The notes under the pieces were generated by a model. The model saw nothing but the letters and a program-made list of their open reading frames with translations, made no database searches and had not been told where the DNA came from. A stretch of 64,000 nt of DNA from Laspinema olomoucense D3b (lineage in GTDB: Bacteria > Cyanobacteriota > Cyanobacteriia > Cyanobacteriales > Laspinemataceae): positions 142,862 to 206,861 of the forward strand of contig NZ_JAMXFA010000008.1 of assembly GCF_025370785.1 (NCBI RefSeq). The letters run 5' to 3'. A program made the position numbers and the translations under genes. Below, piece by piece: positions 1 through 64,000 of this stretch; within the stretch, counting starts at the first letter, position 1; every line of letters starts with the position of its first letter.

Positions 1-1
1 A

Positions 2-205
2 GAGGTATTCGATAGCGGTTTGTACAATCATGAGAACTTTGCCCCCATGACCTTAAGCGCGAACGACGAATGGTTTAATATTTTACTAGCTTTACACATA
101 CATATTAACCCTGATGATTACCCACTGGAAGCTATTGAGTCATTTGAGGACAAATCATTAACAGATGAAGACTTAGATAAAGTTCTGGGTTTACCGTGGG
201 ATTAA
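2..205 (+). CDS. Hypothetical protein, 5'-truncated by window edge
   Basis: The frame is open to the first base of the window, so the first visible possible start (TTG at 20) is probably internal and the gene begins upstream. The visible 67 or so residues are acidic (many D/E) and end in KVLGLPWD. No domain is recognised. The acidic, small character recalls plasmid-borne anti-restriction or DNA-mimic proteins, but that is only an impression. No gene follows for about 200 bases. Confidence 0.5.
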   Translation, partial: EVFDSGLYNHENFAPMTLSANDEWFNILLALHIHINPDDYPLEAIESFEDKSLTDEDLDKVLGLPWD

Positions 206-421
206 TCGAAATGCAATCGCGTCAAACGAGTTTTTGACTAAACCCGCCCACAAGTCTTAAATACTTAACCTAAAAATTCGCAGATTTTAGGCTGCATTAT
301 GACGAGAAACTGTTCAAGGTGCTGAACTGCATCCGAACTCCGAAGACTGATAATTTGACTGACTGTTTGACTGATTATCTTCAAAAATAATTGTTTCCTT
401 GGCTGTCGCTTCTTGTTATTG

Positions 422-622
422 ATGTTATTCATTCCTATGATTATGCTCTATTTAAGACAATGGGTAGAATTTTGTGGAATTCCATATCCTGAATATGGAT
501 ACGAACCAGATATCCCCGATGATGAAATAGATGAAGCTGAATTAATTAAAGAATCTGATGAACCCGAATTAATTGATGCTGATAGCGCACAATTTCCTAA
601 TCAATTTCCCGATGAATTTTAG
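422..622 (+). CDS. Small acidic membrane-anchored hypothetical protein
   Basis: The product is 66 aa from the ATG at 422 (a TTG at 413 is the alternative). Residues 1-12 are hydrophobic (MLFIPMIMLYL), followed by a strongly acidic tail rich in D, E and P. It could be a membrane-tethered acidic peptide, but no family is recognised. It ends 9 bases before the SLOG-like gene, so the two are probably cotranscribed. The lack of a clear ribosome binding site keeps confidence modest. Confidence 0.45.
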   Translation: MLFIPMIMLYLRQWVEFCGIPYPEYGYEPDIPDDEIDEAELIKESDEPELIDADSAQFPNQFPDEF

Positions 623-631
623 GAGCCAATT

Positions 632-1117
632 ATGAAATCAGCATTTTTCACAGGACATAGGACGATTCCTTTATCAGTAACTCCGGGAATTGAACAGTTG
701 GTGGCGATCGCCAATAAACAAGGAGTAGAACATTTTTATATTGGAATGGCATTAGGAACTGACCAGTTAACGGCTCAGATTCTGAGCAAGATGCAGTTGC
801 CCTGGACTGCTGTGGTTCCTTGTAGAGACCAAGACAAGTTTTGGTCTCAATCTCAAAAGCAGAAATATCATCATATCCTGTCTTTAGCACCTGATAAAAT
901 CTACTTAGCGGACAAATATTATACTGGATGTTTGAACCAGCGTAATTTATGGATGATAAACAATTCCCAGCTTTGTTTGTCTGTTTGGGATGGAAGACAA
1001 CATGGAGGAACATTTCATGCTGTCAATCAGGCTCGACGCAAAAACTTAACCATTATCAATTTTCACCCACAAAAACATTTGATTGAGCCAGTTTTAATCC
1101 AATTAAGTCTCTTTTAA
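632..1117 (+). CDS. SLOG-fold protein, YspA/DUF1273-like
   Basis: This is a 161-residue protein with a good ribosome binding site (AGGAG) 8-9 bases before the ATG. The N-terminus has the FFTGHR motif typical of the DUF1273/YspA branch of the SLOG (SMF/DprA-LOG) superfamily. An IGMALGTDQ segment (near residues 37-45) and a C-terminal SVWDGRQHGGTFHAV segment match the Rossmann-like nucleotide-binding pocket of that family. SLOG proteins are thought to bind nucleotide-derived ligands or nucleic acid and are frequent on phages, plasmids and conflict loci. The exact ligand cannot be read from sequence. It follows the small acidic membrane protein by 9 bases. Confidence 0.8.
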   Translation: MKSAFFTGHRTIPLSVTPGIEQLVAIANKQGVEHFYIGMALGTDQLTAQILSKMQLPWTAVVPCRDQDKFWSQSQKQKYHHILSLAPDKIYLADKYYTGCLNQRNLWMINNSQLCLSVWDGRQHGGTFHAVNQARRKNLTIINFHPQKHLIEPVLIQLSLF

Positions 1118-1175
1118 GTTTTTCAGAGGGAAATCAATCCAACTATTTCCCTCTTTCTCAAAGGAGGAACGTTCT

Positions 1176-1559
1176 ATGCCTATCAAATCTCATCTGAAAA
1201 CCCGAATTCTCAAACTTGCTTTAGAAGCCGAACAACAAAATTTAATTGATTGTTGTGTTCCCGATAATGAATCTGACCATTATCTTCTTAGTGTTGATGG
1301 TCTAGTTTATAAGTTGAAGGATATTTCTACTGGTGTTATCCTTCTCCAATTTCTCAAACTTCAATCCACTCACTTTCTCTCTCAACTCTTATCTGATAAT
1401 ACTTTGTCTTTCTCAGAAACAAATAATGTTTCTGCTTCTGCTTCTGCTTCTGCTTCTGCTTCTGCTTCTGCTTCTGCTTCTGCTTCTGAAATTGATTCTG
1501 GATTAGATTCTGGTGCTGGATTAGATTCTGGTGCTGGTGATGTAGAAAAAGAGAAATAA
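1176..1559 (+). CDS. Hypothetical protein with (Ser-Ala)n repeat tail
   Basis: The product is 127 aa with a strong ribosome binding site (AAGGAGG, about 8 bases before the ATG). The first 85 residues look globular (MPIKSHLKTRILKL start). Then about ten Ser-Ala dipeptides, encoded by a pure TCTGCT hexamer tract at 1431-1488, lead to two copies of a GLDSGAG-type unit and a charged end (DVEKEK). The repeat unit is 6 bp, so copy-number change would keep the frame and only lengthen or shorten a flexible linker. No family is recognised. Confidence 0.7.
   Translation: MPIKSHLKTRILKLALEAEQQNLIDCCVPDNESDHYLLSVDGLVYKLKDISTGVILLQFLKLQSTHFLSQLLSDNTLSFSETNNVSASASASASASASASASASEIDSGLDSGAGLDSGAGDVEKEK
1431..1488 (+). 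repeat. Hexanucleotide simple repeat (TCTGCT)n in a CDS
   Basis: About 9.7 uninterrupted copies of TCTGCT encode alternating Ser-Ala. Being 6 bp, slippage is frame-neutral. It is adjacent to an 18-bp imperfect direct repeat that encodes the GLDSGAG units. Confidence 0.95.
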
Positions 1560-1563
1560 AAAA

Positions 1564-1587
1564 ACTCTTCCCGGGCATGGGAGGAGT
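1564..1587. other. Hairpin after the Ser-Ala repeat gene
   Basis: A 9-bp stem (ACTCTTCCC / GGGAGGAGT, one G-T wobble) with a GGGCAT loop lies 4 bases after the stop codon. There is no T-run on the plus side. On the minus strand the stem is followed by T-rich sequence, so a terminator would work better in the opposite direction. It may still act as an mRNA 3'-end stabiliser. Confidence 0.45.
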
Positions 1588-1726
1588 GATATATCAGGAG
1601 ATTCAGATAATAAGCTGGAAATTACGCATTTAGACGCAGTTAGACACAGACGCAGTTAAACATAATCAGACTTGTTTTGTAGTGGTTGCTTACGCTTTGT
1701 TGTGTGGATGTTTCGTAAAACATATT

Positions 1727-2032
1727 ATGCAACGAATAGTAGAGAAAGTCAAGGTTGTATCAATTCCTAAGTGGGTAGACCAAGCAATCGATATTAAGGC
1801 GATCGCCACCAGATTACAAGCAGTGGGAATTATGGAATGTCAGTGTGTTCCAACAGAAACAGTCGAATATGCTGTATCTGAGTGGTTCAAAGCAATAGTT
1901 GACTCTATTGAGTCAGACCCAGAATGGTTCATTAATAAGTTCAATCAAGAAAAGTTTCGGAAGCATATTCCTTATCCCGATGAGTTGGAGATTCCAGAGG
2001 TGGATGATATGGAAATACCTTTAACTGTCTAA
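1727..2032 (+). CDS. Hypothetical acidic protein
   Basis: The product is 101 aa from the ATG at 1727. The frame can be extended to a GTG at 1682, but that extension (MVAYALLCGCF) looks like read-through of non-coding sequence. It contains an IPKWVDQAIDIKAIATRLQAVG segment that could form helices and a C-terminus rich in acidic residues and proline (YPDELEIPEVDDMEIPLTV). No family is recognised. There is no obvious ribosome binding site. Confidence 0.55.
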   Translation: MQRIVEKVKVVSIPKWVDQAIDIKAIATRLQAVGIMECQCVPTETVEYAVSEWFKAIVDSIESDPEWFINKFNQEKFRKHIPYPDELEIPEVDDMEIPLTV

Positions 2033-2111
2033 TAATCTTTCATCAAAAGAAATGAGGCATCCAATAAACGATGCCTCGAACACATCATCATCACATTTAC
2101 AGGAGTTTACC

Positions 2112-2609
2112 ATGATTATTATTCCCAGAAAAGATGAATTACCGGAAATTGAGTCAGCACTTGAGGAATATGCTAAACTCAAGAAAACTATTCAAAATTC
2201 CCAGGACTGGCTCAAGGAAATTGAGCCAAAAGCAATCAATGAAGCTCTAACCATTTTAGAAACTGGAAACAGTCTCAATAATAAAGGAAAAATGGTGTAT
2301 AGAGGGAATGGGTTAAAATTGGTTCTGGGTGCACGGAAAAAATACCCAACCGACAAAGATGACCCAGAACTAGAAAGACTATCTCAACAGATTCAATTAT
2401 TTGAATTGGCAGAAATTCGGAAAAATTCAGAAGAACTGAATCAGATTACCGAGCAAATTGAATTTTTAAGGTCTCAAATAGAAGTTCTTCAAGCTAAACA
2501 AGAAGAATTAAAACAGACCGCTTACATCATTTCTCTCAAGAGTAAGTATAACGATCGCCGGGATAAGGGTATGTACCAAGAACCTTATTTGATTGTTTAT
2601 CAATCTTAA
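2112..2609 (+). CDS. Coiled-coil hypothetical protein, phage Gp157/Gam-like appearance
   Basis: The product is 165 aa. The start is placed at the ATG at 2112 because AGGAG lies at 2100-2104, giving MIIIPRKDELPEI. The middle is basic and possibly beta-rich (KMVYRGNGLKLVLGARKKYP). It is followed by a long heptad-rich helix (about residues 90-140, LNQITEQIEFLRSQIEVLQ). A helical N-terminus plus a coiled coil recalls small phage/plasmid DNA-metabolism accessory proteins (Gp157, Gam), but no diagnostic motif is visible. Confidence 0.6.
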   Translation: MIIIPRKDELPEIESALEEYAKLKKTIQNSQDWLKEIEPKAINEALTILETGNSLNNKGKMVYRGNGLKLVLGARKKYPTDKDDPELERLSQQIQLFELAEIRKNSEELNQITEQIEFLRSQIEVLQAKQEELKQTAYIISLKSKYNDRRDKGMYQEPYLIVYQS

Positions 2610-2660
2610 GGGGAATCGCCTCTGGCTCTCGCTTATTCTCTGGGGTTTTCTAGCTTTCCC

Positions 2661-2729
2661 ATGACAAAAAAGCTATCAGAAACAAAAACCAAAACAGAAA
2701 CAGAAACAGAAACAGGAACAGAAACATGA
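2661..2729 (+). CDS. 22-residue Thr-Glu repeat leader ORF
   Basis: A short frame starts at the ATG at 2661 and encodes a MTKKLSETK start followed by alternating Thr-Glu, from a run of ACAGAA hexamers. Its stop codon overlaps the start of the next gene as ATGA (2726-2729), the arrangement used for translational coupling. No strong ribosome binding site precedes it, so translation is uncertain. If made, it would tie expression of the downstream 246-aa protein to ribosome passage through a hypervariable hexamer tract. Confidence 0.4.
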   Translation: MTKKLSETKTKTETETETGTET

Positions 2730-3466
2730 ACGTAATAAAAGTAGATAATTTCGCATTTCGCATTCCTGAAGTCCCATTAAGGTACAGGGGGAATTGTCAT
2801 AAAGAATGGGGAGTATTTCTCTGTTCTAATTCGCAATTAAAGGGCATGAGCCATTTAGAAGCAAAAGAGTCAGGGTTGACTCGGGGCAAAGTAATTGAAC
2901 TAGCTCTGTGTCATGTCACAGACAAGATTCTGACATTCGAGCCACATTATACATCAGAAGAGTTCAAAGAAATCTGGGGCTTCCCAGTCAAAGGCGAGGT
3001 GAAAGCAGAGTTAGTGGAGAACTGCTCTCAGCTAATCACTTTCTTATTACATCGCCAAAGTAAAGATAAGATTGCCCGAATCTTTGAGGAATTCTCCCAA
3101 CAAGCATTCAATTCCTGGGTTTCTTCTGGGATGGAGAAACCCATTGAGGAATATGCAACAGAAGAAATCAAACGATTGTTCTTCGGGAAAATCTTTATCT
3201 TCGAGATGGTCCAAGCCGTAGGTGACTGGGGTCCATACTTTTACATAGAAACGACCTACCGGGAACCGGAGAATGATTTCGAGAAGGCAGCACTGAAAGC
3301 CGCGTCTGAGATTTATGATGCCCAATGTCAGGGGATGGGGTTTTGCTCTGACCCCATATTGGAAGCGAATCATGCTGCTAATGTTAATCTTTTGTCTGCT
3401 TCTGGGGAAATTGCCGAATTACCTCCGGTAAACGACAAGAAACTCAAGGCCGGTAAAGCCAAATAA
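2726..3466 (+). CDS. Hypothetical protein, 246 aa
   Basis: A soluble protein of 246 residues with no transmembrane segment and no recognised domain. Notable segments are a KEWGVFLCSNSQLKGMSHLEAKESGLTRGK region near residues 26-55 and a highly acidic/aromatic region (WGPYFYIETTYREPENDFEKAALKAASEI). The C-terminus is Lys-rich (KKLKAGKAK). It overlaps the Thr-Glu leader ORF by four bases and is followed 15 bases later by a strong terminator, so it closes the transcription unit. Small plasmid-encoded proteins of unknown role surround it. Confidence 0.65.
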   Translation: MNVIKVDNFAFRIPEVPLRYRGNCHKEWGVFLCSNSQLKGMSHLEAKESGLTRGKVIELALCHVTDKILTFEPHYTSEEFKEIWGFPVKGEVKAELVENCSQLITFLLHRQSKDKIARIFEEFSQQAFNSWVSSGMEKPIEEYATEEIKRLFFGKIFIFEMVQAVGDWGPYFYIETTYREPENDFEKAALKAASEIYDAQCQGMGFCSDPILEANHAANVNLLSASGEIAELPPVNDKKLKAGKAK

Positions 3467-3481
3467 TCCTGATTGATTTGA

Positions 3482-3513
3482 GACTCCAGTAGCAATACTG
3501 GGGTCTTTTTTTT
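3482..3513 (+). terminator. Rho-independent terminator
   Basis: A 10-bp stem (GACTCCAGTA / TACTGGGGTC, one wobble) with a GCAA tetraloop is followed by eight T residues, 15 bases after the stop codon at 3466. Confidence 0.92.
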
Positions 3514-3550
3514 CTTACATCACTGTCTTATTTTTTTCTTACATCACTGC
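3508..3550 (+). repeat. Tandem direct repeat after the terminator
   Basis: TTTTTTTCTTACATCACTG occurs twice, separated by a few bases (TCTTA). The rest of the gap to about 3835 is AT-rich with no convincing gene, and I see no other structure in it. Confidence 0.8.
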
Positions 3551-3835
3551 TGAAACTTTTCCTGATGATTATTTTTTTTCTTTACTACCACATCAGTTTT
3601 TTCAATAACTTGTGCGAAATCTTTCAACAAATTTATGAATAATTTAATGATTTGGGATAGGTTTATGAGTTAAAATATTCATATCTCATCAGTGAATTCC
3701 TCCCAATCTTTATCACAGATTTGGTTCAAAAACATGAAAATAGTCCATGCCAATCTCTGAGTTTGGGTCAAAATACTCTCTGCTTTCGCTTTGTCTTTTG
3801 ATGTCTTTTAATCAGTTTCATTCTGATAATTGATA

Positions 3836-4105
3836 ATGTTTGATAATGCAATAATATTTCTCGAAAGCCAAAAACGATTGGGTAAGATTCCTGACTTTGT
3901 ACCTCTAAACAAACCGTTCAGGAAATTTGTTCATCTTGGAGAATGGGTAGCTTCAACCCCCGAATTAGCTCTAATTGTTAAGAGCTATAATCCACTTATT
4001 AATCAGACAACAGGACAAGTCACTCAATATTTTGACTTGTACAAAATGCCAATTGAGTTAGCAAAAGAAACCCTAGCAAATTCTGTATCAAATTCGGTAT
4101 CATGA
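3836..4105 (+). CDS. Small hypothetical protein
   Basis: The product is 89 aa from the ATG at 3836 (an in-frame TTG lies two codons upstream). It has a mixed composition with a PDFVPLNKPFRKFVHLGEW segment. No domain is recognised. Its stop overlaps the next start (ATGA), indicating coupled translation with the following 121-aa gene. It lies alone between two small unknown-gene clusters. Confidence 0.55.
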   Translation: MFDNAIIFLESQKRLGKIPDFVPLNKPFRKFVHLGEWVASTPELALIVKSYNPLINQTTGQVTQYFDLYKMPIELAKETLANSVSNSVS

Positions 4106-4467
4106 GAAGATTAGAACACTTTCTATTGATGGAATTCTGTCTCTTCCTTAGAGAGACATTTGCATTCGTTGTCAGGGTCTCAATTAAGCTCGATAACTTA
4201 GTAGGTCACGAAATCTTCTGGTCTCTAATTGGCGTTCACTCTAGGAAATCATGGCTCTTTTGCAGAAAACTAAGCCACGAAATCAATATCAAATACCTCC
4301 TAGAGGTCATAGAAGATATTGAAAAAGTCAAACGAAACATGATAAAAGATGACTCGTTGAGTAGAGAGGAAAAAGCCTCCAAAATTAAGATGATGGAACA
4401 GATGGAGTCTCAGTCAATCGAATTGTTGAAATCTAATCGTATCAAACTTCATCAACTGTCAAAATAA
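4102..4467 (+). CDS. Hypothetical protein with basic C-terminal coiled coil
   Basis: The product is 121 aa, translationally coupled to the preceding gene by a 4-bp ATGA overlap. The first half is hydrophobic/aromatic (HFLLMEFCLFLRETFAFVV), compatible with a membrane-associated helix. The second half (from about residue 70) is a charged helix with heptads (LLEVIEDIEKVKRNMIKDDSL). No family is recognised. Confidence 0.55.
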   Translation: MRRLEHFLLMEFCLFLRETFAFVVRVSIKLDNLVGHEIFWSLIGVHSRKSWLFCRKLSHEINIKYLLEVIEDIEKVKRNMIKDDSLSREEKASKIKMMEQMESQSIELLKSNRIKLHQLSK

Positions 4468-4488
4468 CTTTCCTCAATTCAACTTCAG

Positions 4489-4520
4489 AGCCATATATAT
4501 ATATATTAATATATGTGGCT
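4489..4520. promoter_or_regulatory. AT-rich inverted repeat upstream of the DUF5131 gene
   Basis: AGCCA-(TA)n...(TA)n-TGGCT forms a 32-base cruciform or hairpin with alternating TA core just before the ribosome binding site (AAGGAGA, 4533-4539) of the next gene. It could be an operator or a melting site. It lacks a T-run and is not a standard terminator. Confidence 0.5.
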
Positions 4521-4545
4521 CTACTATCATTTAAGGAGAACTATC

Positions 4546-5499
4546 ATGAGTACAAAGATAAGCTGGGCTGACGAGACAATAAATCCACTGGTCGGATGCT
4601 CAAGGGTCTCCCCCGGATGCCGTTTTTGCTATGCTTCTGAAGCAGCGAAATCGGCAAGGTTGCAGCAGTTTGAACAATATCAGAAAGTAGGAGCATGGGA
4701 TGGAACAGTAGAATTTGTTGAATCTCAATTAATTAAGCCATTGAAGTGGAGAAAATCAAAGAGAATATTTGTCTGTTCAATGTCTGACATATTTCACAAA
4801 AATGTCAAAGTAGAATGGATAGATAAAATCTTTGCTATCATGGCGATCGCCAATCAACATACTTTCCAAGTTCTGACCAAACGACCGGAAAGGATGCTGG
4901 AATATTTATCTGATTCATCAACCCCAAACCGAATCGAAGAAGCCGGTTATGAATGGTCTCACAACATGGACTTTGACTGGCCTTTAAACAATGTCTGGGT
5001 GGGAACCAGTGTTGAGAATCAGGAGATGGCTGATAAACGGATTCCATATCTGATTCAGGTTCCTGCCAAAATTCGGTTTCTTAGTTGTGAACCGTTGTTG
5101 GGCAAACTTGATTTAGGTAATCATTTGGTCTGCAACTACTGTCATGGAAACGGGAGAAAACTTCAAGTAAAACATGGTTACAAATGTGGTACAGCCAAAT
5201 TTGTAGATTGCCCTGAATGTGGGAACAATCTCTGGAATGATAAAATTCGGTGGATAATCTGCGGGGGCGAATCAGGTTTTAATGCTCGTCCATGTCGAGT
5301 TGAATGGATTCAGTTTATTGTTCGACAATGTAGTGATGCTAAAATTGCTTGTTTTGTCAAACAATTAGGAGCTAAACCCTATTTAGGTTCTGAAGATTAT
5401 TTACCTGGTATCAATACTGTCAATCTTCATGACCGTAAAGGTGGCAATCCTGATGAATGGCCTGATGATTTAAAAGTTCAACAATTCCCAAGATTTTGA
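4546..5499 (+). CDS. DUF5131 family protein (phage Gp37/Gp68-like)
   Basis: The product is 317 aa. The start is at the ATG at 4546, 6 bases after AAGGAGA. The N-terminus ISWADETINPLVGC and the cysteine motif C18-X6-C25-X2-C28 followed by YA define the Gp37/Gp68 (DUF5131) family. WVGTSVENQ and IICGGESGFNARP are also conserved family blocks. A second Cys-rich insert (CNYCHGNGR ... CPECGNN) resembles a zinc ribbon. The three-Cys motif suggests metal or Fe-S binding. A frequent neighbour elsewhere is the three-Cys-motif partner TcmP, which is not present here. The family function is not settled. It is followed 8 bases later by a terminator. Confidence 0.85.
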   Translation: MSTKISWADETINPLVGCSRVSPGCRFCYASEAAKSARLQQFEQYQKVGAWDGTVEFVESQLIKPLKWRKSKRIFVCSMSDIFHKNVKVEWIDKIFAIMAIANQHTFQVLTKRPERMLEYLSDSSTPNRIEEAGYEWSHNMDFDWPLNNVWVGTSVENQEMADKRIPYLIQVPAKIRFLSCEPLLGKLDLGNHLVCNYCHGNGRKLQVKHGYKCGTAKFVDCPECGNNLWNDKIRWIICGGESGFNARPCRVEWIQFIVRQCSDAKIACFVKQLGAKPYLGSEDYLPGINTVNLHDRKGGNPDEWPDDLKVQQFPRF

Positions 5500-5507
5500 T
5501 ATAATTT

Positions 5508-5541
5508 AGTCAAGACTTCTACAGTCTTGGCTATTTTTTTT
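5508..5541 (+). terminator. Rho-independent terminator
   Basis: The stem AGTCAAGACT / AGTCTTGGCT (10 bp, one wobble), loop TCTAC, is followed by A and eight T residues. It separates the DUF5131 gene from the nuclease gene, whose ATG is only 10 bases after the T-run, so either read-through or a promoter inside this short stretch is needed. Confidence 0.88.
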
Positions 5542-5550
5542 AACTGAGTG

Positions 5551-6057
5551 ATGGCTATTAAAGTATTCAAAGCTAAACCTTTTGTGATAGATGGGGATAC
5601 TCTAGTTTCCTGGGAAAATGAACAACCAATTTATTATAGAATTCGGTGGATTGATACCCCAGAAACTAAAAGGGCTGATGATTTCGTAAAAACTCCTTAT
5701 GATGAATCTCAATGGAAATGGGGAGAATTGGCAAAATCCTATTTAATTGATTATGTAAAGAATTCAAATTGTGTGATTTATGTTGAAAAGGGTTTTGATA
5801 TATATGGAAGAACTTTAATAGATTTATATCGGAATAGAAAAGCAATAGTAACTAATTATCAAAGATTAATATCGGCAGCAGGATTATCAGCCGCCTATTT
5901 ACCATTTCCTCAAAATATAAACTTATCTCCCCGAGATGAAATCACCATATATTGTCATATCATTAGACGACAATATTTAGCTAGAATAAAGAAAAAAGGA
6001 ATTTGGGCAGACCCAAACTTTATCATGCCCTGGGAATGGAGAAGATTAAAACGATGA
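5551..6057 (+). CDS. SNase-like (thermonuclease-type) nuclease
   Basis: The product is 168 aa from the ATG at 5551 (a GTG lies one codon upstream). It is a single staphylococcal-nuclease-like OB-fold domain: IDGDT (D14-T17), RIRWIDTPET with R32, D35, T36 and E38, and DIYGRTL with R87. These match the calcium ligands and catalytic Arg/Glu residues of the family, so the enzyme should be active. No signal peptide is seen, unlike many relatives. Its stop overlaps the start of the haemagglutinin-domain gene (ATGA), so the two are coupled even though it follows a strong terminator. Confidence 0.85.
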   Translation: MAIKVFKAKPFVIDGDTLVSWENEQPIYYRIRWIDTPETKRADDFVKTPYDESQWKWGELAKSYLIDYVKNSNCVIYVEKGFDIYGRTLIDLYRNRKAIVTNYQRLISAAGLSAAYLPFPQNINLSPRDEITIYCHIIRRQYLARIKKKGIWADPNFIMPWEWRRLKR

Positions 6058-8240
6058 GAAATTTATGGTCAATCCTATTAATCGGGAATTTAGCTCAAAT
6101 TCCAGTATCAGATACAACACTAAATACCACAGTTACAAATCAAGAAAATATAACAACAATTACAGGAGGAATAACAGCAGGAACTAACCTATTTCATAGT
6201 TTTGAGCAATTCTCAGTAACAGAGGGTAAAACAGTCAGATTTGAGAATGGGTTAGAGATTCAGAATATTTTTAGTCGAATAACCGGCAGCGATCGCTCAC
6301 TGATAGACGGCATCATTAGCACAAACGGCATAGCTAATCTATGGATGCTCAACCCCAACGGCATCATCTTCGGTCAAAATGCCCAACTCAATATCGGTGG
6401 TACTTTCTATGGAACCACTGGCGATCGTATCCATTTTAGTGATGGCAGCAGTTTCAGCACCGATACCAGTGAAGCGCCATTGCTGACTATCACTGCACCA
6501 ATTGGTTTATCTGGAGCCACTCAACCCATTCAGTTTGTCGGTCCGGGGCATGGCATCGTTATCACCAACCCAGTCTTTCAACCTGTACAGCCTGAAGTTG
6601 ATTTTACTGGCACGAGCATCAAATTGGTTGCCCCCCACTTCTTTTTTAACGGAGGGCTTCTCAGTGCCGGTGACTTAAATCTGATTGCAAACACTAAATA
6701 TAGTATGGATTTATCGGCAGAATCCAGTCAAACCGCTATTGGTAGTATTTTCCTGGAAAATCAATCATTGATACAGAGTAATGGAACGATAAGGATAGAC
6801 GGAAATGTTAATGGAAGCAATGGCTCCTTAATTTTAGGTGTGGATGCAAATATATCAGTCAATGGCGATGTAAGAATGACAGGAATTAGGGATTTTCTGG
6901 GAAGCCGAATAGGAATCAATGCCTATAAGAAACAAAATTTGCTCAAGATTAATGGAAATCTGATTCTGGAACAAGCAGGTGGGATTGTAACAAACAATTA
7001 TGGATTGGAGTCGAGGGCTGATATCAATGTCAATGGGGACAGCATCTATCTCTCAGGACAATCGGATACGGGGATTCGGGCAGTTTCAAATCTGAGTGCA
7101 TTAGCTTTTGAGGGACCAAGTGGCAATATCAATATCAGGGCTGAACAAGTAAATGTAGTTGATGGGGCAATTATCACCAGTGTCAATTTTGGTTCAGGGG
7201 ATAGTGGACGAATTGATATAAATGCTGATTCTGTCCAAGTCAATGGAGTTAGTCCTTTAAGATTAACTAATTCGTTAATTAATACGAGTAGTTTTTCCTC
7301 TGGAGATGCCGGTCAAGTTTCTATCATTGCCAATTCAGTCAAGATTTTAAATTCTGGACAAATTGATTCAGGAACATTTGGAAGTGGTAATGCTGGTGAT
7401 ATTTCCATTTTTGCCAATCATCTTTCTATTTCTGGACAAGAATCGGGTTTTCCTCCTGCACAAATTAGCAGTGCTACTGCCGATATTTTTGCCAGTCCTA
7501 TCACCTCTTTTCTTAACTTATCTGTACCCACTGGTAATGCTGGTAATATTTTTCTCCAAACCCACTCCTTAAATTTGGATTTGGGTCAGATAACTGTTCG
7601 TAGTGATGGAATTGGAGATGCTGGTAATATTTTGATTAATACTCAAACTCTTCAAAGTAATCGAGGAATTATTTCAGCTTCAACTTTAGAAGGAGATGGA
7701 GGGAATATTCATTTATCGGGAATCAATCTAAATTTTCTAAATCAATCTAATATTTCGGCATCGGCTGCTGGGAATGGTGGAAATATTTTTATCAATTCTC
7801 AACTTCTAACCGGACTTGAAAACAGCAATATTACCGCTAATTCTGAGCAGAGTTTTGGAGGGACAATTTCAATTAATTCTCAAGCTATTTTAGGATTTAA
7901 ACCTCGTTCAATTCCCTCACCTCAAAATGATATTATTGCTTCGAGTGAATTAGGTTCTCAGTTTGCCGGGTCCATTATTCTCAATGAATTTTCGGGATTG
8001 ACTCAGCCAATTTTTCCTTCTCTTGAAACTTATCAACCCCTTCAATTTAATTTGGGTTGTTCCGTTGCTATTCTCCGATTTCTGAATCCTCACCATCGCA
8101 GTCCTCTTGCCCCACTTACTCCCCAACTTGATGAAGCTGTTGGTTGGTCTCTCAATGCGAATGGTCAGGTTGTCCTACTTGGTGAACAGCACTTTACTCC
8201 TCTTTGTAATCTTGCAATCTCAATACAAAGTTTAATCTAA
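6054..8240 (+). CDS. Filamentous haemagglutinin N-terminal domain protein
   Basis: The product is 728 aa with the start at 6054, overlapping the nuclease stop. A short hydrophobic leader (MRNLWSILLIGNLAQ) precedes a TPS/filamentous-haemagglutinin N-terminal secretion domain (about residues 20-150). It carries the FHSFEQFSV, IFSRITG and LNPNGIIFGQNA signatures. The rest is a beta-helix of Asn/Gly/Ser-rich repeats (GNAGDI, GNGGNIF units). Such proteins are two-partner-secretion exoproteins, but no FhaC/TpsB-type transporter is in the window. In cyanobacteria this family often sits beside CHAT peptidases, as here. Confidence 0.88.
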   Translation: MRNLWSILLIGNLAQIPVSDTTLNTTVTNQENITTITGGITAGTNLFHSFEQFSVTEGKTVRFENGLEIQNIFSRITGSDRSLIDGIISTNGIANLWMLNPNGIIFGQNAQLNIGGTFYGTTGDRIHFSDGSSFSTDTSEAPLLTITAPIGLSGATQPIQFVGPGHGIVITNPVFQPVQPEVDFTGTSIKLVAPHFFFNGGLLSAGDLNLIANTKYSMDLSAESSQTAIGSIFLENQSLIQSNGTIRIDGNVNGSNGSLILGVDANISVNGDVRMTGIRDFLGSRIGINAYKKQNLLKINGNLILEQAGGIVTNNYGLESRADINVNGDSIYLSGQSDTGIRAVSNLSALAFEGPSGNINIRAEQVNVVDGAIITSVNFGSGDSGRIDINADSVQVNGVSPLRLTNSLINTSSFSSGDAGQVSIIANSVKILNSGQIDSGTFGSGNAGDISIFANHLSISGQESGFPPAQISSATADIFASPITSFLNLSVPTGNAGNIFLQTHSLNLDLGQITVRSDGIGDAGNILINTQTLQSNRGIISASTLEGDGGNIHLSGINLNFLNQSNISASAAGNGGNIFINSQLLTGLENSNITANSEQSFGGTISINSQAILGFKPRSIPSPQNDIIASSELGSQFAGSIILNEFSGLTQPIFPSLETYQPLQFNLGCSVAILRFLNPHHRSPLAPLTPQLDEAVGWSLNANGQVVLLGEQHFTPLCNLAISIQSLI

Positions 8241-8299
8241 AGCCAGTGGAACCAAATGGCGATCGCTACCATTGACCCCTCAAAACTGGCAAAACTGCA

Positions 8300-8639
8300 C
8301 TGAACACCTGTCTGAACACCTGTCTGAACACCCTTAATCATTGTCTGGTATGGCTTTCAGTGATTCTGAACCCCACAGACCCTTAAACTTTGACTTGATT
8401 GCTATATCCGTCCGGGTCATTAAATTAACATACATTTAATTTCTGATGAAAGTTTTAGAGTAATTAGTCTTCAGAGTCTTCAGAATCTATATCGGACATG
8501 GATTTAAGGTCTTCAGTTAGGTCTTCAGTTAGGTCTTCAGAGGTGTTCAGTTTATGCAATCCAGATGATTAAACATCCCCTTCACCTCATTAATTCATCA
8601 AATAGGGGGTCAGACCCCTCATTGACTGACTGAAGACCT
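8300..8639. repeat. Two opposed arrays of a 12-bp iteron-like repeat
   Basis: CTGAACACCTGT occurs in tandem at 8300-8311, 8312-8323 and (partial) 8324-8333. The reverse-complement form AGGTCTTCAGTT / AGGTGTTCAGTT occurs in tandem at 8507, 8519, 8531 and 8541. Two shorter GTCTTCAG copies lie at 8467 and 8476. One CTGAAGACCT lies at 8630-8639, next to a GGGGT-CAG-ACCCC hairpin (8606-8618). The consensus is CTGAA(C/G)ACCT. Such opposing iteron arrays in a gene-free interval are typical of plasmid replication, partition or relaxosome sites. Confidence 0.8.
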
Positions 8640-8721
8640 AGAGGTGACTAGAACCTGGTCTGTTCGAGGGATGTACATCAATCACATTTTCATAGAGTAT
8701 TGCAATAGAAGTGCAAGGAAT

Positions 8722-8752
8722 AAAAAAAGACCCCAGCAGGTTTGTAGGGGTC
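8722..8752 (-). terminator. Terminator of the minus-strand FecR/TPR operon
   Basis: Read on the minus strand, GACCCC ... GGGGTC with a 12-base loop is followed by seven T residues. It lies about 110 bases after the stop of the FecR-like gene. Confidence 0.8.
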
Positions 8753-8782
8753 AAGATGAGCAGAGGGTATGGTGAGTCTTAC

Positions 8783-8832
8783 TCAGGCAATGTCAGTCAA
8801 TGTCAGGCAATGTCAAGCAATGTCAGTGACAT
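8783..8832. repeat. Tandem 10-bp repeats
   Basis: TCAGGCAATG, TCAGTCAATG, TCAGGCAATG, TCAAGCAATG and a partial copy follow without spacing. The 10-bp period puts each copy on the same helical face, as in protein-binding arrays. They lie between the FecR-like gene stop and its terminator. Confidence 0.85.
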
Positions 8833-8864
8833 AGAAAAGGGCCAAAAAACTGATGTGTCTTTCA

Positions 8865-9695
8865 TCAATTAAGAAGAGAGTAGAAGATGTGGGTGATTAA
8901 GTCTGACTGATTATTCTGAATGGCTATGATGAGAGCTTGAGAGTAGTGAAAAGCAGCTTGTTCAGTCAGACCCAATTGATTGAATAGGTCTCCGCTAATC
9001 AGAAATGATTCAGCAGTGTTCAAATTTTTAAGCAATTCCAGGGCATCATAGTGAAGTCCCTCATTCAGATAGATATTGGCAACAGCAATCTGTTTCTGCT
9101 CATCAGATAAAGAGAGCGTGTCAAGAAGCCTTATCTGATTTTGAATGAGATTGAGTTCATCCAGTTTGACCACTTCAAATCGCCCAATAGCCGAAGCTGC
9201 CGAACCAATTTTTACAGTGACCGTGTAAAATCCTGGGTCAAGAGCAGGGATTTCAACCGTATCTATTCCTGTGCCTGACCAAATTTGTCCTAAATCGGAG
9301 GATAGAGTTATTGTTGCTTCAACCGATTCTAAATTAGATGACCAACTAATGTTGAACGTTTGATTTGGTTGAATTCGAGTCAGAGGATGGATATTGAGGC
9401 CCTCGCCACTACGAAAACGGCTTAAGCGACTACGACACCCTCCTGCGACACCTGAGAATACGTTTTCCGGGACATTCCATAGTTGACCTGTGGAACACAA
9501 AATTTTCATAGATGTTCCGGTTCTAGTTCTGATAATATCCCCAAACTGTAATCGTTGTCCCTGACTGGCTTCAATTACTGTTCCCTGACGATTCAGATAA
9601 GCTCGACCATTTAACTCTACTATTGTATTAGCGTTTACTGTTGTTGTTAAACTCATCCAAAGAATTGTTGTAATCAGTCCAAATTTTTTCCTCAT
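8865..9695 (-). CDS. Secreted FecR-like / TPR protein
   Basis: The product is 276 aa from the ATG at 9695, chosen because it gives a signal peptide (MRKKFGLITTILWMSLTTTVNA). Residues about 25-115 resemble the FecR-type beta domain of cyanobacterial CHAT clusters (YLNRQGTVIEASQGQRLQFG ... STGQLWNVP). An Ig-like segment follows (FNISWSSNLESVEATITL). A helical, TPR-like C-terminus (LYLNEGLHYDAL-type helices) ends the protein. It overlaps the upstream TPR gene by 68 bases in another frame, which implies coupled expression. Probable partner of the CHAT peptidase module. Confidence 0.65.
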   Translation of the reverse strand: MRKKFGLITTILWMSLTTTVNANTIVELNGRAYLNRQGTVIEASQGQRLQFGDIIRTRTGTSMKILCSTGQLWNVPENVFSGVAGGCRSRLSRFRSGEGLNIHPLTRIQPNQTFNISWSSNLESVEATITLSSDLGQIWSGTGIDTVEIPALDPGFYTVTVKIGSAASAIGRFEVVKLDELNLIQNQIRLLDTLSLSDEQKQIAVANIYLNEGLHYDALELLKNLNTAESFLISGDLFNQLGLTEQAAFHYSQALIIAIQNNQSDLITHIFYSLLN

Positions 9696-10851
9696 TTTCC
9701 TTGTAAAATTCTCTAGCTTGATGTATCCATTCATCCTCATCTGGATTATTTGATGAAGCATAGGCCAGACAATTTTGCCATTCACTTTGTGGGTCCAGAC
9801 GTAAATTTTCTTTGACTTGTGCCAATAAACATTGACTTGCTACTCCTTTTCTATATGGTAATCCAACCTTAGCCGCTAATTCTAGGACTGTTTTAGCTTC
9901 TTCATATCTTCCTTGTTTTAAGCGTACCCATCCTAAATTTTTTAATAAATAGTATTCTAATTCTTCATAATTGGTATTCTCTAATTCTCTCATTCCTTGT
10001 AATAAGAATACTGTAGCTAATTCTAGTTCTCCTGATTTTAGCAAAATTCTTCCTAGATTGTTATAGGCTGGAACATATCCACTATTTAAAGCTATTTTGT
10101 AATATTTTATCGCCTCATCTAAATCTAATGATTCTTGAATTAAGCCTAGTTGATAAGCAGCTTTAGCATTGGTTTCATCTACTTTAAAAGCTCTCTTAAA
10201 TCTTTGATTGGCCTCAAATAGTTCTCCCTGTTCATAATAAACAATTCCTCTGGTTGTGTAGTAAGATGATAAAGCAGGAAGTACATAATTATGGAACAGC
10301 AAAACAATCACTAAACAAATTATACTAAAAAATAGCTGTGATTCTTTCCATAAATAGCGAGGAAGACCAAGGTTTTTAAAAAGAGTTTCCAGGATAAATT
10401 GACCTTTTTTAGTAAGAGAACCCTGGACAGCAAGAACAGCTAAGATAGAATGACTACCTAGAATCAGAGAACTAATAATGTCAGGACCAATTAATAAAAA
10501 CTTGCTGCAAGTATCTATTAAAACAGAAGCAGCAGCAGCAAACACACCTAAAGAAATATCGTTCCATAACCAATCTAATTTATCTAGTTTATGTCGGGTC
10601 TTACAAAACCACCACCAATGTGATTGCTCAGGATTAAAAAGTTGACGATATTCTTCAGGAATTTCTAAATTAAGTCGTTTGAAGTTTTGGTCTAATTCCA
10701 AAATTCTTAGACAACTTTCTGGAGAACTATTTAATTGATTCTGAATATTAGACCGATTGATTAAGAGTGAAAGTAAATTATCTGGATTATAATTAGAGAT
10801 ACTTTTATCATAAATATCGATTAAATTAATGAGATTATCTTCCATAGTCAT
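9628..10851 (-). CDS. Membrane-anchored TPR protein
   Basis: The product is about 407 aa from the ATG at 10851 (MTMEDN...; a second ATG lies two codons on). An N-terminal helical cytosolic part contains a WWWFCKTRHKLDKLDWLW stretch. Two or three membrane segments follow (about residues 100-200, including LFFSIICLVIVLLFHNYVL). Then come several tetratricopeptide repeats (AYQLGLIQESLDLDEAIKYY and following). The TPR part would hold a partner protein at the membrane. The start codon sits in a CATG shared with the possible internal start of the divergent CHAT gene, so promoter DNA for one gene must lie inside the other. Confidence 0.72.
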   Translation of the reverse strand: MTMEDNLINLIDIYDKSISNYNPDNLLSLLINRSNIQNQLNSSPESCLRILELDQNFKRLNLEIPEEYRQLFNPEQSHWWWFCKTRHKLDKLDWLWNDISLGVFAAAASVLIDTCSKFLLIGPDIISSLILGSHSILAVLAVQGSLTKKGQFILETLFKNLGLPRYLWKESQLFFSIICLVIVLLFHNYVLPALSSYYTTRGIVYYEQGELFEANQRFKRAFKVDETNAKAAYQLGLIQESLDLDEAIKYYKIALNSGYVPAYNNLGRILLKSGELELATVFLLQGMRELENTNYEELEYYLLKNLGWVRLKQGRYEEAKTVLELAAKVGLPYRKGVASQCLLAQVKENLRLDPQSEWQNCLAYASSNNPDEDEWIHQAREFYKENEEKIWTDYNNSLDEFNNNSKR

Positions 10852-12649
10852 GGGTTTGTTAACAACATTGTCAATCTCTACAGAGACTTTATCTACAGAG
10901 GTGTATTCAGAATTAATTGATAAAGCAATTAAGGGAGATATCACAGCAGCCGAAAGGGCAGTACAAATAGCTCCATCAAATAGCTACCGCTCAAAAGCTG
11001 TAATAATTTTAGCTAACTTAGTTCAAACTAATGACCCAAATCGAGCGATTAGATTATATCAATCCATTATAAACCAGACAGACGAGAATGATACCTATAT
11101 CATGGCTCAACTCAATCTGCTCTCTCTGCTTATCAAACAACAACCAGTAACCGAACAAATTTTAGAAATTATTGATGAACTTAAACATGGAATATCTACC
11201 GATTCAGAAAGAATACATTTTAGTTATAGTTTAATCCAAATTGAACTATATCAAGAAGCCTTAAATATTTTAAACCAAGTTTCTGAATCAAAATTCCTAA
11301 GTTATTCATTAGGTTTGAGAGCCAGAACAAATGAATTGCAAGGAAATATTGAATCAGCTAAAGATAAATTTTATCAGGCTTATGCAATTGCCGAATCTCA
11401 ACAAGATTCTGAAGCCCTATTTCGTTGGGCATGGGGTCTGGCTCGAACATATTCCCAGATGGATAATACTGAATCGGCTATCCTTATGTATTCTGATGCT
11501 TTATCTCATATTAAATTTTCATCCTTAGACTTTGAAGAGATTGAACCGATTTATCAAGAATTTTTGGATATATTACTTAAACCAGATGCCAGCACTGAAC
11601 AATTACAATTGGCTCAATCTGTCATTGAACAAAAACAATCAACTGAAGTTAGCATCTTTTTTGATGAAATTTGCTTAGAATCTGACTTAATATCTATATC
11701 TGAACCTGACAGCATTGTGATTTATCCGATTCTGCTGCCCAATCGGTTAATGGTTCTTTCCGTGAGAGAGAATAGTTATCAAATTCATCAAGTTTCTATC
11801 ACGGAAGCAGAATTTCAACAATTTACTGATAACTTTTATGAAAATATTCAAGATATTGACTCAAAAGAGTTTTCTGAAAAGCTTTATGATTGGTTGATAA
11901 AACCTTTAAATTTATCAGGAGAAGTCAAAACTTTAATTTTTAGATTAGATAATCAATTTAGGAGATTGCCTTTGGCAACAATGCACGATGGAGAATCTTA
12001 TGCTATTACTCGATATGAGATACTTATCTCCCAAGGATTATTGTCTAAACCCAAAACAATAAAGAATGAGATTTTAGCCGGTGGAATCACTGAATCTCAT
12101 CAAGCATTTAATGAATTGCCTAAAGTAGAAGTTGAAATCGAGACAATTCAGCAATTGGCTCCTCATAGTTTGAGTTTACTGAATCAAGATTTTACTCTGG
12201 AAAATCTGAGGAAAAGACTAGAGAAAAATTATTATCCAATTGTACATCTGGCAACACATGGGAAATTTAGCTCAAGTTTTGAAGAAACATTTTTATTGAC
12301 TTGGAATGGTAAGTTAAATATTAGAGAATTAGAAAAGTTATTAACCCTAAATTCTAAGCCAATTGAACTTTTAGTATTATCGGCTTGTGAAACGGCTGTA
12401 GGAGACGAGAAAGCTACATTGGGATTAGCAGGATTGGCGGCTCGTGCCGGTGCGCGATTTACTTTAGCAACTCTCTGGGCTGTTGATGATGAAGCTACTG
12501 CCCTGTTTATGAATGAATTTTACAAATATCTTTTTCAACACGGTTTATCTCCATCTGAATCTTTATCTAAAGCTCAATTAAATTTAATTAACACCCCCCG
12601 ATTTTCCCATCCCTTCTTTTGGGCAGGGTTCGTTTTAATTGGTCAATAA
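10829..12649 (+). CDS. TPR-CHAT caspase-like peptidase
   Basis: The product is 606 aa. The ATG at 10829 yields a possible short signal sequence (MRLSSIVMGLLTTLSIS), with an alternative ATG at 10850. The N-terminal two-fifths is TPR-like helical repeats (AERAVQIAPSNSYRSKAVII, YQEALNIL, ESAKDKFYQAYAIA). The C-terminal CHAT domain (about 290-606) keeps both catalytic residues: H477 in VHLATHGKF and C520 in LSACETAVG. LAARAGARFTLATLWAVDDE and FSHPFFWAGFVLIG complete the family signature. CHAT proteins are clan CD peptidases used in regulated proteolysis or cell suicide. It is divergent from, and overlaps at the 5' end with, the membrane TPR gene. Confidence 0.88.
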   Translation: MRLSSIVMGLLTTLSISTETLSTEVYSELIDKAIKGDITAAERAVQIAPSNSYRSKAVIILANLVQTNDPNRAIRLYQSIINQTDENDTYIMAQLNLLSLLIKQQPVTEQILEIIDELKHGISTDSERIHFSYSLIQIELYQEALNILNQVSESKFLSYSLGLRARTNELQGNIESAKDKFYQAYAIAESQQDSEALFRWAWGLARTYSQMDNTESAILMYSDALSHIKFSSLDFEEIEPIYQEFLDILLKPDASTEQLQLAQSVIEQKQSTEVSIFFDEICLESDLISISEPDSIVIYPILLPNRLMVLSVRENSYQIHQVSITEAEFQQFTDNFYENIQDIDSKEFSEKLYDWLIKPLNLSGEVKTLIFRLDNQFRRLPLATMHDGESYAITRYEILISQGLLSKPKTIKNEILAGGITESHQAFNELPKVEVEIETIQQLAPHSLSLLNQDFTLENLRKRLEKNYYPIVHLATHGKFSSSFEETFLLTWNGKLNIRELEKLLTLNSKPIELLVLSACETAVGDEKATLGLAGLAARAGARFTLATLWAVDDEATALFMNEFYKYLFQHGLSPSESLSKAQLNLINTPRFSHPFFWAGFVLIGQ

Positions 12650-12700
12650 CTTCTTTTAAACTCATGTTAGAATCAGATAAGAGTCTTTCTATTTTCAATT

Positions 12701-14014
12701 ATGCAGAATTCAATACTGACAAGAGGCACAGTACAGATAGACCAGTCGGAAATTACTTTATCGACAGGAAACACAAGTTTACAAATGTCGAGGTTGTGGG
12801 AAATAGTAACAGGAACAGAAAACTTCCTATCAGAGAAAGGAACAGAAGGAAGTGCAGCTAAATTAACTGGCTTGGCTCCGGGAGTTTATCAAATAGAGGT
12901 AAGTTTATACTCAAGAGAATTAGAGTACAATGATTCACTCTATGCCTGGAATGGAAAAAGATTCGTCAAAGTAACAGGACGAGAAGGAGCTACTCAACAA
13001 TCTTCTACAGTGTGGGTAAGAAATTGGTTTACTACCACTATTGAAGTTGTTTATGATTACATCACCTTTGTTGCCTTGGATGTATTTTCCAAAATAGGCA
13101 ACACTGAATTCAAAATACGCAATTTACAATATTTGTCACCGTTACCATATTTGGTTCCAGAACCAATATCTCTGATACCAACAAAAACAATAGGCAATGT
13201 ACAAACAGACACAACTTGTCAAATATCAACAGCAACAGGTGCAAGAGCTATTTCAACTCTTTCTCAAGAATTGACAGGCGATCGCTCAATATTAAATGGC
13301 TACGGAGTAGAAGGCAGTTTGGCTATATGGAACAATCTGTTACCCGGAATTTATGAAGTTAAATGGCAAATCTCAACCTCGGAAACAGAGAAAGATGCTA
13401 TTTATGTTTGGGCGGATGAGACTTTAACTCTGTGGGGAATTCCAAGTCAAGCGACTAATCCACTTAGCTCAACTCGAAAAATTAGTAATTTAATCACCAT
13501 TCAAATTAGAGTGGCTAATGGAACCCTTGGATTTCTAGCATTAGATACAGTTGATACAACAGGAACTACAGAATTACACATCCATCAAATAGAAAGAATT
13601 GCCGAAATATTTGAGGAAATTGAAGGTAATGGCAATAATTCTGCGGATACTGCGTGGTTCTTAGGAACTCTTTATCCAGAAGGATTTGAACCAGAAGGGA
13701 TTATTTGGAATAATGGAGAAATCTCAGGTTCAGACCACTCAGGTTATAGCGAAATTATAGAAACTATTGGGGGTGATGATGTCGTTGACTTTTTTACCTT
13801 CCATCTGGCTATGCCAGCGACTTTACGATTAACCACTAATAATGCCATCGCTGCTTTACTTAATGAACAAGCTAATTCAGTTATCTGGGATTCTAATGAT
13901 GCTTATCAAAGTGAAGGGACAATTCGACTAAACCCCGGAACATATTATCTTCAATACAGTACCGAATCTTCTATGCCAGAAGAATTTAATTCGACCCTGT
14001 ATTTGACTCCATGA
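12701..14014 (+). CDS. Beta-rich protein with two repeated domains and PPC-like C-terminus
   Basis: The product is 437 aa. Two copies of a domain of roughly 150 residues can be aligned by eye. SAAKLTGLAPGVYQIEV ... LYAWNGKRF ... ITFVALDVF is the first; SLAIWNNLLPGIYEVKW ... IYVWADETL ... LGFLALDTV is the second. The C-terminal 110 residues (GDDVVDFFTFHLAMPATLRL ... LNPGTYYLQY) resemble a bacterial pre-peptidase C-terminal (PPC) beta-sandwich. No classical signal peptide is seen, so its route outside the cell is unclear. It lies between the CHAT gene and the collagen-like gene on the same strand. Confidence 0.65.
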   Translation: MQNSILTRGTVQIDQSEITLSTGNTSLQMSRLWEIVTGTENFLSEKGTEGSAAKLTGLAPGVYQIEVSLYSRELEYNDSLYAWNGKRFVKVTGREGATQQSSTVWVRNWFTTTIEVVYDYITFVALDVFSKIGNTEFKIRNLQYLSPLPYLVPEPISLIPTKTIGNVQTDTTCQISTATGARAISTLSQELTGDRSILNGYGVEGSLAIWNNLLPGIYEVKWQISTSETEKDAIYVWADETLTLWGIPSQATNPLSSTRKISNLITIQIRVANGTLGFLALDTVDTTGTTELHIHQIERIAEIFEEIEGNGNNSADTAWFLGTLYPEGFEPEGIIWNNGEISGSDHSGYSEIIETIGGDDVVDFFTFHLAMPATLRLTTNNAIAALLNEQANSVIWDSNDAYQSEGTIRLNPGTYYLQYSTESSMPEEFNSTLYLTP

Positions 14015-14020
14015 TATAAT
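14015..14020 (+). promoter_or_regulatory. Candidate -10 box for the collagen-like gene
   Basis: A perfect TATAAT directly follows the stop codon of the preceding gene, 27 bases before the ATG at 14048. No well-spaced -35 box is clear (a TTGACT is present but only 6 bases upstream), so this is tentative. Confidence 0.35.
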
Positions 14021-14047
14021 TTTGAATAAGTTGAGGGTTTAGAAATT

Positions 14048-15571
14048 ATGACATTACAATTCACTCAAGCAGAATATCGTGTAAGGGAAGATGGAAATTG
14101 GTTGACTCCAAAAGTAGGAGTAATCAGAGAAGGAGATTTAACAGGTCAATGTGGGGTAAGAGTACGCAATATTTCGTCAACTACTATTGAAGGTAGAGCA
14201 ACTAGAAAATCAGATTATGATGTTCCTCATGGCACGGGAACAGGTCAAGATTTGTTGTGGGCCGATGGGGAAGGAGGTGTAAAATTCTGTGATTTTGAAA
14301 TCATTGAAGATTTAATGGTTGAACCAGATGAATTTATTCCTCTGGATTTAATCAATGTATTTGGAACAGAACTAGGCGAGATTACTAGAGCAAGTCTTTG
14401 GATTATTGATGATGATGTGGTACTTCCAACTCATCAATGGATTGGTACTCAACTTCAACTCCAAAATACAAACGGGACTTTTGGTGAACTTGTTGATTTA
14501 AAAGGCCCACAAGGTGACCCAGGTCCACAAGGCGACCCAGGTCCAAAAGGTGATAAAGGTGATATAGGTGAACCCGGGATAGTTGGTCCCGTTGGTCCAC
14601 AAGGTGACCCAGGTCCAATTGGTCCCAAAGGTGATAAAGGTGACCCAGGTCCACAAGGTGAACCCGGTCCAGTTGGTGAAGCCGGTCCTATTGGTCCACA
14701 AGGTCCCATTGGTCCAAAAGGAGATAAAGGAGAAGTTGGTCAACCCGGTCCAGTTGGTCCAGTTGGTCCGGTTGGTCCACAAGGTCAAGCCGGTCCGGTT
14801 GGTGATATTGGTCCTATTGGTCCCAAAGGTGATATTGGTGAACCCGGTCCACAAGGAATTCAAGGTTTAAAAGGTGATACTGGTGAACCCGGTCCAATTG
14901 GTCCACAAGGTCAACCTGGTCCTAAAGGTGATATTGGTCCAGAAGGTCCTGTTGGTCCTGTTGGTCCACAAGGAATTCAAGGTGAACCTGGTCCCGCTGG
15001 TGGTCCAGAAGGTCCACAAGGTCCACAAGGTGAACCCGGTCCCGTTGGTCCTGTTGGTCCAAAAGGAGATAAGGGTGATGTTGGTGCAACTGGCCCACAA
15101 GGAATTCAAGGTTTAACTGGTCCACAAGGTCCACAAGGTCCACAAGGTTTACGAGGTTTAACAGGTGCAACAGGTGCAACAGGTGCAACCGGACCACAAG
15201 GACCACAAGGACCACAAGGACCACAAGGACCACAAGGACCAATTGCTACTGCTGAAGCACCTGTAGGGATAACATTCGCGGCAGGATGGCAGTCGTTGAG
15301 TGGGCATCCTGTTACTTGCCGGAGAATGGGTAAACTTGTCCTATTGCAAGGAATAGCAGAACGAGTGAGTGGTGATAGAACAATATTTGGAACGTTGCCG
15401 GTGGGATATAGACCGAATGTTAATCAAATCAGTTGGCAAGTAGGCTTTGTGAATGGAGGTACTCTTGTCAGAGTAGATGTTAACACAGCAGGACAAATAA
15501 TTGCGGGTATTCCTGCGTCTCCAACAAATAACACAATTTCAATGGCTGGTATCAGTTTCTTTATTACCTAA
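14048..15571 (+). CDS. Collagen-like protein with Calx-beta and fibre-tip domains
   Basis: The product is 507 aa. Residues 1-125 form a Calx-beta-like domain ([13 protein letters not shown] end; [18 protein letters not shown]). Residues about 153-399 are roughly 82 Gly-X-Y triplets ([14 protein letters not shown] type), including charged Lys-Gly-Asp/Glu-Pro-Gly triplets that stabilise a triple helix. A single extra Gly breaks phase in GPAGGPEGP. The last 100 residues ([20 protein letters not shown] onward) look like a phage-tail-fibre or trimerisation head. It would form a trimeric fibre at the surface. No signal peptide is visible. The gene converges on the RuvC-like gene with only 15 bases between stops. 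Confidence 0.9.
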
Positions 15572-15586
15572 CTTGACGTTTAGCCA

Positions 15587-16048
15587 TCAAAAGAGCGATC
15601 GCCTCTTACAATATTCAGCCATCAATAAAGCATCAGCGCGGTTATGATGTTTTTTGAGATTTAATTGGGGAGCCAGATGAGGAAATAATTGGAGAGCTAC
15701 AGTTCTTGATTCATCTTTTTCTCCTTTTACTCCCATCTGGCGTTTCCATTTTTGGGGTGAAACAAATTCATAAGGAATTTCTAAACCCGCCAATATTCCA
15801 ATCCATATACCGAATGCTGTCCCAAAATTGAATCCACTTACACCCCCTTGTCCTGGCATTGCATGGACTTCTTCTATAATTGCTGTAGAATCCTCCGTAT
15901 ATTGTTTAAGAATTTGATAATATCCAGCAATATCAGGTTTTTTCTTGGTTTTTATTTGAAAAATTGGTGAATCAATTAATTGAATTTTTGAGGAGTTGAT
16001 TATAGCAACCGCTCCTGTGATTCCTGGGTCTATTCCAATAAATTTCAT
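15587..16048 (-). CDS. RuvC-like Holliday-junction endonuclease
   Basis: The product is 153 aa. It has the RNase-H-fold pattern of phage/plasmid RuvC-type resolvases: D7 in FIGIDPGITG, E59/E60 in AIIEEVHAMPGQG, and H135/D139 in HHNRADALLMAEY. FEFVSPQKWKRQMGV-type sequence is also typical of the family. It would cut branched DNA made during recombination, replication or transfer. It is the last gene of a minus-strand operon, and its start overlaps the preceding stop by four bases. Its presence in a membrane/ATPase operon points to DNA processing linked to DNA movement. Confidence 0.88.
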   Translation of the reverse strand: MKFIGIDPGITGAVAIINSSKIQLIDSPIFQIKTKKKPDIAGYYQILKQYTEDSTAIIEEVHAMPGQGGVSGFNFGTAFGIWIGILAGLEIPYEFVSPQKWKRQMGVKGEKDESRTVALQLFPHLAPQLNLKKHHNRADALLMAEYCKRRSLF

Positions 16049-16353
16049 GGTTCTAGTTGTTGATTACGTTGAGGGTGAGTTGGGTGTGATTGTAAATTTT
16101 GTTGATGAATTTGATGAAGTTGTTGTTCAGCAATTAAGGCACGATTTCGCATTTGTTGAGCAATTTTATCTGAAGCAAAAGCGCGTTGATTAGCCCGTTT
16201 AAGTTCCTCACGACATCGAGCATTATTTTCGGATTCAAATTGAGTGCTATTGATAATTATACCAAACAATTCAAACTCAAAGTGAACCCAACCCAAATAA
16301 ACAGCAGCCACGATGAAACCACCAACAAATATTCCAGAAACAAAGTCTTTCAT
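16045..16353 (-). CDS. Small single-pass membrane protein with Gln-rich tail
   Basis: The product is 102 aa. One membrane helix lies at residues 5-22 (VSGIFVGGFIVAAVYLGW), then a charged coiled-coil-like and Gln/His-rich tail. ATGA overlaps on both sides couple it to its neighbours. This single-helix topology, with the bulk on one side, resembles Rz-type or small conjugation accessory proteins, but no motif is diagnostic. Confidence 0.7.
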   Translation of the reverse strand: MKDFVSGIFVGGFIVAAVYLGWVHFEFELFGIIINSTQFESENNARCREELKRANQRAFASDKIAQQMRNRALIAEQQLHQIHQQNLQSHPTHPQRNQQLEP

Positions 16354-17489
16354 CTTTTATAACCTCGGTGTTTTAAGACATTACTGATTGCTTTACGTCG
16401 TCGATTTTGGTCCCAGCCGATACAGCCATTTCTCCAATTTTCAGAACGGTAAGGGTGCATCTTGACGAAATCATGAGCTTGATTGCGAGGGTTAGCGCAA
16501 ATATTGAACAAACCACCAGCGCTTAATAGACCAGTTGATTCATCACGAAAAGATTCAATACGAGTTTGTTGAATCAATTCATCACCTCGTAATCCTTTCT
16601 TATATAAATCACCAGCAACTTTAGGAGCCACATCACTAACTCGGGGACTAGCTTGATTCCAAAGGTCTAAAATATTAAGGAAAAGTTCAAAATTTTGTTC
16701 AGGTGGTAGACCGTGTTTTTCCATTCGGGAAGAAATTAATGGAATGCGAGATTGTGTTCGTTCCAGACAACCTTGATTGGCTTGGTCTAAATTACCGCCT
16801 TTTCCATAATTACTGCACCAACCTTTATTCCACACTCTTCTACCACCAATCAAACTAGGGTCAACATGACCTTTAATCAAGGATGTTTCTTGTCCGGAGA
16901 CAGTCAAGTTTCCTTCAGCGTGACCAATAGCATAAACAGCAATGGAATTCATATCTTTTGCAACATCGGCAATCGCTGGGGGAGTCCGGTAGGTGATGGT
17001 TTCAACGGCAGTAGCAAGAGGACGAACCAGCCCCGTTTCAGCAATTGTTTGGCGAGTGGTGGGATTGATGATGGCGATCGCACCAGCAATCCCAACCGCA
17101 CCATAAAGCAACCAATTCCAGTTAAACTCAGCCTGCTGCGGTAACGGTTGCTGGAGACGTTGCATCAACTGCTGGGCGTACAACTCGCCGACACTGGTGG
17201 CTGAACTGAACGAGTCAGGGGCTATGTTGTCGGAGCGATTGCCTCCATTGCGGAGGCTGCCTGAATGTGACAAGACGGACAATCCCAGACCGATGGCCGT
17301 CAGAGTTCCACCTAAAACAAACCCACTTTGAGTAGCAGCGGCGGTGTCCGGAATGGTTGCGAATTCGCACATCTGCTTGGCTCCAGGTGACAGCAATTGG
17401 CACGGCATTACGTTGATGTGGTGGTTGATTCCTCCAATGGCGATCGCACCTACGCTGGCTCCTATCAAAATCTTGTGGTGAAGTTTCAC
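16350..17489 (-). CDS. Membrane protein with muramidase-like C-terminal domain
   Basis: The product is 379 aa. Two or three membrane segments occur: residues 7-25 (ILIGASVGAIAIGGI), about 54-76 and about 128-145 (LLYGAVGIAGAIAII). The C-terminal half begins with AIGHAEGN ... KGHVDPS and has paired cysteines (CSNYGKGG ... GCLERTQSR; FNICANPR ... NGCIGW). The HAEGN/GHxDP arrangement recalls a cyanobacterial family of probable peptidoglycan-cleaving or lysozyme-like proteins. This is an inference from memory of similar sequences. It is coupled to an M23-type peptidase gene upstream, which supports a cell-wall-opening role. Confidence 0.55.
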   Translation of the reverse strand: MKLHHKILIGASVGAIAIGGINHHINVMPCQLLSPGAKQMCEFATIPDTAAATQSGFVLGGTLTAIGLGLSVLSHSGSLRNGGNRSDNIAPDSFSSATSVGELYAQQLMQRLQQPLPQQAEFNWNWLLYGAVGIAGAIAIINPTTRQTIAETGLVRPLATAVETITYRTPPAIADVAKDMNSIAVYAIGHAEGNLTVSGQETSLIKGHVDPSLIGGRRVWNKGWCSNYGKGGNLDQANQGCLERTQSRIPLISSRMEKHGLPPEQNFELFLNILDLWNQASPRVSDVAPKVAGDLYKKGLRGDELIQQTRIESFRDESTGLLSAGGLFNICANPRNQAHDFVKMHPYRSENWRNGCIGWDQNRRRKAISNVLKHRGYKR

Positions 17490-18370
17490 TTATCGCCTCC
17501 TGTTGCTAAGAAATCGCGATATTCATCAATGAGGGGCTGGGTGAGTTTTCGGTCTGTAATGCGAGCGCCGCGCACGGGAACCCCGTCAATTCCAATGGAA
17601 TATTCATGAATTTGGTTGTGGATGTGAACGCCACTTGTCCGCCCAGTTTTACCCTGGATGCCGATATCCTCTCCTTTGGTAATGCGATCGCCCGGTTGTT
17701 TTGTTGGCGACCCTTTTACCAAATGTCCAAACAGCCAAAGTTTGCCACCGTCACAGGCCACCTCAACAATCTGACCTGCACCAAAACCTGTTGAGAGGTT
17801 TCCTGTCCGACCTTGGAACCATACTCGGCCAATAATTCCATTACAAGGGGAAGGAATAGGGACGGCTGTTGACCCATCGCGTTCGAGGACATAATCATAA
17901 GAACCTGTTGGGGTATCATCGTAAAAATGAGGACCGCGATGTTGTTTCAGTGGCCGGAACGGGACAACTTTTGCTTGAGCAACCGGAGCCGTTGTCTTGT
18001 TGGAGTAGGGGTGAGCATTGGTTACCGTGGTTGCCGTCGTGGTTGCCGGTGAATGAGTCCACTCGTAAAGTTTGAGGGTGCGTTCTGCCATTCGGTTGAG
18101 TCCCGGAATCAGCATGAACGAGAGCAAAATCAAACTGGCGATCGCACAGACAGCCTGACCCCGATTCACTGCTGCTTGATATTGTGCCCTTGCTCGTTCC
18201 TTGTCCGTTGCCTGGGATTCCCAATGAGCAATCCATTGTTGGTTTTCGGCTTCAGTGCGTTCGCGTTGTTCTTGGCTTTGGCGCTGGGTTCGCAGTTCAA
18301 TCCCTTTGAGTTCGCGATATTGAAACTCATCTGGGAGACGTTGCAGTATATCAAGTGAGGTTTGGTTCAT
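17486..18370 (-). CDS. M23-type (LytM-like) peptidase with membrane anchor
   Basis: The product is 294 aa. The start at 18370 (MNQTSLDILQRLP) overlaps the previous stop as ATGA and is preferred over the longer frame. There is an N-terminal charged coiled coil (about residues 20-60) and one membrane helix (AVCAIASLILLSFMLIPGL, about 70-90). A C-terminal M23-like beta domain shows VPIPSPCNGIIGRV, KLWLFGHLVKG and the zinc-binding HIH (H249, H251). The first HxxxD pair is less clear (possibly HFYDD). M23 enzymes cut peptidoglycan cross-links. In this operon it would open the wall for a transfer channel. Confidence 0.78.
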   Translation of the reverse strand: MNQTSLDILQRLPDEFQYRELKGIELRTQRQSQEQRERTEAENQQWIAHWESQATDKERARAQYQAAVNRGQAVCAIASLILLSFMLIPGLNRMAERTLKLYEWTHSPATTTATTVTNAHPYSNKTTAPVAQAKVVPFRPLKQHRGPHFYDDTPTGSYDYVLERDGSTAVPIPSPCNGIIGRVWFQGRTGNLSTGFGAGQIVEVACDGGKLWLFGHLVKGSPTKQPGDRITKGEDIGIQGKTGRTSGVHIHNQIHEYSIGIDGVPVRGARITDRKLTQPLIDEYRDFLATGGDK

Positions 18371-18669
18371 ATTGGTTGACATTGACCGGCATAGGTTTCG
18401 ACCACTGTGCAGTTGGCTCGTTGTGGTGGGGGTTGAGTGGGTTTGTTCGGTGCGGCTGAAGGGGTGGCAGTTTGAGTCCGAATGGCGGGAATAGAAGGAA
18501 TTGGGAGTGAGTTTGGAATTTTCGGAATACTGGTTTGGGCGGATTGTTTCCAACTTGGGATGAGTGCAAATTGACCAATTCCTGGTTTAGCCAGGTCTAG
18601 CCCGAACAGAATCAGCATGAGCAAAACAAGCAAACCTTGTATTCTAGGAATGATTATGAATTGCTTCAT
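18367..18669 (-). CDS. Small protein with N-terminal membrane helix and Pro-rich tail
   Basis: The product is 100 aa from the ATG at 18669, coupled to both neighbours through ATGA overlaps. Residues 6-30 form a membrane helix or uncleaved signal (IPRIQGLLVLLMLILFGLDLA). The remainder is Pro/Thr/Ser-rich with two cysteines (CTVVETYAGQCQPI) at the C-terminus. This is like small periplasmic or lipoprotein components of secretion/conjugation systems, but no lipobox is present. Confidence 0.65.
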   Translation of the reverse strand: MKQFIIIPRIQGLLVLLMLILFGLDLAKPGIGQFALIPSWKQSAQTSIPKIPNSLPIPSIPAIRTQTATPSAAPNKPTQPPPQRANCTVVETYAGQCQPI

Positions 18670-19124
18670 TTTTCTGTATCTTCTTGGTCGTAACAAAATT
18701 TGATAAGAGCGATTCCTGCGCCCAATGTTGTTCCTGCCTCTTTAACATCTGATATTTCACCTCCTTTGATTGTCAGAAATAATAAAATGGTTCCTCCGGC
18801 GATGGCTAATAAATATCCTGATGCTTTAATTAATTGAAAAATTGGAAGTTCTGCCCATTTTATTTGAGTTTGCTGGTCAATAGTTTGAATGTTAATATCT
18901 GAAGGCGAAGAATCCTCAATTAAATTATTGAGAGATACGAGAATTTGAATTTTATCTTCTGTATCTATTTCATTCCAACAAGAAATGGGATTTGTTTGTA
19001 AATATTCACGAGCTTTAATTTCGATTTCTTTTTTTTGAAGGGCAGTCAGTCTAGCTTGTAAAGCTGCACCTTTCAAAGGATTGCCATTTTTATCAGTTAA
19101 GTTTTGAATTGGATTTGAGTTCAT
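18666..19124 (-). CDS. Small membrane protein, 152 aa
   Basis: The start is at 19124 because AGGAGA precedes it at good spacing. It begins MNSNPIQNLTDKNGNPLKGA. A helical soluble part follows, with one or two membrane segments in the last third (IKASGYLLAIAGGTILLFLTI; TTLGAGIALIKF). No family is recognised. Coupled to the downstream gene by ATGA overlap, it is part of the 12-gene operon. Confidence 0.68.
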   Translation of the reverse strand: MNSNPIQNLTDKNGNPLKGAALQARLTALQKKEIEIKAREYLQTNPISCWNEIDTEDKIQILVSLNNLIEDSSPSDINIQTIDQQTQIKWAELPIFQLIKASGYLLAIAGGTILLFLTIKGGEISDVKEAGTTLGAGIALIKFCYDQEDTEK

Positions 19125-19192
19125 GATAATTTCTCCTAGTAAGGAACAACAAGCGAACAATTTGAGATAACCGTCGCTTGTTGTAGTTAGAA

Positions 19193-19768
19193 TTATTGAC
19201 CTTGATAGCGTTGTAAATTGGTTTGAACAACGATGTTACGACTACGGTCTAAAGGAATTGGTTGAGCATTTTGACCAGCAAATTGTTGTTGAGATTGATT
19301 AACAAGCTGGGTTCGGTAAGCCCCATCAAATTCTTCAACCAAAGGACTACCTAAGTTAGTAACCAATTTGAGTCCTCGTACTGTTGCATTAGATGCTTTG
19401 GCAGATGCTGGGGCATTATGTGGTAAAGGTTTATCACTAGCCACTCCTGAAACAACACCTTGACAAGCATTGAAAACAGCAAGTGCAATAACATAGAGAC
19501 CAATACCCATTGCCCAATACCCAATAGTTTTGAAAGGGTGTTTAGGATTTGAGTATTTTAGAGTAGTTCCTACCGTATCAGTAATAGTTTGTACGGCTTG
19601 AGTAGCACCATTTGTTATAGCATCAGGTGCACCTTTCAAACGGGATGAGGCACTATGACCTGCACGGTCAAGAGCTTCAAGAGCATCTTCAGTTATTTTT
19701 CTAGCTTTTTTCAATTGATTTTGAGCATCTTGTAAACCTTGTGATTCTGCTTCTGGATAAGAATTCAT
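19193..19768 (-). CDS. Single-pass membrane protein with amphipathic N-terminus
   Basis: The product is 191 aa with ribosome binding site GGGAGAAAG. It has an N-terminal helical region (LQDAQNQLKKARKITEDALEAL) and an Ala/Thr-rich stretch. One membrane helix (TIGYWAMGIGLYVIALAVFNAC) lies near residues 82-105, followed by a polar Gln/Asn-rich C-terminus. No family is recognised. Its position between the ATPase and the smaller membrane proteins suggests a channel or scaffold component. Confidence 0.68.
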   Translation of the reverse strand: MNSYPEAESQGLQDAQNQLKKARKITEDALEALDRAGHSASSRLKGAPDAITNGATQAVQTITDTVGTTLKYSNPKHPFKTIGYWAMGIGLYVIALAVFNACQGVVSGVASDKPLPHNAPASAKASNATVRGLKLVTNLGSPLVEEFDGAYRTQLVNQSQQQFAGQNAQPIPLDRSRNIVVQTNLQRYQGQ

Positions 19769-19890
19769 GACTTTCTCCCTGTAGAGGATTATGAGAAGGA
19801 TAGATTATATGAGAAGGATACTCAGAATTGTCTGATAGGAGGAGGTCTACTAAATTGAATAAATTGTTGAGTTTTCATTGTCTTCATTAT

Positions 19891-21561
19891 TTATTCTTCA
19901 TTAGTCCGGAATCTTTCAACAAATTGATTAAATTCAATAGATAAATCTATTGGGGAATCTACTGGTAAATCTCCGGGTGAATCTACTGGAGTTGAACTAG
20001 CTCGTTGCATTATTTCGAGATGTTCAGGTGTTATATTCAGGGGTTTACAGGGTGAATCATCTAGTGAATCATTGATTGGTTGTGAATCATCAGGATGGAA
20101 AATCAATTGTTCTTGAATGTTGGATAAATCTGGAGCATAGGACATTTGATTTCGGGAACTAAAGAAAAATATGGGATGATAGGGATGAGCTTCACCCATA
20201 GTATTTAGTTGGTGAAAGAGCTTGAGTCGTTGATTTTTATCGGAAAGTGACCGATTGATTGATTGGCGACAAAGTTCAATGGATTTTGGATTAAATGCTC
20301 GACCAATTGCAAAAGTTGTCAGTTGGGCTGAAACTGAGACATCAAAACCCAACTGTTTGACAAATGGAGATTGAGCAATAATCCAAAGAAAGATATTATC
20401 TTCTAACCCAACAAAAGCCAAACTTTCAGCAAGTTGGATAATTGTTCTTTGGGCTTTCGGGTCACAATCTTTGGCAGCCTTCAATAATGTCGGCCATTCG
20501 TCTAAAATGACGACGTAAGGGGTTGGATTATAAGGTTGACGAGTTTGCCGAGCTTTTTGTCTGATTCGTTTCCTGTTAGTTTGTTCAGACATGGCTCGTC
20601 TGAGGAGAGTGATAGTATTCATAATTCCCTGGTAAGGGTTATCGAGTTCAACACTAACAATCACTGGAAACCCATCTGGATGAGATAATCTTTCCAACCC
20701 TAAAAACACACTACCTTTTGGGTCAACTCCGTTCCAAATCACATCAGGACAAACTTGAACGACTTCTCGAATCATTCCGCACAGTGTACTTGTTTTGCCC
20801 GACTGGGTTGTGGCGGGAATTAATAGATGTCCTTTGATTTTGTTCAGGTTTAGTCCTGAACCATAAAGTGCTGCTTCTTTCAGCAGATTAGGTTCTTTGG
20901 AGGGTTTTTTGGTTGGTTTGCTTGGGGCATATCCTGATAAAACAATGGGTGAGATTTCATCAACTTCATCAGATACATCAACTTCATCAGGTACATCATC
21001 GTTATTTTCATCAAATGAATAGTAATCAGGTTTAGAAATATGAGATGTTTCAGTCAGATAATCAGTTGATTCAGTCAAATCAATTTCAGAAACATCAGAA
21101 GAAACATCAGCACCAGACCTCCATATATCAAATTCAATATCCTCTTTTGAATGAGTAGGAAGATGAACAGGGGGACGAGTAAGGGGACGAGTAAAGGGTT
21201 GAGTAGAGGGACGAGTAGAGGGTTGAGTTTGGGGTTGAGTAGAGGGTTGAGTACGATGTGATTGAGAGGAAGATGATGTTTTTTGCTTATCAAATGTTTT
21301 TTGCTTATCAGATATTTTTTGCTTATCACCTAAAGAAAGGAAGGTAGCAGCAGCAGTTCCACCGAGAGCGATCGCCATTCCACCCCATTGCAAAATCCTT
21401 CGTGCAGTATCAGGAACCCCAAATGAGACTTCCTGGGTTTGATTATTGTAGGCGTTGGTCAAAACTGGGACTGGCCCAGTCGATTCAAAGCTCGTTGCAA
21501 ACATCCAACTGCCTATAATCAAACTAACCGGAGCCATTGCCAACCATTTCAAATTCATCAT
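19891..21561 (-). CDS. Membrane-anchored FtsK/TraG-type DNA-pumping ATPase
   Basis: The product is 556 aa. There are two N-terminal membrane helices (about residues 5-25 and 58-75), then a Ser/Thr/Gln/Pro-rich linker with TQPSTRP-like repeats and an acidic stretch. The P-loop ATPase follows: PATTQSGKTS (K256) as Walker A with the first Gly replaced, NGVDPKG as the strand after it, and VVILDEW (D354, E355) as Walker B. This layout matches coupling proteins and FtsK/HerA-type DNA motors, including single-motor transfer systems. No relaxase or VirB4 homologue is seen nearby. The gene is coupled to the upstream membrane protein. Confidence 0.8.
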   Translation of the reverse strand: MMNLKWLAMAPVSLIIGSWMFATSFESTGPVPVLTNAYNNQTQEVSFGVPDTARRILQWGGMAIALGGTAAATFLSLGDKQKISDKQKTFDKQKTSSSSQSHRTQPSTQPQTQPSTRPSTQPFTRPLTRPPVHLPTHSKEDIEFDIWRSGADVSSDVSEIDLTESTDYLTETSHISKPDYYSFDENNDDVPDEVDVSDEVDEISPIVLSGYAPSKPTKKPSKEPNLLKEAALYGSGLNLNKIKGHLLIPATTQSGKTSTLCGMIREVVQVCPDVIWNGVDPKGSVFLGLERLSHPDGFPVIVSVELDNPYQGIMNTITLLRRAMSEQTNRKRIRQKARQTRQPYNPTPYVVILDEWPTLLKAAKDCDPKAQRTIIQLAESLAFVGLEDNIFLWIIAQSPFVKQLGFDVSVSAQLTTFAIGRAFNPKSIELCRQSINRSLSDKNQRLKLFHQLNTMGEAHPYHPIFFFSSRNQMSYAPDLSNIQEQLIFHPDDSQPINDSLDDSPCKPLNITPEHLEIMQRASSTPVDSPGDLPVDSPIDLSIEFNQFVERFRTNEE

Positions 21562-22517
21562 AATCCTCCCGGAAATGGATTGTAGTAGTCTGTTTCTTGA
21601 GAATTTTCTTGAGAATTTTCTTGCAATTGTTCAGTAAGACTTGGAACCACCTCACGACCATACATATCTTGTTGTTCAAGTTGATTGGCTACTTGGTCTA
21701 AACCTTGCAGTCTGAGTAAGGAAATAACCGAGTTTTTAATGTCTTGTTGTCCGTTTATCAGGTCAAGGGCGACTGCTATTGAATCAGACTGAGGAATATT
21801 AGAATTTCTCGAACTGTTGATTACCAGTAATTGAACAATTCCAATTACTTGGGTCATGTGGGGAGAAAGTTTTTCATAGAAAACTTTTTGTTGAGTTTCC
21901 CCATTTTCATCTAAAATTGGTTTCCCTGATGAATCAGTTTTGACAGCCCCTGAGTCTTTCCAGACTAAGGTTGAAGATTCACCACCAGCAGCCAGAGCAA
22001 TTTTTTTAACAGCAGTAGTTATGCTATTATTCCGAATCGTTTCTGGATGCAGACCATAGTTTGGGTCATTGCGATCGCCCCGAACTTGTTGGACTCTTGC
22101 ATTGAATGCTATTGCCTCGTTATTCATAACCATTTGCATCAACCCCATTTCTGTGGGATTGTTTGGATTTAGGTCGAATTGAGTTATTTTCGAGGCTTCG
22201 GTCAGTTGTTTATTTTGTAGTTGGTTTTGAGCTTGGGTACGGATGGCATTGAGACAAGCAATGGATGTTGCATCACAATTTCTTGCATCAATTTCAGCAA
22301 CATTAGTAGGAGATGGTACTAACTGAGCTTGAGATTGAACAACAGCAATTGCTCCCAAAAACAAACTAGATAGTGCTATTGCCAATGTTGTCATGACATA
22401 TTTATTAAGCAAAATATTCAAGAAACTGGGTTTTAGGTCAGTAACTATCCAATTTTTCCAATTAGATTCCGGAGTTAGGGAATCATCAAAATAAGTTTCA
22501 ATTCCGGCGACTGTCAT
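21558..22517 (-). CDS. Membrane protein with long extracytoplasmic domain
   Basis: The product is 319 aa from the ATG at 22517 (AGAGG ribosome binding site). A cytosolic segment of about 40 residues is followed by one membrane helix (YVMTTLAIALSSLFLGAIAVV) and an Ala-Gln site that may be cleaved. A large polar domain follows, with a C-terminal Gln/Glu-rich tail. The topology recalls VirB8/TraE-like pieces or a tape/adaptor for the ATPase that follows (4-bp overlap), but no motif is diagnostic. Confidence 0.65.
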   Translation of the reverse strand: MTVAGIETYFDDSLTPESNWKNWIVTDLKPSFLNILLNKYVMTTLAIALSSLFLGAIAVVQSQAQLVPSPTNVAEIDARNCDATSIACLNAIRTQAQNQLQNKQLTEASKITQFDLNPNNPTEMGLMQMVMNNEAIAFNARVQQVRGDRNDPNYGLHPETIRNNSITTAVKKIALAAGGESSTLVWKDSGAVKTDSSGKPILDENGETQQKVFYEKLSPHMTQVIGIVQLLVINSSRNSNIPQSDSIAVALDLINGQQDIKNSVISLLRLQGLDQVANQLEQQDMYGREVVPSLTEQLQENSQENSQETDYYNPFPGGL

Positions 22518-22543
22518 AATTACCTCTGGTTGAATGAGTGGGA

Positions 22544-22795
22544 TTAATAGTGAACAATATTGGAGGCTTCTTCGTACCATTGAGGATTCAAAGTATCGGA
22601 CTGAAACAAATATTCAATCAAAGGAACAACAAAAGCCCCAACTACTAAACCTCCTACTACCATTGCTGGACTAAATGCTACTGCCATCGTTCCATAAGCA
22701 ATACATCCTGTAATAGCTCCAACTAGACTTGACCAAGTTACTCCAATTGCTAGATGTCTGGCACGATTTTTGAGAGTTTTCAGCAATGATTTCAT
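22544..22795 (-). CDS. Small multi-pass membrane protein (VirB2/3-like size)
   Basis: The product is 83 aa from the ATG at 22795, coupled by ATGA to the preceding gene. A basic N-terminus (MKSLLKTLKNRARH) is followed by two membrane helices (LVGAITGCIAYGTMAVAF; MVVGGLVVGAFVVPLIEYLF). Size and topology resemble pilin/VirB3-type subunits of transfer machines, but sequence similarity is not evident. Confidence 0.62.
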   Translation of the reverse strand: MKSLLKTLKNRARHLAIGVTWSSLVGAITGCIAYGTMAVAFSPAMVVGGLVVGAFVVPLIEYLFQSDTLNPQWYEEASNIVHY

Positions 22796-23118
22796 CGAAT
22801 TTTTCTGATTTGTGTAATTGAGTATTTGATGAAACTGATTGAGGCGATCGCCCCTAAACAAAGACCTAAGATTCCCCCTTGGATTAATTGATTAGGTAAT
22901 TGAGTTGGTTTAATAGCTACAGCAATTGTGGTTGTGGTTGCCACCGACAAGCTATTAATTCCGATAGAGGCGATTGCACACCAACCAGATAATTCTAATT
23001 TTGTTTGTGTTTTGACTTCTGATTGGATAGCGGATTGATGAATATAAGTTTCAATCCAATCAGCCACTTCAGAATTTAATTGGAACTCTCTGGTAAGGCA
23101 TTCGTTGATTTTTGACAA
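22792..23118 (-). CDS. Small membrane protein, TTG start, overlapping upstream gene
   Basis: The product is 108 aa. The TTG start at 23118 is preferred because GAGGGG sits about 6 bases upstream. This makes it overlap the upstream gene by 43 bases. A soluble helical N-terminus is followed by two membrane helices (LSGWCAIASIGINSLSVATT; LIQGGILGLCLGAIASISFI). Like its downstream neighbour it could be a structural subunit of a membrane complex. Confidence 0.6.
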   Translation of the reverse strand: MSKINECLTREFQLNSEVADWIETYIHQSAIQSEVKTQTKLELSGWCAIASIGINSLSVATTTTIAVAIKPTQLPNQLIQGGILGLCLGAIASISFIKYSITQIRKIR

Positions 23119-23837
23119 AGCCGACCCCTCATAAATGCCGACAATTCCATGACTTCGACTTCTTGACCATCTGGATTGGCTTGTAATGCGTTCATGAAGT
23201 CCTCCGCTTCCCTTTTTTTTAACTCTTCAAAGACTTGTTTAGTTCGAGGGTCAGTAAATGGATTAATTTTTCGAGTCTTTTGCATTAAATCCTGAGCAGC
23301 TACCAGAGCTATGATTGGAGCCATTGCTTCATTTTGTTGAGCCAAATGTTCAAGTAATGACCCATAAGTATCTAAGGCTTGTGAAGGAGAACTTTTGACT
23401 GATAATTTTGAAGCGGATTGTAATTGGTTGTAAACATCCTCCTTTTTATCGTCTACATCATCATTTTCTACAGAATTTCCTAATTCATCGTCCATTGCTT
23501 CAGAATCAGAATTGTTTAATGGTTCAGAATTAGCTGGAGGCAAAGAATTGGATTGAGTAGATTGAGCTTCTTGATTTGATTTAATTTGATTGGCTAAGTC
23601 AATAATTGAGACTAATGTATTGGTTTCCTGACTAAGTTTTCCAGCCAAATCCACAAATTGTCTAGCTGTCTGAACTGCATCTAGTTCACCTTCTTCAGTT
23701 TGAAGACTGCCGGTCACCGTAGTTTTGCCTTTATTTTTGGAAAGAGAGAAGCCTAAGATTGTGAAAAATTCAATGAGGTCACCTTCAATCACCTTAACTG
23801 ATTCGGCTAATTCTGAGAGCAAGATTACTTTATCCAT
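23076..23837 (-). CDS. Soluble acidic hypothetical protein
   Basis: The product is 253 aa, preceded by GGAG. There is an N-terminal helical domain, a disordered acidic centre (SEPLNNSDSEAMDDELGN), and a helical C-terminal half. No membrane segment is found. It may be a cytosolic adaptor or DNA-binding part of the operon. No family is recognised. Confidence 0.6.
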   Translation of the reverse strand: MDKVILLSELAESVKVIEGDLIEFFTILGFSLSKNKGKTTVTGSLQTEEGELDAVQTARQFVDLAGKLSQETNTLVSIIDLANQIKSNQEAQSTQSNSLPPANSEPLNNSDSEAMDDELGNSVENDDVDDKKEDVYNQLQSASKLSVKSSPSQALDTYGSLLEHLAQQNEAMAPIIALVAAQDLMQKTRKINPFTDPRTKQVFEELKKREAEDFMNALQANPDGQEVEVMELSAFMRGRLCQKSTNALPESSN

Positions 23838-23843
23838 GATTGA

Positions 23844-24446
23844 TTAATCTCCTGATTGTTGAGTTGAGGTTTTTTGATTGAGATAAGCAGAGCAATAAAC
23901 GAGCACAGCAGAAACTGGTAGAGATTCCAGGAAATCCGAATTTTGAGTTTCGACCAGATATTCAGGAAATGAGACTCTGTAGACATCTTGAAAATATTCA
24001 ATTAATCTGCCTTCTGGTGGAAAAGAAAGATAATCCTCCCAAAGTTTTAGGAATTCTCTCCTAGTGATACGGGGATTTTGCATTCTTGAAGCTACCCATC
24101 CACAGTCCATTTTGATTATTTGGTTAGCTGTGAATGCCCCTCGTCCTGATGCCGGTACACCCATCGCTCGTCTGAAATCCACCAATGAATTGTAGGTGGC
24201 TCTGTATCTACTTTTGCAAGCCTGTACTCCCCATAAAATATTTGAGTTATATGCTTGCGGATTTATCTTTTTTCCCCATAATATCCACTCTTTTTCTTCC
24301 TCATTTTTTACCTGTGTTGTTCCCGAGGTCGTTTCTGAGGTCGTTTCCGAGGTTGATGTTTGGGGATAAATTGGTTGAGTATTGATTACTGATTTGTCTT
24401 GATTAAGAATCAAGGCTTCTGTGGGTGCTACTTTGATTGCATACAT
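23844..24446 (-). CDS. Hypothetical protein, first gene of the transfer-like operon
   Basis: The product is 200 aa. A Thr/Ser/Glu-rich segment (TSETTSETTSGTTQ) precedes a compact basic domain. This has RYRATYNSLVDFRRAMGVPA and MQNPRITRREFLKLWEDYL, which could be a winged-helix or SAM-like DNA-binding fold. It begins the 12-gene minus-strand run ending at the RuvC-like gene. The roughly 400 bases upstream presumably hold its promoter. Confidence 0.58.
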   Translation of the reverse strand: MYAIKVAPTEALILNQDKSVINTQPIYPQTSTSETTSETTSGTTQVKNEEEKEWILWGKKINPQAYNSNILWGVQACKSRYRATYNSLVDFRRAMGVPASGRGAFTANQIIKMDCGWVASRMQNPRITRREFLKLWEDYLSFPPEGRLIEYFQDVYRVSFPEYLVETQNSDFLESLPVSAVLVYCSAYLNQKTSTQQSGD

Positions 24447-24788
24447 TTGGCTAATAACATCATCAGATTTTTGTTTTTGTTTCTTAGAAACATCAAGATA
24501 TTTTTGTTGTTGTTACTGGTGTTATGAGACTAAGTTGAGGATAAACTATGTCATAGGTGTGACCTCATGCGATGGAGTAGGTTGAGTAAATATGATGTCT
24601 AACTGTGTCAATGTTATGAACAAGTCATAAAAAGGTAAACAAGTTTGGTTAAAAATCAGTGATAATTAAAGAAATAAATGCTGTAGCAGGGAAAAAACAA
24701 GTCTAGGATAAGGTAAAAATTAGAAAAATGACAAAGGAAATTATATAGGTCAAAAATTTATTGGAGAAAAGGGATAGAAAAAATGGAC
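24447..24788. other. Gene-free AT-rich interval upstream of the transfer-like operon
   Basis: No credible coding frame is seen. An AGGT-GTG-ACCT inverted repeat lies near 24556-24566 and could be an operator, but I cannot place a convincing -35/-10 pair. Much of the interval is A/T-rich and may be bent DNA. Confidence 0.4.
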
Positions 24789-24816
24789 AAAAAAATGGCT
24801 CCATGAGAGGAGCCAT
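24789..24816 (-). terminator. Terminator of the 24.8-25.4 kb minus-strand gene
   Basis: On the minus strand, ATGGCTCC-TCTCAT-GGAGCCAT (8-bp perfect stem) is followed by a T-run. It lies about 30 bases after the stop codon. Two AATTTAAGCTCTTT direct repeats flank the stop. Confidence 0.85.
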
Positions 24817-24846
24817 AAAAGGAGTTGAAAATTTAAGCTCTTTAAT

Positions 24847-25425
24847 TTAAGCTCTTTTACGAAAAGTGTTTGTGGAGAGATGTAAATGATATAAATACAA
24901 GTGCCAAGATTCTTCAAGAGCAGCCAGATAAAAGAGCAAAAGTCTGATTCTAGTAGCGTTTCGGAAATTATAGCTATCTATCAAATTCAAACAATCTTTA
25001 GGTGACATTGCCAATATCCATGAAATGAATCTTGCCATATCACTTTTAGAGTAACTTGGTTTTAGCCACCATATTTTACTCCATTTTTTGCAGAACATTT
25101 CTAATGAATCTGACAAGGGGCTTATCAAGTTGATTCTATTTGTGCTGGACCACATATAGTCCAATTGTCCTAATAATACTTCCAACATTTTTTGGGTCGG
25201 TGTATCTTCTTGTCTTCCACTCAAATAATTTTTATATGAAGATACTGACCCGGTTTCTGGTAGGAGTTCAGCTAAAAACACAGCCGCTTGTTGAACAAAA
25301 CCTATATCCCCTGGGTATTTTAGGCCACAACTAGGTTGATACAGCTTTTTTTTGTATAGTACCGGCATCCATTTCCGGCAGAACTCATATACAGATATTG
25401 CTTTGGCTTTTTCTGGTGGCTCCAT
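24847..25425 (-). CDS. Hypothetical helical protein
   Basis: The product is 192 aa from the ATG at 25425 (a TTG two codons upstream is possible). It begins MEPPEKAKAISVYEFCRKW and is mostly helical, with an AVFLAELLPETGSVSSYKNYLSGRQEDTP region reminiscent of a repressor-like or phage-type regulatory fold. No domain is firmly recognised. It is isolated by its own terminator and preceded by the hairpin-rich block, which could be its 5' leader. Confidence 0.55.
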   Translation of the reverse strand: MEPPEKAKAISVYEFCRKWMPVLYKKKLYQPSCGLKYPGDIGFVQQAAVFLAELLPETGSVSSYKNYLSGRQEDTPTQKMLEVLLGQLDYMWSSTNRINLISPLSDSLEMFCKKWSKIWWLKPSYSKSDMARFISWILAMSPKDCLNLIDSYNFRNATRIRLLLFYLAALEESWHLYLYHLHLSTNTFRKRA

Positions 25426-25439
25426 CGTCAATTAGTTAA

Positions 25440-25800
25440 TTAGCTGTTGGGGACTCCCGTTATTTATAACGGTGAGAGGAAAACAGACAGCATATAAACC
25501 ATTTTCCTCGAATAATGTTGGTGGAGGGGTATGGTTGCCCCTCATGAGGGGATAAGGTTGTCCCCAACTCCCATTTCTGGGGTAAACGTTTGCCTCGCCA
25601 ATGTTAACGGTCGGTACTTTGCTGGTAGCACGGCTACTCACCCGAGGCTCCCGGTTTAACTACCAACTTCTACAGCCTAGAACTGGCACGCATTCTAGGG
25701 TAGGAACTTTAACGCTTGCCGCTAACGTAGTGTGCTAGACACTCAGGCTGGTCAACGTGGGCTGTTTTTCAAGCCCTCAGCAGAGTCAAAGACTTGCTGA
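25440..25800 (-). ncRNA. Hairpin-dense non-coding block, candidate structured RNA
   Basis: Several independent stems lie close together: CCGTTAT-TT-ATAACGG (25457-25472), palindrome CCCCTCATGAGGGG (25538-25551), CCCCA/TGGGG (25562-25582), GGTAG...CTACC around a CCGGG/CTCGG stem (about 25624-25664), CCTAGAA/TTCTAGG (25676-25699), GGGCT/AGCCC (25759-25776) and CAGCAGAGTC/GACTTGCTG (25778-25799). The block is more GC-rich than its surroundings and lacks a credible gene; a 69-aa frame overlaps it. Orientation is assigned minus because the next gene downstream is on that strand. A TnpB-type omega-RNA remnant or a long leader are the main alternatives. Confidence 0.45.
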
Positions 25801-25989
25801 CGGGTTATTGACCTTTCCTCTCCAGCTTTTATGTATTACGCCTGGTCTTTTTCGTCTTGGTCTTGTGTATTACCTTAGCACCTCTCCTCTTTTTTGTCTA
25901 TTCCCGAAAAAAATCTTTACATAAGACCTAAAAGAAGTAAGGAGGAAAAAAGGATAGGATAAAGACGTAGAAAGGATTCAGAGGCAATT
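25801..25989. other. Promoter-bearing spacer before the RHH regulator
   Basis: No gene is seen. The stretch is C/T-rich near 25815-25900 and then AT-rich. It should hold the promoter of the 25990 gene and possibly the start of the structured RNA, but no clear boxes are identified. Confidence 0.35.
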
Positions 25990-26529
25990 ATGTCGAGGCG
26001 CAAAGGCAAAAAATCAATGAAGGATGAGGGCAGTATTTGGGATGAACCGAAAACAGCCAGACTGAACGCATCCTTAACTCCAACAGGATATAAGGGCCTT
26101 AAAGCTTTGGGTAAACGTCTGAGTCTATCCATTAGTGAAATAATCGAACGCCTGGGCAGACAAGAGTTACAATTGCCGACAGTCCCTCAAAAAAAAATAG
26201 AATATGGTGAAATCCTCCGTAGTCTTCCCCAGTTCAGTCCCAAGGTCCTAGTCCTCATTGCCTCTAAAGCTCTGAATTTGGCTAAAAATCGGCTAGACTA
26301 CGATTCACCAACACTCCCAGATTTACTCAGTGGGCTGGATTTGTCCGAATTATCCGACAATTCTCTGATTCCTCTTGATGATTTACAGCAATTAATTCAA
26401 GGTGACCGTCCCCCTACCCAAGGCGAGATTATTCAACTTGCTTCGGCTTTGGATATGAATTATGAAGATTTAGCTAAATTGCTTAACGGTTATCAACAAG
26501 TTAAAGATTATGAACAACTTCCCAAATGA
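25990..26529 (+). CDS. Ribbon-helix-helix / XRE-like DNA-binding regulator
   Basis: The product is 179 aa with a basic N-terminal arm (MSRRKGKKSMKDEG). A ribbon-helix-helix-like unit follows (TARLNASLTPTGYKGLKALGKRLSLSISEIIERL, residues about 21-57). The last third (DLQQLIQGDRPPTQGEIIQLASALDMNYEDLAKLL) looks like a partial XRE/Cro-type HTH, as in small cyanobacterial plasmid regulators. It overlaps the next gene by 20 bases. It may control the adjacent divergent operon or plasmid copy or partition. Confidence 0.68.
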   Translation: MSRRKGKKSMKDEGSIWDEPKTARLNASLTPTGYKGLKALGKRLSLSISEIIERLGRQELQLPTVPQKKIEYGEILRSLPQFSPKVLVLIASKALNLAKNRLDYDSPTLPDLLSGLDLSELSDNSLIPLDDLQQLIQGDRPPTQGEIIQLASALDMNYEDLAKLLNGYQQVKDYEQLPK

Positions 26530-27151
26530 TTGCGATGTGATATTAAACGAACAAGGATTAACTTTATTATGTGATTCAGTAGAAGTAGCCAGGAATTTAT
26601 TGAAACAACCAGCAGCGATCGCCACTTGGGCTGTAAGACTTCGTTCCAAAGAAGCCTTCATCAAATGCCCGGTCAGCCAAGGTTTTCGTGTTTTTCGAGT
26701 TCCCGTAAGTTTAGCTGAAGAACAACCTGAATCTAAACCAGTTACCCGAGATGAAAATTGGATATTTAATGGGGAAATTTGTTTAAACAAAACATTGATT
26801 CAAATTCTTAATCGGATGGTCGAATCTGAAAGACCTATGGCTTTGGTGGAGATGATGACTGACCGACAACTTTGGATTAATGACCCGATGCAACAACTTC
26901 TCCAAACTCCTGCTTCCGAAGCTACACAACGTTGTATGAAAGATTTCTGGTTACCGGGTGATTTGGATATTTTGAAACAACGTTGTCATCAAGAAAGTCA
27001 ATTTGTTCATAATTATGAGGGGGGATTGAATCCTACAGTTTGGGCTGAGTTGACTACTGAATTTGAATTAATAGAAGCTGGTGATAAATTTTATCGACTG
27101 GCTACTAATCTTGATACGGTCACTAAATCTCATCCTTATGCAACAAGTTAA
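26510..27151 (+). CDS. Hypothetical protein with PAS-like C-terminal half
   Basis: The product is 213 aa, overlapping the regulator gene by 20 bases. The N-terminal half has an SKEAFIKCPVSQGFRVFRVP segment. The second half (ALVEMMTDRQLWINDPMQQLLQTP ... WAELTTEFELIEAGDKFYRLA) has the strand-helix pattern of a PAS sensor fold (DRQLWINDP resembles the DGxIxyxN entry of PAS). No catalytic domain is attached. It could sense a small ligand and act on the RHH/XRE regulator. Family assignment is tentative. Confidence 0.5.
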   Translation: MNNFPNDCDVILNEQGLTLLCDSVEVARNLLKQPAAIATWAVRLRSKEAFIKCPVSQGFRVFRVPVSLAEEQPESKPVTRDENWIFNGEICLNKTLIQILNRMVESERPMALVEMMTDRQLWINDPMQQLLQTPASEATQRCMKDFWLPGDLDILKQRCHQESQFVHNYEGGLNPTVWAELTTEFELIEAGDKFYRLATNLDTVTKSHPYATS

Positions 27152-27329
27152 TTGGTTGAAGGTCAGAAAATTATTAATGATTACTGTAACCATCACTTTA
27201 GTTTTAATAGTCGTGATTGCTTTAGCAATTGATTGGTGGAGAGCCAGAGATGGTTATTGTGTTCAATATAAACCTGATGGTTCTAGGCAATTACTTTATG
27301 GTTCGGATTGCTTTAACAATCCAAACTAA
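27138..27329 (+). CDS. Small single-pass membrane protein
   Basis: The product is 63 aa from the ATG at 27138, overlapping the previous gene by 14 bases. One strong membrane helix (LLMITVTITLVLIVVIALAI) precedes a short Cys-containing exterior part (DGYCVQYKPDG ... GSDCFNNPN). It is the last gene of the AT-rich left region. No family is recognised. Confidence 0.55.
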   Translation: MQQVNWLKVRKLLMITVTITLVLIVVIALAIDWWRARDGYCVQYKPDGSRQLLYGSDCFNNPN

Positions 27330-27554
27330 TCTTAGATACTGCCTATAATATATTTCATATTAACAATTTTTTGCTTGTCTTTATTCTTAATAAATAAAAG
27401 ATTGCAGATTGCCCACATGAAAAGACTCAAGAAAAAGCGAAGAGGGACCCCGTTGCTAGAACCAATGAACTCATCAAGATTAGACCAAAATAGGCCATCC
27501 GATTGGAGCGTAAACTCCCCACTCGTTCCTGATTCGGCCCAACTCTATTGTGAG

Positions 27555-29381
27555 CTACCCCATGAACACCGCTGACTCCGATTGCAAGACCGACTCAGCA
27601 AACTGGGCGATCGCAGCCCAACCGCGATAGAACAACCCATAAGGGCTGCGATAACCCTTCTCTGTCCAACCGGGAAGGCACTGTTTCGAGGCAGCAGCGG
27701 CAAAAGTTTCGGAAATAGAATCTAGGCCCCTATCGCCCAACATACCCTCCAAACGCAAATCTTCCGCGCAGATATGCCAGGTGGCACCGGCATCGGTTTG
27801 AATGTTCACAAAATTTACGGAATCGGGTTCAGTTGTTACGGTGACAAATTCCCCGGTGGCTGGATGTTCCGGTTTGACGACCAAGACCCGATCGCCTTCG
27901 TTGACGGGAGAAGCGGGGATGGGGTGAGCCATTTGCGCCAGGAGCGATTTATAAGTTTCAACCTGGGGATTTTGTGCGGGGGTGGTTGGTTGTTGGGAGT
28001 TTTGTGTTTGTTCGGCTAATTCGGCTTCTAAGGCCATGACTTTGGCGACCAAAGTTGAATTATCGCTGTACTTCATATTTTGTTTGGATGCCGCCATCTC
28101 TGAAGCTAAGGCGTCGTAACGTTGCTGGGTTTGGTCAAGTTGACTTAGCAGTTGTTGATTCTGCTGTCTTAACTGCTCCAGGACTGCATCAGACCGGGTG
28201 GCTTCGACTTGAGCTAATTGTTGTTGGAGTAGGTGAATCTCTAAATCTTTCTGGGCATTTTCCTGGATAAGTCCTTGGAGTTCTTGGTTTTCTTGTTCGA
28301 GGCGATCGCGCTGGGCTTGGAGTGCATGAATCAGGGCAGTTGCTTTGTCCGCTTCTTTAAGTTGCGCCGACAGGTCCCGGACTTGCCGTTCCAGTTGCGC
28401 CACTCGGTCTGGAGATTTGGGGACGGCTGGAGCGAGTTTTTGTTGGGCTAAGGCTTGTTGGAGATGATGATGCTTGGCTACGGCCTTGCCAGAGTTTCCT
28501 GCTTCAGCTTGGGCCAAATTCTGGACACAGGCGCGAAATTCTTGGGAAGCTGTGGGGTCGAGTCCCAACCCGCGCTCTATCCATTTGAGTTGCGCTTCCG
28601 GAACCACTTCATCAGAGGAAGCGCAGTTGGCAAGGAAGGCGCTAATCGCCGGGTTAGTTTTGCGTTTGTGTTGGGATTTGATGAGTTTGGAGATGTTCCA
28701 GTCGGTCAGGGTTTGGACCGCTTCAACCAAATGGTCGGTGAGGACCACCGGCTCGGCGGCATTCGGTTGGGACATTTGAGCTAGACGTAATGCCTCCGCT
28801 TGCAGGGTCGCGAGACTTTCCTCATCCATCTCGCAGGAGGCATAGGAGATTAAACGCCAATCGGCAAGGGTGGCGGGCTGCCCTAAAGTAATCGTTTTCC
28901 GGGTCTGACGGATGCTGGCGACGGTTTGTTTGCCCGATTTGAGCAATTTTACGAGCAGGTGCTCATCGCTGATTTTGGTGAGTTCTTTGACAGCGCTGAT
29001 GGACCAGGATTGGACCGAGTTGAGGATGAGCTTCTGGATGCGCTGACGTTGGCCGTCAAACCATTCTGAAATCTGGATGAGCGACCGGGCCATCCAAGTC
29101 GAACCCCCGAAGTCGGAGGATTCTAGCCACTCGTCAAACAGTTGAGCCCCTTCGGTCGAACCATTCTCTTCGCAAAGTTCTTGGAGGATTTGACGGAAAC
29201 TGCGCCCAATCTCAAGGCCGGTAACGAATGTGTGTTGAACAAAACTGAAAAATTGCTGTAAGGTCTCCAGGGCTTCGGTTTGGAGTTCCTGGGAGCCGAA
29301 AGTGCTGTAATCGTAATCTAAACGGAGGTTTAGCAGAACTGGGCTAAACGGTTTAGCTGTAGATGCTTGTAGGGTATTCAT
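27555..29381 (-). CDS. Long coiled-coil protein, cyanobacterial type
   Basis: The product is 608 aa. The N-terminal helical domain (QQFFSFVQHTFVTGLEIGRS) resembles DUF3102-like phage/plasmid proteins. An extended Gln/Glu-rich coiled coil spans about residues 310-460 (LERQVRDLSAQLKEADKA; LRQQNQQLLSQLDQTQQRYD). A small beta domain (GDRVLVVKPEHPATGEFVTV) and a C-terminal segment (GLDSISETFAAAASKQCLPG) follow. Base composition is clearly higher in G+C than the genes to its left. Function is unknown; perhaps nucleoid or replication associated. Confidence 0.62.
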   Translation of the reverse strand: MNTLQASTAKPFSPVLLNLRLDYDYSTFGSQELQTEALETLQQFFSFVQHTFVTGLEIGRSFRQILQELCEENGSTEGAQLFDEWLESSDFGGSTWMARSLIQISEWFDGQRQRIQKLILNSVQSWSISAVKELTKISDEHLLVKLLKSGKQTVASIRQTRKTITLGQPATLADWRLISYASCEMDEESLATLQAEALRLAQMSQPNAAEPVVLTDHLVEAVQTLTDWNISKLIKSQHKRKTNPAISAFLANCASSDEVVPEAQLKWIERGLGLDPTASQEFRACVQNLAQAEAGNSGKAVAKHHHLQQALAQQKLAPAVPKSPDRVAQLERQVRDLSAQLKEADKATALIHALQAQRDRLEQENQELQGLIQENAQKDLEIHLLQQQLAQVEATRSDAVLEQLRQQNQQLLSQLDQTQQRYDALASEMAASKQNMKYSDNSTLVAKVMALEAELAEQTQNSQQPTTPAQNPQVETYKSLLAQMAHPIPASPVNEGDRVLVVKPEHPATGEFVTVTTEPDSVNFVNIQTDAGATWHICAEDLRLEGMLGDRGLDSISETFAAAASKQCLPGWTEKGYRSPYGLFYRGWAAIAQFAESVLQSESAVFMG

Positions 29382-29471
29382 GGTATGGTAGATGCAGTAT
29401 TTATTTTTGGTCTAGGCGAGGTGGTACTCGCCTTTTTGCTGGCTTAATTTTATCGATTAATCGAAAATTCG

Positions 29472-29756
29472 TCAATCTCGGGAATTGTACATAATTGTAA
29501 ACAACTCATCCAGGGACTCTAGATCGAAGTAGTTAATCAAGGCGCATAACGTTCCTTTGTCAAACCTCTTAGCGGTGTTTTCTCGGATATTGCGCAGGGC
29601 TGCTGCTCCAATTTTTGTCGCTTCACTTAGCTCCTGTTGAGTCAGACCCCGCTCCTCCATTAACTCGTCTAGTCGGCAATGAAGCTCGATTTCAACGTTT
29701 TGAAGTGCTGGTCTTTTGTTCGGTGGTGTGTATGGAGGGGGTTGTCTAGCAGGCAT
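29472..29756 (-). CDS. XRE-family helix-turn-helix protein
   Basis: The product is 94 aa from the ATG at 29756 (a GTG at 29783 is possible). After a Pro-rich arm it has a Cro/C1-type HTH: LDELMEERGLTQQELSEATKIGAAALRNIRENTAKRFDKGTL (the last element is the recognition helix). It is a likely transcriptional repressor or antitoxin. It stands among three DNA-binding genes that flank the start of the DISARM island. Confidence 0.85.
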   Translation of the reverse strand: MPARQPPPYTPPNKRPALQNVEIELHCRLDELMEERGLTQQELSEATKIGAAALRNIRENTAKRFDKGTLCALINYFDLESLDELFTIMYNSRD

Positions 29757-29985
29757 GGACCTAGTTGATTTGGCAATAAACACTCAAATCGTATTGTCCC
29801 TTGCTTGGTAGATTTCTGTCTGTGAAGGACAGTTGATGGTGGCTTATTTTGGCGGCGATCGCCTGATCAATGACCACAGGGGACCCATATAGTCAAAGAC
29901 TTTGCCGAAACGGAGGTCTGGTCTCATGGCAATTAGTTTTATAGGGATGGGTCTCCCGTTGCTGCGGGGGACTTTTTTGTATCGA

Positions 29986-30321
29986 CTATTTGTCTTCTTC
30001 TGGTTCAAACCTCAGCAAATCATCGATCGCCAAGTCTGAGCGTCCAGTTTCTTTTCTGACCCAATCTCGAAGTTTGACCAAGGTGGCAAACTCAGATTTT
30101 GTTAAAAGTCCAGATTTAGCAGAGGACAAAGTTCGCCGATCTATCTTGTTGCCTTCGAGCAGAAGTTGCTCATACACCGAGGCAATTGATTTGCCGGAGG
30201 GCCAATATGGGCTTAGATCAACGTAGACTTTCTCTTTCACAGCGTTACTTTGGTACTGATTCGACGGTCTACGCTGATGTTGCCATACTTCTATGCTATT
30301 ACGTTGACGTGCAGACGTCAA
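29986..30321 (-). CDS. Probable DNA-binding protein with disrupted 5' end
   Basis: The product is 111 aa if the TTG at 30321 is used. The region KSIASVYEQLLLEGNKIDRRTLSSAKSG resembles an HTH core. In the same frame, 29 codons upstream, is an ATG at 30408 with a strong AAGGAGG ribosome binding site. A TGA stops that frame at codon 17. Either a 16-residue leader peptide controls the gene or the original start has been lost to a nonsense mutation. A perfect palindrome (30304-30321) covers the TTG start, suggesting autoregulation. Confidence 0.5.
   Translation of the reverse strand: MTSARQRNSIEVWQHQRRPSNQYQSNAVKEKVYVDLSPYWPSGKSIASVYEQLLLEGNKIDRRTLSSAKSGLLTKSEFATLVKLRDWVRKETGRSDLAIDDLLRFEPEEDK
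30304..30321. promoter_or_regulatory. Palindromic operator-like site
   Basis: TTGACGT-GCAG-ACGTCAA is a perfect 7-bp inverted repeat with a 4-bp spacer. It lies at the translational start of the 111-aa DNA-binding gene, the position expected for an autorepressor operator. Confidence 0.65.
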
Positions 30322-30360
30322 TACATCAAAGTAAAGAGCGAAAATTGGCGAATTATTTCA

Positions 30361-30408
30361 GGGAATCTGGCTAGAGGTTCTAGCCGTAGACTCTTGTCGG
30401 TTATCCAT
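30361..30408 (-). CDS. 16-residue upstream ORF with strong ribosome binding site
   Basis: ATG at 30408, preceded 7 bases upstream by AAGGAGG on the minus strand, encodes MDNRQESTARTSSQIP and stops at TGA. It is in frame with the DNA-binding gene downstream, so it may be a leader peptide or the severed N-terminus of that gene. Confidence 0.4.
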
Positions 30409-30703
30409 CAAAAACCTCCTTGTTGACGGCATCGACGCTTGAGCCGGTTAGTTTGAGCATCCAGTTGCTGGCACCAAGTCTTAGAGTCTGACTAGGGTAA
30501 GCCTTAACCGGGTTTGGCTGATGACAACCTTAGTCAATCAACCTTGCTGCCTTCTCAAAAGTCTAGAAAAAGCAAAGTGACCGAAACGAAATCATTCTAG
30601 GCACTTGACTGTTTCCCTTTTAGCTAATTTTTCGGGTTTTGTCAAGGCCAAACTAAAAATGCTTAAAGCCTTGCCAGCAAATATTTTTGGCTATTTTTGG
30701 CTC

Positions 30704-30757
30704 TTGACATAAAAATTAAGAAAAGTAAACAAATTTTGAGAAAAGCGAAGGCGCTTT
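30704..30757 (+). promoter_or_regulatory. Candidate promoter and inverted repeat for the DISARM-side regulator
   Basis: TTGACA at 30704-30709 and a weak TAAACA at 30726-30731 are 16 bases apart. Downstream lies the perfect inverted repeat AAAGCG-AAGG-CGCTTT (30742-30757), a possible operator. The gene starts at GTG 30813. The rest of 30409-30703 shows no gene. Confidence 0.5.
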
Positions 30758-30812
30758 GCTATTTGTCGGAAATTCACCCCACAATAGATTGGGACAGTAT
30801 GGAAGGTAGAGT

Positions 30813-31598
30813 GTGACGAGTCGAAGTCAGAGATTGTCAGATCTGTTGCTGTTTCTGGAAAGCCAGATGTTGGCTCCACCAGAGGAGCGGGAGCCTATAT
30901 TGCTCGAATACCTCAATCGAGTGGGGCCAACTAGCAGTGTGACCAGCTTAAAACGCTGGAAAGCGGGTGAGCAGTTTCCTTGGCGCTCGAAGCGGATTTT
31001 GTTGGCACAGGCTATCGGCTGTACCCATCCGGAACTAGATCGATTTTTGCTCAAGGGAGAACCTGAAAATTCACAAGTGTTTTTTGTTCGATTACCTGAG
31101 TTGCTGCCAGAATACCGCACACGTAAAGCTGAAATTAAAATTTCGGTTAGTTCTGAGGTGGGAATTTTAGAGGGTATGGAGGTTTTAAATCATCAACTTT
31201 TGCAGATGAGTCAACGAAATTCGTTTGGTTCATATAAAAAGTTACTAAATATTTTAGAAGCTCGAATTGATTTGCTCGATATAGAATCAATGATAGTTTT
31301 AAAATCTAAACTTTCTGAAGCTATTGAATTAAAAATAAACCGATTAAATTTGGCTCAAGAGAAGTCTTCCAATCAGGGGGAAACCTTTGGTTCTATTTTG
31401 GCAAATAAAAATCTTGTCCAAATTTCTCAATATACGCAAATTCCCCGGGCCAGATTGGAGGAAATTGCCAATTCACAAGTCAAACCTTCTGATGGAGAAC
31501 TTTCTTTGCTTGAAGGGTGTTTAGATATATCTTTGGAAGAGCTTATACGAATTCGGGCAACCACCCAGTATCAAATCAATAAGGATAGGCTGTTATGA
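30813..31598 (+). CDS. HTH-containing regulator upstream of DISARM
   Basis: The product is 261 aa with a GTG start preceded by GGAAGG. There is an N-terminal helical domain (RLSDLLLFLESQMLAPPEEREP ... SVTSLKRWKAGEQFPWRSKRILLAQAIGCTHPELDRFL) with HTH character. The centre is helical. The C-terminal part is XRE-like (ASNKNLVQISQYTQIPRARLEEIANSQVKPSDGEL region, residues about 190-245). It is 40 bases from drmD on the same strand, so it is probably the island's transcriptional regulator. Its exact family is not recognised. Confidence 0.6.
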   Translation: MTSRSQRLSDLLLFLESQMLAPPEEREPILLEYLNRVGPTSSVTSLKRWKAGEQFPWRSKRILLAQAIGCTHPELDRFLLKGEPENSQVFFVRLPELLPEYRTRKAEIKISVSSEVGILEGMEVLNHQLLQMSQRNSFGSYKKLLNILEARIDLLDIESMIVLKSKLSEAIELKINRLNLAQEKSSNQGETFGSILANKNLVQISQYTQIPRARLEEIANSQVKPSDGELSLLEGCLDISLEELIRIRATTQYQINKDRLL

Positions 31599-31638
31599 GT
31601 AATAGAATGAGATTGTTCTCCCTGGAGGCTGAATTTTG

Positions 31639-34600
31639 ATGAGTCATGCTACGGCGATCGCTGCTATTCCTGAACCGGGACAGCTTGTAGAAGTTCGAGG
31701 CCGCCGGTTTGCAGTGACTGATGTTCGCGCCTCTACCCTCCCCTATGATGCCTTGCGATCGCAACCTCACAAACCGCAGCATCTGGTTAGTCTCTCTTCG
31801 GTGGAGGATGATGCTCTCGGCGAAGAGTTGCAAGTGATTTGGGAGTTGGAACCCGGGGCGATCGTCTATGAGAAAATGGAGTTGCCTTATCCCAGTGGGT
31901 TCGATACTCCGGAACGATTGGCGGCATTTTTAGATGCGGTGCGCTGGGGGGCCTCTTCTACGGCAGATTTGCGATCGGTGCAGTCTCCGTTTAGAAGTGG
32001 GATTGATATTGAAGATTACCAACTCGATCCAGTGGTCCGGGCAATTCAAATGCCTCGGGTCAATTTATTGATTGCTGATGATGTGGGTTTGGGGAAAACC
32101 ATTGAGGCGGGGTTGGTGGCGCAGGAGTTGATTTTGCGTCAGCGATCGCGCCGAATTTTAATTGTCTGTCCCTCTTCCTTGCAGGTGCAGTGGCAGGAAC
32201 AAATGCGGGATAAATTTGGGTTGGATTTCCGCATTGTCAACAGCGATTTGATGCGAGATTTGCGCCGGAATCGCGGATTGCACGTTAATCCCTGGCAGCA
32301 TTTTCCTCGATTGATTACTTCGATTGATTTTCTCAAGCGCGATCGCCCCTTGCGGTTGATGCGAGAAGCGTTACCGGCAGAAGGGGAATCGGTTTATCCC
32401 CGCCGGTTTGATTTATTAATTGTGGATGAAGCGCACAATATTGCCCCTTCTGGTGGGGGTCGCTATGCGGTAGATTCCCAACGAACTGCTGCGATTCGGT
32501 TATTAGTGCCGCATTTCGAGCATAAATTATTCCTCACGGCGACGCCTCATAATGGGTATTTAGAAAGTTTTACCGCCTTGTTGGAGTTACTCGATTCCCA
32601 ACGTTTTGCCCGGGGGATTATTCCCGATCGCAATCAATTGCAGGTGGTTATGGTACGCCGGTTAAAGCGAGAACTGCCCCCGCGTTGGGATGGGACGCCA
32701 CGTTTTGCCCAACGGCAATTGGCAGCGATTCCCGTGGACTATTCGCCAGAAGAAAAGCGCGCCAATGAGTTATTAAATAATTATACCACATGGCGGCGCA
32801 AAGATGCTACAGATAAAATGGAATTGTATGCCACAGAATTTGTTTTAAAGTTATTGAAAAAGCGGCTATTTTCTTGCCCTGCTGCTTTTTTAAGTACCTT
32901 GGAAAAGCATCAAATTTCCTTGGAAGAAGCGAAGCGTAAAAGCAGTCGGACGATTGGAAAACCGAATGCGGGAATTTTGCGGCGGCAGTTGGAAGAAATA
33001 GAGGAAGATTTTGCTGATGATGATTTATATGAAGAATCTACCGACGATGCGATCGCCACAACTTCCCGGTTATTTCGAGAGTTGACTCCTCGGGAACGCC
33101 ACGCCCTTGATGAACTCAAAACTTGGGCGGAAAGCGCCTCTCGTCGTCCCGACTCGAAGGCGCGGGAATTGTTGAATTGGATTGAGACTCATATCAAACC
33201 GGGGGGCAAGTGGTCAACGGAACGGGTAATTATTTTCACGGAATATCGGGCAACTCAGAAATGGTTGTATGATTTATTGGCGGGACAGGGATTAGCAGAA
33301 GGCGATCGCCTGATGACCTTGTATGGGGGAATGAATTCGGAAGACCGCGAACGGATTAAAGCGGCATTTCAGGCAGGGGCCGATGTCTCAGATGTGCGGA
33401 TTTTATTGGCAACGGATGCCGCATCTGAAGGGTTGGATTTGCAGAATCATTGTTCTAATTTAATTCACTATGAAATTCCCTGGAATCCCAACCGCATGGA
33501 ACAGCGGAATGGACGAATCGATCGCCACGGACAGAAAGCGCCCCAGGTGATGATTTATCATTTTGTCGGCAAAAGCTATCAAGAACAAGCAACCACAGGC
33601 ATTCGTCCGGGGGATTTGGAAGGGGATTTAGAATTTTTGATGCGGGCGGCATTGAAAATCAACAATATTCGGGAAGATTTAGGGAAAGTCGGTCCGGTTA
33701 TTGCCCAACAAGTAGAGGAAGCAATGTTGGGTCGCCGGGTGAGTTTAGATACGACTGTTGCTGAAAAAAGCTCAGAACCCGTTCGCCAAATGTTGAAATT
33801 TGAGCGAAAAGTGCGGGACCAAATTGAGAAATTAAAAGAGCAATTTGAGGAAACTCGCAGCAATTTAAGACTGACTCCGGACAATATTGAGGCGGTGGTC
33901 AAGATTGGGTTAGAAATTGCCCAGCAACCGCCTTTAATTCCCGTTCGTAGGGACTCCTTTAGGAGTCATACCCAAGATATAACCCCTGAAGGGGGGACGT
34001 TGAACCTTTATTATTTGCCTGCATTGAGTGGAAGTTGGGCCAGTTGTAGTACAGGGTTGGCCCATCCCCATACCGGAGAAATTCGGCCTATTGCCTTCGA
34101 TCCAGATGTGACGCGGGGACGGGATAATGTGGTATTGGTGCATCTGAATCATCGCTTGGTTCAGATGTGTTTACGACTGTTGAGGGCGGAAGTTTGGTCC
34201 CGAGAAAGTAATAAGAATTTACATCGGGTGACCGTTGAAGTGCTGCCCTCCAATTCTAGTGAATTTCCCGTGGTAGTTGCTTATGGGCGGTTAGTCATTT
34301 TAGGGGGAGATTCTCAACGGTTGCATGAAGAAATGCTTGTTGCTGGGGGAGTGATTAAGCAAGGCAAGTTTGAAAAATTGGGGGTGGTGAAACTCCAGGA
34401 GTTGATAGCATCGGCGAAAGCAGAACCAGTTCCGGAGACGATGAGTCAAAAATTAGTGGAACTTTGGCCGAATTATGCCGAATCCTTGTTAAAACATTTG
34501 GAAAACCGAATGCGCGATCGCACGGCATCTTTAGAAAAATCATTGCAGGAGCGGTGTGATCAAGAAGTTGCCGATATCAGGGCTATTCTCACGGAGTTAA

Positions 34601-34842
34601 AAACCAGTATTGAACAAGAGTTAGCAGAACCGGAGTTTATGCAATTAGAACTGACGCTAGGTTTAAGCGACACCGAACGCACGCAATTTGACCGGGATAT
34701 CAATAGTCTGAAGGCGCGATTAGCGGAGATCCCCAAAGAAATCGAACGGGAAACCGCTGCAGTTCGCCAACGATTTGCACAACCTAGTCCCCGATTATTT
34801 CCTCTGGCGATTACCTATTTGGTTCCGAAGCGCTTAATCTAA
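31639..34842 (+). CDS. drmD: DISARM SNF2-like helicase DrmD
   Basis: The product is 1067 aa with the ATG at 31639 after TGGAGG. It is an SNF2-type superfamily 2 helicase: VGLGKTIEAG (K153) Walker A, VDEAH (263-266) Walker B, FLTATPHNGY motif III, and C-terminal helicase motifs RVIIFTEYRATQKW, LATDAASEGLDLQ and WNPNRMEQRNGRIDRHGQ. It matches the class 1 DISARM helicase, which moves on DNA to help restrict phage. One palindromic element (33943-34005) is inserted in frame and adds a SDSFRSH-like peptide. A close parallel is RapA-like ATPases, but the downstream drm genes decide the call. Confidence 0.93.
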   Translation: MSHATAIAAIPEPGQLVEVRGRRFAVTDVRASTLPYDALRSQPHKPQHLVSLSSVEDDALGEELQVIWELEPGAIVYEKMELPYPSGFDTPERLAAFLDAVRWGASSTADLRSVQSPFRSGIDIEDYQLDPVVRAIQMPRVNLLIADDVGLGKTIEAGLVAQELILRQRSRRILIVCPSSLQVQWQEQMRDKFGLDFRIVNSDLMRDLRRNRGLHVNPWQHFPRLITSIDFLKRDRPLRLMREALPAEGESVYPRRFDLLIVDEAHNIAPSGGGRYAVDSQRTAAIRLLVPHFEHKLFLTATPHNGYLESFTALLELLDSQRFARGIIPDRNQLQVVMVRRLKRELPPRWDGTPRFAQRQLAAIPVDYSPEEKRANELLNNYTTWRRKDATDKMELYATEFVLKLLKKRLFSCPAAFLSTLEKHQISLEEAKRKSSRTIGKPNAGILRRQLEEIEEDFADDDLYEESTDDAIATTSRLFRELTPRERHALDELKTWAESASRRPDSKARELLNWIETHIKPGGKWSTERVIIFTEYRATQKWLYDLLAGQGLAEGDRLMTLYGGMNSEDRERIKAAFQAGADVSDVRILLATDAASEGLDLQNHCSNLIHYEIPWNPNRMEQRNGRIDRHGQKAPQVMIYHFVGKSYQEQATTGIRPGDLEGDLEFLMRAALKINNIREDLGKVGPVIAQQVEEAMLGRRVSLDTTVAEKSSEPVRQMLKFERKVRDQIEKLKEQFEETRSNLRLTPDNIEAVVKIGLEIAQQPPLIPVRRDSFRSHTQDITPEGGTLNLYYLPALSGSWASCSTGLAHPHTGEIRPIAFDPDVTRGRDNVVLVHLNHRLVQMCLRLLRAEVWSRESNKNLHRVTVEVLPSNSSEFPVVVAYGRLVILGGDSQRLHEEMLVAGGVIKQGKFEKLGVVKLQELIASAKAEPVPETMSQKLVELWPNYAESLLKHLENRMRDRTASLEKSLQERCDQEVADIRAILTELKTSIEQELAEPEFMQLELTLGLSDTERTQFDRDINSLKARLAEIPKEIERETAAVRQRFAQPSPRLFPLAITYLVPKRLI
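33943..34005 (+). repeat. In-frame palindromic element copy 1 (in drmD)
   Basis: GTTCGTAGGGACTCCTTTAG-type repeat with GGAGT and CCCCT arms. It adds about 21 codons to drmD without disrupting the frame (RRDSFRSH ... TPEGGTLN). Confidence 0.9.
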
Positions 34843-34844
34843 CC

Positions 34845-34906
34845 GTTTGTAGTAACCCCTTTAGGGGTTGCACCATCTTATGACTCCTAAAGGAGTCACT
34901 ACAAAC
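34845..34906. repeat. Palindromic element copy 2 (between drmD and the antisense gene)
   Basis: Same family, with both CCCCTTTAGGGG and GACTCCTAAAGGAGTC stems. It provides the last codons (LCL) and the stop codon of the minus-strand gene at 34899. Confidence 0.9.
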
Positions 34907-35168
34907 AAAGAGTTCGTCCGCCGAAGTGACGGACATAGCCCGAACCGATTCGTACAATCCAGATTTGAGCATCAGGATGAGTGGATTCAAGCCGATCGCA
35001 AGCGGCAATTTCACTCTTATCGACTTCAAAATCTCCCGTTTCTAAATCGATCGCCACAATCTTGCCCTCATTACCTTCCTCTACTTGTGGGCGAACCTTA
35101 TATTCATAAATCTCATCCCCAAGGCGGGCGAATTCCTCTTTACTGTAGCGGGGTTGTCTAATGGTCAT
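34899..35168 (-). CDS. Conserved cyanobacterial small protein, antisense within DISARM
   Basis: The product is 89 aa with a ribosome binding site AGGAAAG. The sequence RYSKEEFARLGDEIYEYKVRP ... GKIVAIDLETGDFEVD ... CDRLESTHPDAQIWIVRIG is that of a widespread cyanobacterial family often found next to toxin-like or unknown small genes. The family's function is not established; it has a short beta-rich core after a helix. It is transcribed against drmD and drmMI and its C-terminus has been changed by a palindromic element. Confidence 0.75.
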   Translation of the reverse strand: MTIRQPRYSKEEFARLGDEIYEYKVRPQVEEGNEGKIVAIDLETGDFEVDKSEIAACDRLESTHPDAQIWIVRIGSGYVRHFGGRTLCL

Positions 35169-35322
35169 CAGTTAAACTTTCCTAAAATGGCTTCAACGGA
35201 TTAATTTTAGGGGTTGTGGTTTGATAGCGAAAACCATTGGGGGCCGATCGCCTCCGCAGATTAACGCGATCGCCCTGCCGGTTGTCGGTATGATAGGTTT
35301 AGACCCCTATTCTTCCTAAACC

Positions 35323-38300
35323 ATGTCTATTCCCCGTCATCACGCTGAATGGTTGTCCCTGGTTGAAGCATCCGGTCCCTTTTTGAATATGGATGTGTTG
35401 TTGCAAGCATTTCCCCAGGGGTTGGATTCCCATGACCCGGACTCGTTTCGGACCCTTAAACAAGCGTATCAAGAATGGCAGGAGAATAGGACCGATCGCG
35501 CGATTCACCAGATCTGGATTGAGTGGGTGTTGCGGGAGGTGTTGGAATTTCCCGATGAGGTATTGTTAACGGGACAGCAGGTGCCTGCCGGACTGGCAGT
35601 AACGATCGCCGAACATCAGGAAACCCTCCGTCCCAATTGGGTTGTGGCGCATCCTGATACAGGAAAACCTCGGGTATTGGTGCAATTTGTTCCCCCGAAA
35701 CAAGGGTTAGAAAAGCAGATGGGGGGTTCCCGGTGGATGGCATCCCCGGCAACGCAGATGATGGAATTGTTACGGGGGACGGGAGTGGCATTGGGACTCG
35801 TCACCAATGGCGAACATTGGATGCTGGTGAATGCGCCTCGGGGTGGGGTGGAACTGTTACCGGGGGTGAAATACCAGAATCCCTCGCCCACGGTGAGTTA
35901 TATTTCCTGGTATGCCAACCTCTGGATTGAGGAAAAGGTAACCTTACGCGCCTTTAGAAGTTTGCTGGGAGTTCGGCGATTCTTTGGGGTGGAGGATGAG
36001 GAAACCCTAGAAGCGCTATTGGCGAAAAGTGCTGATTCTCAGGAAGAAGTCACCAATCAGTTAGGGTTTCAGGTTCGCAAAGCGGTTGAAGTGTTGGTGC
36101 AGAAATTCGATAAAATCGACCAAGACCGTAACCGGACCTTATTAAAAAATATCTCCGAGAGGGAACTGTACGAAGCGGCGCTATTTGTGATGATGCGCTT
36201 GGTGTTCCTGTTTTCCGCAGAGGAGAAAGGGTTGCTGCTGCTGGGCGATCGCCTCTATGACCAATATTATGCCGTTTCGACCCTGCGCGCCGAGTTGCGA
36301 GAAATGGCGGATAAGTACGGGGAGGAAATTTTAGAACGGCGTCACGATGCTTGGTGTCGTCTGCTGGCAACCTTTCGGGCGGTGTTTGGCGGCGTGGAAC
36401 ATGACTTATTGCGCTTGCCTGCCTACGGGGGAGATTTATTCGACCCCGATAAATTCCCCTTTTTGGAAGGCAGAAGCGGGGGGAATTGGGGGGAGAGTTT
36501 GGCGCAACCCATTCCCGTCGATAACCGGACGGTGTTACACCTGTTGGAAGCGTTGCAAATCTTGCAGGTGAAAGTGCCAGGAGGGGGAACCGAAGCGCGA
36601 CGCTTGTCATTTCGGGCCCTGGAAGTGGAACAAATCGGCCATGTTTATGAGGGGTTGTTAGACCATACCATTGTGCGGGCCAGTTCTCCAGTGTTGGGGT
36701 TAGTGGGGACAAAGGATAAAGAACCGGAAGTGTCTCTGGATGAGTTAGAGGCGCAGTCGCAGAAAGGGGAAACGGAACTGATTCAGTTTCTGCAAAAAGT
36801 AACCGGGCGATCGAAATCAGCATTAGAGAAATTAGTTCGTAGTGACTCCTTCAGGAGTCAGGCAACCCCTGAAGGGGTGACACCAAACGAGGGTAAATTT
36901 TTAGTTGCTTGTAATAATGATGGGCAACTGTGGGAACGGGTGAAACCATTTTCTGAGTTAATTCGCCTGGATACCTTTGGATATCCGGCGATCGTTCCTG
37001 CTGGGAGTGTGTTTGTCACTCAAGGAAGTGACAGACGGGAAACGGGAACCCACTACACCCCGAAGACATTAACCGAGGAAATTGTTCGCTATACTTTGGA
37101 ACCGTTGGTTTATCGCGGAGTAGCGGAAGGGAAACCCAAGGAAGACTGGCAACTCAAATCAGCAGCAGAGTTGCTGAATCTGAAAATTTGCGATATGGCG
37201 ATGGGTTCCGGGGCCTTTCTGGTCCAGACTTGTCGCTATTTAGCACAACGCTTGGTAGAAACCTGGAAAGTTCGTAGTGACTCCTCCAGGAGTCATCAAA
37301 AGGCAACCCCTTCAGGGGTTACTACAAACGTGATACCTGAAGGTAATCCGTCTAAACCGGAGTTGTCCGAAACCTTGATACCCGAGGATGCGGATGAACG
37401 GTTAACCCTTGCCAAGCGGATTGTGGTGGAACGCTGTATCTATGGAGTGGATAAGAATCCCTTGGCAGTGGAAATGGCGAAATTATCCTTATGGTTGGAA
37501 ACCTTACAGAAGGATAAACCCTTTACCTTTTTGGATCATGCCCTCAAATGCGGGGATTCCTTGGTGGGAGTCACCCTGGAACAGTTGCGCTGTTGGAATT
37601 TGGATACTTCCGAGGGGGTACAGCTAGACTTGGGTAGCGATTTAGTCCGTCGGGAAATTGATGAGGCGATTCAGTTGCGGGTGCAAATTACCGCTAAACC
37701 GGCGGATACTCCCCAAGAACAAGCAGAAAAGGCCAGATTACTCTCTCTGGCAAATGCGCGAATTAAGGATTTACAAGACCGTTGCAATTTGTTGGTGGGG
37801 AGTTATTTAGCCCAGGGAAATGCTAAACAACGGGATGCGATTCGTCAGAAATTGTTATTAGTGGCGAAGGGAGAAAATGATATCTCAGAAAAAGACCGCG
37901 CCAAGTTACCGGATTTAGAAACCTTACGCCCTTTCCACTGGGAACTCGAATTCCCAGAAGTCTTCCTCACCAATTCCTCACCCTCTCCCCTTCATCCTTC
38001 ATCCCTCATCCCTCATCTTTCCTCACCTTCTCCCCTTCATCCTTCATCCTTCATCCTTCATCCTTCCACCTCCGGCTTTCATGCCTTAGTCGGTAATCCC
38101 CCATTTATGGGAGGGAAAAAAATAACTGGAACGTTAGGAACGCCTTATCGAGATTATCTAGTAGACTGGCTGGCAACAGGTAAAAAAGGCTGTGCAGATT
38201 TATGCGCCTATTTCTTCCTGCGGGGACAACAATTAATCCAGGAAAATGGCGCGTTTGGGTTAGTGGCAACCAATACCATCTCCCAAGGAGATACCCGGGA

Positions 38301-39606
38301 AGTGGGGTTAGACCAATTAGTAGAGAAAGGTGGCCTGATTTTCCGCGCCGTTCCCAGTCGTCCTTGGCCGGGAACTGCCAGTTTAGAAGTGGGATATATC
38401 TGGTTGCGTCAGGGGAAATGGCAGGGAGAGTTTGTTTTAGATGATCATCCCGTTTCGGGAATTACTCCTTATTTAACTGTACCGGGTAAAGCCTTGGGAC
38501 AACCCCATCGGTTAGCCGCAAATCAGGGAAAATCTTTTATTGGTTCCTATGTATTGGGGATGGGGTTTGTTTTAACTCTAGAGGAAGCACAAACCTTGAT
38601 TGCAAAAGACCCGCGCAATCAAGAAGTGTTGTTTCCTTATTTGAATGGACAGGATTTAAACTCGAATTCCGACCAGTCGCCGAGTCGCTGGGTGATTAAT
38701 TTCTTCGATTGGCCTTTGGATGCGGAACAGGATGACCCGAAAAAGCCCACAGGCCCACCTTATGCGGTTGATTATCCTGATTGTTGGGCAATTCTTGAAA
38801 AAAAGGTTAAGCCAGAAAGGGCAAAAGTAAAGCGAAAAGTTTACCGTGAAAGGTGGTGGCAATATGCAGAGAAACAACCAGCACTTCAAAAGGCGATCGC
38901 GGTGTGCGATCGGGTAATAGCTTTATCATTGGTAAATAACCACTTGGGTTTTGCATTTAGCAATAAAAATATAGTATTTGCTCATAGATTAGCCATTTTC
39001 CCTTTAGCTAACTGGAAATTTTTTAGCTTACTTCAATCTAATTTTCATTATCAATGGTCATGGGAATATAGTTCAACGTTAAGAAAAGATATAAACTACT
39101 CTCCCTCAGATTGCTTTGAAACCTTCCCCTTCCCCCCCGTTTGTAGTGACTCCTTCAGGAGTCATCAAAATGCAACCCCTAAAGGGGGGACATTGAACGA
39201 GTTAGAAGAAATTGGGGAAGAATACTACACCCACCGCCAACAAATCATGCAAAACCGCCAGGAGGGACTCACCAAAACCTACAACCGCTTTCACGACCCC
39301 GAGGAAACAGCCGAAGACATCCAAACCCTGCGAGAATTGCATCAGAAAATGGATAACGCCGTTGCCACTGCCTACGGTTGGACCGATTTAGACCTCAGTC
39401 ACGGATTCCACGAAACCAAACAGGGACTCCGGTTTACCATTAGCGAAGAGGCGAGACGGGAGGTATTAGACCGCCTCTTACAACTCAACCATCAACGCTA
39501 CGCCGAGGAAGTCGCCGCTGGATTGCATGATAAAAAAAAGGGTAAGAGTAAAGGGAAGAAAAGTTCTAAAACTACCAGTCCACCGGATCAAATGAGTTTG
39601 TTTTAA
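35323..39606 (+). CDS. drmMI: DISARM class 1 N6-adenine methyltransferase DrmMI
   Basis: The product is 1427 aa, an Eco57I/PglX-like adenine methyltransferase. SAM-binding motif I is DMAMGSGAF (D624), and catalytic motif IV is NPPF (925-928) after HALVG. It marks host DNA so that the DISARM nuclease/helicase complex spares it. An N-terminal helical and REase-like region precedes (WIEWVLREVLEFP). Three palindromic elements (36835, 37270, 39139) are in frame. A TCATCC(C/T) heptamer tract (about 37975-38066) lies 10 or so residues before NPPF and could shift the frame by slippage. It is longer than most relatives, largely owing to these insertions. Confidence 0.92.
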   Translation: MSIPRHHAEWLSLVEASGPFLNMDVLLQAFPQGLDSHDPDSFRTLKQAYQEWQENRTDRAIHQIWIEWVLREVLEFPDEVLLTGQQVPAGLAVTIAEHQETLRPNWVVAHPDTGKPRVLVQFVPPKQGLEKQMGGSRWMASPATQMMELLRGTGVALGLVTNGEHWMLVNAPRGGVELLPGVKYQNPSPTVSYISWYANLWIEEKVTLRAFRSLLGVRRFFGVEDEETLEALLAKSADSQEEVTNQLGFQVRKAVEVLVQKFDKIDQDRNRTLLKNISERELYEAALFVMMRLVFLFSAEEKGLLLLGDRLYDQYYAVSTLRAELREMADKYGEEILERRHDAWCRLLATFRAVFGGVEHDLLRLPAYGGDLFDPDKFPFLEGRSGGNWGESLAQPIPVDNRTVLHLLEALQILQVKVPGGGTEARRLSFRALEVEQIGHVYEGLLDHTIVRASSPVLGLVGTKDKEPEVSLDELEAQSQKGETELIQFLQKVTGRSKSALEKLVRSDSFRSQATPEGVTPNEGKFLVACNNDGQLWERVKPFSELIRLDTFGYPAIVPAGSVFVTQGSDRRETGTHYTPKTLTEEIVRYTLEPLVYRGVAEGKPKEDWQLKSAAELLNLKICDMAMGSGAFLVQTCRYLAQRLVETWKVRSDSSRSHQKATPSGVTTNVIPEGNPSKPELSETLIPEDADERLTLAKRIVVERCIYGVDKNPLAVEMAKLSLWLETLQKDKPFTFLDHALKCGDSLVGVTLEQLRCWNLDTSEGVQLDLGSDLVRREIDEAIQLRVQITAKPADTPQEQAEKARLLSLANARIKDLQDRCNLLVGSYLAQGNAKQRDAIRQKLLLVAKGENDISEKDRAKLPDLETLRPFHWELEFPEVFLTNSSPSPLHPSSLIPHLSSPSPLHPSSFILHPSTSGFHALVGNPPFMGGKKITGTLGTPYRDYLVDWLATGKKGCADLCAYFFLRGQQLIQENGAFGLVATNTISQGDTREVGLDQLVEKGGLIFRAVPSRPWPGTASLEVGYIWLRQGKWQGEFVLDDHPVSGITPYLTVPGKALGQPHRLAANQGKSFIGSYVLGMGFVLTLEEAQTLIAKDPRNQEVLFPYLNGQDLNSNSDQSPSRWVINFFDWPLDAEQDDPKKPTGPPYAVDYPDCWAILEKKVKPERAKVKRKVYRERWWQYAEKQPALQKAIAVCDRVIALSLVNNHLGFAFSNKNIVFAHRLAIFPLANWKFFSLLQSNFHYQWSWEYSSTLRKDINYSPSDCFETFPFPPVCSDSFRSHQNATPKGGTLNELEEIGEEYYTHRQQIMQNRQEGLTKTYNRFHDPEETAEDIQTLRELHQKMDNAVATAYGWTDLDLSHGFHETKQGLRFTISEEARREVLDRLLQLNHQRYAEEVAAGLHDKKKGKSKGKKSSKTTSPPDQMSLF
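36835..36888 (+). repeat. In-frame palindromic element copy 3 (in drmMI)
   Basis: GTTCGTAGTGACTCCTTCAG with the GACTCC/GGAGTC stem and a second CCCCT/AGGGG stem. Encodes a SDSFRSQATPEGVTPN-like peptide within drmMI. Confidence 0.9.
37270..37329 (+). repeat. In-frame palindromic element copy 4 (in drmMI)
   Basis: Same element, slightly longer. Encodes SDSSRSHQKATPSGVTTN between SAM motif I and the downstream helical region. Confidence 0.9.
37975..38066 (+). repeat. Heptanucleotide TCATCC(C/T) tract inside drmMI
   Basis: Repeated TTCATCC/CATCCTT/CATCCCT heptamers encode alternating His-Pro-Ser-Ser-(Phe/Leu)-Ile peptides. With a 7-bp unit, loss or gain of one copy would shift the frame before the NPPF catalytic motif. 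Confidence 0.85.
39139..39198 (+). repeat. In-frame palindromic element copy 5 (in drmMI)
   Basis: GTTTGTAGTGACTCCTTCAG with the second half CCCCTAAAGGGGGG. Encodes SDSFRSHQNATPKGGTLN, matching the peptide of copy 1. Confidence 0.9.
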
Positions 39607-39643
39607 GAGTACATTTCAAAATCCAAGATAGGAGATGATTGCT

Positions 39644-41071
39644 ATGAATAGTTTTGAGTCAAACGGCTGCTGGTGGCTTCCTTCAAATCCTGACAATGTA
39701 GTATTGGGGATATTAAAATTTACCCCGGAGAAAGGTATAGAGTTAAGCCTTTTCATGCCGCTTGATGAAAGTGCGCGCTCAGGCAGTTACCAGCCGTTAA
39801 TCCTGGGTCTATTAGAAAATGAAAAAAAAGTAACTCTTTATAAGAGTATTCTAATTTTTATGCGTTTGCCTGGTACTGGATTTAATTCACCAAAATATAC
39901 CTCTGAAATAGGTTTGGTTGGACATCACTTTAATCAACTAAATGAAATGCTATTTTATAAGGCTGGAGTTGATTACAGTTACTTGCGGGACTGGGCAATG
40001 ATACCACCTGTTCCTAGAGAACCAATCTGGAATGAAAATAATCAAATGGTGGGGATGAAATTTAATGATTATAATAAACCTTCAGATATTGTGGCAAAAA
40101 CTACAGAAGGGATAATTTCTGTAAAATATGGGTGTTCCGAAGCAGGCAAACTCAGTGAACTTGATTTTAAACAATCCGCTGCGATCGTTATTGAACCTGA
40201 AACGGATTGCAGCTTAGAAATTTTACAGCAGCGGTTCATATATCCTCTTCAGAACTTTCTAACTTTCCTTACAGGGCAACCTAACTTTATCGTTAGCTGC
40301 CACGTCTATTATTGCAAGAAGAATAATGAGGACAATGCCAACCAACCCGGAAAAGTAATCGACCGACGCATTCAAATAATCTTCAAAAAACCTAGGATTC
40401 AAGAAGATAGGGAAAATCTATTACATCCTCACGAAATGATATTCACACTTGAAGATCTAAAAAGTGAGTTCAGCTTAATTATTCAAAAATGGCTCAATAC
40501 TCACCAAGAAATAGATAGTGTTTGTAATTTATTTTTTAGTACCAAGTATGCCCCTCTGTATTTAGAAAATGAATTTTTGAATATCGTACAAGCTGTTGAA
40601 TCTTATCACCGCCGTCGGCGCAAAAATAATCTTTTGCCAGAAGCGGAACATAAAAATCGGATAGAGGAAATTTTAAAAAATATTCCTGATTCATACAAGC
40701 AATGGGTTAAAGGAAAGCTGCATTTTAGTAATGAACCGAATTTGAAAGATCGACTTGAAGAATTAGTACAAGAAAACCTTTTGGTCATCAATTCATTGCT
40801 CGGCTATTATCATAATCCTGATAAATTTATAGGAAAAGTCAAGAATACCAGGAACTTTTTTACCCATTATGATAAGTCTAATGAAAATCAAGCAGCTAAG
40901 GGAGACGAATTATATTGGATAACGAGAATCCTTGAGTTTTTATTGCAAGCGTGCTTTTTAAGTGAATTGGGATGTAGCCCAGAAAAGCGGGCTGAAATAA
41001 TCTGTAGTAAATCTGGATATCAGTGGGCGATACAAGCAATTAATAAACTTAAATCAGAGGCAAATAAATAA
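39644..41071 (+). CDS. ApeA-like HEPN ribonuclease protein
   Basis: The product is 475 aa from the ATG at 39644, 9 bases after AGGAG. The first 270 residues match the ApeA N-terminal type (FESNGCWWLP start; LVGHHFNQLNEMLFY; FLTFLTGQP). The last 190 form a HEPN-like helical domain with the catalytic motif RNFFTH (R403-X4-H408, from AGGAAC at 40850). ApeA-type proteins act as abortive-infection RNases triggered by phage. It lies inside DISARM between drmMI and drmA, 38 bases after drmMI, so it is probably part of the same transcription unit. Confidence 0.82.
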   Translation: MNSFESNGCWWLPSNPDNVVLGILKFTPEKGIELSLFMPLDESARSGSYQPLILGLLENEKKVTLYKSILIFMRLPGTGFNSPKYTSEIGLVGHHFNQLNEMLFYKAGVDYSYLRDWAMIPPVPREPIWNENNQMVGMKFNDYNKPSDIVAKTTEGIISVKYGCSEAGKLSELDFKQSAAIVIEPETDCSLEILQQRFIYPLQNFLTFLTGQPNFIVSCHVYYCKKNNEDNANQPGKVIDRRIQIIFKKPRIQEDRENLLHPHEMIFTLEDLKSEFSLIIQKWLNTHQEIDSVCNLFFSTKYAPLYLENEFLNIVQAVESYHRRRRKNNLLPEAEHKNRIEEILKNIPDSYKQWVKGKLHFSNEPNLKDRLEELVQENLLVINSLLGYYHNPDKFIGKVKNTRNFFTHYDKSNENQAAKGDELYWITRILEFLLQACFLSELGCSPEKRAEIICSKSGYQWAIQAINKLKSEANK

Positions 41072-41194
41072 TTTATGTAGCGATAAAAATACTGAATTTG
41101 TAAAACTTACTAAAGGTTAGGTAAAGCCCCAAACAAAATAACCCGGAAGATAATTTAAGTCTTCCCCTTTCATCCTTTCCTGGGGTTGACTTTT

Positions 41195-41212
41195 TATGCT
41201 ACACTAGACATG
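41195..41212 (+). promoter_or_regulatory. Candidate extended -10 promoter before the AAA+ gene
   Basis: TATGCTACACT contains an extended -10 TGnTACACT (TACACT at 41200-41205). No proper -35 is present (a TTGACT is only 8 bases upstream), so it is tentative. It would start a short leader ending at the hairpin below. Confidence 0.35.
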
Positions 41213-41222
41213 GCAGCTAATT

Positions 41223-41265
41223 GCGTGGTAGGATTTGCCTGCTATCAAAGCATCCCACGCTTTTT
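41223..41265 (+). terminator. Attenuator-like hairpin and T-run before the AAA+ gene
   Basis: GCGTGG...GGAT (41223-41234) pairs with ATCCCACGC (41252-41260), with a short bulge, followed by five T residues. It lies 7 bases before the likely ATG of the AAA+ gene and would terminate or regulate transcription coming from apeA-like. Confidence 0.65.
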
Positions 41266-41272
41266 ATCCTAC

Positions 41273-42322
41273 ATGGCGGCACGCGGCGATCTGATTAGAA
41301 AATTGTTTAGAAGCTTCTCGGAAAATGACCGAGAAGAATTTTACGCTGCCGCAAGAGAACTGATTGAAGAGGAACGCAATAAAAATCATCTTTTATTAGC
41401 GAATGACCTCGAAAAGAGTCTGCAACTGACGACTCCGGCAAAACGGGTCGCGTCCAATGGTTCACCCTGGCAAAACTACCCAGAAGTTCCTACCGCTAAG
41501 GATACAGGTTTACCCCTAATCGCGGTTAAACAATATGAGTTAACCTGGGAAGATGTTATTTTAACCGAAAAAAATAGGCAAATTTTAGAAACGGTTGTTT
41601 TAGAAAATAGAAAGCAAGATATTTTAAGCGCCCACAATTTAAAACCTCGGTCTACCCTCTTATTTTGCGGCCCTCCGGGTTGCGGTAAAACCCTGACCGC
41701 CCAAATTTTAGGAAGTGTTTTATTTTTGCCGTTAGTTTATGTCAATCTATCGGCAGTTTTTTCTTCGTATTTAGGCGAAACCGCCCTTAATCTTAAACTT
41801 ATTTTTGACTATATTGAAAAAGGCCAATGGGTTGTTTTATTTGATGAGTTTGATGCCATTGGTAAAGACCGAAATGCCGCCAATGAACACGGAGAAATTA
41901 AACGAGTTGTCAATAGTTTGCTGCAACTGATAGACTCGGCAAATCATAACAGTATTTTTGTTGCTGCAACCAATCATTCATCCATGCTAGATTCTGCCAT
42001 CTGGCGCAGATTTGATGAAGTGCTTTTATTTGAGAAACCCAGTCAAGAATTGATAATTTCTCTGCTATTGAAAAACTTAGGGAGTATTAGACATGAGATC
42101 AACGTAGAGCAATTTGCCCAAAGGTTAGAGGGTGCAACCGGCGCAGATATCGAGCGAATTTGCCAGAATGCGATAAAATCGGTTATCCTCAGCGGTGAAA
42201 AAGTATTAAAGTCGGAAGATTTAGAAGCGGCAATCCAGCATCATCAAGACCGCATGGAGGTCATTACCCGTTCTCAGAAAAATCAAGAAGGTGTGACAGG
42301 AGACCCCAATGGAGAACTATGA
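41273..42322 (+). CDS. AAA+ ATPase (CDC48/FtsH-like), single domain
   Basis: The product is 349 aa with the start at 41273 (MAARGDLIRKLFRSF). The reading frame extends to 41186, but the extra 29 residues look like leader translation. A charged helical N-terminus (FSENDREEFYAAARELIEEE) is followed by one AAA+ module: GPPGCGKT (K139), LFDEFD (D191-E192) and ATNH sensor 1, then RRFDEV with the arginine fingers. It is the kind of AAA gene often paired with an S8 peptidase in conflict loci, but no peptidase gene is next to it. It may remodel or unfold proteins for the ApeA-like or Drm proteins. Confidence 0.85.
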   Translation: MAARGDLIRKLFRSFSENDREEFYAAARELIEEERNKNHLLLANDLEKSLQLTTPAKRVASNGSPWQNYPEVPTAKDTGLPLIAVKQYELTWEDVILTEKNRQILETVVLENRKQDILSAHNLKPRSTLLFCGPPGCGKTLTAQILGSVLFLPLVYVNLSAVFSSYLGETALNLKLIFDYIEKGQWVVLFDEFDAIGKDRNAANEHGEIKRVVNSLLQLIDSANHNSIFVAATNHSSMLDSAIWRRFDEVLLFEKPSQELIISLLLKNLGSIRHEINVEQFAQRLEGATGADIERICQNAIKSVILSGEKVLKSEDLEAAIQHHQDRMEVITRSQKNQEGVTGDPNGEL

Positions 42323-42418
42323 ACATTTACGGTTGCGTAAAGTCCATCAGGGGTGTCGGTGGGTTGCCGGGTCCGTCGGGGGCTTAAACTCCCACCGATT
42401 TATTGGGTTTACTTGATT

Positions 42419-42499
42419 GTTCATCCTTCATCCCTCATCCTTCATCCCTCATCCCTCATCCTTCATCCTTCATCCCTCATCCTTCATCCTTCATCCTTT
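42419..42499 (+). repeat. Heptanucleotide TCATCC(C/T) tract before drmA
   Basis: About 11 copies of the CATCCTT/CATCCCT type lie in the 80 bases upstream of the drmA ATG, within the untranslated leader or an alternate in-frame extension (MGLLDCSS...HPSSFIP). Confidence 0.88.
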
Positions 42500-42501
42500 C
42501 T

Positions 42502-45500
42502 ATGAAACTAATCAAACTTCCCCCGGTACTTCCAGGCAAGTTAGACCTCGCCGCTATCAATCAACAATTGCGCGAGGGTCGGGCGAAACTGGATTGGAGT
42601 GGGGTACAATCAGCCCCGGATGAAGCTTTAGCGGTTTTATTGGAAGGGATTGACTCGGATAGTGAAGTGTTGAATATTGATGAGGGAGTCAGCGATCGCA
42701 TTATCCAAGTCATCTCAAACTTCCTCAAAGTTCGGAGTGACACCTCATCTCCCCCTTCATCCGTCCTCAGCGATCCGTCATCCTTAGATAAAATCCCTCA
42801 ACAGACTACGCCGAAAAATCCTCCCAAAAAACCGAGGGGTGTCAAATCCAGCGATTCCTCAGAACAACTCAGCTTTGTTAAAACCGAATATGTTGCCGCA
42901 AGCAATCCAGAAAAAACCGGCAGTCTCATCGAATCAAAACTCTCCCTGCAAATCGATCAAAGTGAATCCCCCCCTTCATCCGAGATCCTTCCTCCTTCCT
43001 CCTTACTCAATAAACCGTCTCCTGCCCAAATTCGGGCAGAATTAGAAGAAATCATCATCAACGATTTACTGGGTCCGGTGGGAGGAGAGACGGAAGAAAT
43101 TGACGAAAATCGCGTGGGAGACCGATATCTGGTGGGGGTTCTGGCCCCATTATTACGCAATAAGGCAGCAGAAGAAGGACCGGAAGAACAAGACGATATT
43201 GCGGTAGTGGGTAAAGATAGTGCTGAAGAAGGAACGACGGAGAAAAGTGTTGCCACTGCAACTACGATGTTTCCTTCCTCGATGGGACTAACTTTCTGCG
43301 TTGAGGGTTCAGCAGAAGAATTGGAAATTGCTGCATCTTGGGGCAAATATGAACGGGAAAAAAGTGAAATTATTTTTAAAGAGAATGGCGACCCGAAAAC
43401 GGTTTGGAAGCGTTATCCTATCACCGCTACGCACCGAAAACCGTTAAAGGATGGTCAAACGATTGAATGGGTCCCCAGTTTAGAACAAGCGCCCGAGGTA
43501 TTCATAAAAGGTCAAACTCGCCGGATGGATAGTGGGGATTGGATTGTGACTCTGTTTCTCGTGAATGGACAACAGGAACCGGCGAAACTCCGCGATCGCG
43601 CTTGGGTTTTTCAACCACAGTTAATTGTGCGATCGCCCGATCCGAATCATCGGAATATTTTTATCAAACGACCCTTACCGATCGCCTTGGATAACCTCGA
43701 TCCAATGGTTCGCGCCGAAAATGAAGCAATGGGAATGCTATACCGCCGTCAAGTCGAGTTTGCGGTGGGACATGGGGTGAGTGTGGATGTTGTCACCCAA
43801 AATTCATCCCTCATCCTTCATCCTTCATCCTTCATCCCTCATCCTTCCTCCTTCCTAACTACTGCGACGGAACTGAAAACAACTTTTATTCCCAGTTATG
43901 AAGTCCCGAAAACTACCCCGCCCAAGCTGGAAGAAATTCCCGAATTGGCGGGGTTGAGTTTAGATATGAAGGAACTGGCGCAAGGGAGTCCAGAGGAACT
44001 GCCAAGGTTATTAAACCCTCTGCCTAATGCTTACCAAATTTGGATCGAAGGACAACGGCAACGGTTCAATCAACTCGATGCGGGACTTGAACACTATCAG
44101 GAGGCGGCAAATCGCGCGATCGCTAATTGTGAGAAAACCTTAAAACGGATTCAAGCCGGAATCGCTATCCTGCAAACCCAACCGCAAGCGCTTAAGGCGT
44201 TCCAATTTGCGAATGAGGCGATGTGGCAACAACGGCTTCACAGTCTCTACGCGGAAAAAGTGCGCCGGGGGGAAACTCCCACTCTCGAAGGGTTGGATCT
44301 CCCGAAAAACCGCAGTTGGTATCCGTTCCAGTTGGCGTTTGTGTTGCTGAATCTGCCGAGTCTGACGGACTTGCATCATGGAGATCGCACTCATCCCACA
44401 GAAGCGATCGCAGATTTGCTATGGTTTCCCACCGGCGGCGGCAAAACTGAAGCCTATCTGGGACTCACCGCATACACCCTGGGTATCCGACGCTTGCAAG
44501 GAATCGTAGGCGATCGCGATGGCGAACATGGGGTGGCGGTATTGATGCGCTACACCCTGCGCTTACTCACTTTACAACAATTCCAACGTGCCACTACCTT
44601 AATCTGCGCCTGCGAGTCTATCCGTCGCCAAGACGAGAAAACCTGGGGCAGAGAACCGTTTAGAATCGGGCTGTGGGTCGGTCAAAACAGCACTCCGAAC
44701 TATACCGCACAAAGCGAAGAATATACTAAACAAGAACGGGGACAGGCTTATACTGGCGGGACGGGTTCCCCCCACCAACTAACAAACTGCCCCTGGTGTG
44801 GGACTGCGATCGACCCAGGGAAACATATTCACGTCGATCCGGTGGATAAAGGAACAGGACGCACTTTAATTAAATGCGGAGATGCGATCGGGCGCTGCAT
44901 TTTTGCTAAGGGAGAAGGGCTGCCGGTGATCGTTGTAGACGAAGAAATTTATCGCCGCCTCCCGTCTTTGTTAATCGCCACCGTGGATAAATTTGCTCAA
45001 ATGCCCTGGAAAGGGGAAGTGCAAATGCTATTCGGACAAGTGAATGGATACTGCGATCGGCATGGTTTCCGTTCTCCTGATTTGGATGATAAAAACACTC
45101 ATAAACAAACCAATAAACTTCCCGCCGCCAAAACTGTTTCTCACCTCAAATTGCGTCCGCCGGATTTAATTATCCAAGACGAATTACACCTGATTAGTGG
45201 CCCATTGGGAACGCTGGTAGGACTCTACGAAACCGCTGTAGATGAACTCGCTTCCTGGGAAATCAACGGGCAGAAAATCCGCCCCAAAGTCGTCGCCTCC
45301 ACCGCCACCATCCGCCAAGCCGAAACCCAGGTTTACAATCTGTTTTTACGGAAACTGCAAGTTTTCCCCCCCCAGGCATTAGACATCGAAGATAACTTTT
45401 TCTCCCGACAACGAGACCCCAGTGAAGAGTATCCTGGACGGCGATATCTGGGGATTTGCGCCCCCGGGAAGCGTTTAAAAGCAGCGATGATTCGCGTCTA

Positions 45501-46554
45501 TGTCGCTGCCCTCGCCGCCGCCCAAACCTTGTACGAAAAATATGGCAAAGAAGTCGATCCCTGGATGACCTTAGTCGGCTATTTTAACTCTTTGCGGGAA
45601 TTGGGGGGAACCCGTCGTCTGGTAGAAGATGATATTCGGACTCGCTTAGGACAGATGGATCGGCGGGGACTGGCAAAACGCTATCTCAACAATTTAGATG
45701 AGTTGACCTCCCGCAAGGATTCAACGGAAATTCCTGTGATTTTAGATAAGCTAGAAATTCCCTTTGATCCCGATCGCGCAGAAGAGAATCAAAAGCGTCG
45801 TAAAGCTGGGGAAAAGGTGAAGAATCCCGACCCTTTAGATGTAATTCTCGCCACTAATATGATTTCGGTGGGGGTGGATGTCAAGCGGTTGGGAATCATG
45901 GTAGTCTGCGGCCAACCGAAGAATACCGCAGAATATATACAAGCCACCTCCCGGGTGGGACGAACTTATCCAGGGTTAGTGCTGACGGTGTATAATTGGG
46001 CCCGTCCGAGGGATTTATCCCATTACGAACGCTTCCAACATTATCACGCCACCTTCTACCAAAATGTTGAGGCCCTCTCGGTTACTCCGTTCGCACCTGG
46101 GGCATTGTATCGCGGTTTAACGGCGTTATTGGTTTCGTTGATTCGGTTAGGGGATGAAACGTTAAATGGCAATGAAGCGGCGGGAAAGATTGAACGCGAT
46201 CGGGCTTTAGTACAGCAGGCGATCGAAACCATAGTCCACCGGGCGGAGGCGATCGGAGGAGTCCCCCAAGGGCAAGCCGTCCGTCGAGAACTCGAAGCCA
46301 AACTCGATCGCTGGTTGTTTCTAGCCCAAAATCGCACAGGGGGCGGCATCCTCAAATACCGGGCGATCAAGCGAGATGGCATTACCATCGAACTGCTAAA
46401 AAGTGCGGGAAACGGCCCCTGGCAAGAATTTACCTGCCTCAACTCCCTCCGCAATGTGGAGCCCCCCATTGGCTTGATTTTCACCGATGAACCCCCCGAT
46501 GATGAAAGCGATCGCCTCCCTCAACCCTATCTCCCTTCCGAAAACCGTTCGTAG
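42502..46554 (+). CDS. drmA: DISARM helicase DrmA
   Basis: The product is 1350 aa. The ATG at 42502 (MKLIKLPPVLPGKLDL) is used because the longer frame reads through repeat. It is a helicase with GGGKTEAY (K648) Walker A, QDELHLISGPLG Walker B typical of DrmA, and C-terminal motifs ATSRVGRTYPGLVL and SVGVDVKRLGI. DrmA is a core DISARM component with DrmB. Another heptamer tract (about 43801-43856) is inside the gene. The palindromic element at 46547 supplies the stop codon. It starts 180 bases after the AAA+ gene. Confidence 0.92.
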   Translation: MKLIKLPPVLPGKLDLAAINQQLREGRAKLDWSGVQSAPDEALAVLLEGIDSDSEVLNIDEGVSDRIIQVISNFLKVRSDTSSPPSSVLSDPSSLDKIPQQTTPKNPPKKPRGVKSSDSSEQLSFVKTEYVAASNPEKTGSLIESKLSLQIDQSESPPSSEILPPSSLLNKPSPAQIRAELEEIIINDLLGPVGGETEEIDENRVGDRYLVGVLAPLLRNKAAEEGPEEQDDIAVVGKDSAEEGTTEKSVATATTMFPSSMGLTFCVEGSAEELEIAASWGKYEREKSEIIFKENGDPKTVWKRYPITATHRKPLKDGQTIEWVPSLEQAPEVFIKGQTRRMDSGDWIVTLFLVNGQQEPAKLRDRAWVFQPQLIVRSPDPNHRNIFIKRPLPIALDNLDPMVRAENEAMGMLYRRQVEFAVGHGVSVDVVTQNSSLILHPSSFIPHPSSFLTTATELKTTFIPSYEVPKTTPPKLEEIPELAGLSLDMKELAQGSPEELPRLLNPLPNAYQIWIEGQRQRFNQLDAGLEHYQEAANRAIANCEKTLKRIQAGIAILQTQPQALKAFQFANEAMWQQRLHSLYAEKVRRGETPTLEGLDLPKNRSWYPFQLAFVLLNLPSLTDLHHGDRTHPTEAIADLLWFPTGGGKTEAYLGLTAYTLGIRRLQGIVGDRDGEHGVAVLMRYTLRLLTLQQFQRATTLICACESIRRQDEKTWGREPFRIGLWVGQNSTPNYTAQSEEYTKQERGQAYTGGTGSPHQLTNCPWCGTAIDPGKHIHVDPVDKGTGRTLIKCGDAIGRCIFAKGEGLPVIVVDEEIYRRLPSLLIATVDKFAQMPWKGEVQMLFGQVNGYCDRHGFRSPDLDDKNTHKQTNKLPAAKTVSHLKLRPPDLIIQDELHLISGPLGTLVGLYETAVDELASWEINGQKIRPKVVASTATIRQAETQVYNLFLRKLQVFPPQALDIEDNFFSRQRDPSEEYPGRRYLGICAPGKRLKAAMIRVYVAALAAAQTLYEKYGKEVDPWMTLVGYFNSLRELGGTRRLVEDDIRTRLGQMDRRGLAKRYLNNLDELTSRKDSTEIPVILDKLEIPFDPDRAEENQKRRKAGEKVKNPDPLDVILATNMISVGVDVKRLGIMVVCGQPKNTAEYIQATSRVGRTYPGLVLTVYNWARPRDLSHYERFQHYHATFYQNVEALSVTPFAPGALYRGLTALLVSLIRLGDETLNGNEAAGKIERDRALVQQAIETIVHRAEAIGGVPQGQAVRRELEAKLDRWLFLAQNRTGGGILKYRAIKRDGITIELLKSAGNGPWQEFTCLNSLRNVEPPIGLIFTDEPPDDESDRLPQPYLPSENRS
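43801..43856 (+). repeat. Heptanucleotide tract inside drmA
   Basis: TCATCCC/TCATCCT heptamers encode NSSLILHPSSFIPHPSSF in frame. This is the third occurrence of the tract in the DISARM locus (also at 37975 and 42419). Confidence 0.85.
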
Positions 46555-46608
46555 TAACCCCTGAAGGGGTTATCCCTTGCTATGACTCCTAAAGGAGTCA
46601 CTACAAAC
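46547..46608 (+). repeat. Palindromic element copy 6 (drmA stop / drmB leader)
   Basis: Carries CCCCTGAAGGGG and GACTCCTAAAGGAGTC stems. Its GTTCGTAG provides the drmA stop codon TAG. It lies just before drmB. Confidence 0.9.
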
Positions 46609-46629
46609 TAATTGCTTATCCTTTTTCCT

Positions 46630-48492
46630 ATGAACAAAACCAATTATAGATACCGAGTCGGGGAACTGCGTCCCAGTCAAATTTTATTTTCCTTTGGCGT
46701 CGGCGCAGTTGCAGATTTACCCAATCTTTCCGTAATGATTATGGGATTGGAAGATTGGGATAAATTTCGCAGTATCGAACTAGCGGAAGAACGACTCCTC
46801 ACTGCCGTTCGCCGAGAATTGGGTCCCCAAGTCAAACAATTGTTATCTCCACCCATTCGCCCAGAAGAAAACAGTTCCGTCAGTTCCTCGGACGAACTCT
46901 CACGGATTGGCATTCCTGTCGCGCCGTTTCCCGGCTGGATGGTTTGTCCCCGATGTCATTTACTCGCCCCCTTAAAATCGGGATTTTTCCAACTTAAAAC
47001 TAACCACTATCGTCCCGATGAAACCCATTACGTCCATCAAAATTGCCAAAAGGCAAAAAAGCCACCGAGAGTGATTCCCGTGCGGTTTTTGACAGCCTGC
47101 GATCGTGGACATTTAGACGATTTTCCTTGGCTGTATTTCGTCCATCATGGCAACAGCGATTGTCCGGGACCTTTGCGTTTAGAAGAACGGGGAATATCGG
47201 GAACCGCTGCCGATATTGTGGTCTCTTGTAGTGGATGCAATGCCGCAGCCAGACCTCTCTCCGATGCTTTTGGGGAACGGGGAAAGCAAAATATGCCTCA
47301 ATGTCGGGGTCGCCATCCTCACCTTCGCAACTTTGATGAGGAATGCGAAGAACAGATGAAAGGGCTGCTGCTAGGGGCATCGAATAGCTGGTTTTCCATG
47401 ACTTTATCTGCCCTTTCCATTCCCACGGGTTCGGGACAATTGGCGCAATTAGTCGAACAAAATTGGACAGCTTTAAGTAAAGCGAACAGCCAAGATACGC
47501 TGCAAGTCCTTTTGTCAGCCCTTCAGTCAATGGGGCAACTGCAAGATTTTACAAAGTATCCACTTGAAGAAATTTGGAAAACCATAGAACAGCAACAAAG
47601 CGGCAATGACAAAACTGATTTTAAAGACCTAAAAACTCCCGAATGGCAATTTTTATCCGCCGCCGATACCAGCCAAAATACTACTGAAATCCAATTGCGT
47701 TCCGTTGCTCCTCCCCAACCCTACCAGAAATACTTCAAACAAGTGGTATTAGTGGAACGACTGCGAGAAGTTCGAGCCTTGGTTGGCTTTACCCGCCTGC
47801 AATCTCCCGGTGACTTTGCGGATTTAGAAGAAATTCCGGAAAAGTATCGCGTCAAACTGAGTCGAAATATTCCCGAGTGGGTGCCTGCTACCGAAGTTAA
47901 AGGGGAAGGAATATTTATAGAATTTAATGAAAAATATTTGCATGAATGGGAACAAAAAAAAGCAATAAAAAAACATGAAGTATTGACACTGAACGCCTAC
48001 AAAGATTGGCTCAATAGTCGGAGTATCGACCCGGACAAAACTCATTTTCCCGGAATTCGCTATTTATTAATTCATTCCTTCGCCCATGTTTTGATGCGGC
48101 AACTCGCCATTGAATGCGGGTATAATGCAGCGAGTTTGCGAGAGCGAATTTACTCCCAATTACCCGAAGATGAAAATGGCCCTCAAGCCGGAGTGTTAAT
48201 TTATACGGCCTCTCCCGATAGTGAGGGAACTTTAGGCGGGTTGGTGAATTTGGGAGAACCGACCACTTTCGGCTACCATGTCGCCCAAGCGTTGGAACAA
48301 ATGCGCTTATGTGCCTCCGATCCACTTTGTGCGGAACATAATCCGACCCAGGGCAATCCATCCTTGCACTGGGCTGCTTGCCATGCTTGCCTGTTCAGTC
48401 CCGAAACCTTTTGCGAACGGGGAAATAAATTTTTGGACCGATCGCTACTGGTATCGACGATTCAAGAGAAACAACTGGCCTTTTTTGAATAA
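46630..48492 (+). CDS. drmB: DISARM DUF1998 protein DrmB
   Basis: The product is 620 aa, start at the ATG at 46630 (MNKTNYRYRVGELRPSQI). It has a zinc-binding-like CPRCHLLAPL and CSGCNAAARP pair. The C-terminal DUF1998 domain shows YLLIHSFAHVLMRQLAIE, GVLIYTASPDSEGTLGGLV and CHACLFSPETFCERGNKFLD. It is found with DrmA as a core complex partner in both DISARM classes. Its stop is 3 bases before the drmC start, so translation is probably coupled. Confidence 0.93.
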   Translation: MNKTNYRYRVGELRPSQILFSFGVGAVADLPNLSVMIMGLEDWDKFRSIELAEERLLTAVRRELGPQVKQLLSPPIRPEENSSVSSSDELSRIGIPVAPFPGWMVCPRCHLLAPLKSGFFQLKTNHYRPDETHYVHQNCQKAKKPPRVIPVRFLTACDRGHLDDFPWLYFVHHGNSDCPGPLRLEERGISGTAADIVVSCSGCNAAARPLSDAFGERGKQNMPQCRGRHPHLRNFDEECEEQMKGLLLGASNSWFSMTLSALSIPTGSGQLAQLVEQNWTALSKANSQDTLQVLLSALQSMGQLQDFTKYPLEEIWKTIEQQQSGNDKTDFKDLKTPEWQFLSAADTSQNTTEIQLRSVAPPQPYQKYFKQVVLVERLREVRALVGFTRLQSPGDFADLEEIPEKYRVKLSRNIPEWVPATEVKGEGIFIEFNEKYLHEWEQKKAIKKHEVLTLNAYKDWLNSRSIDPDKTHFPGIRYLLIHSFAHVLMRQLAIECGYNAASLRERIYSQLPEDENGPQAGVLIYTASPDSEGTLGGLVNLGEPTTFGYHVAQALEQMRLCASDPLCAEHNPTQGNPSLHWAACHACLFSPETFCERGNKFLDRSLLVSTIQEKQLAFFE

Positions 48493-48495
48493 GCC

Positions 48496-49290
48496 GTGAC
48501 GACTCCCCTGGCAGAGCAAATTTATCGCGTGGCCTCTATTTTGCCACCGGCGGCTTTAAATGCGTTGGTGGACAGCCTCAGTTGCGAGAGTTGGGGGGTC
48601 GATGCCGCACAAAGCGATCGCCTCTTGAATCAGTTTCCCAATTCTAAATTTCGTCGAATTATCGGGGATTTACTGGCAGCATGGCAACAAGAGAGCGATC
48701 GCTGGGATAGTCGGAGTTTGGCATTAGCCTTGGAAAGTGCGCGGCAGGCGATCGCTTCCACGGGACAAGCCCTAGATGTAGAATTGGTCTGGACGGGTCC
48801 GCAAATCTCGGCCTTACCCGTTCGCCGTACCGATCGCGTTTTGTTGCAGTTAATCGAACAGACTCAGCAAGAGTTAACCATTGTCAGTTTTGCCGTCTAT
48901 AAAATCCCAGAAGTTTCGGCGGCGATCGGATCAGCCCTAGATCGAGGGGTGAAGCTGAGAATTATTGCAGAAACTCCCACATCAGGGGGTGGTAAAATTC
49001 CGTTTGGAGTAACCGAAGCATTGGGAACGGAAATTCTCCACCGCGCTCAAGTTTTTGTGTGGCCCCTAGAAAAACGCCCTAAAGACTCCGCAGGTCGATC
49101 GGGTTCTCTTCATATCAAAGCGGTAATTTGCGATCGGCAGCACCTATTTATTACGAGCGCTAATCTAACCGAATATGCCCTGTCCTTAAATTTAGAATTG
49201 GGCGTTTTAGTTCACAGTCCGACCCTAGCTCATCAAGTAATAGACTTGCTCGATAATTTGATTCATCAAGGCCATTTAGTCAAAGCGTGA
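48496..49290 (+). CDS. drmC: DISARM PLD-like protein DrmC
   Basis: The product is 264 aa with a GTG start (MTTPLAEQIYRV) 3 bases after drmB. A phospholipase-D-like domain with one HKD motif (LHIKAVICDRQHLFITSANLTEYA) is at residues about 190-215. One domain implies dimer formation, as in other PLD nucleases. It completes the drmD-drmMI-drmA-drmB-drmC set. DrmC is reported as accessory in some hosts. Confidence 0.92.
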   Translation: MTTPLAEQIYRVASILPPAALNALVDSLSCESWGVDAAQSDRLLNQFPNSKFRRIIGDLLAAWQQESDRWDSRSLALALESARQAIASTGQALDVELVWTGPQISALPVRRTDRVLLQLIEQTQQELTIVSFAVYKIPEVSAAIGSALDRGVKLRIIAETPTSGGGKIPFGVTEALGTEILHRAQVFVWPLEKRPKDSAGRSGSLHIKAVICDRQHLFITSANLTEYALSLNLELGVLVHSPTLAHQVIDLLDNLIHQGHLVKA

Positions 49291-49690
49291 AGGAGTGATA
49301 TAGCCAGTCTAAACCGGCGGCAGGGAATTGCAACTAAGTGGGTACGCCAGGGGTAGCGGGATTATCCCCAAAAAACTGACGCTGTTGCGGGTCAGCGCTT
49401 GCAAAACTGAGGCGATCGCCCTCTACTTCAAGCTAAGATTCGTCCAGTTACCAGAACTCGGACAGCAGCCGCAGTATCGGCATCAGGATGGGATGCTCAA
49501 AACTGAACCCAAATTGTGGATGGTGAGGGATGCCGGGAGTTAGGGCGGATGTTGAGGCGATCGCATCTCAAATCAGTTCTTTACTTTTGCCTGTAGCAGC
49601 CCTCTGGATTGCGAGCGCTCGTAATAGGGACCAGTCCTTAAAAACCAACCCTGTCTGCCACCTTGCAAAAAGTTGCACCTATCACCGGCG
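49291..49690. other. Gene-free HIP1-containing interval between DISARM and pPIWI-RE
   Basis: No credible gene. A 71-aa frame at 49328-49543 lacks a ribosome binding site and looks like decayed coding sequence. The interval separates two transcription units and includes GCGATCGC sites. Confidence 0.5.
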
Positions 49691-49696
49691 CTTCTC

Positions 49697-49744
49697 TTGA
49701 CATTTTAATTTACATCATTTACTGTAAACATATAAATGTGTAAA
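49697..49744 (+). promoter_or_regulatory. Promoter with overlapping operator-like repeats of the pPIWI-RE operon
   Basis: TTGACA (49697-49702), 17-base spacer, TACTGT -10 (49720-49725). An inverted pair TTTACA (49709-49714) / TGTAAA (49723-49728) overlaps the spacer and -10 box. A third TGTAAA lies at 49739. The arrangement suits repression by a dimeric regulator, possibly the first gene product. Confidence 0.62.
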
Positions 49745-49756
49745 TTTTAAAGCTGA

Positions 49757-51268
49757 ATGTACTTTGAAGAAGTTCGCCAATGGCAGGGGACTGCTGAGGC
49801 CCTAACAAAAGAACTAAAACAACAGGTAAAGTTGCTGGGGCTATCTGTGGAGCCTCCTGCCCTACGAACGGTGCGGATGTGGAGAGCAAAGCAGCTTTTA
49901 TCTCAACCGAAAGGGCAAGAATTCCGATTTCGCCAGATTTTGGAAGGATTAGCCGTTTTACTGCTTCAAAAGCGAGGCTGGACTTTGGCGGCGATCGCTG
50001 AGGTTTTGCCCTCATTCCCAGACGGAACTTTGGAGATGCAAATCATAGCGGAGGCGAATTGCCAAGACCCTTCCTGGTCACCCGTCCAAACGACCAGTTT
50101 GCCCTTATCTACTGGACACGCGAAGGATCTCGACCTGGCTGAGGATGCGGTGGTACTTTTGGCGCAGGGAATTTTGCGGCAATATACAAGGGTGTTGAAC
50201 CGAGAAATAGTCCGGCAAGACGACAGTATGCCCCCAGAACTTTATCGGGCTATGTGCAAGTTGGGACGGCTGTATATTGAAGAAGGGTTAACTGACCGCG
50301 CTGCTTGCGTTCATCTGGTCTTAGATCGTGCCCGGTATCCTCTGGACTCTGAGCCTTGGGCATTAAAGATTTTTCAGCAATCCGATTTTCGGTTTCGGGG
50401 AATGACCCTGATTGATGCAGAGTTGCGAGTCCCGACCTCGGATTGTGTAGAAATTGCTAATCTAAGAGGCTCGTTTGGGGAAGATAATGTCATAGAAACT
50501 CGCTTGCATCAGCGTTTGCGAGAATCCACGGAACGATTAAAGGGGCGTCGCCAACATAAGGCTTATACGGCTGTGCGATCGCTATTAGGTTCGCGATCGC
50601 TAATTGGGGAGCGAGAGTTATTAGATTACTTGGTGGATCACGATTTGACCCCTTTACAGGGAATGATTATTGATACATTCTTTGATCGGGTCCCAGAGAT
50701 TTGGCTCATGGAAGGGCACGCTCATCGTTGCGCCCACTGTGGCACTCTGATGCGACCCCATCCCCAGAAAAAACTATTCCCCCAGGGGCGATGCCCCATT
50801 CGCCTATGCCCGGGTCATGAGTCTTCACAAGCCAAAGTCTCTGAGGCGGTAGATCCTAACCAAGATCTACTATTGATTGCCAAACCCCAAATTTTAACCT
50901 ATTGGACTGGACCGGCCATTGACGAGTTAGCAATTTTTGAGGCAGCCCAAGAAAATGGACTCGATGCCGAACTCTATCCAGAATCAGATCGCTGCGATGT
51001 CGCGATTACGGATTACAACATTGGCATTGACGCTAAATCTTATACCAGCCCAGTTTCTTTGGCTTTACGTTTAAATCGCAGTATTGGCGGACTGATTTAC
51101 TATCACCGGCGCATTATCGCCATCAGCGACGCACTCATTCAGGATAATCGGGATTACCTCTCTACTTTGAAGTCAACACTCGACAAAAAAAACGACCAAG
51201 CCACCCTAGAAATTATGCCCGTCTCTAAAGTGATTCAACTGTTGAAGGAGATTTCTTATGCGAAGTAA
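49757..51268 (+). CDS. pPIWI-RE system REase-domain protein (Y-type)
   Basis: The product is 503 aa. An N-terminal MerR/wHTH-like segment (ALRTVRMWRAKQLLS ... GLAVLLLQKRGWTLAAIAEVL) suggests DNA binding. The C-terminal part has a Cys-rich knuckle (CAHCGTLMRPHPQKK ... CPIRLCPGH) and a PD-(D/E)XK nuclease core DVAITDYNIGIDAKS with D414, D425 and K427. The combination is that of the restriction-endonuclease component of the three-gene pPIWI-RE system. Its stop overlaps the helicase start by 11 bases. Assignment rests on gene order and motifs read by eye. Confidence 0.8.
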   Translation: MYFEEVRQWQGTAEALTKELKQQVKLLGLSVEPPALRTVRMWRAKQLLSQPKGQEFRFRQILEGLAVLLLQKRGWTLAAIAEVLPSFPDGTLEMQIIAEANCQDPSWSPVQTTSLPLSTGHAKDLDLAEDAVVLLAQGILRQYTRVLNREIVRQDDSMPPELYRAMCKLGRLYIEEGLTDRAACVHLVLDRARYPLDSEPWALKIFQQSDFRFRGMTLIDAELRVPTSDCVEIANLRGSFGEDNVIETRLHQRLRESTERLKGRRQHKAYTAVRSLLGSRSLIGERELLDYLVDHDLTPLQGMIIDTFFDRVPEIWLMEGHAHRCAHCGTLMRPHPQKKLFPQGRCPIRLCPGHESSQAKVSEAVDPNQDLLLIAKPQILTYWTGPAIDELAIFEAAQENGLDAELYPESDRCDVAITDYNIGIDAKSYTSPVSLALRLNRSIGGLIYYHRRIIAISDALIQDNRDYLSTLKSTLDKKNDQATLEIMPVSKVIQLLKEISYAK

Positions 51269-54200
51269 GCCAGATTTTTGGAAGGGCGTAGACCGAATCT
51301 GTTGGATTTGTGTGTTTATGGAAAAATTCATTCAGGTTGATTCGTTAGAAGATGCGCCTCTAATCCTGTCGGGCATGGCGAGCATTGTGAATGCACCCTC
51401 CTTTGCCTCAGCCCGTCAAGCTATTTTTAATATGCGCCTGTTGTCGTTAAAGTATGTCACTCAAAAATCGCTCCAGCAAGCCATCGCCATCTATAACAAT
51501 TTTCACTACTGTAACCAATCTCAAGGAGCATATAAAATTGATTCAGAAACGCTCCAGTTCCAGCGCACAGACCCCCTAGAAGACCCCTTAATTACCAAAG
51601 CGGTTAAAATTCTCAGTCAGCCTCTAGCCCAACAACTGTACAGCGCCACTTTTGCCAATCCTCGGCAACTGATGACTGTTGCTTTAGGGGAAGAAAAAAC
51701 CGCTTTGAGGCTACCCATTGGGCCAATCTCTGCGCCCCTGGCTCCAAGTCGCACCCATTCCCTGGACCGTGTGCCGACCGGGAAAATTCGGATTCCCCTT
51801 TCCGAACTGCACGAGTTAGCCGTATCGATGGATGCTCGCGAAGAAAATTATCCTGAAAAAAGACGGGGAAACTGGGAAAAGCGGTTTCAACATTTTGCTT
51901 TGATGGTCCCTAAGATTGGGGAGGGGCTGCGGGAAGAAAAGGCAATCACTTTAGAAGGAATCAAACATCTGATTGGATTGCCGGGAGCCGGTAAAACCAC
52001 AATATTGGTATTAATCGCGATGTGGCTAGGCCGACGGGGTTATAAAGCCATGTTCATCTTTCCATCGATTGAAGTCGCCCGACAGTATATGGCAGAATTG
52101 GCATTTCACGGAGTTAAGGTGGGAATGCTAGTGGGTCAAAGCGACGAAACTCGTCGCCGACACGCAGATAATATTGCAGAGGCGATCGCATCTAGCACGG
52201 TTGCAGCAAACGCAGCATCAGGAGGAAACGGGGGATTTGCTTATACTTTAGAAGAAGCAGAAGTTTTTGGGCTAAATTGCGTACTCCCCGCTTTTTCAAC
52301 GGCGGATACTTCTATGTGGGGTTTTGGTTATGCACCTTGCAAGGAAATTTTACAAAGCCGAGGGAAAGAAGGAAAACAGAAAAATTACTTATGTCCAGTT
52401 TGGACGATGTGTGGTCGCAATAAAGCTCCCCGTGATTTACTCGATGCTGATATTTGGGTGGGTCACGTCTTCTCGATGGATACTGAAGTGCCACCTCATG
52501 CAATCCGCGAACAAATCCGCTATTTTGAATTGATTGCCCGCACTTTTGACGTAGTGGTTTTTGATGAAGCCGATATGGTCCAGTCCAATTTGGATGCTTA
52601 TGGAGCCGCTACCTTGCAGCTTTCGGGTGCAGAAAATTCTATTCATTCCGTGATTCAAGAACAAATTCACAATCGCTTCGCTCGCGGGGAAAACTATCGA
52701 TTGTTGGACCGTGAGGTGGAACTGTATAGTCGCGATTTGTCAGAATTTGGAGACCATAATACTTCATTAGTGACGGCGGTGCAAAATTTGTCGTCCTCGC
52801 GGATTCAAAATCGCTACAAAGACCAGATGTTAACGGTTTCAAGAATTATTGGAGATTTATTAGATGGGCTAGAAAAAAATTTTTCTTGGCGCGACCGCCT
52901 GGATTCAGAGGAAGTCAAACAAGGATTTAGCAAAAATCGGGCTTTACGGGAATTTTGGGAAATTGCTGCCTACCGTGCTTTCTACGATCGCACTGGAATG
53001 GAAACCCCAGATTGGCCGAAAGCCGATTTATGCGCTCGAACCCTAGGCATAGCACGGACTGACCTAGAGGAGAAATTGCAACATCTGATTCATCACTTCC
53101 GCCGATACCTAGCAGAGAACCTGATTGAACGGCGCGATAAAATCGTACGAGAAATTGCTGACTTGTTTTTGACTCTCTGCTTTTGCGATCGCTCCCGGTC
53201 AAGTCAACCTATCAAGCCACCCCCAAATGCCGATGAAGTCATTACTTTACTCGTTTGCATTACCTTCGTCATTTTAGGCTACCAACGAATCGTACCGAGA
53301 ACACGAACGATGGTGGCTGAGGGACTGATTCGAGAACCTATTATCCAGTCTACTGCCAGCGAAGAACTCCGAAAAATCATTCCCGAAAATATTTTGGGGT
53401 CTTTTTCAGGGGTTAAATATAGTTTCAAATCAGCACAGACCACTCGGATTCAGGCTCGGAATGTAGAACTGTCGTATATTACTTTTGTCGGTGCGCCTCG
53501 GTTGCTGATGCACCGCTTTCATCGCTTATTTGAGGCAGAGAGTCAACCTATAGGGCCAGCAACTTTAATGACTTCCGCCACCTCTTTCCTAGAAGCAAGT
53601 CCCGCTTATCACATTAATTCCGGCCCAGATTACCTGCTGAAGCCCACTCAAGCAGAACACGACCCCAAACGCAGTTTTTATTACTTCAAATGGATACCTG
53701 ATAGCGAAAATCGGTCTGAACCTCTCAAATATAGTGGCGCAGGAGAACTCCGGAATCGAAATTTAGAAAAAATGGTCGAGTTTTTGGTTCGCAAAGGGAC
53801 GGTAAAATCAGAAATTTATAAAGCGATTCGCAACTTTGACGTACAACATGACATTTATCGCAAAGCGGCTTTAATCGTGAATAGCTACGAACAAGCCCGC
53901 ACCCTTAAAAAATATCTGAATGATTACCATCCCGAAGTTGGAAAAAGAACGAAAGCAGTCGTTCGCTCGCTCAAGAGTGGAGAACAAGCCAGTGATTTCG
54001 TGACAACAGCTCAGTGCGAGGCTTTAGGAGATGATGAAACTTGCGATATTCTGATTTTTCCGATGTTGGCAATCGGTCGAGGCGTGAATATTGTTTTCAC
54101 CAAAGGGCCGAGAAAACTTGATGCCGCTATTGGCACGATTTATTTCCTCACCCGTCCCCATCCCACAACGGATGATATGCAGCTTTTATATAGTTTAGCT

Positions 54201-54719
54201 GGACGAGCAACCCAAGAATTTGACAGTAAAGTTTTTACTGAATCTGAAGACTTTTCTGATATAACTAAGGCTTGGCAACAATCAAGAAAAAACATTTGGG
54301 CATCGGCGGGTCGGCTCTTACGTGAACCTTTAATGGCGAGTCGCTTAGGAGAAGATTTATTTAAGTCATTTGCCGCAAATCAGATGGTTGGCATCTTGCA
54401 AACCATTGGACGAGGTATGCGAAATGGATGTCCGGTACAAGTGTATTTTGTCGATTCGGCTTGGGCTTACCAATCTACTAAAAACCAGCCGGACTCGGGA
54501 CGGGATAGTTTGCTCGTGCAAATGCGAATCATTTTGGAAGAATGCGTGAACCATCCGGATCCAGTGACTCGCCAAATTTATCAAGAACTTTATGGTGCAT
54601 TTCTGGAGCCTCTGCGCCGTATTGAGGGCGTAGTGTATCCAGCAAGTTTGCGATATTCAGTAGATTTTGCCGACGAAGAAGATGGCTTTGATGAGTTTTC
54701 CTATTTATTGGATATGTAA
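51258..54719 (+). CDS. pPIWI-RE system DinG/XPD-like helicase (Z-type)
   Basis: The product is 1153 aa, start at the ATG at 51258 (GGAG 7 bases upstream; overlaps the REase gene). It is a superfamily 2 helicase: GLPGAGKTT (K246), DEAD (436-439) and C-terminal motifs IGRGVNIVF and QTIGRGMRNG. Four cysteines between the helicase motifs (C341, C361, C379, C385) match the Fe-S cluster of XPD/DinG helicases. In this system the helicase would unwind target duplex or R-loop for the PIWI and REase proteins. Its stop is 2 bases before the PIWI gene. Confidence 0.86.
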   Translation: MRSKPDFWKGVDRICWICVFMEKFIQVDSLEDAPLILSGMASIVNAPSFASARQAIFNMRLLSLKYVTQKSLQQAIAIYNNFHYCNQSQGAYKIDSETLQFQRTDPLEDPLITKAVKILSQPLAQQLYSATFANPRQLMTVALGEEKTALRLPIGPISAPLAPSRTHSLDRVPTGKIRIPLSELHELAVSMDAREENYPEKRRGNWEKRFQHFALMVPKIGEGLREEKAITLEGIKHLIGLPGAGKTTILVLIAMWLGRRGYKAMFIFPSIEVARQYMAELAFHGVKVGMLVGQSDETRRRHADNIAEAIASSTVAANAASGGNGGFAYTLEEAEVFGLNCVLPAFSTADTSMWGFGYAPCKEILQSRGKEGKQKNYLCPVWTMCGRNKAPRDLLDADIWVGHVFSMDTEVPPHAIREQIRYFELIARTFDVVVFDEADMVQSNLDAYGAATLQLSGAENSIHSVIQEQIHNRFARGENYRLLDREVELYSRDLSEFGDHNTSLVTAVQNLSSSRIQNRYKDQMLTVSRIIGDLLDGLEKNFSWRDRLDSEEVKQGFSKNRALREFWEIAAYRAFYDRTGMETPDWPKADLCARTLGIARTDLEEKLQHLIHHFRRYLAENLIERRDKIVREIADLFLTLCFCDRSRSSQPIKPPPNADEVITLLVCITFVILGYQRIVPRTRTMVAEGLIREPIIQSTASEELRKIIPENILGSFSGVKYSFKSAQTTRIQARNVELSYITFVGAPRLLMHRFHRLFEAESQPIGPATLMTSATSFLEASPAYHINSGPDYLLKPTQAEHDPKRSFYYFKWIPDSENRSEPLKYSGAGELRNRNLEKMVEFLVRKGTVKSEIYKAIRNFDVQHDIYRKAALIVNSYEQARTLKKYLNDYHPEVGKRTKAVVRSLKSGEQASDFVTTAQCEALGDDETCDILIFPMLAIGRGVNIVFTKGPRKLDAAIGTIYFLTRPHPTTDDMQLLYSLAGRATQEFDSKVFTESEDFSDITKAWQQSRKNIWASAGRLLREPLMASRLGEDLFKSFAANQMVGILQTIGRGMRNGCPVQVYFVDSAWAYQSTKNQPDSGRDSLLVQMRIILEECVNHPDPVTRQIYQELYGAFLEPLRRIEGVVYPASLRYSVDFADEEDGFDEFSYLLDM

Positions 54720-54721
54720 CC

Positions 54722-57700
54722 ATGAATGACGAAATTTTTGATAATATTCAAGTTGAGGATGAGGAAATGACTCAAACAACTTTACAATCAGATACGCTTT
54801 ATATTTCGCTGGGTAAACCTACGAGTCTAAAAATCATTCCCCTGGCTTTCACCGTACCGGATTGCCTCAAACCCGTTATCGTTGAAGGTTTTAATTTAGC
54901 TTGGACAAAGAAGGCTTTAGGAATTTTAGCAGAAATTCAAAAAGCAACGGGTTGTTCAGGAAATACCACGGCAAAAAATCTGCCTTATGCTTCGCTGCGG
55001 GGGTTTTTGGAAGTCGGACTGAACGATTTAGGTCGAATTCAATCGAATGTAGGCTTAAATTTATTTGATTTAAACGGTAAACTTGGACAGGACCCGATTC
55101 CATTTGCTTACCTGAATGGAGGAAACTTTGAAGCAATTCGCAAGGCTCTACGTCCAATCCTCAATGAGTGGCTAACCGGCTATTTTAACCCTTTTGCTGA
55201 ACAAGAAGGGGTCGCTTCAGAAGTTGTCGATCGCTTAAACAATTTGTATGAAGAAGAAAACCTCTTAAGCCTCGCTCCGTTGGAGTCTCAAGTTATCCCT
55301 TGGAACTGGTCTAAACAAACAGGAACCACTCATCACGAAGATCGTTATGATTATAGAGCGCTAGTTGATTATGTGGCTCGTGCCATCGCCGGAAACGAAA
55401 TTTTTCAGGGTTTAGGCCCAATGAAACGGGTTGTTTCTGCTCATGGTAGCTTCACCACGGGAATGGCCGAACTGATTACTAAGCCAATTGCCCTGTCTCA
55501 GAAAGCCGGAGAGTTTAGCTTGGTGGTGAAGTTAGAAATAGTCACTTATCCATCTTTGCACCAGCCTTTATTGAAAATTGATGTGACCAAACGTCGCTGG
55601 TTTACTAATTTAAAACCCCCACGTTTTAATTTTGGAAATATTAGCGGTTTTGTTTTCTCTGAAAACTATAGTGATCGGGCCTTTAGCTATAAGGTGCTTT
55701 GTCAGTCGGAAAAGCAGGGAAAAGAGAAAATTTGGCATTGGAAAATCGATAAAGACTTTGAAGTGTTGCGCCGAAAACTCCACCTTCCCCTAAAAACAAC
55801 TGAGGGGCAAGATATTAACCCAGAGCAGATAGCCCTGGGTAAAGCGTCAACTGATTCCTGTAAAGTGATGCTAACTTACCGTAATGGATTGCAAGAAGGC
55901 AAACATGGAATTAAGGTAGGCGTACCCGAAATTGATAAACTCGAAGCGTTTGAGGCGATCAGTAACCTTTTGAAGCCCCTTGGCTTTGAACCTTTCCAGA
56001 GGTACTCAGAAATTAATTGGAAATCCAAGAAAGGTCACCCATCAAAACTAGACAAAACGGTCTCCCGCATGATTAATTTGCCAACTCTGGTAAGTGCTGT
56101 CTTAGAACATCTAGAAGAAAGTGGCGATGGCGATTTTACCTCTAGCTATATAGAAAACTTGGATGATAAGCAATTAAAGCCATTAAATCAATTACTCAAA
56201 AAACATTTTTCCATCAATCTATCAGATATTATGGGGGAGAGAAAATCTCTTGAATTTAATGGCAAAACTAAAAAACAGTTCCAAGAACTGATAAAAATGA
56301 TTGAGGCCAACCAAAAAATCATCAGAAAGCTCTACCCGAACCAGCGACCCTCGCTCATTATTTTTTATGAAGATGAGCTGCAAAGGGAGATGAAATTGTT
56401 AGAGGCGATCGTTCAGGTTCTCTGGAATGGTGCGATAGAAGTGATGCCCAATCGTTTACCGGCTAATACGCATGGGCCGCGCACACTCTTGCCCGGTGCT
56501 AATTTAAAGGCGCAGGAGCGGTCTCGCGAGCGCATAAAAGCATGGGAGCCAATCGTCCAACAACTGGCTCTACGCAAGCAGCGAACGTTTTGCCTTGTGT
56601 TGGCTCGCAAATTTTACCCAGACCCTAATAAAAAAGGTAAGTATAATCCCGACGACCGAGTAAATAAACCTTCAACTCATCAAGCTTTAGCTGACTTAGC
56701 CGGGTCTTGCGTACAGTTTATCCTACCAATCAAAACAAATAAAAACAAAGAAAACCTCAAACTCGATAATTTTTTCCATCGAGGACAATCAGCACTCAAA
56801 GATTTGCTATATGCTCATTCGGGTTGGTTGGATGATGTTAAACAAAAAGTTGACCACTGGCTAGAAGCTACACCAATCGCACAAAGACCGAAAGAAATTA
56901 TTGGCATTACCATTGTTCGCAAGCAGAAAGGTCGCACTCGCGGTTCGATAGAAAGTACATTTTTGCCAATTGCTGTGCGTCTTAAAGTGGAAACCGGCGA
57001 ATGCGAACTTTGTTGTGCTTGGGAAAAAGGCGGTAATCTAGAAACAACGCCTTGGAGGAAGTTTCCAGATGCAATCGCGTTTATTTCTAAAATTTCCCCT
57101 GTGAAACTAGGGGCGAACAAAGAAGCGAGGCAGAATCATTTTATGAAGTTTACCAAGGAAATTATCTCTACTTCAGTTGACGAAGGAAATCAACCTGTGG
57201 TAATGATTGATTCATCGAACTGCGTACAGCTTTGGCCTTGGCTTAGTGATCGCCAACTTGATGCCCACCATATTAATTTTACAACTTACTCGCGAAGCCC
57301 TCTGTACCAACACATGGAGCAAGAGTGGCAAGGGGTACGGCTGATTCGGCTTCGCCAAGACCTCGCACCGGGAATTATTGATAAAAAAGAGCGGTCATTT
57401 GTGGAAACGTCCCTAGAAGACACCCGAACTAAAAAAGAATTGAAAACTTTAAAAGCTAATTATCAAATCCCATCTGCATCCAGTAAAACCGGATTGTTTC
57501 GGCTTAGTGCGCCTAATGAAACGGGTTGTAGTGCCTATTTGTCTGTAGGCAAAACCACTATCCATACACGTAAACGAGGTCTTAGTTGCTATCGCGAAAC
57601 TGAAATCGATGTGCCGGTAAAAAATGCTGATGCTTCCGAAGGCAAAGTTGAGAAGAAAGCTGGGTCAGAAGTTTGCCAAATTGGGACCACTCCACCCTTT

Positions 57701-57952
57701 ACCGGACAGTTTCCTACACCCAACCCCTTAGAGATTGTTATTACCCTAAAACAATCCGAAGATGATTGCGATCGCCTTGCTGGACTGGTAGAATCTCTTC
57801 GCTATAGTTTTGGTCACTATGACGACTGGTCGAGCTTACCCGCTCCCCTCTTCTTCGAGCGGGTTGTTCGAGATTATATCAGCGAATTTGCACTCGACAA
57901 TCTGGATAATCAGCCCGAAGATGAAGAAGATGATGATAGTGATCATGAATGA
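54722..57952 (+). CDS. pPIWI-RE protein (prokaryotic PIWI)
   Basis: The product is 1076 aa. The N-terminal half is specific to this family (pPIWI_RE_X). About residues 530-640 form a MID-like part (RPSLIIFYEDELQREMKLLEAIVQVLWN). The C-terminal third is an RNaseH-like PIWI fold (IIGITIVRKQKGRTRGS, VVMIDSSNCVQLWPWLSD, VRLIRLRQD). It would bind a nucleic-acid guide and target. Whether its RNaseH active site is intact cannot be settled by eye. It is the third gene of an operon (2-base gap) with the REase and helicase, an order typical of the system. Confidence 0.85.
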   Translation: MNDEIFDNIQVEDEEMTQTTLQSDTLYISLGKPTSLKIIPLAFTVPDCLKPVIVEGFNLAWTKKALGILAEIQKATGCSGNTTAKNLPYASLRGFLEVGLNDLGRIQSNVGLNLFDLNGKLGQDPIPFAYLNGGNFEAIRKALRPILNEWLTGYFNPFAEQEGVASEVVDRLNNLYEEENLLSLAPLESQVIPWNWSKQTGTTHHEDRYDYRALVDYVARAIAGNEIFQGLGPMKRVVSAHGSFTTGMAELITKPIALSQKAGEFSLVVKLEIVTYPSLHQPLLKIDVTKRRWFTNLKPPRFNFGNISGFVFSENYSDRAFSYKVLCQSEKQGKEKIWHWKIDKDFEVLRRKLHLPLKTTEGQDINPEQIALGKASTDSCKVMLTYRNGLQEGKHGIKVGVPEIDKLEAFEAISNLLKPLGFEPFQRYSEINWKSKKGHPSKLDKTVSRMINLPTLVSAVLEHLEESGDGDFTSSYIENLDDKQLKPLNQLLKKHFSINLSDIMGERKSLEFNGKTKKQFQELIKMIEANQKIIRKLYPNQRPSLIIFYEDELQREMKLLEAIVQVLWNGAIEVMPNRLPANTHGPRTLLPGANLKAQERSRERIKAWEPIVQQLALRKQRTFCLVLARKFYPDPNKKGKYNPDDRVNKPSTHQALADLAGSCVQFILPIKTNKNKENLKLDNFFHRGQSALKDLLYAHSGWLDDVKQKVDHWLEATPIAQRPKEIIGITIVRKQKGRTRGSIESTFLPIAVRLKVETGECELCCAWEKGGNLETTPWRKFPDAIAFISKISPVKLGANKEARQNHFMKFTKEIISTSVDEGNQPVVMIDSSNCVQLWPWLSDRQLDAHHINFTTYSRSPLYQHMEQEWQGVRLIRLRQDLAPGIIDKKERSFVETSLEDTRTKKELKTLKANYQIPSASSKTGLFRLSAPNETGCSAYLSVGKTTIHTRKRGLSCYRETEIDVPVKNADASEGKVEKKAGSEVCQIGTTPPFTGQFPTPNPLEIVITLKQSEDDCDRLAGLVESLRYSFGHYDDWSSLPAPLFFERVVRDYISEFALDNLDNQPEDEEDDDSDHE

Positions 57953-57992
57953 TGGGAGTTCACTAATCCATTCAAATTCAGTATTCTAGAAA

Positions 57993-58040
57993 TAGAGGAA
58001 AGAGGGGCCTGTTATTTAGCGATCGCCACCCTTTCCTCTA
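57993..58040. other. Long-loop inverted repeat after the pPIWI gene
   Basis: TAGAGGAAAG and CTTTCCTCTA are perfect 10-bp arms with a 28-base loop that contains a GCGATCGC. No T-run follows. It may be an mRNA 3'-end hairpin. Confidence 0.5.
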
Positions 58041-58314
58041 CCATTAGACTTACCACTCGGAAGTTCATCTCGAATCCGGTTCTTACAGGTCAAGCAAAAA
58101 CTAATACCCCAGGAACATCTTATGCCGCAATCATTTCAGCAATATTTCTCACTGGGGAGGAGTGGGGGAAAGAGCTTATTGAGGCCAGTTATCTGTTTTG
58201 ATGTAGCCAGTCAGATGCGTCTGATTCAGGTGGTCGCTTCTGACAAAGAACTTTTCTCCTGGATTGAGCTTGTGGGGCCTGATACAGATAAAGCAGGGAC
58301 CTAGAGAAACGGGG

Positions 58315-58443
58315 TTGGCGATCGCACCGAACAAATCGACTACCGACTTTCTCTGGATGCCATAGCGTTGCTTGATTTGAGCAGTTGGCGATCGCATTCG
58401 TCGAAACCGCTACCGACTTTATCAAGATGCCATTGCAATACTT
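58315..58443. repeat. Degenerate 70-bp tandem repeat
   Basis: Two 59-base copies (58315-58373 and 58385-58443) share TTGGCGATCGCA, CTACCGACTTT and GATGCCAT. Minus-strand translation shows two HTH-like blocks (KQRYGIQRKSVVDL), suggesting remains of a repetitive DNA-binding gene. The rest of 58041-58495 holds no intact gene. Confidence 0.6.
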
Positions 58444-58495
58444 GCCAATTCACAGGAGTTACGCAGTTGGAGAGAGAATGAAGTAAAACAGAAAA

Positions 58496-58793
58496 ATGAA
58501 TCCACCAAAATACACAGGGATAGACTACATCAACTTTCTCATTGGAACGCAGAAGGCATATAGCTGTAGTGAAGCGGAGCGAGTGCATCCAGAGGTATCA
58601 GATCCCCCCGCTCATGATGCTATAACCCGTCTTCTGCATCGGATGGATCCAAGTCCCGAAGAGCTATGGCAAGAAGCTCGGGCGTTTGTAGACACAAATA
58701 GGGGCGTTCTCATCCTAGATGACACCATGCTCGATAAGTTCTACGCTCAAAAAATAGAATTGGTTTCAAGACAGTGGTCGGGGAAACATAAGC
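58496..58793 (+). pseudogene. Truncated DDE-type transposase (N-terminal fragment)
   Basis: About 99 residues (MNPPKYTGIDYINFLIGTQK start; GVLILDDTMLDKFYAQK contains the first catalytic Asp region) are recognisable as the N-terminus of a cyanobacterial DDE transposase of the IS4/IS701-like superfamily. The frame is cut at WSGKH by the left end of an IS1-type element. The rest of the transposase does not reappear on the right side, so the locus has been deleted or rearranged. Confidence 0.75.
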
Positions 58794-59583
58794 GGCGTTG
58801 CACATTTATGGTATGATAGAGAGGTAGTCCGTACCCCTAGAGAATATGATTTGTCCTAAGTGTCAGTCCAGCAATATCAGTAAAAATGGCGTGAAGAGAG
58901 GAAAACAGAACCATATATGTAAGGATTGTGGTCGTCAATTTATCGAGGTCTATTCTCCAACAGGTTATCCCGAAGAAGTTAAACGACACTGCTTACATCT
59001 CTATGTTGAAGGGAATGGGTTTCGACGGATAGAAAGACTAACTGGAGTTTGTCATAACACGGTTATCAATTGGGTCAAAGCTGCGGCTCAGAGTTTACCA
59101 CCAGACCCTGATTATGAAGAAATACCTGAAGTCTCCCAAGTTGATGAGTTACAGACTTATGTGGGTAAAAAAAAACATAAAGTCTGGGTCTGGACCGCTG
59201 TAGACAAACGATTTCCCGGTATTTTAGCTTTTGGGGTCGGGGATAGATCCAAAGAAACATTTAAACCGTTATGGAAAATTATTGGAGGTTGGGAGTGTTT
59301 CTTCTATGTAACGGATGGCTATGCAGTTTATCCTCAATTTATTGATGAACTTGACCATATAGTTAGCAAGCCCTCCATGACTCGGGTAGAAGGAGAAAAC
59401 ACGCGATTAAGACATTATCTAGCCCGCCTAGCGAGAAAAACTTTATGTTATTCAAAATCTGTAGAAATGTTAACGATTTCTATCAGATTGCTTCTGTACT
59501 ACCTGAAACATCGGACTATACCCCTCCCCAATTGAAGGAATTGAACCCTTTCCAATGTAATCATACCATAAATGTGCAACGCC
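58794..59583 (+). mobile_element. IS1-type insertion sequence
   Basis: Perfect 24-bp terminal inverted repeats: GGCGTTGCACATTTATGGTA... at 58794-58817 and its complement at 59560-59583. One transposase gene lies inside. There is no matching flank of 8-9 bases (left ACATAAGC, right CTTTTTTT), so the original target duplication is lost or never formed. Confidence 0.9.
58846..59535 (+). CDS. IS1-family transposase, single ORF
   Basis: The product is 229 aa. A zinc ribbon (CPKCQSSN ... CKDCGRQF, residues 3-29) precedes an HTH (RRIERLTGVCHNTVINWV) and a DDE-type catalytic domain (VDELQTYVGKKKHKVWVWTA). RVEGENTRLRHYLARLARKT near the end is an IS1 signature. Unlike classic IS1 (insA/insB frameshift), it is one continuous frame, as in the single-ORF IS1 branch. 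Probably intact. Confidence 0.88.
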   Translation: MICPKCQSSNISKNGVKRGKQNHICKDCGRQFIEVYSPTGYPEEVKRHCLHLYVEGNGFRRIERLTGVCHNTVINWVKAAAQSLPPDPDYEEIPEVSQVDELQTYVGKKKHKVWVWTAVDKRFPGILAFGVGDRSKETFKPLWKIIGGWECFFYVTDGYAVYPQFIDELDHIVSKPSMTRVEGENTRLRHYLARLARKTLCYSKSVEMLTISIRLLLYYLKHRTIPLPN

Positions 59584-59799
59584 CTTTTTTTGGGAGGCGA
59601 TTGCCTACGGCATAGCTGGTGCTTACCGGCACTGAGAAGCATGAGTGCCCTGGTTCATTGCATAGAGCAATTATTACCAGCAACAGTCACATCTCCACCC
59701 GCCACGGCTGCGAGGACGAGTGACTTTTTATCAGCAGCGGAGAATTTTCTACACTTCAATAATCTAGCTCAAGCTGACTGTTGCTCGGCCTGAAGCGCC
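59584..59799. other. Non-coding remnants after IS1
   Basis: Contains a GGCGATTGCC...CGGCATAGC...GCTTACCGGC motif of the same short palindromic family that interrupts vapC, and no intact gene. Confidence 0.4.
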
Positions 59800-60206
59800 T
59801 CAAGCAAGTCTTCGTCTGAATAGGATTTTTCCCACTCGCCCTCTAGCTGAAGGCGTACTGACTTTGCACCACCATCCGGAGTGCATTCGACCCAAAGCAG
59901 TCAGTCTCGCCCGTTCAGCCACAAACCATTCGGCGGCAGCTTGACAGTACGGCAGGATGAGAGTTTGGTCCTGAATTATCTGTGTCAAGTAATCAGACAA
60001 AGTCCTTTTTCGCCGAGACTCCGGCAATCGGTATAACCCATACAGAAGCTCATGCCATGTTACTGATGCGATAAGCCTAACGGCATAGCTTCGCTTACCG
60101 CAGATTCTTCTAGGTTTTGTCGAAAACGCGCCAGAAAAATATCGCTCGGCTGTAGTTTCATACTTTCCGAGATGATGTTAGTATCCAGGAGAAATTTTAC
60201 GCTCAT
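59800..60206 (-). pseudogene. vapC: Disrupted PIN-domain VapC toxin
   Basis: The ATG at 60206 overlaps the antitoxin stop (ATGA). It reads MSVKFLLDTNIISESM, the classical PIN start with its metal-binding Asp. After EESAV the frame is broken by about 30 bases of palindromic repeat (AGCGAAGCTATGCCGTTAGG...), which leads to a stop. The correct frame resumes as VTWHELLYG / LPESRRKRTLSDYLTQIIQ. Another frameshift occurs near 59880, and the C-terminus is joined to unrelated sequence (RLQLEGEWEKSYSDEDLL). The toxin is therefore inactive while its antitoxin remains intact. Confidence 0.8.
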
Positions 60207-60463
60207 CACCAGCAAGATTGTTCGGGAGTCGGGGTGCGATCGCGAACATCTGCAAAGATTTCGTCGCTATCTAAATCAATTCCTTCTGAAAGGATTTGGA
60301 CCCGAAAAGTATCGAAAGCTTCTATTGCCTCTTCAGATTTAGCCGAACTAATTTTGGCGATCGGTTGGTCAGCTTGAAAAATCACAAAACTTTCTCCAGC
60401 TTGGGCGCGTTGAAGATAGTTCATCAAATTTTGACTAACTTCTTCTAGAGTAACTTTATTCAT
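60206..60463 (-). CDS. vapB: VapB/Phd-type antitoxin
   Basis: The product is 85 aa (MNKVTLEEVSQNLMNYLQRA) with the prevent-host-death-like DNA-binding fold (FVIFQADQPIAKIS) and an acidic C-terminus that would wrap the toxin (SEGIDLDSDEIFADV). Its stop overlaps the vapC start by four bases. As the toxin is broken, it may survive as a neutralised or orphan antitoxin. Confidence 0.8.
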   Translation of the reverse strand: MNKVTLEEVSQNLMNYLQRAQAGESFVIFQADQPIAKISSAKSEEAIEAFDTFRVQILSEGIDLDSDEIFADVRDRTPTPEQSCW

Positions 60464-60732
60464 CGATTAACCTCTAGGGCAAAATTGTACCACTGGTCTA
60501 GTCCAGTTATATCCTAACTCCGGGCCACACAGGCGATCGGCAAGATGCTCACCACCCAGCGCAATAGAACTGCAATTACTTCCCAACCCCCATTAAGCCA
60601 AAATAATACCATGACCAAACCCCAACAAATCTACCTCGATCGCCCACCCATCTACAAGAGCGCAAATCACCTCATCCGCCGACCTGCGCTGTACCGTTAC
60701 TGATCGCCTCCAAACCCTCCTGCAAAAAACCA

Positions 60733-60741
60733 ACTCTACCC
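60733..60741. repeat. Target site duplication, left copy
   Basis: ACTCTACCC directly precedes the left inverted repeat of the IS4-type element and is repeated at 62141-62149. Confidence 0.92.
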
Positions 60742-62140
60742 GATGGGTGACAACTTAAGAAGATGGGACAAAAGTCAAGCCGGGAAAAGGAGAGAGGTCT
60801 AGCTTTTGAGAACCCTTGGCTTTGCGTAAAGTTTTGACAATGCCAAGATCCTGGTTTAGAGGGTCACAAAAATACTCAATCAATGACTGATTATTGCCCC
60901 TCGTCGAGGCAACTGTGAAATGATAAAACCCACGAAATAGCATCTCTAAAGAAATCCGTTCGGTGGGTAATTCGAGAGAATCAGCCACATCATCAGCCAG
61001 GTCAAGCAACACCGCATAGAACAGCCATGTCGCCCAGATTTGTAGCTTGACGCCATTAAGAGAACCTGTCCAGATATAGGCCAGATTGAGCAATCGTTTA
61101 ATCAAAAAAAAGGCCGTTTCAATTTCCCAACGACGACAATACAAGTCAGCCACCACATAAGGTGGTAAGTCCCCAGGCTCAAGCACGGAAGTAATATAGC
61201 TATGCCAGCTTGGACCATGACGCACCTGTACTAGACGCACGGTAATCTGTTTCGCCTTTCCTCTTTTATGCCCGAGTAGAACTAATTGGTCAACCAGATT
61301 AGCACTCTGGCTAAAAGTTTTCTGGACCTGATAGGTACCTTTCTTCAGTCTGGTAATCCAAGCGCTACCAGCTTTAACTAGGGCAGAAAATTCAGCAAAA
61401 TCGTAAAATCCCCGATCAAAAATCAATAAACCCCCTTTGGGCAAAGTTGAATGTAACCATTCCCATTGATTCCTATCTGCCGCATTAGGATTTTCTTCAA
61501 AGCGGATGGCCACTGGCAAATGGCTCGCCATATCTACTATCGTGTAGATTTTTCCAGCTAAAGTTATGGGTTGCTCTTGTAAGCTTTTAAGTTTGCGAAA
61601 CAGGGCTTCCAGGGTCGAACCATCGACGAGCCAAATGTGTTCAAATCGTTGAAAAGTCCAAGCAACGCTCGCAGGCAACGGGCGAACAACACGATTCGTC
61701 CAACGTCGCTTTAACTCCTCCACCAGATCCCACAGAACCTGCTCAAACATGGATGCCGGAAATTCTAAAAATCTCTTGGAAAGGGCTTGTTGTGATACCT
61801 TCACCGCTCGGCACCACAGTAAGTCTTCCCGCGCTAAAGTCCGTCCCAGTTCTCGAACGCTCGGAATTTGACGCCATAACAGGCTCAACACTGCTGCCAC
61901 CATTAGGGGCAGCCCCAAAATTCGTTGGCGCAGCCCTAACTGGCGATAGTATTTCAATTGCTCGTGAACCACAGGACTCAACAAGTCACTCAGGTGGGCT
62001 TCAATCGCCTCGCTACTCGGCGCTGGCATATTGTGGCGGCGAGTATGATCTGGGTTGTTTTTGCGAGGACGACTCATTCCATCAAACTCCTGTCGAAACT
62101 AGCTTGACAATTACACTCTAGCCTTAAGTTGTCACCCATC
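60742..62140 (-). mobile_element. IS4-type insertion sequence, intact
   Basis: Perfect 18-bp inverted repeats GATGGGTGACAACTTAAG (60742-60759) and CTTAAGTTGTCACCCATC (62123-62140) bound a 1,399-bp element. A 9-bp ACTCTACCC duplication lies on both sides (60733-60741, 62141-62149). One full-length transposase gene lies on the minus strand. The intact ends indicate a recent insertion. Confidence 0.95.
60755..62077 (-). CDS. IS4-family transposase
   Basis: The product is 440 aa. DDE residues lie in IWLVDGSTLEALF, LIFDRGFYDFAEF and the YREK motif YCRRWEIETAFFLIKRLL (Y-X2-R-X3-E-X6-K), diagnostic of IS4-like elements. A Lys-rich N-terminus (SRPRKNNPDHTRRHNMP) is followed by a helical DNA-binding region. 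The gene fills the element and its stop is inside the left inverted-repeat region. Confidence 0.92.
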   Translation of the reverse strand: MSRPRKNNPDHTRRHNMPAPSSEAIEAHLSDLLSPVVHEQLKYYRQLGLRQRILGLPLMVAAVLSLLWRQIPSVRELGRTLAREDLLWCRAVKVSQQALSKRFLEFPASMFEQVLWDLVEELKRRWTNRVVRPLPASVAWTFQRFEHIWLVDGSTLEALFRKLKSLQEQPITLAGKIYTIVDMASHLPVAIRFEENPNAADRNQWEWLHSTLPKGGLLIFDRGFYDFAEFSALVKAGSAWITRLKKGTYQVQKTFSQSANLVDQLVLLGHKRGKAKQITVRLVQVRHGPSWHSYITSVLEPGDLPPYVVADLYCRRWEIETAFFLIKRLLNLAYIWTGSLNGVKLQIWATWLFYAVLLDLADDVADSLELPTERISLEMLFRGFYHFTVASTRGNNQSLIEYFCDPLNQDLGIVKTLRKAKGSQKLDLSPFPGLTFVPSS

Positions 62141-62149
62141 ACTCTACCC
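62141..62149. repeat. Target site duplication, right copy
   Basis: ACTCTACCC, identical to 60733-60741. The host sequence joins smoothly across the element, but the surrounding frames are already degenerate (in-frame stops). Confidence 0.92.
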
Positions 62150-62760
62150 TCATCACTGCCCCTAAACCAACCCCCAACTCCGAAACCTTCTTCAACACCC
62201 TCAAGAACTCACCTCAAGATTTACCAAGCCTCGATGTCGCGCCAATTTTCTGCCGGTTTACCCCCTAACATCGAACAAACCGCCCTCAAAGATGAACCCA
62301 AAGACTAAAACTGCCGATTTTGGCAAGAATTCCCATCTCGTCCAGCGAATTCACTCAACTCTCAAAAGACATTGCCTGCTAACATCAAATATTCCAACAA
62401 GGCTATGACAAAATCATCCTCGCTGAAATCGATCCCCTTGTGGAGCCAGAAGACCCCAGCGCTTTTCCCTTGAAACTGGCGTTCAATACTGGTATCATGG
62501 GTGGGAAAGGGCGCTCGCCCTTTTATGGAGAACTGGGAGCCAATCAACTGTAACGCTTTACACAAATCGAGGCAACGGGGACTGAGAATGGCTGTATTTT
62601 CAATCAGCCGATAATGGATGACCCCCTAGCGGTAAGCGTTGGCGCAGCCTGCGCGTAAGCGCTTAGCCATGCCGCAGGCTTATCGCATAGTCAAGCATCG
62701 CATAGTCCCACAGTTTTGCTTTAAAGCACTTTTTTTCTGTTACAGCAATGGTTTCAGCAG
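62150..62760. other. Decayed coding remnants and palindromic repeat
   Basis: No intact gene. Fragments such as YDKIILAEIDPLVEPEDP and a later stop show a pseudogene. At about 62625-62690 a GCGTAAGCGCTTAGCCATGCCGC palindromic cluster resembles the one that breaks vapC. Confidence 0.45.
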
Positions 62761-62843
62761 TTGACCCCCCATCTAAATTGGTTTGCTCTTAAACACTCCA
62801 CTGATGCCCCTTTTACTCTCTCCTCCCCAACCCTCCTCTTACC

Positions 62844-62891
62844 CAATAACAAAATCAGGAACAATAACACAATCAGGAACAATAACAAAAT
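62844..62891 (+). repeat. 18-bp tandem repeat
   Basis: CAATAACA(A/C)AATCAGGAA occurs twice completely and once partially (62844, 62862, 62880). It lies in non-coding sequence before the tRNA fragment. Confidence 0.85.
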
Positions 62892-63099
62892 ATTGATGAT
62901 GGAGAAGAAACACGCGCAAAACACGCGCAAAACGCGCAGTCAATTATGCTCAAGAAAATAAACGCGATTGGGGGGGCCTACTTTCTCAAATTTGGTCATC
63001 AATCTAGCGATCGCCGCAACTAGGTCAAATTTAGGTCAAAGTTTTTTTTCACCAATCAGAAGCCTTGATGTGAAAGGGTTTGAGGTAGTTGCCTTACTC

Positions 63100-63141
63100 C
63101 TCATAAGCCCAAGGTCGCAGGTTCAAATCCCGCCTGAGCCA
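63100..63141 (+). tRNA. 3' fragment of tRNA-Met(CAU), probable attachment core
   Basis: Starting at an anticodon loop with CAT (63102-63104), the sequence runs through a T-arm (GGTTCAAATCC) and ends in CCTGAGCCA. The D-arm and 5' acceptor strand are absent. Just upstream the stem partner does not pair (5' side TACTC against GCCCA), so the homology begins at the anticodon loop. That is the crossover position of many tyrosine integrases. The fragment is best read as one half of a recombined att site. Confidence 0.8.
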
Positions 63142-63162
63142 TTTACTCCATAAGCGTTTCAG

Positions 63163-63190
63163 CCTCCATCCCACAAGGATGGGGGTTATT
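63163..63190 (+). terminator. Terminator-like hairpin after the tRNA fragment
   Basis: CCTCCATCC / GGATGGGGG (9-bp stem, one wobble) with a CACAA loop, then TTATTTAAT. Likely the tRNA's own terminator carried along with the fragment. Confidence 0.7.
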
Positions 63191-63267
63191 TAATGTCACT
63201 CGACATATATGGGTTGTAGCGTTAACTTACTCTATGTAACGGGAAAAAGTAGTTCAAATTTATTTCA

Positions 63268-63993
63268 ATGCCAAAACCAGTCTCAGAACAAGATAGTCAG
63301 TTGGGGACCTTAAACCAGGTCAATGCTGAACTAAAGGCAGCTAAATGTGGAGTAGTCGTTTGTCTTCGTGGCGATCGCCTCAGTCTTCGTGGCTCATTAC
63401 CCCCCAAACCTAACAGTGGCCGAACTAAAAATCATCAGCAATATCTGGCCCTAGGGATATTTGCCAATCCCGCTGGATTCAAACGAGCTAAATCTGAAGC
63501 CCTGCGAATCTCAGGTCTCATTGCTTGTAAACAATTTAACTGGGATGAATGGTTGGAACCTGAACCAGCAGCAGATTCTATCCCTATATCCGATTGGTTG
63601 GAACGCTTCGAGCAAGACTATTTCAACAAACGCGCTAGGACCCCCAAGACAATAACCAGTTTCAAAGACTATGGAAAAACCTGGGAATTATTTAGCGATC
63701 GCCATCAACCTCTGACCAAAGATTCGATATTGGCGGCTATCCTCAAGTCTGAACCAGATTCCCGACACCGGAAACGCGCCTGTATTGCACTTGGGGCATT
63801 GGCTAAATTTGCTGGAATCGACATTGACCTGAAACCTTATCAAGGAAAATACTCACCCTACACTGCCATCAACTCTAAAGATTTACCTAATAGACATCTC
63901 CAAAAATTACAGACTATGCTATACCGTTCACGGACTCATGAGGTACAATACATAAAAGAACTGACTCATCTTAACTATCTGAATCTACCATGA
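63268..63993 (+). pseudogene. Tyrosine-recombinase-like integrase, N-terminal part
   Basis: The product is 241 aa before a stop near the window end. The N-terminal arm-binding and core-binding region (LRGDRLSLRGSLPPKPNSGR; WLERFEQDYFNKRARTPKTI) matches cyanobacterial phage-type integrases that act at tRNA genes. The downstream catalytic domain with its Arg-His-Arg-Tyr residues is not seen; the frame ends just before where it should begin. It is either frameshifted, with the rest beyond the window, or truncated. It lies 126 bases after the tRNA fragment. Confidence 0.7.
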
Positions 63994-64000
63994 AACCCTA

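Follow-up and report, generated by a model that had tools for sequence, protein, structure and literature searches.

What would a cyanobacterium do with a gene set that joins a DNA motor to two enzymes predicted to cut the cell wall? The question is raised by the window – the whole 64,000-nucleotide stretch of Laspinema olomoucense D3b DNA analysed here – in which 13 tightly packed genes occupy positions 15587-24446 of the minus strand (a sequence-only reading had counted twelve coupled genes: the tight packing stands, the count is corrected). The operon combines a motor of the FtsK/TcpA type with a putative M23 peptidase, a membrane-anchored lysozyme-like protein and a RuvC-like resolvase; besides the motor and the two wall enzymes it encodes seven further membrane proteins (g3, g4, g5, g7, g8, g9 and g12), in keeping with the at least six small ones expected. 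The reading we favour, with a probability of roughly 0.55, is that of a single-motor machine by which a plasmid or island would pump its own DNA out through the envelope and into an adjacent cell. It rests on the predicted motor, the two predicted wall-cutting enzymes and the presence of related operons on plasmids classed as immobile.

Composition of the operon

23844..24446, minus strand: g1, soluble protein of 200 aa; the operon's first gene
23076..23837, minus strand: g2, soluble protein of 253 aa; a soluble protein lies at the same place in related operons (position only)
22792..23118, minus strand: g3, small membrane protein of 108 aa, from hydropathy
22544..22861, minus strand: g4, small membrane protein of 105 aa with two segments
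21558..22580, minus strand: g5, protein of 340 aa, predicted to have a periplasmic domain besides its one or two membrane segments
19891..21561, minus strand: g6, FtsK/TcpA-type motor ATPase of 556 aa; hydrophobic hairpin at the N-terminus, TQSGKT as Walker A and ILDEW as Walker B
19193..19768, minus strand: g7, membrane protein of 191 aa, next after the motor
18666..19160, minus strand: g8, membrane protein of 164 aa
18367..18696, minus strand: g9, membrane protein of 109 aa with a Cys pair close to the C-terminus
17486..18370, minus strand: g10, predicted membrane-anchored M23 peptidase of 294 aa (Pfam M23, 3.3e-8), with HxxxD and HxH motifs
16350..17489, minus strand: g11, predicted membrane-anchored lysozyme-like muramidase of 379 aa; likely catalytic Glu192 (AEG)
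16045..16353, minus strand: g12, small membrane protein of 102 aa
15587..16048, minus strand: g13, RuvC-like resolvase of 153 aa (phrog_1770, 2.3e-35)

By sequence, g1 and g2 are found only here and in the near-identical G003 copy. While g1 itself has no above-cut-off family match, its counterparts match MerR_1 below cut-off (E 0.014 in locus L147, 3.5e-4 in L087), and related operons encode a small HTH-like protein at the corresponding position; a DNA-binding adaptor is the likely role. Among the membrane proteins, g3 is kept in five of five sister operons and g4 has a weak match in L163 (3.9e-5). The counterpart of g5 adjoins the motor on its upstream side in most related operons; the g5 profile matches L163 (3.2e-12), L090 (5.6e-19) and L094 (9.4e-64), all three outside the set from which the profile was built. 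Counterparts of g7 were read by eye in L048, L049, L084, L086, L094 and L163, and g8 was not found in the G006 copy. In the family scans given, g3, g4, g5, g7, g8 and g9 show no above-cut-off match, and none of the membrane proteins was matched to a VirB protein. A match of g12 to Peptidase_M48 lies barely above cut-off (21.1 bits against 20.3) and was taken as chance.

The resolvase was expected to belong to the apparatus. It is present, but the only other occurrence found is in the near-identical copy of this element in G003; the C107, C24 and C17 sister loci (three of the five sister operons) have no match, and at a further sister locus, C80, the contig ends before the place of g13. The RuvC-like protein is accessory and lies outside the conserved machine.

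The motor

The proposal that g6 is a membrane-anchored, FtsK-like DNA motor is supported by its hydrophobic hairpin and by profile comparison. Against PDB chains, motor profile A8 finds EccC-type FtsK best (3e-15), then TcpA (1.1e-5, spanning profile positions 158-341) and FtsK (1.2e-5); a P-loop with Walker A and B is seen in alignment A1. Relatives match FtsK_SpoIIIE (L087) and DUF87, the HerA family (L147), above cut-off, g6 of the window alone falling below it. Judged by sequence, the motor falls in the FtsK/SpoIIIE/TcpA group of the FtsK/SpoIIIE/HerA superfamily, and a public record gives one relative the name 'type IV secretory system conjugative DNA transfer family protein'. The L087, L092 and L147 motors have longer C-terminal tails, that of L147 without an informative PDB match; a PDB sequence search with motor profile A9 gave nothing useful. 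The AlphaFold model of the motor was unusable (pLDDT 39.7), a point against the favoured reading. A Verrucomicrobiaceae protein has a motor match at 6.6e-7 that spans 5% of its length and was discounted as chance.

That EccC is the best profile match, and that small membrane proteins are numerous, would suit protein secretion by a relative of ESX/T7SS with an EccC-like motor. EccC, however, has several ATPase domains and is partnered by other Ecc proteins, none of which is seen in the operon; the motor here has a single motor domain, no WXG100 substrate rises above chance (g7, E 0.12), and the genes share a small replicon with replication genes. We consider secretion very unlikely.

Predicted wall enzymes

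The expectation of an M23 peptidase and a muramidase-like membrane protein in the operon agrees with what sequence and model predict: on these grounds g10 and g11 are probably wall-cutting enzymes. M23 is found in the window and in L050, L085, L090, L095, L051 and L168, with a weak match below cut-off in L147 (6.3e-4). Related operons also carry Phage_lysozyme (L050, 1.7e-39), Glucosaminidase (L090, 2.8e-11), a phage-type lysozyme (L163; PDB 1am7, 1.3e-21) or members of the lysozyme-like family. The wall enzymes are exchanged among families unrelated to each other – M23, phage-type lysozymes, glucosaminidase and the lysozyme-like family – much as though selection acted on wall opening itself.

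The tentative assignment of g11 to the lysozymes relies on a second look, on Glu192 and on its replacement by Pfam-confirmed glycosidases; Foldseek gave no match at E<=0.001, and muramidase profiles A3 and A6 retrieved nothing useful from PDB sequences. A non-M23 version of g10 occurs in L048, L049, L084, L086 and L094: that of L084 matches no Pfam family, and the profile retrieved nothing useful from the PDB, while by eye only the motif H-x(n)-S-x-x-C...R of this version resembles L,D-transpeptidases. As a marker of the system the muramidase was rejected, because its family is widespread among cyanobacteria (in 164 of 388 genomes) and because, when 20 contexts were fetched by their muramidase score, L127 alone contained a motor profile match (0.0021). 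Against DNA transfer stands the finding that, of 20 distant motor loci sampled, 18 have no recognised wall enzyme.

Distribution and mobility

Without the resolvase, the operon recurs with conserved order in other cyanobacterial families, including on named plasmids of Calothrix and Leptolyngbya; all 18 plasmid records matched are typed non-mobilizable. The same assembly contains a 14,574 bp contig (C87), circular by a 77-bp terminal overlap, on which the operon is accompanied by a Tyr integrase, a primase/helicase and a small number of further genes. The operon makes up over a third of this 14.6-kb plasmid, with replication and recombination genes alongside; a DNA search of C87 among plasmids found none. 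The island itself shows 99.0-99.5% identity along about 42 kb and, with another species, 96.1% along 32 kb, against a chromosomal identity of 89-93% (one yardstick): it has spread recently across species. No tRNA gene, as an insertion site, was found in the 12 stretches scanned.

This spread bears on a reading in which the motor would move copies of plasmid or chromosome across the septum as it closes, with the wall enzymes remodelling it, so that the operon serves inheritance and not transfer. The motor's FtsK/SpoIIIE kinship speaks for segregation, as do ParM- or ParA-like genes seen by eye beside motors in L088, L166, L168 and L178. Yet such Par-like genes are then already at hand, a peptidase, a glycosidase and many membrane proteins are more than FtsK needs, and the island has moved between species; we regard segregation as distinctly unlikely.

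Comparison with known transfer systems

The Pfam VirB4 N-domain (PF03135) was silent in four of four Laspinema genomes (control positive in one genome), as was the TrwC relaxase profile (control positive); for Mob_Pre the control itself was silent. PF03432 relaxases are present in all four, the genome of the window having two, only on contigs C59 and C73 and not on the operon's contig. The remark that no relaxase or VirB4 is recognisable stands for the operon, and by the PF03135 profile the genome shows no VirB4 either, but it does have relaxases. In the six relaxase stretches fetched (parts of contigs), the motor, M23 and muramidase profiles all found nothing. The MPF_C T4SS of pCC7120alpha, likewise a DNA-transfer system of cyanobacterial plasmids, is described as based on a MOBV relaxase, VirB4 and VirD4 (PMC8600333), and differs in its dependence on VirB4.

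The two relaxases leave room for conjugation of the Tcp kind, in which the TcpA-type motor would be a coupling protein, a tyrosine-recombinase-type or trans-acting relaxase would nick, and a single strand would be moved. The Tcp system of pCW3 includes a wall hydrolase and uses a tyrosine-recombinase-type relaxase, TcpM; its oriT binder, TcpK, is described as a winged-HTH protein. Its FtsK-like coupling motor matches our motor profile – the TcpA chains in PDB being the Tcp sequences compared – and Tyr recombinases share a replicon or contig with motors in L147, L087, L092 and L174. Such recombinases also serve as ordinary plasmid resolvases and integrases, however, the relaxase stretches are free of the operon's genes as profiled, and Tcp has VirB4-like (TcpF), VirB6-like and VirB8-like parts, none of which was recognised in the operon (PF03135 being unmatched in the genome). 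We hold a Tcp-like route to be unlikely.

A phage or phage-plasmid module, with a packaging ATPase and lysis enzymes, would account for the match of the C87 motor to phrog_2666 (terminase large subunit, 6.1e-9), for M23 proteins that match phage families, among them families with the labels lysis, tail or minor head, and for a terminase-like gene seen by eye on the L052 motor contig. Apart from those M23-domain matches and phrog_2666, PHROGs scans of 10 operon proteins (without g4, g9 and g12) and 10 C87 proteins found no capsid, portal or tail gene. Phage and viral collections held no credible motor relative (one marginal match to a PhoH-like gene, E 0.04), motors of the C87 and A9 types were found in no viral contig, and the motor bears a hydrophobic hairpin; a phage origin is highly improbable. 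With VirB4 silent as well, the operon finds no explanation in a T4SS or phage module of known kind, as the sequence-only reading required.

A close parallel in design is TraB/Spd of Streptomyces plasmids, a system for the transfer of double-stranded DNA that comprises an FtsK-type membrane motor and small membrane proteins in an operon, without relaxase or T4SS (PMC12857230, PMC3158045). The operon here likewise has such a motor, small membrane proteins and a multicellular host, and lacks a relaxase or T4SS. It differs in its diderm host, its two wall hydrolases and its separate candidate DNA-binding gene; nor did Pfam scans of the motors report a C-terminal winged helix of the FtsK-gamma type, which in TraB reads 8-bp repeats. 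Our best reading is FtsK-type DNA translocation in a variant form without counterpart in the literature searched, where, as anticipated, no similar cyanobacterial machine is described.

Proposed mechanism and significance

In the machine that we favour, g1 would bind a cis site of the element and dock it to the motor g6, likely a hexamer, which the N-terminal hairpin would anchor in the inner membrane. The conduit may be formed by g3, g4, g5, g7, g8, g9 and g12. The anchored M23 protein g10 and the muramidase-like g11, as predicted enzymes, would cut cross-links and glycan strands and so open a gap in the peptidoglycan, through which g6 would then drive the DNA. Two points make double-stranded DNA the likely substrate: the motor's grouping with FtsK/TcpA and the lack of a relaxase alongside the operon. 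Plasmids with motor and membrane proteins only may be mobilised by cells possessing the full set.

The suggestion of a single-motor DNA-transfer apparatus finds partial support, from the motor's group, the name in the public record and the plasmid or mobile-element setting. The named hosts met in this analysis are, we take it, all filamentous, which invites the question of spread along filaments. More tentatively, and with our judgement leaning against it, filamentous cyanobacteria could own a class of conjugation machine independent of type IV secretion, in which an FtsK-type motor with interchangeable wall-cutters drives plasmids, in double-stranded form and down to 14.6 kb in size, from one cell into the next, many 'immobile' plasmids being self-transmissible.

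One survey rates 374 of 424 cyanobacterial plasmids (88%) as likely immobile when the current model is applied, and points to an unidentified mechanism of conjugation that had been proposed earlier for cyanobacteria (PMC8600333). The operon is a concrete candidate and, if a DNA-transfer machine, would explain the spread of plasmids classed as unable to move. It would also extend FtsK-type plasmid transfer, described for Actinobacteria in multicellular assemblages (PMC3158045), to a diderm photosynthetic phylum. The 14.6-kb plasmid offers a small, testable system.

One gene outside the operon keeps its company:

27555..29381, minus strand: coiled-coil protein of 608 aa

It is linked to the operon in five of five other Laspinema copies (59-95% identity), and a stretch of it lies beside the Calothrix plasmid operon (L094; 43% over 143 aa): it is possibly an accessory of the operon.

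Organization of the operon

The window lies at the end of contig C98 (206,861 bp), part of a 7.0-Mb cyanobacterial assembly (G000). At 15587-24446 thirteen minus-strand genes stand in series, overlapping or with short gaps between them. As in the sequence-only reading, we interpret this operon as a one-motor DNA-transfer machine.

Genes of the operon at 15587-24446
g1, g2: minus strand, soluble proteins
g3, g4, g5: minus strand, membrane proteins
g6: minus strand, motor
g7, g8, g9: minus strand, membrane proteins
g10: minus strand, M23 peptidase
g11: minus strand, muramidase-like protein
g12: minus strand, membrane protein
g13: minus strand, RuvC-like protein

The gene for a 507-aa collagen-repeat protein (14048-15571; Pfam Collagen, 2.7e-38) adjoins the 3' end of the operon.

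The motor and its subtypes

Taken alone, g6 shows weak likeness to FtsK (Pfam, 0.017; SXT_TraD, 0.0045). When a profile of ten diverse motor relatives (A8) was compared with PDB chains, the FtsK/SpoIIIE type was clear (4nh0, 3e-15; TcpA of pCW3, 1.1e-5; FtsK, 1.2e-5); next came PilT-type ATPases (3.8e-5), DotB (1.3e-4), VirB11 (0.0015) and HerA (0.0018), matched over the P-loop stretch alone. For a second motor subtype, represented by profile A9, the PDB gave no match at E<=0.1; operon position, the hydrophobic hairpin and profile matches to motors of the first subtype (8.8e-12 and 1.1e-10) link it to the first. In nine of the 11 motors checked, that of the window included, two hydrophobic peaks around residues 3-30 and 51-80 rank among the top, with several peaks below the usual cut-off; they are missing in the motor of locus L087 and differently spaced in that of L092. 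One motor relative carries the name type IV secretory conjugative transfer protein in its public record. The motor on contig C87 of G000 (L147, 3073-4320) has a match (6.1e-9) to phrog_2666, a family labelled as a terminase large subunit; no credible relative of this motor was found in phage records.

Sister and distant operons

Five sister operons were found in Laspinema: a near-identical copy on C52 of G003 (L. palackyanum D2a), and others on C80 of G000, C107 of G003, C24 of G007 (Laspinema sp. D2d) and C17 of G006. Genes g3, g4, g7, g9 and g12 are present in all five and g8 in four (it was not found in C17). Genes g5, g6, g10 and g11 were identified by profile in C24 and C17 and by alignment or reading in C80 and C107. 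By sequence, g1 and g2 occur only in the C52 copy; the same is true of g13, at whose place C80 is cut.

We counted as full any operon that combines a motor with one or two wall enzymes, and read more distant ones of this kind in L048, L049, L050, L051, L084, L085, L086, L090, L094, L095, L147 and L163. L168 holds a motor with an M23 peptidase, and in L052, L087, L088, L092 and L093 a motor is present with no recognised wall enzyme within the stretch. By eye, TnsB- and TnsC-like genes (540-3666) lie upstream of the full operon in L090. A few kilobases from the motor of L088 are, at 1683-4221, a TolC-like gene (OEP, 0.0087, below the cut-off) and an HlyD-like gene recognised by eye, the latter having no Pfam match; the pair may form an outer-membrane exit.

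Distribution

Motor profile A1 matched six of 386 genomes of the phylum at E<=0.001, A2 matched 36 of 388 genomes of the order (its weaker matches are likely generic ATPases), and A9 matched 31 of 368 genomes of the class. Twenty motor loci, usually the best hit, were sampled one per genome from 20 A9-matched genomes, excluding G000 and G136. A wall enzyme was recognised in two (L163, L168), with nine of the 20 stretches shorter than 12 kb and the profiles covering only some enzymes. Sixteen control stretches of Laspinema (320 kb) matched none of the profiles used. Together these data indicate that motor modules exist in full and motor-only forms. The muramidase family occurs widely among cyanobacteria (164/388 genomes). 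We take the named hosts of the operon to be filamentous.

Known transfer genes and mechanism

Searches of four Laspinema genomes gave no match to TrwC or to the VirB4 domain PF03135, for both of which the control matched; Mob_Pre matched neither these genomes nor the control. PF03432 relaxases occur in all four, those of G000 on C59 (L153) and C73 (L154), and six stretches fetched around such relaxases contain no match to the motor, g5, M23 or muramidase profiles. The G000 relaxases, in a genome with no VirB4 match, may borrow another export machine. One of the two lies, by eye, beside ParM/ParA-like genes.

One source describes TraB as working without other T4SS subunits, accompanied by small Spd membrane proteins, and notes that the likeness of TcpA to FtsK has led to a proposal of double-stranded transfer (PMC12857230); its main text does not contain the word cyanobacteria. 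Another describes FtsK-based systems by which Actinobacteria that form multicellular assemblages transfer DNA in double-stranded form (PMC3158045). Among the papers listed in our searches, no cyanobacterial counterpart of such a machine was found.

Circular and plasmid carriers

Contig C87 of G000 is circular (14,574 bp, with a 77-bp terminal overlap). Its genes, beyond those of the operon, include ones for a Tyr integrase, a primase/helicase-like protein of 1,017 aa and an HTH protein. L087 is likewise circular (about 9,966 bp, 582-bp overlap); a motor, an HTH protein, small proteins and a Tyr recombinase are encoded on it, and no wall enzyme was recognised there. Full operons lie on plasmid p2 of Calothrix sp. 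PCC 7716 and plasmid1 of Leptolyngbya boryana. L092-type motors were found in 13 plasmid records, of which Planktothrix accounts for 10. All 18 distinct plasmid records matched are typed non-mobilizable. Cyanobacterial plasmids are mostly predicted immobile (PMC8600333). Five of the 18 came from the muramidase query, and three of these were read: two have a full operon and the third, Nostoc pC052_F (L096), has M23 and muramidase genes, and there the motor profile finds only a weak match (4.3e-4), to a nearby helicase-annotated gene. In L096 (7812-9600 and 10627-12120) the M23 and muramidase genes overlap and follow small membrane proteins, with a ParM-like gene upstream.

Recent spread and island cargo

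To the left of the window, two blocks (19.6 and 22.2 kb) of the island bearing the operon are 99.0-99.5% identical to G003. A 32.3-kb stretch that includes the operon is 96.1% identical, and the operon alone 97.6%. Sequence just outside the island is 82-90% identical to G003, and a single chromosomal yardstick of 9.6 kb gave 89-93%. Right of 29437 the cargo diverges: the window has DISARM and pPIWI-RE, whereas G003 has, by eye, a type I restriction system.

The DISARM system of the window (31636-49290), presumably of Class 1, comprises DrmD, DrmMI, DrmA, DrmB and DrmC, with an IetA-like ATPase gene within. Adjoining it at 49757-57952 is a three-gene pPIWI-RE defence module (PprRE, PprDinG and the pPIWI_RE protein). 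On G003 C52 (1-32522; L022-L023) the type I restriction system, accompanied by transposases, occupies the same island edge, as judged by eye. Inside the island, some 3.3-0.5 kb to the left of where the window begins (L021), type IV pilin-like, ComF-like and phospholipase-D-like nuclease genes, recognised by eye, are consecutive.
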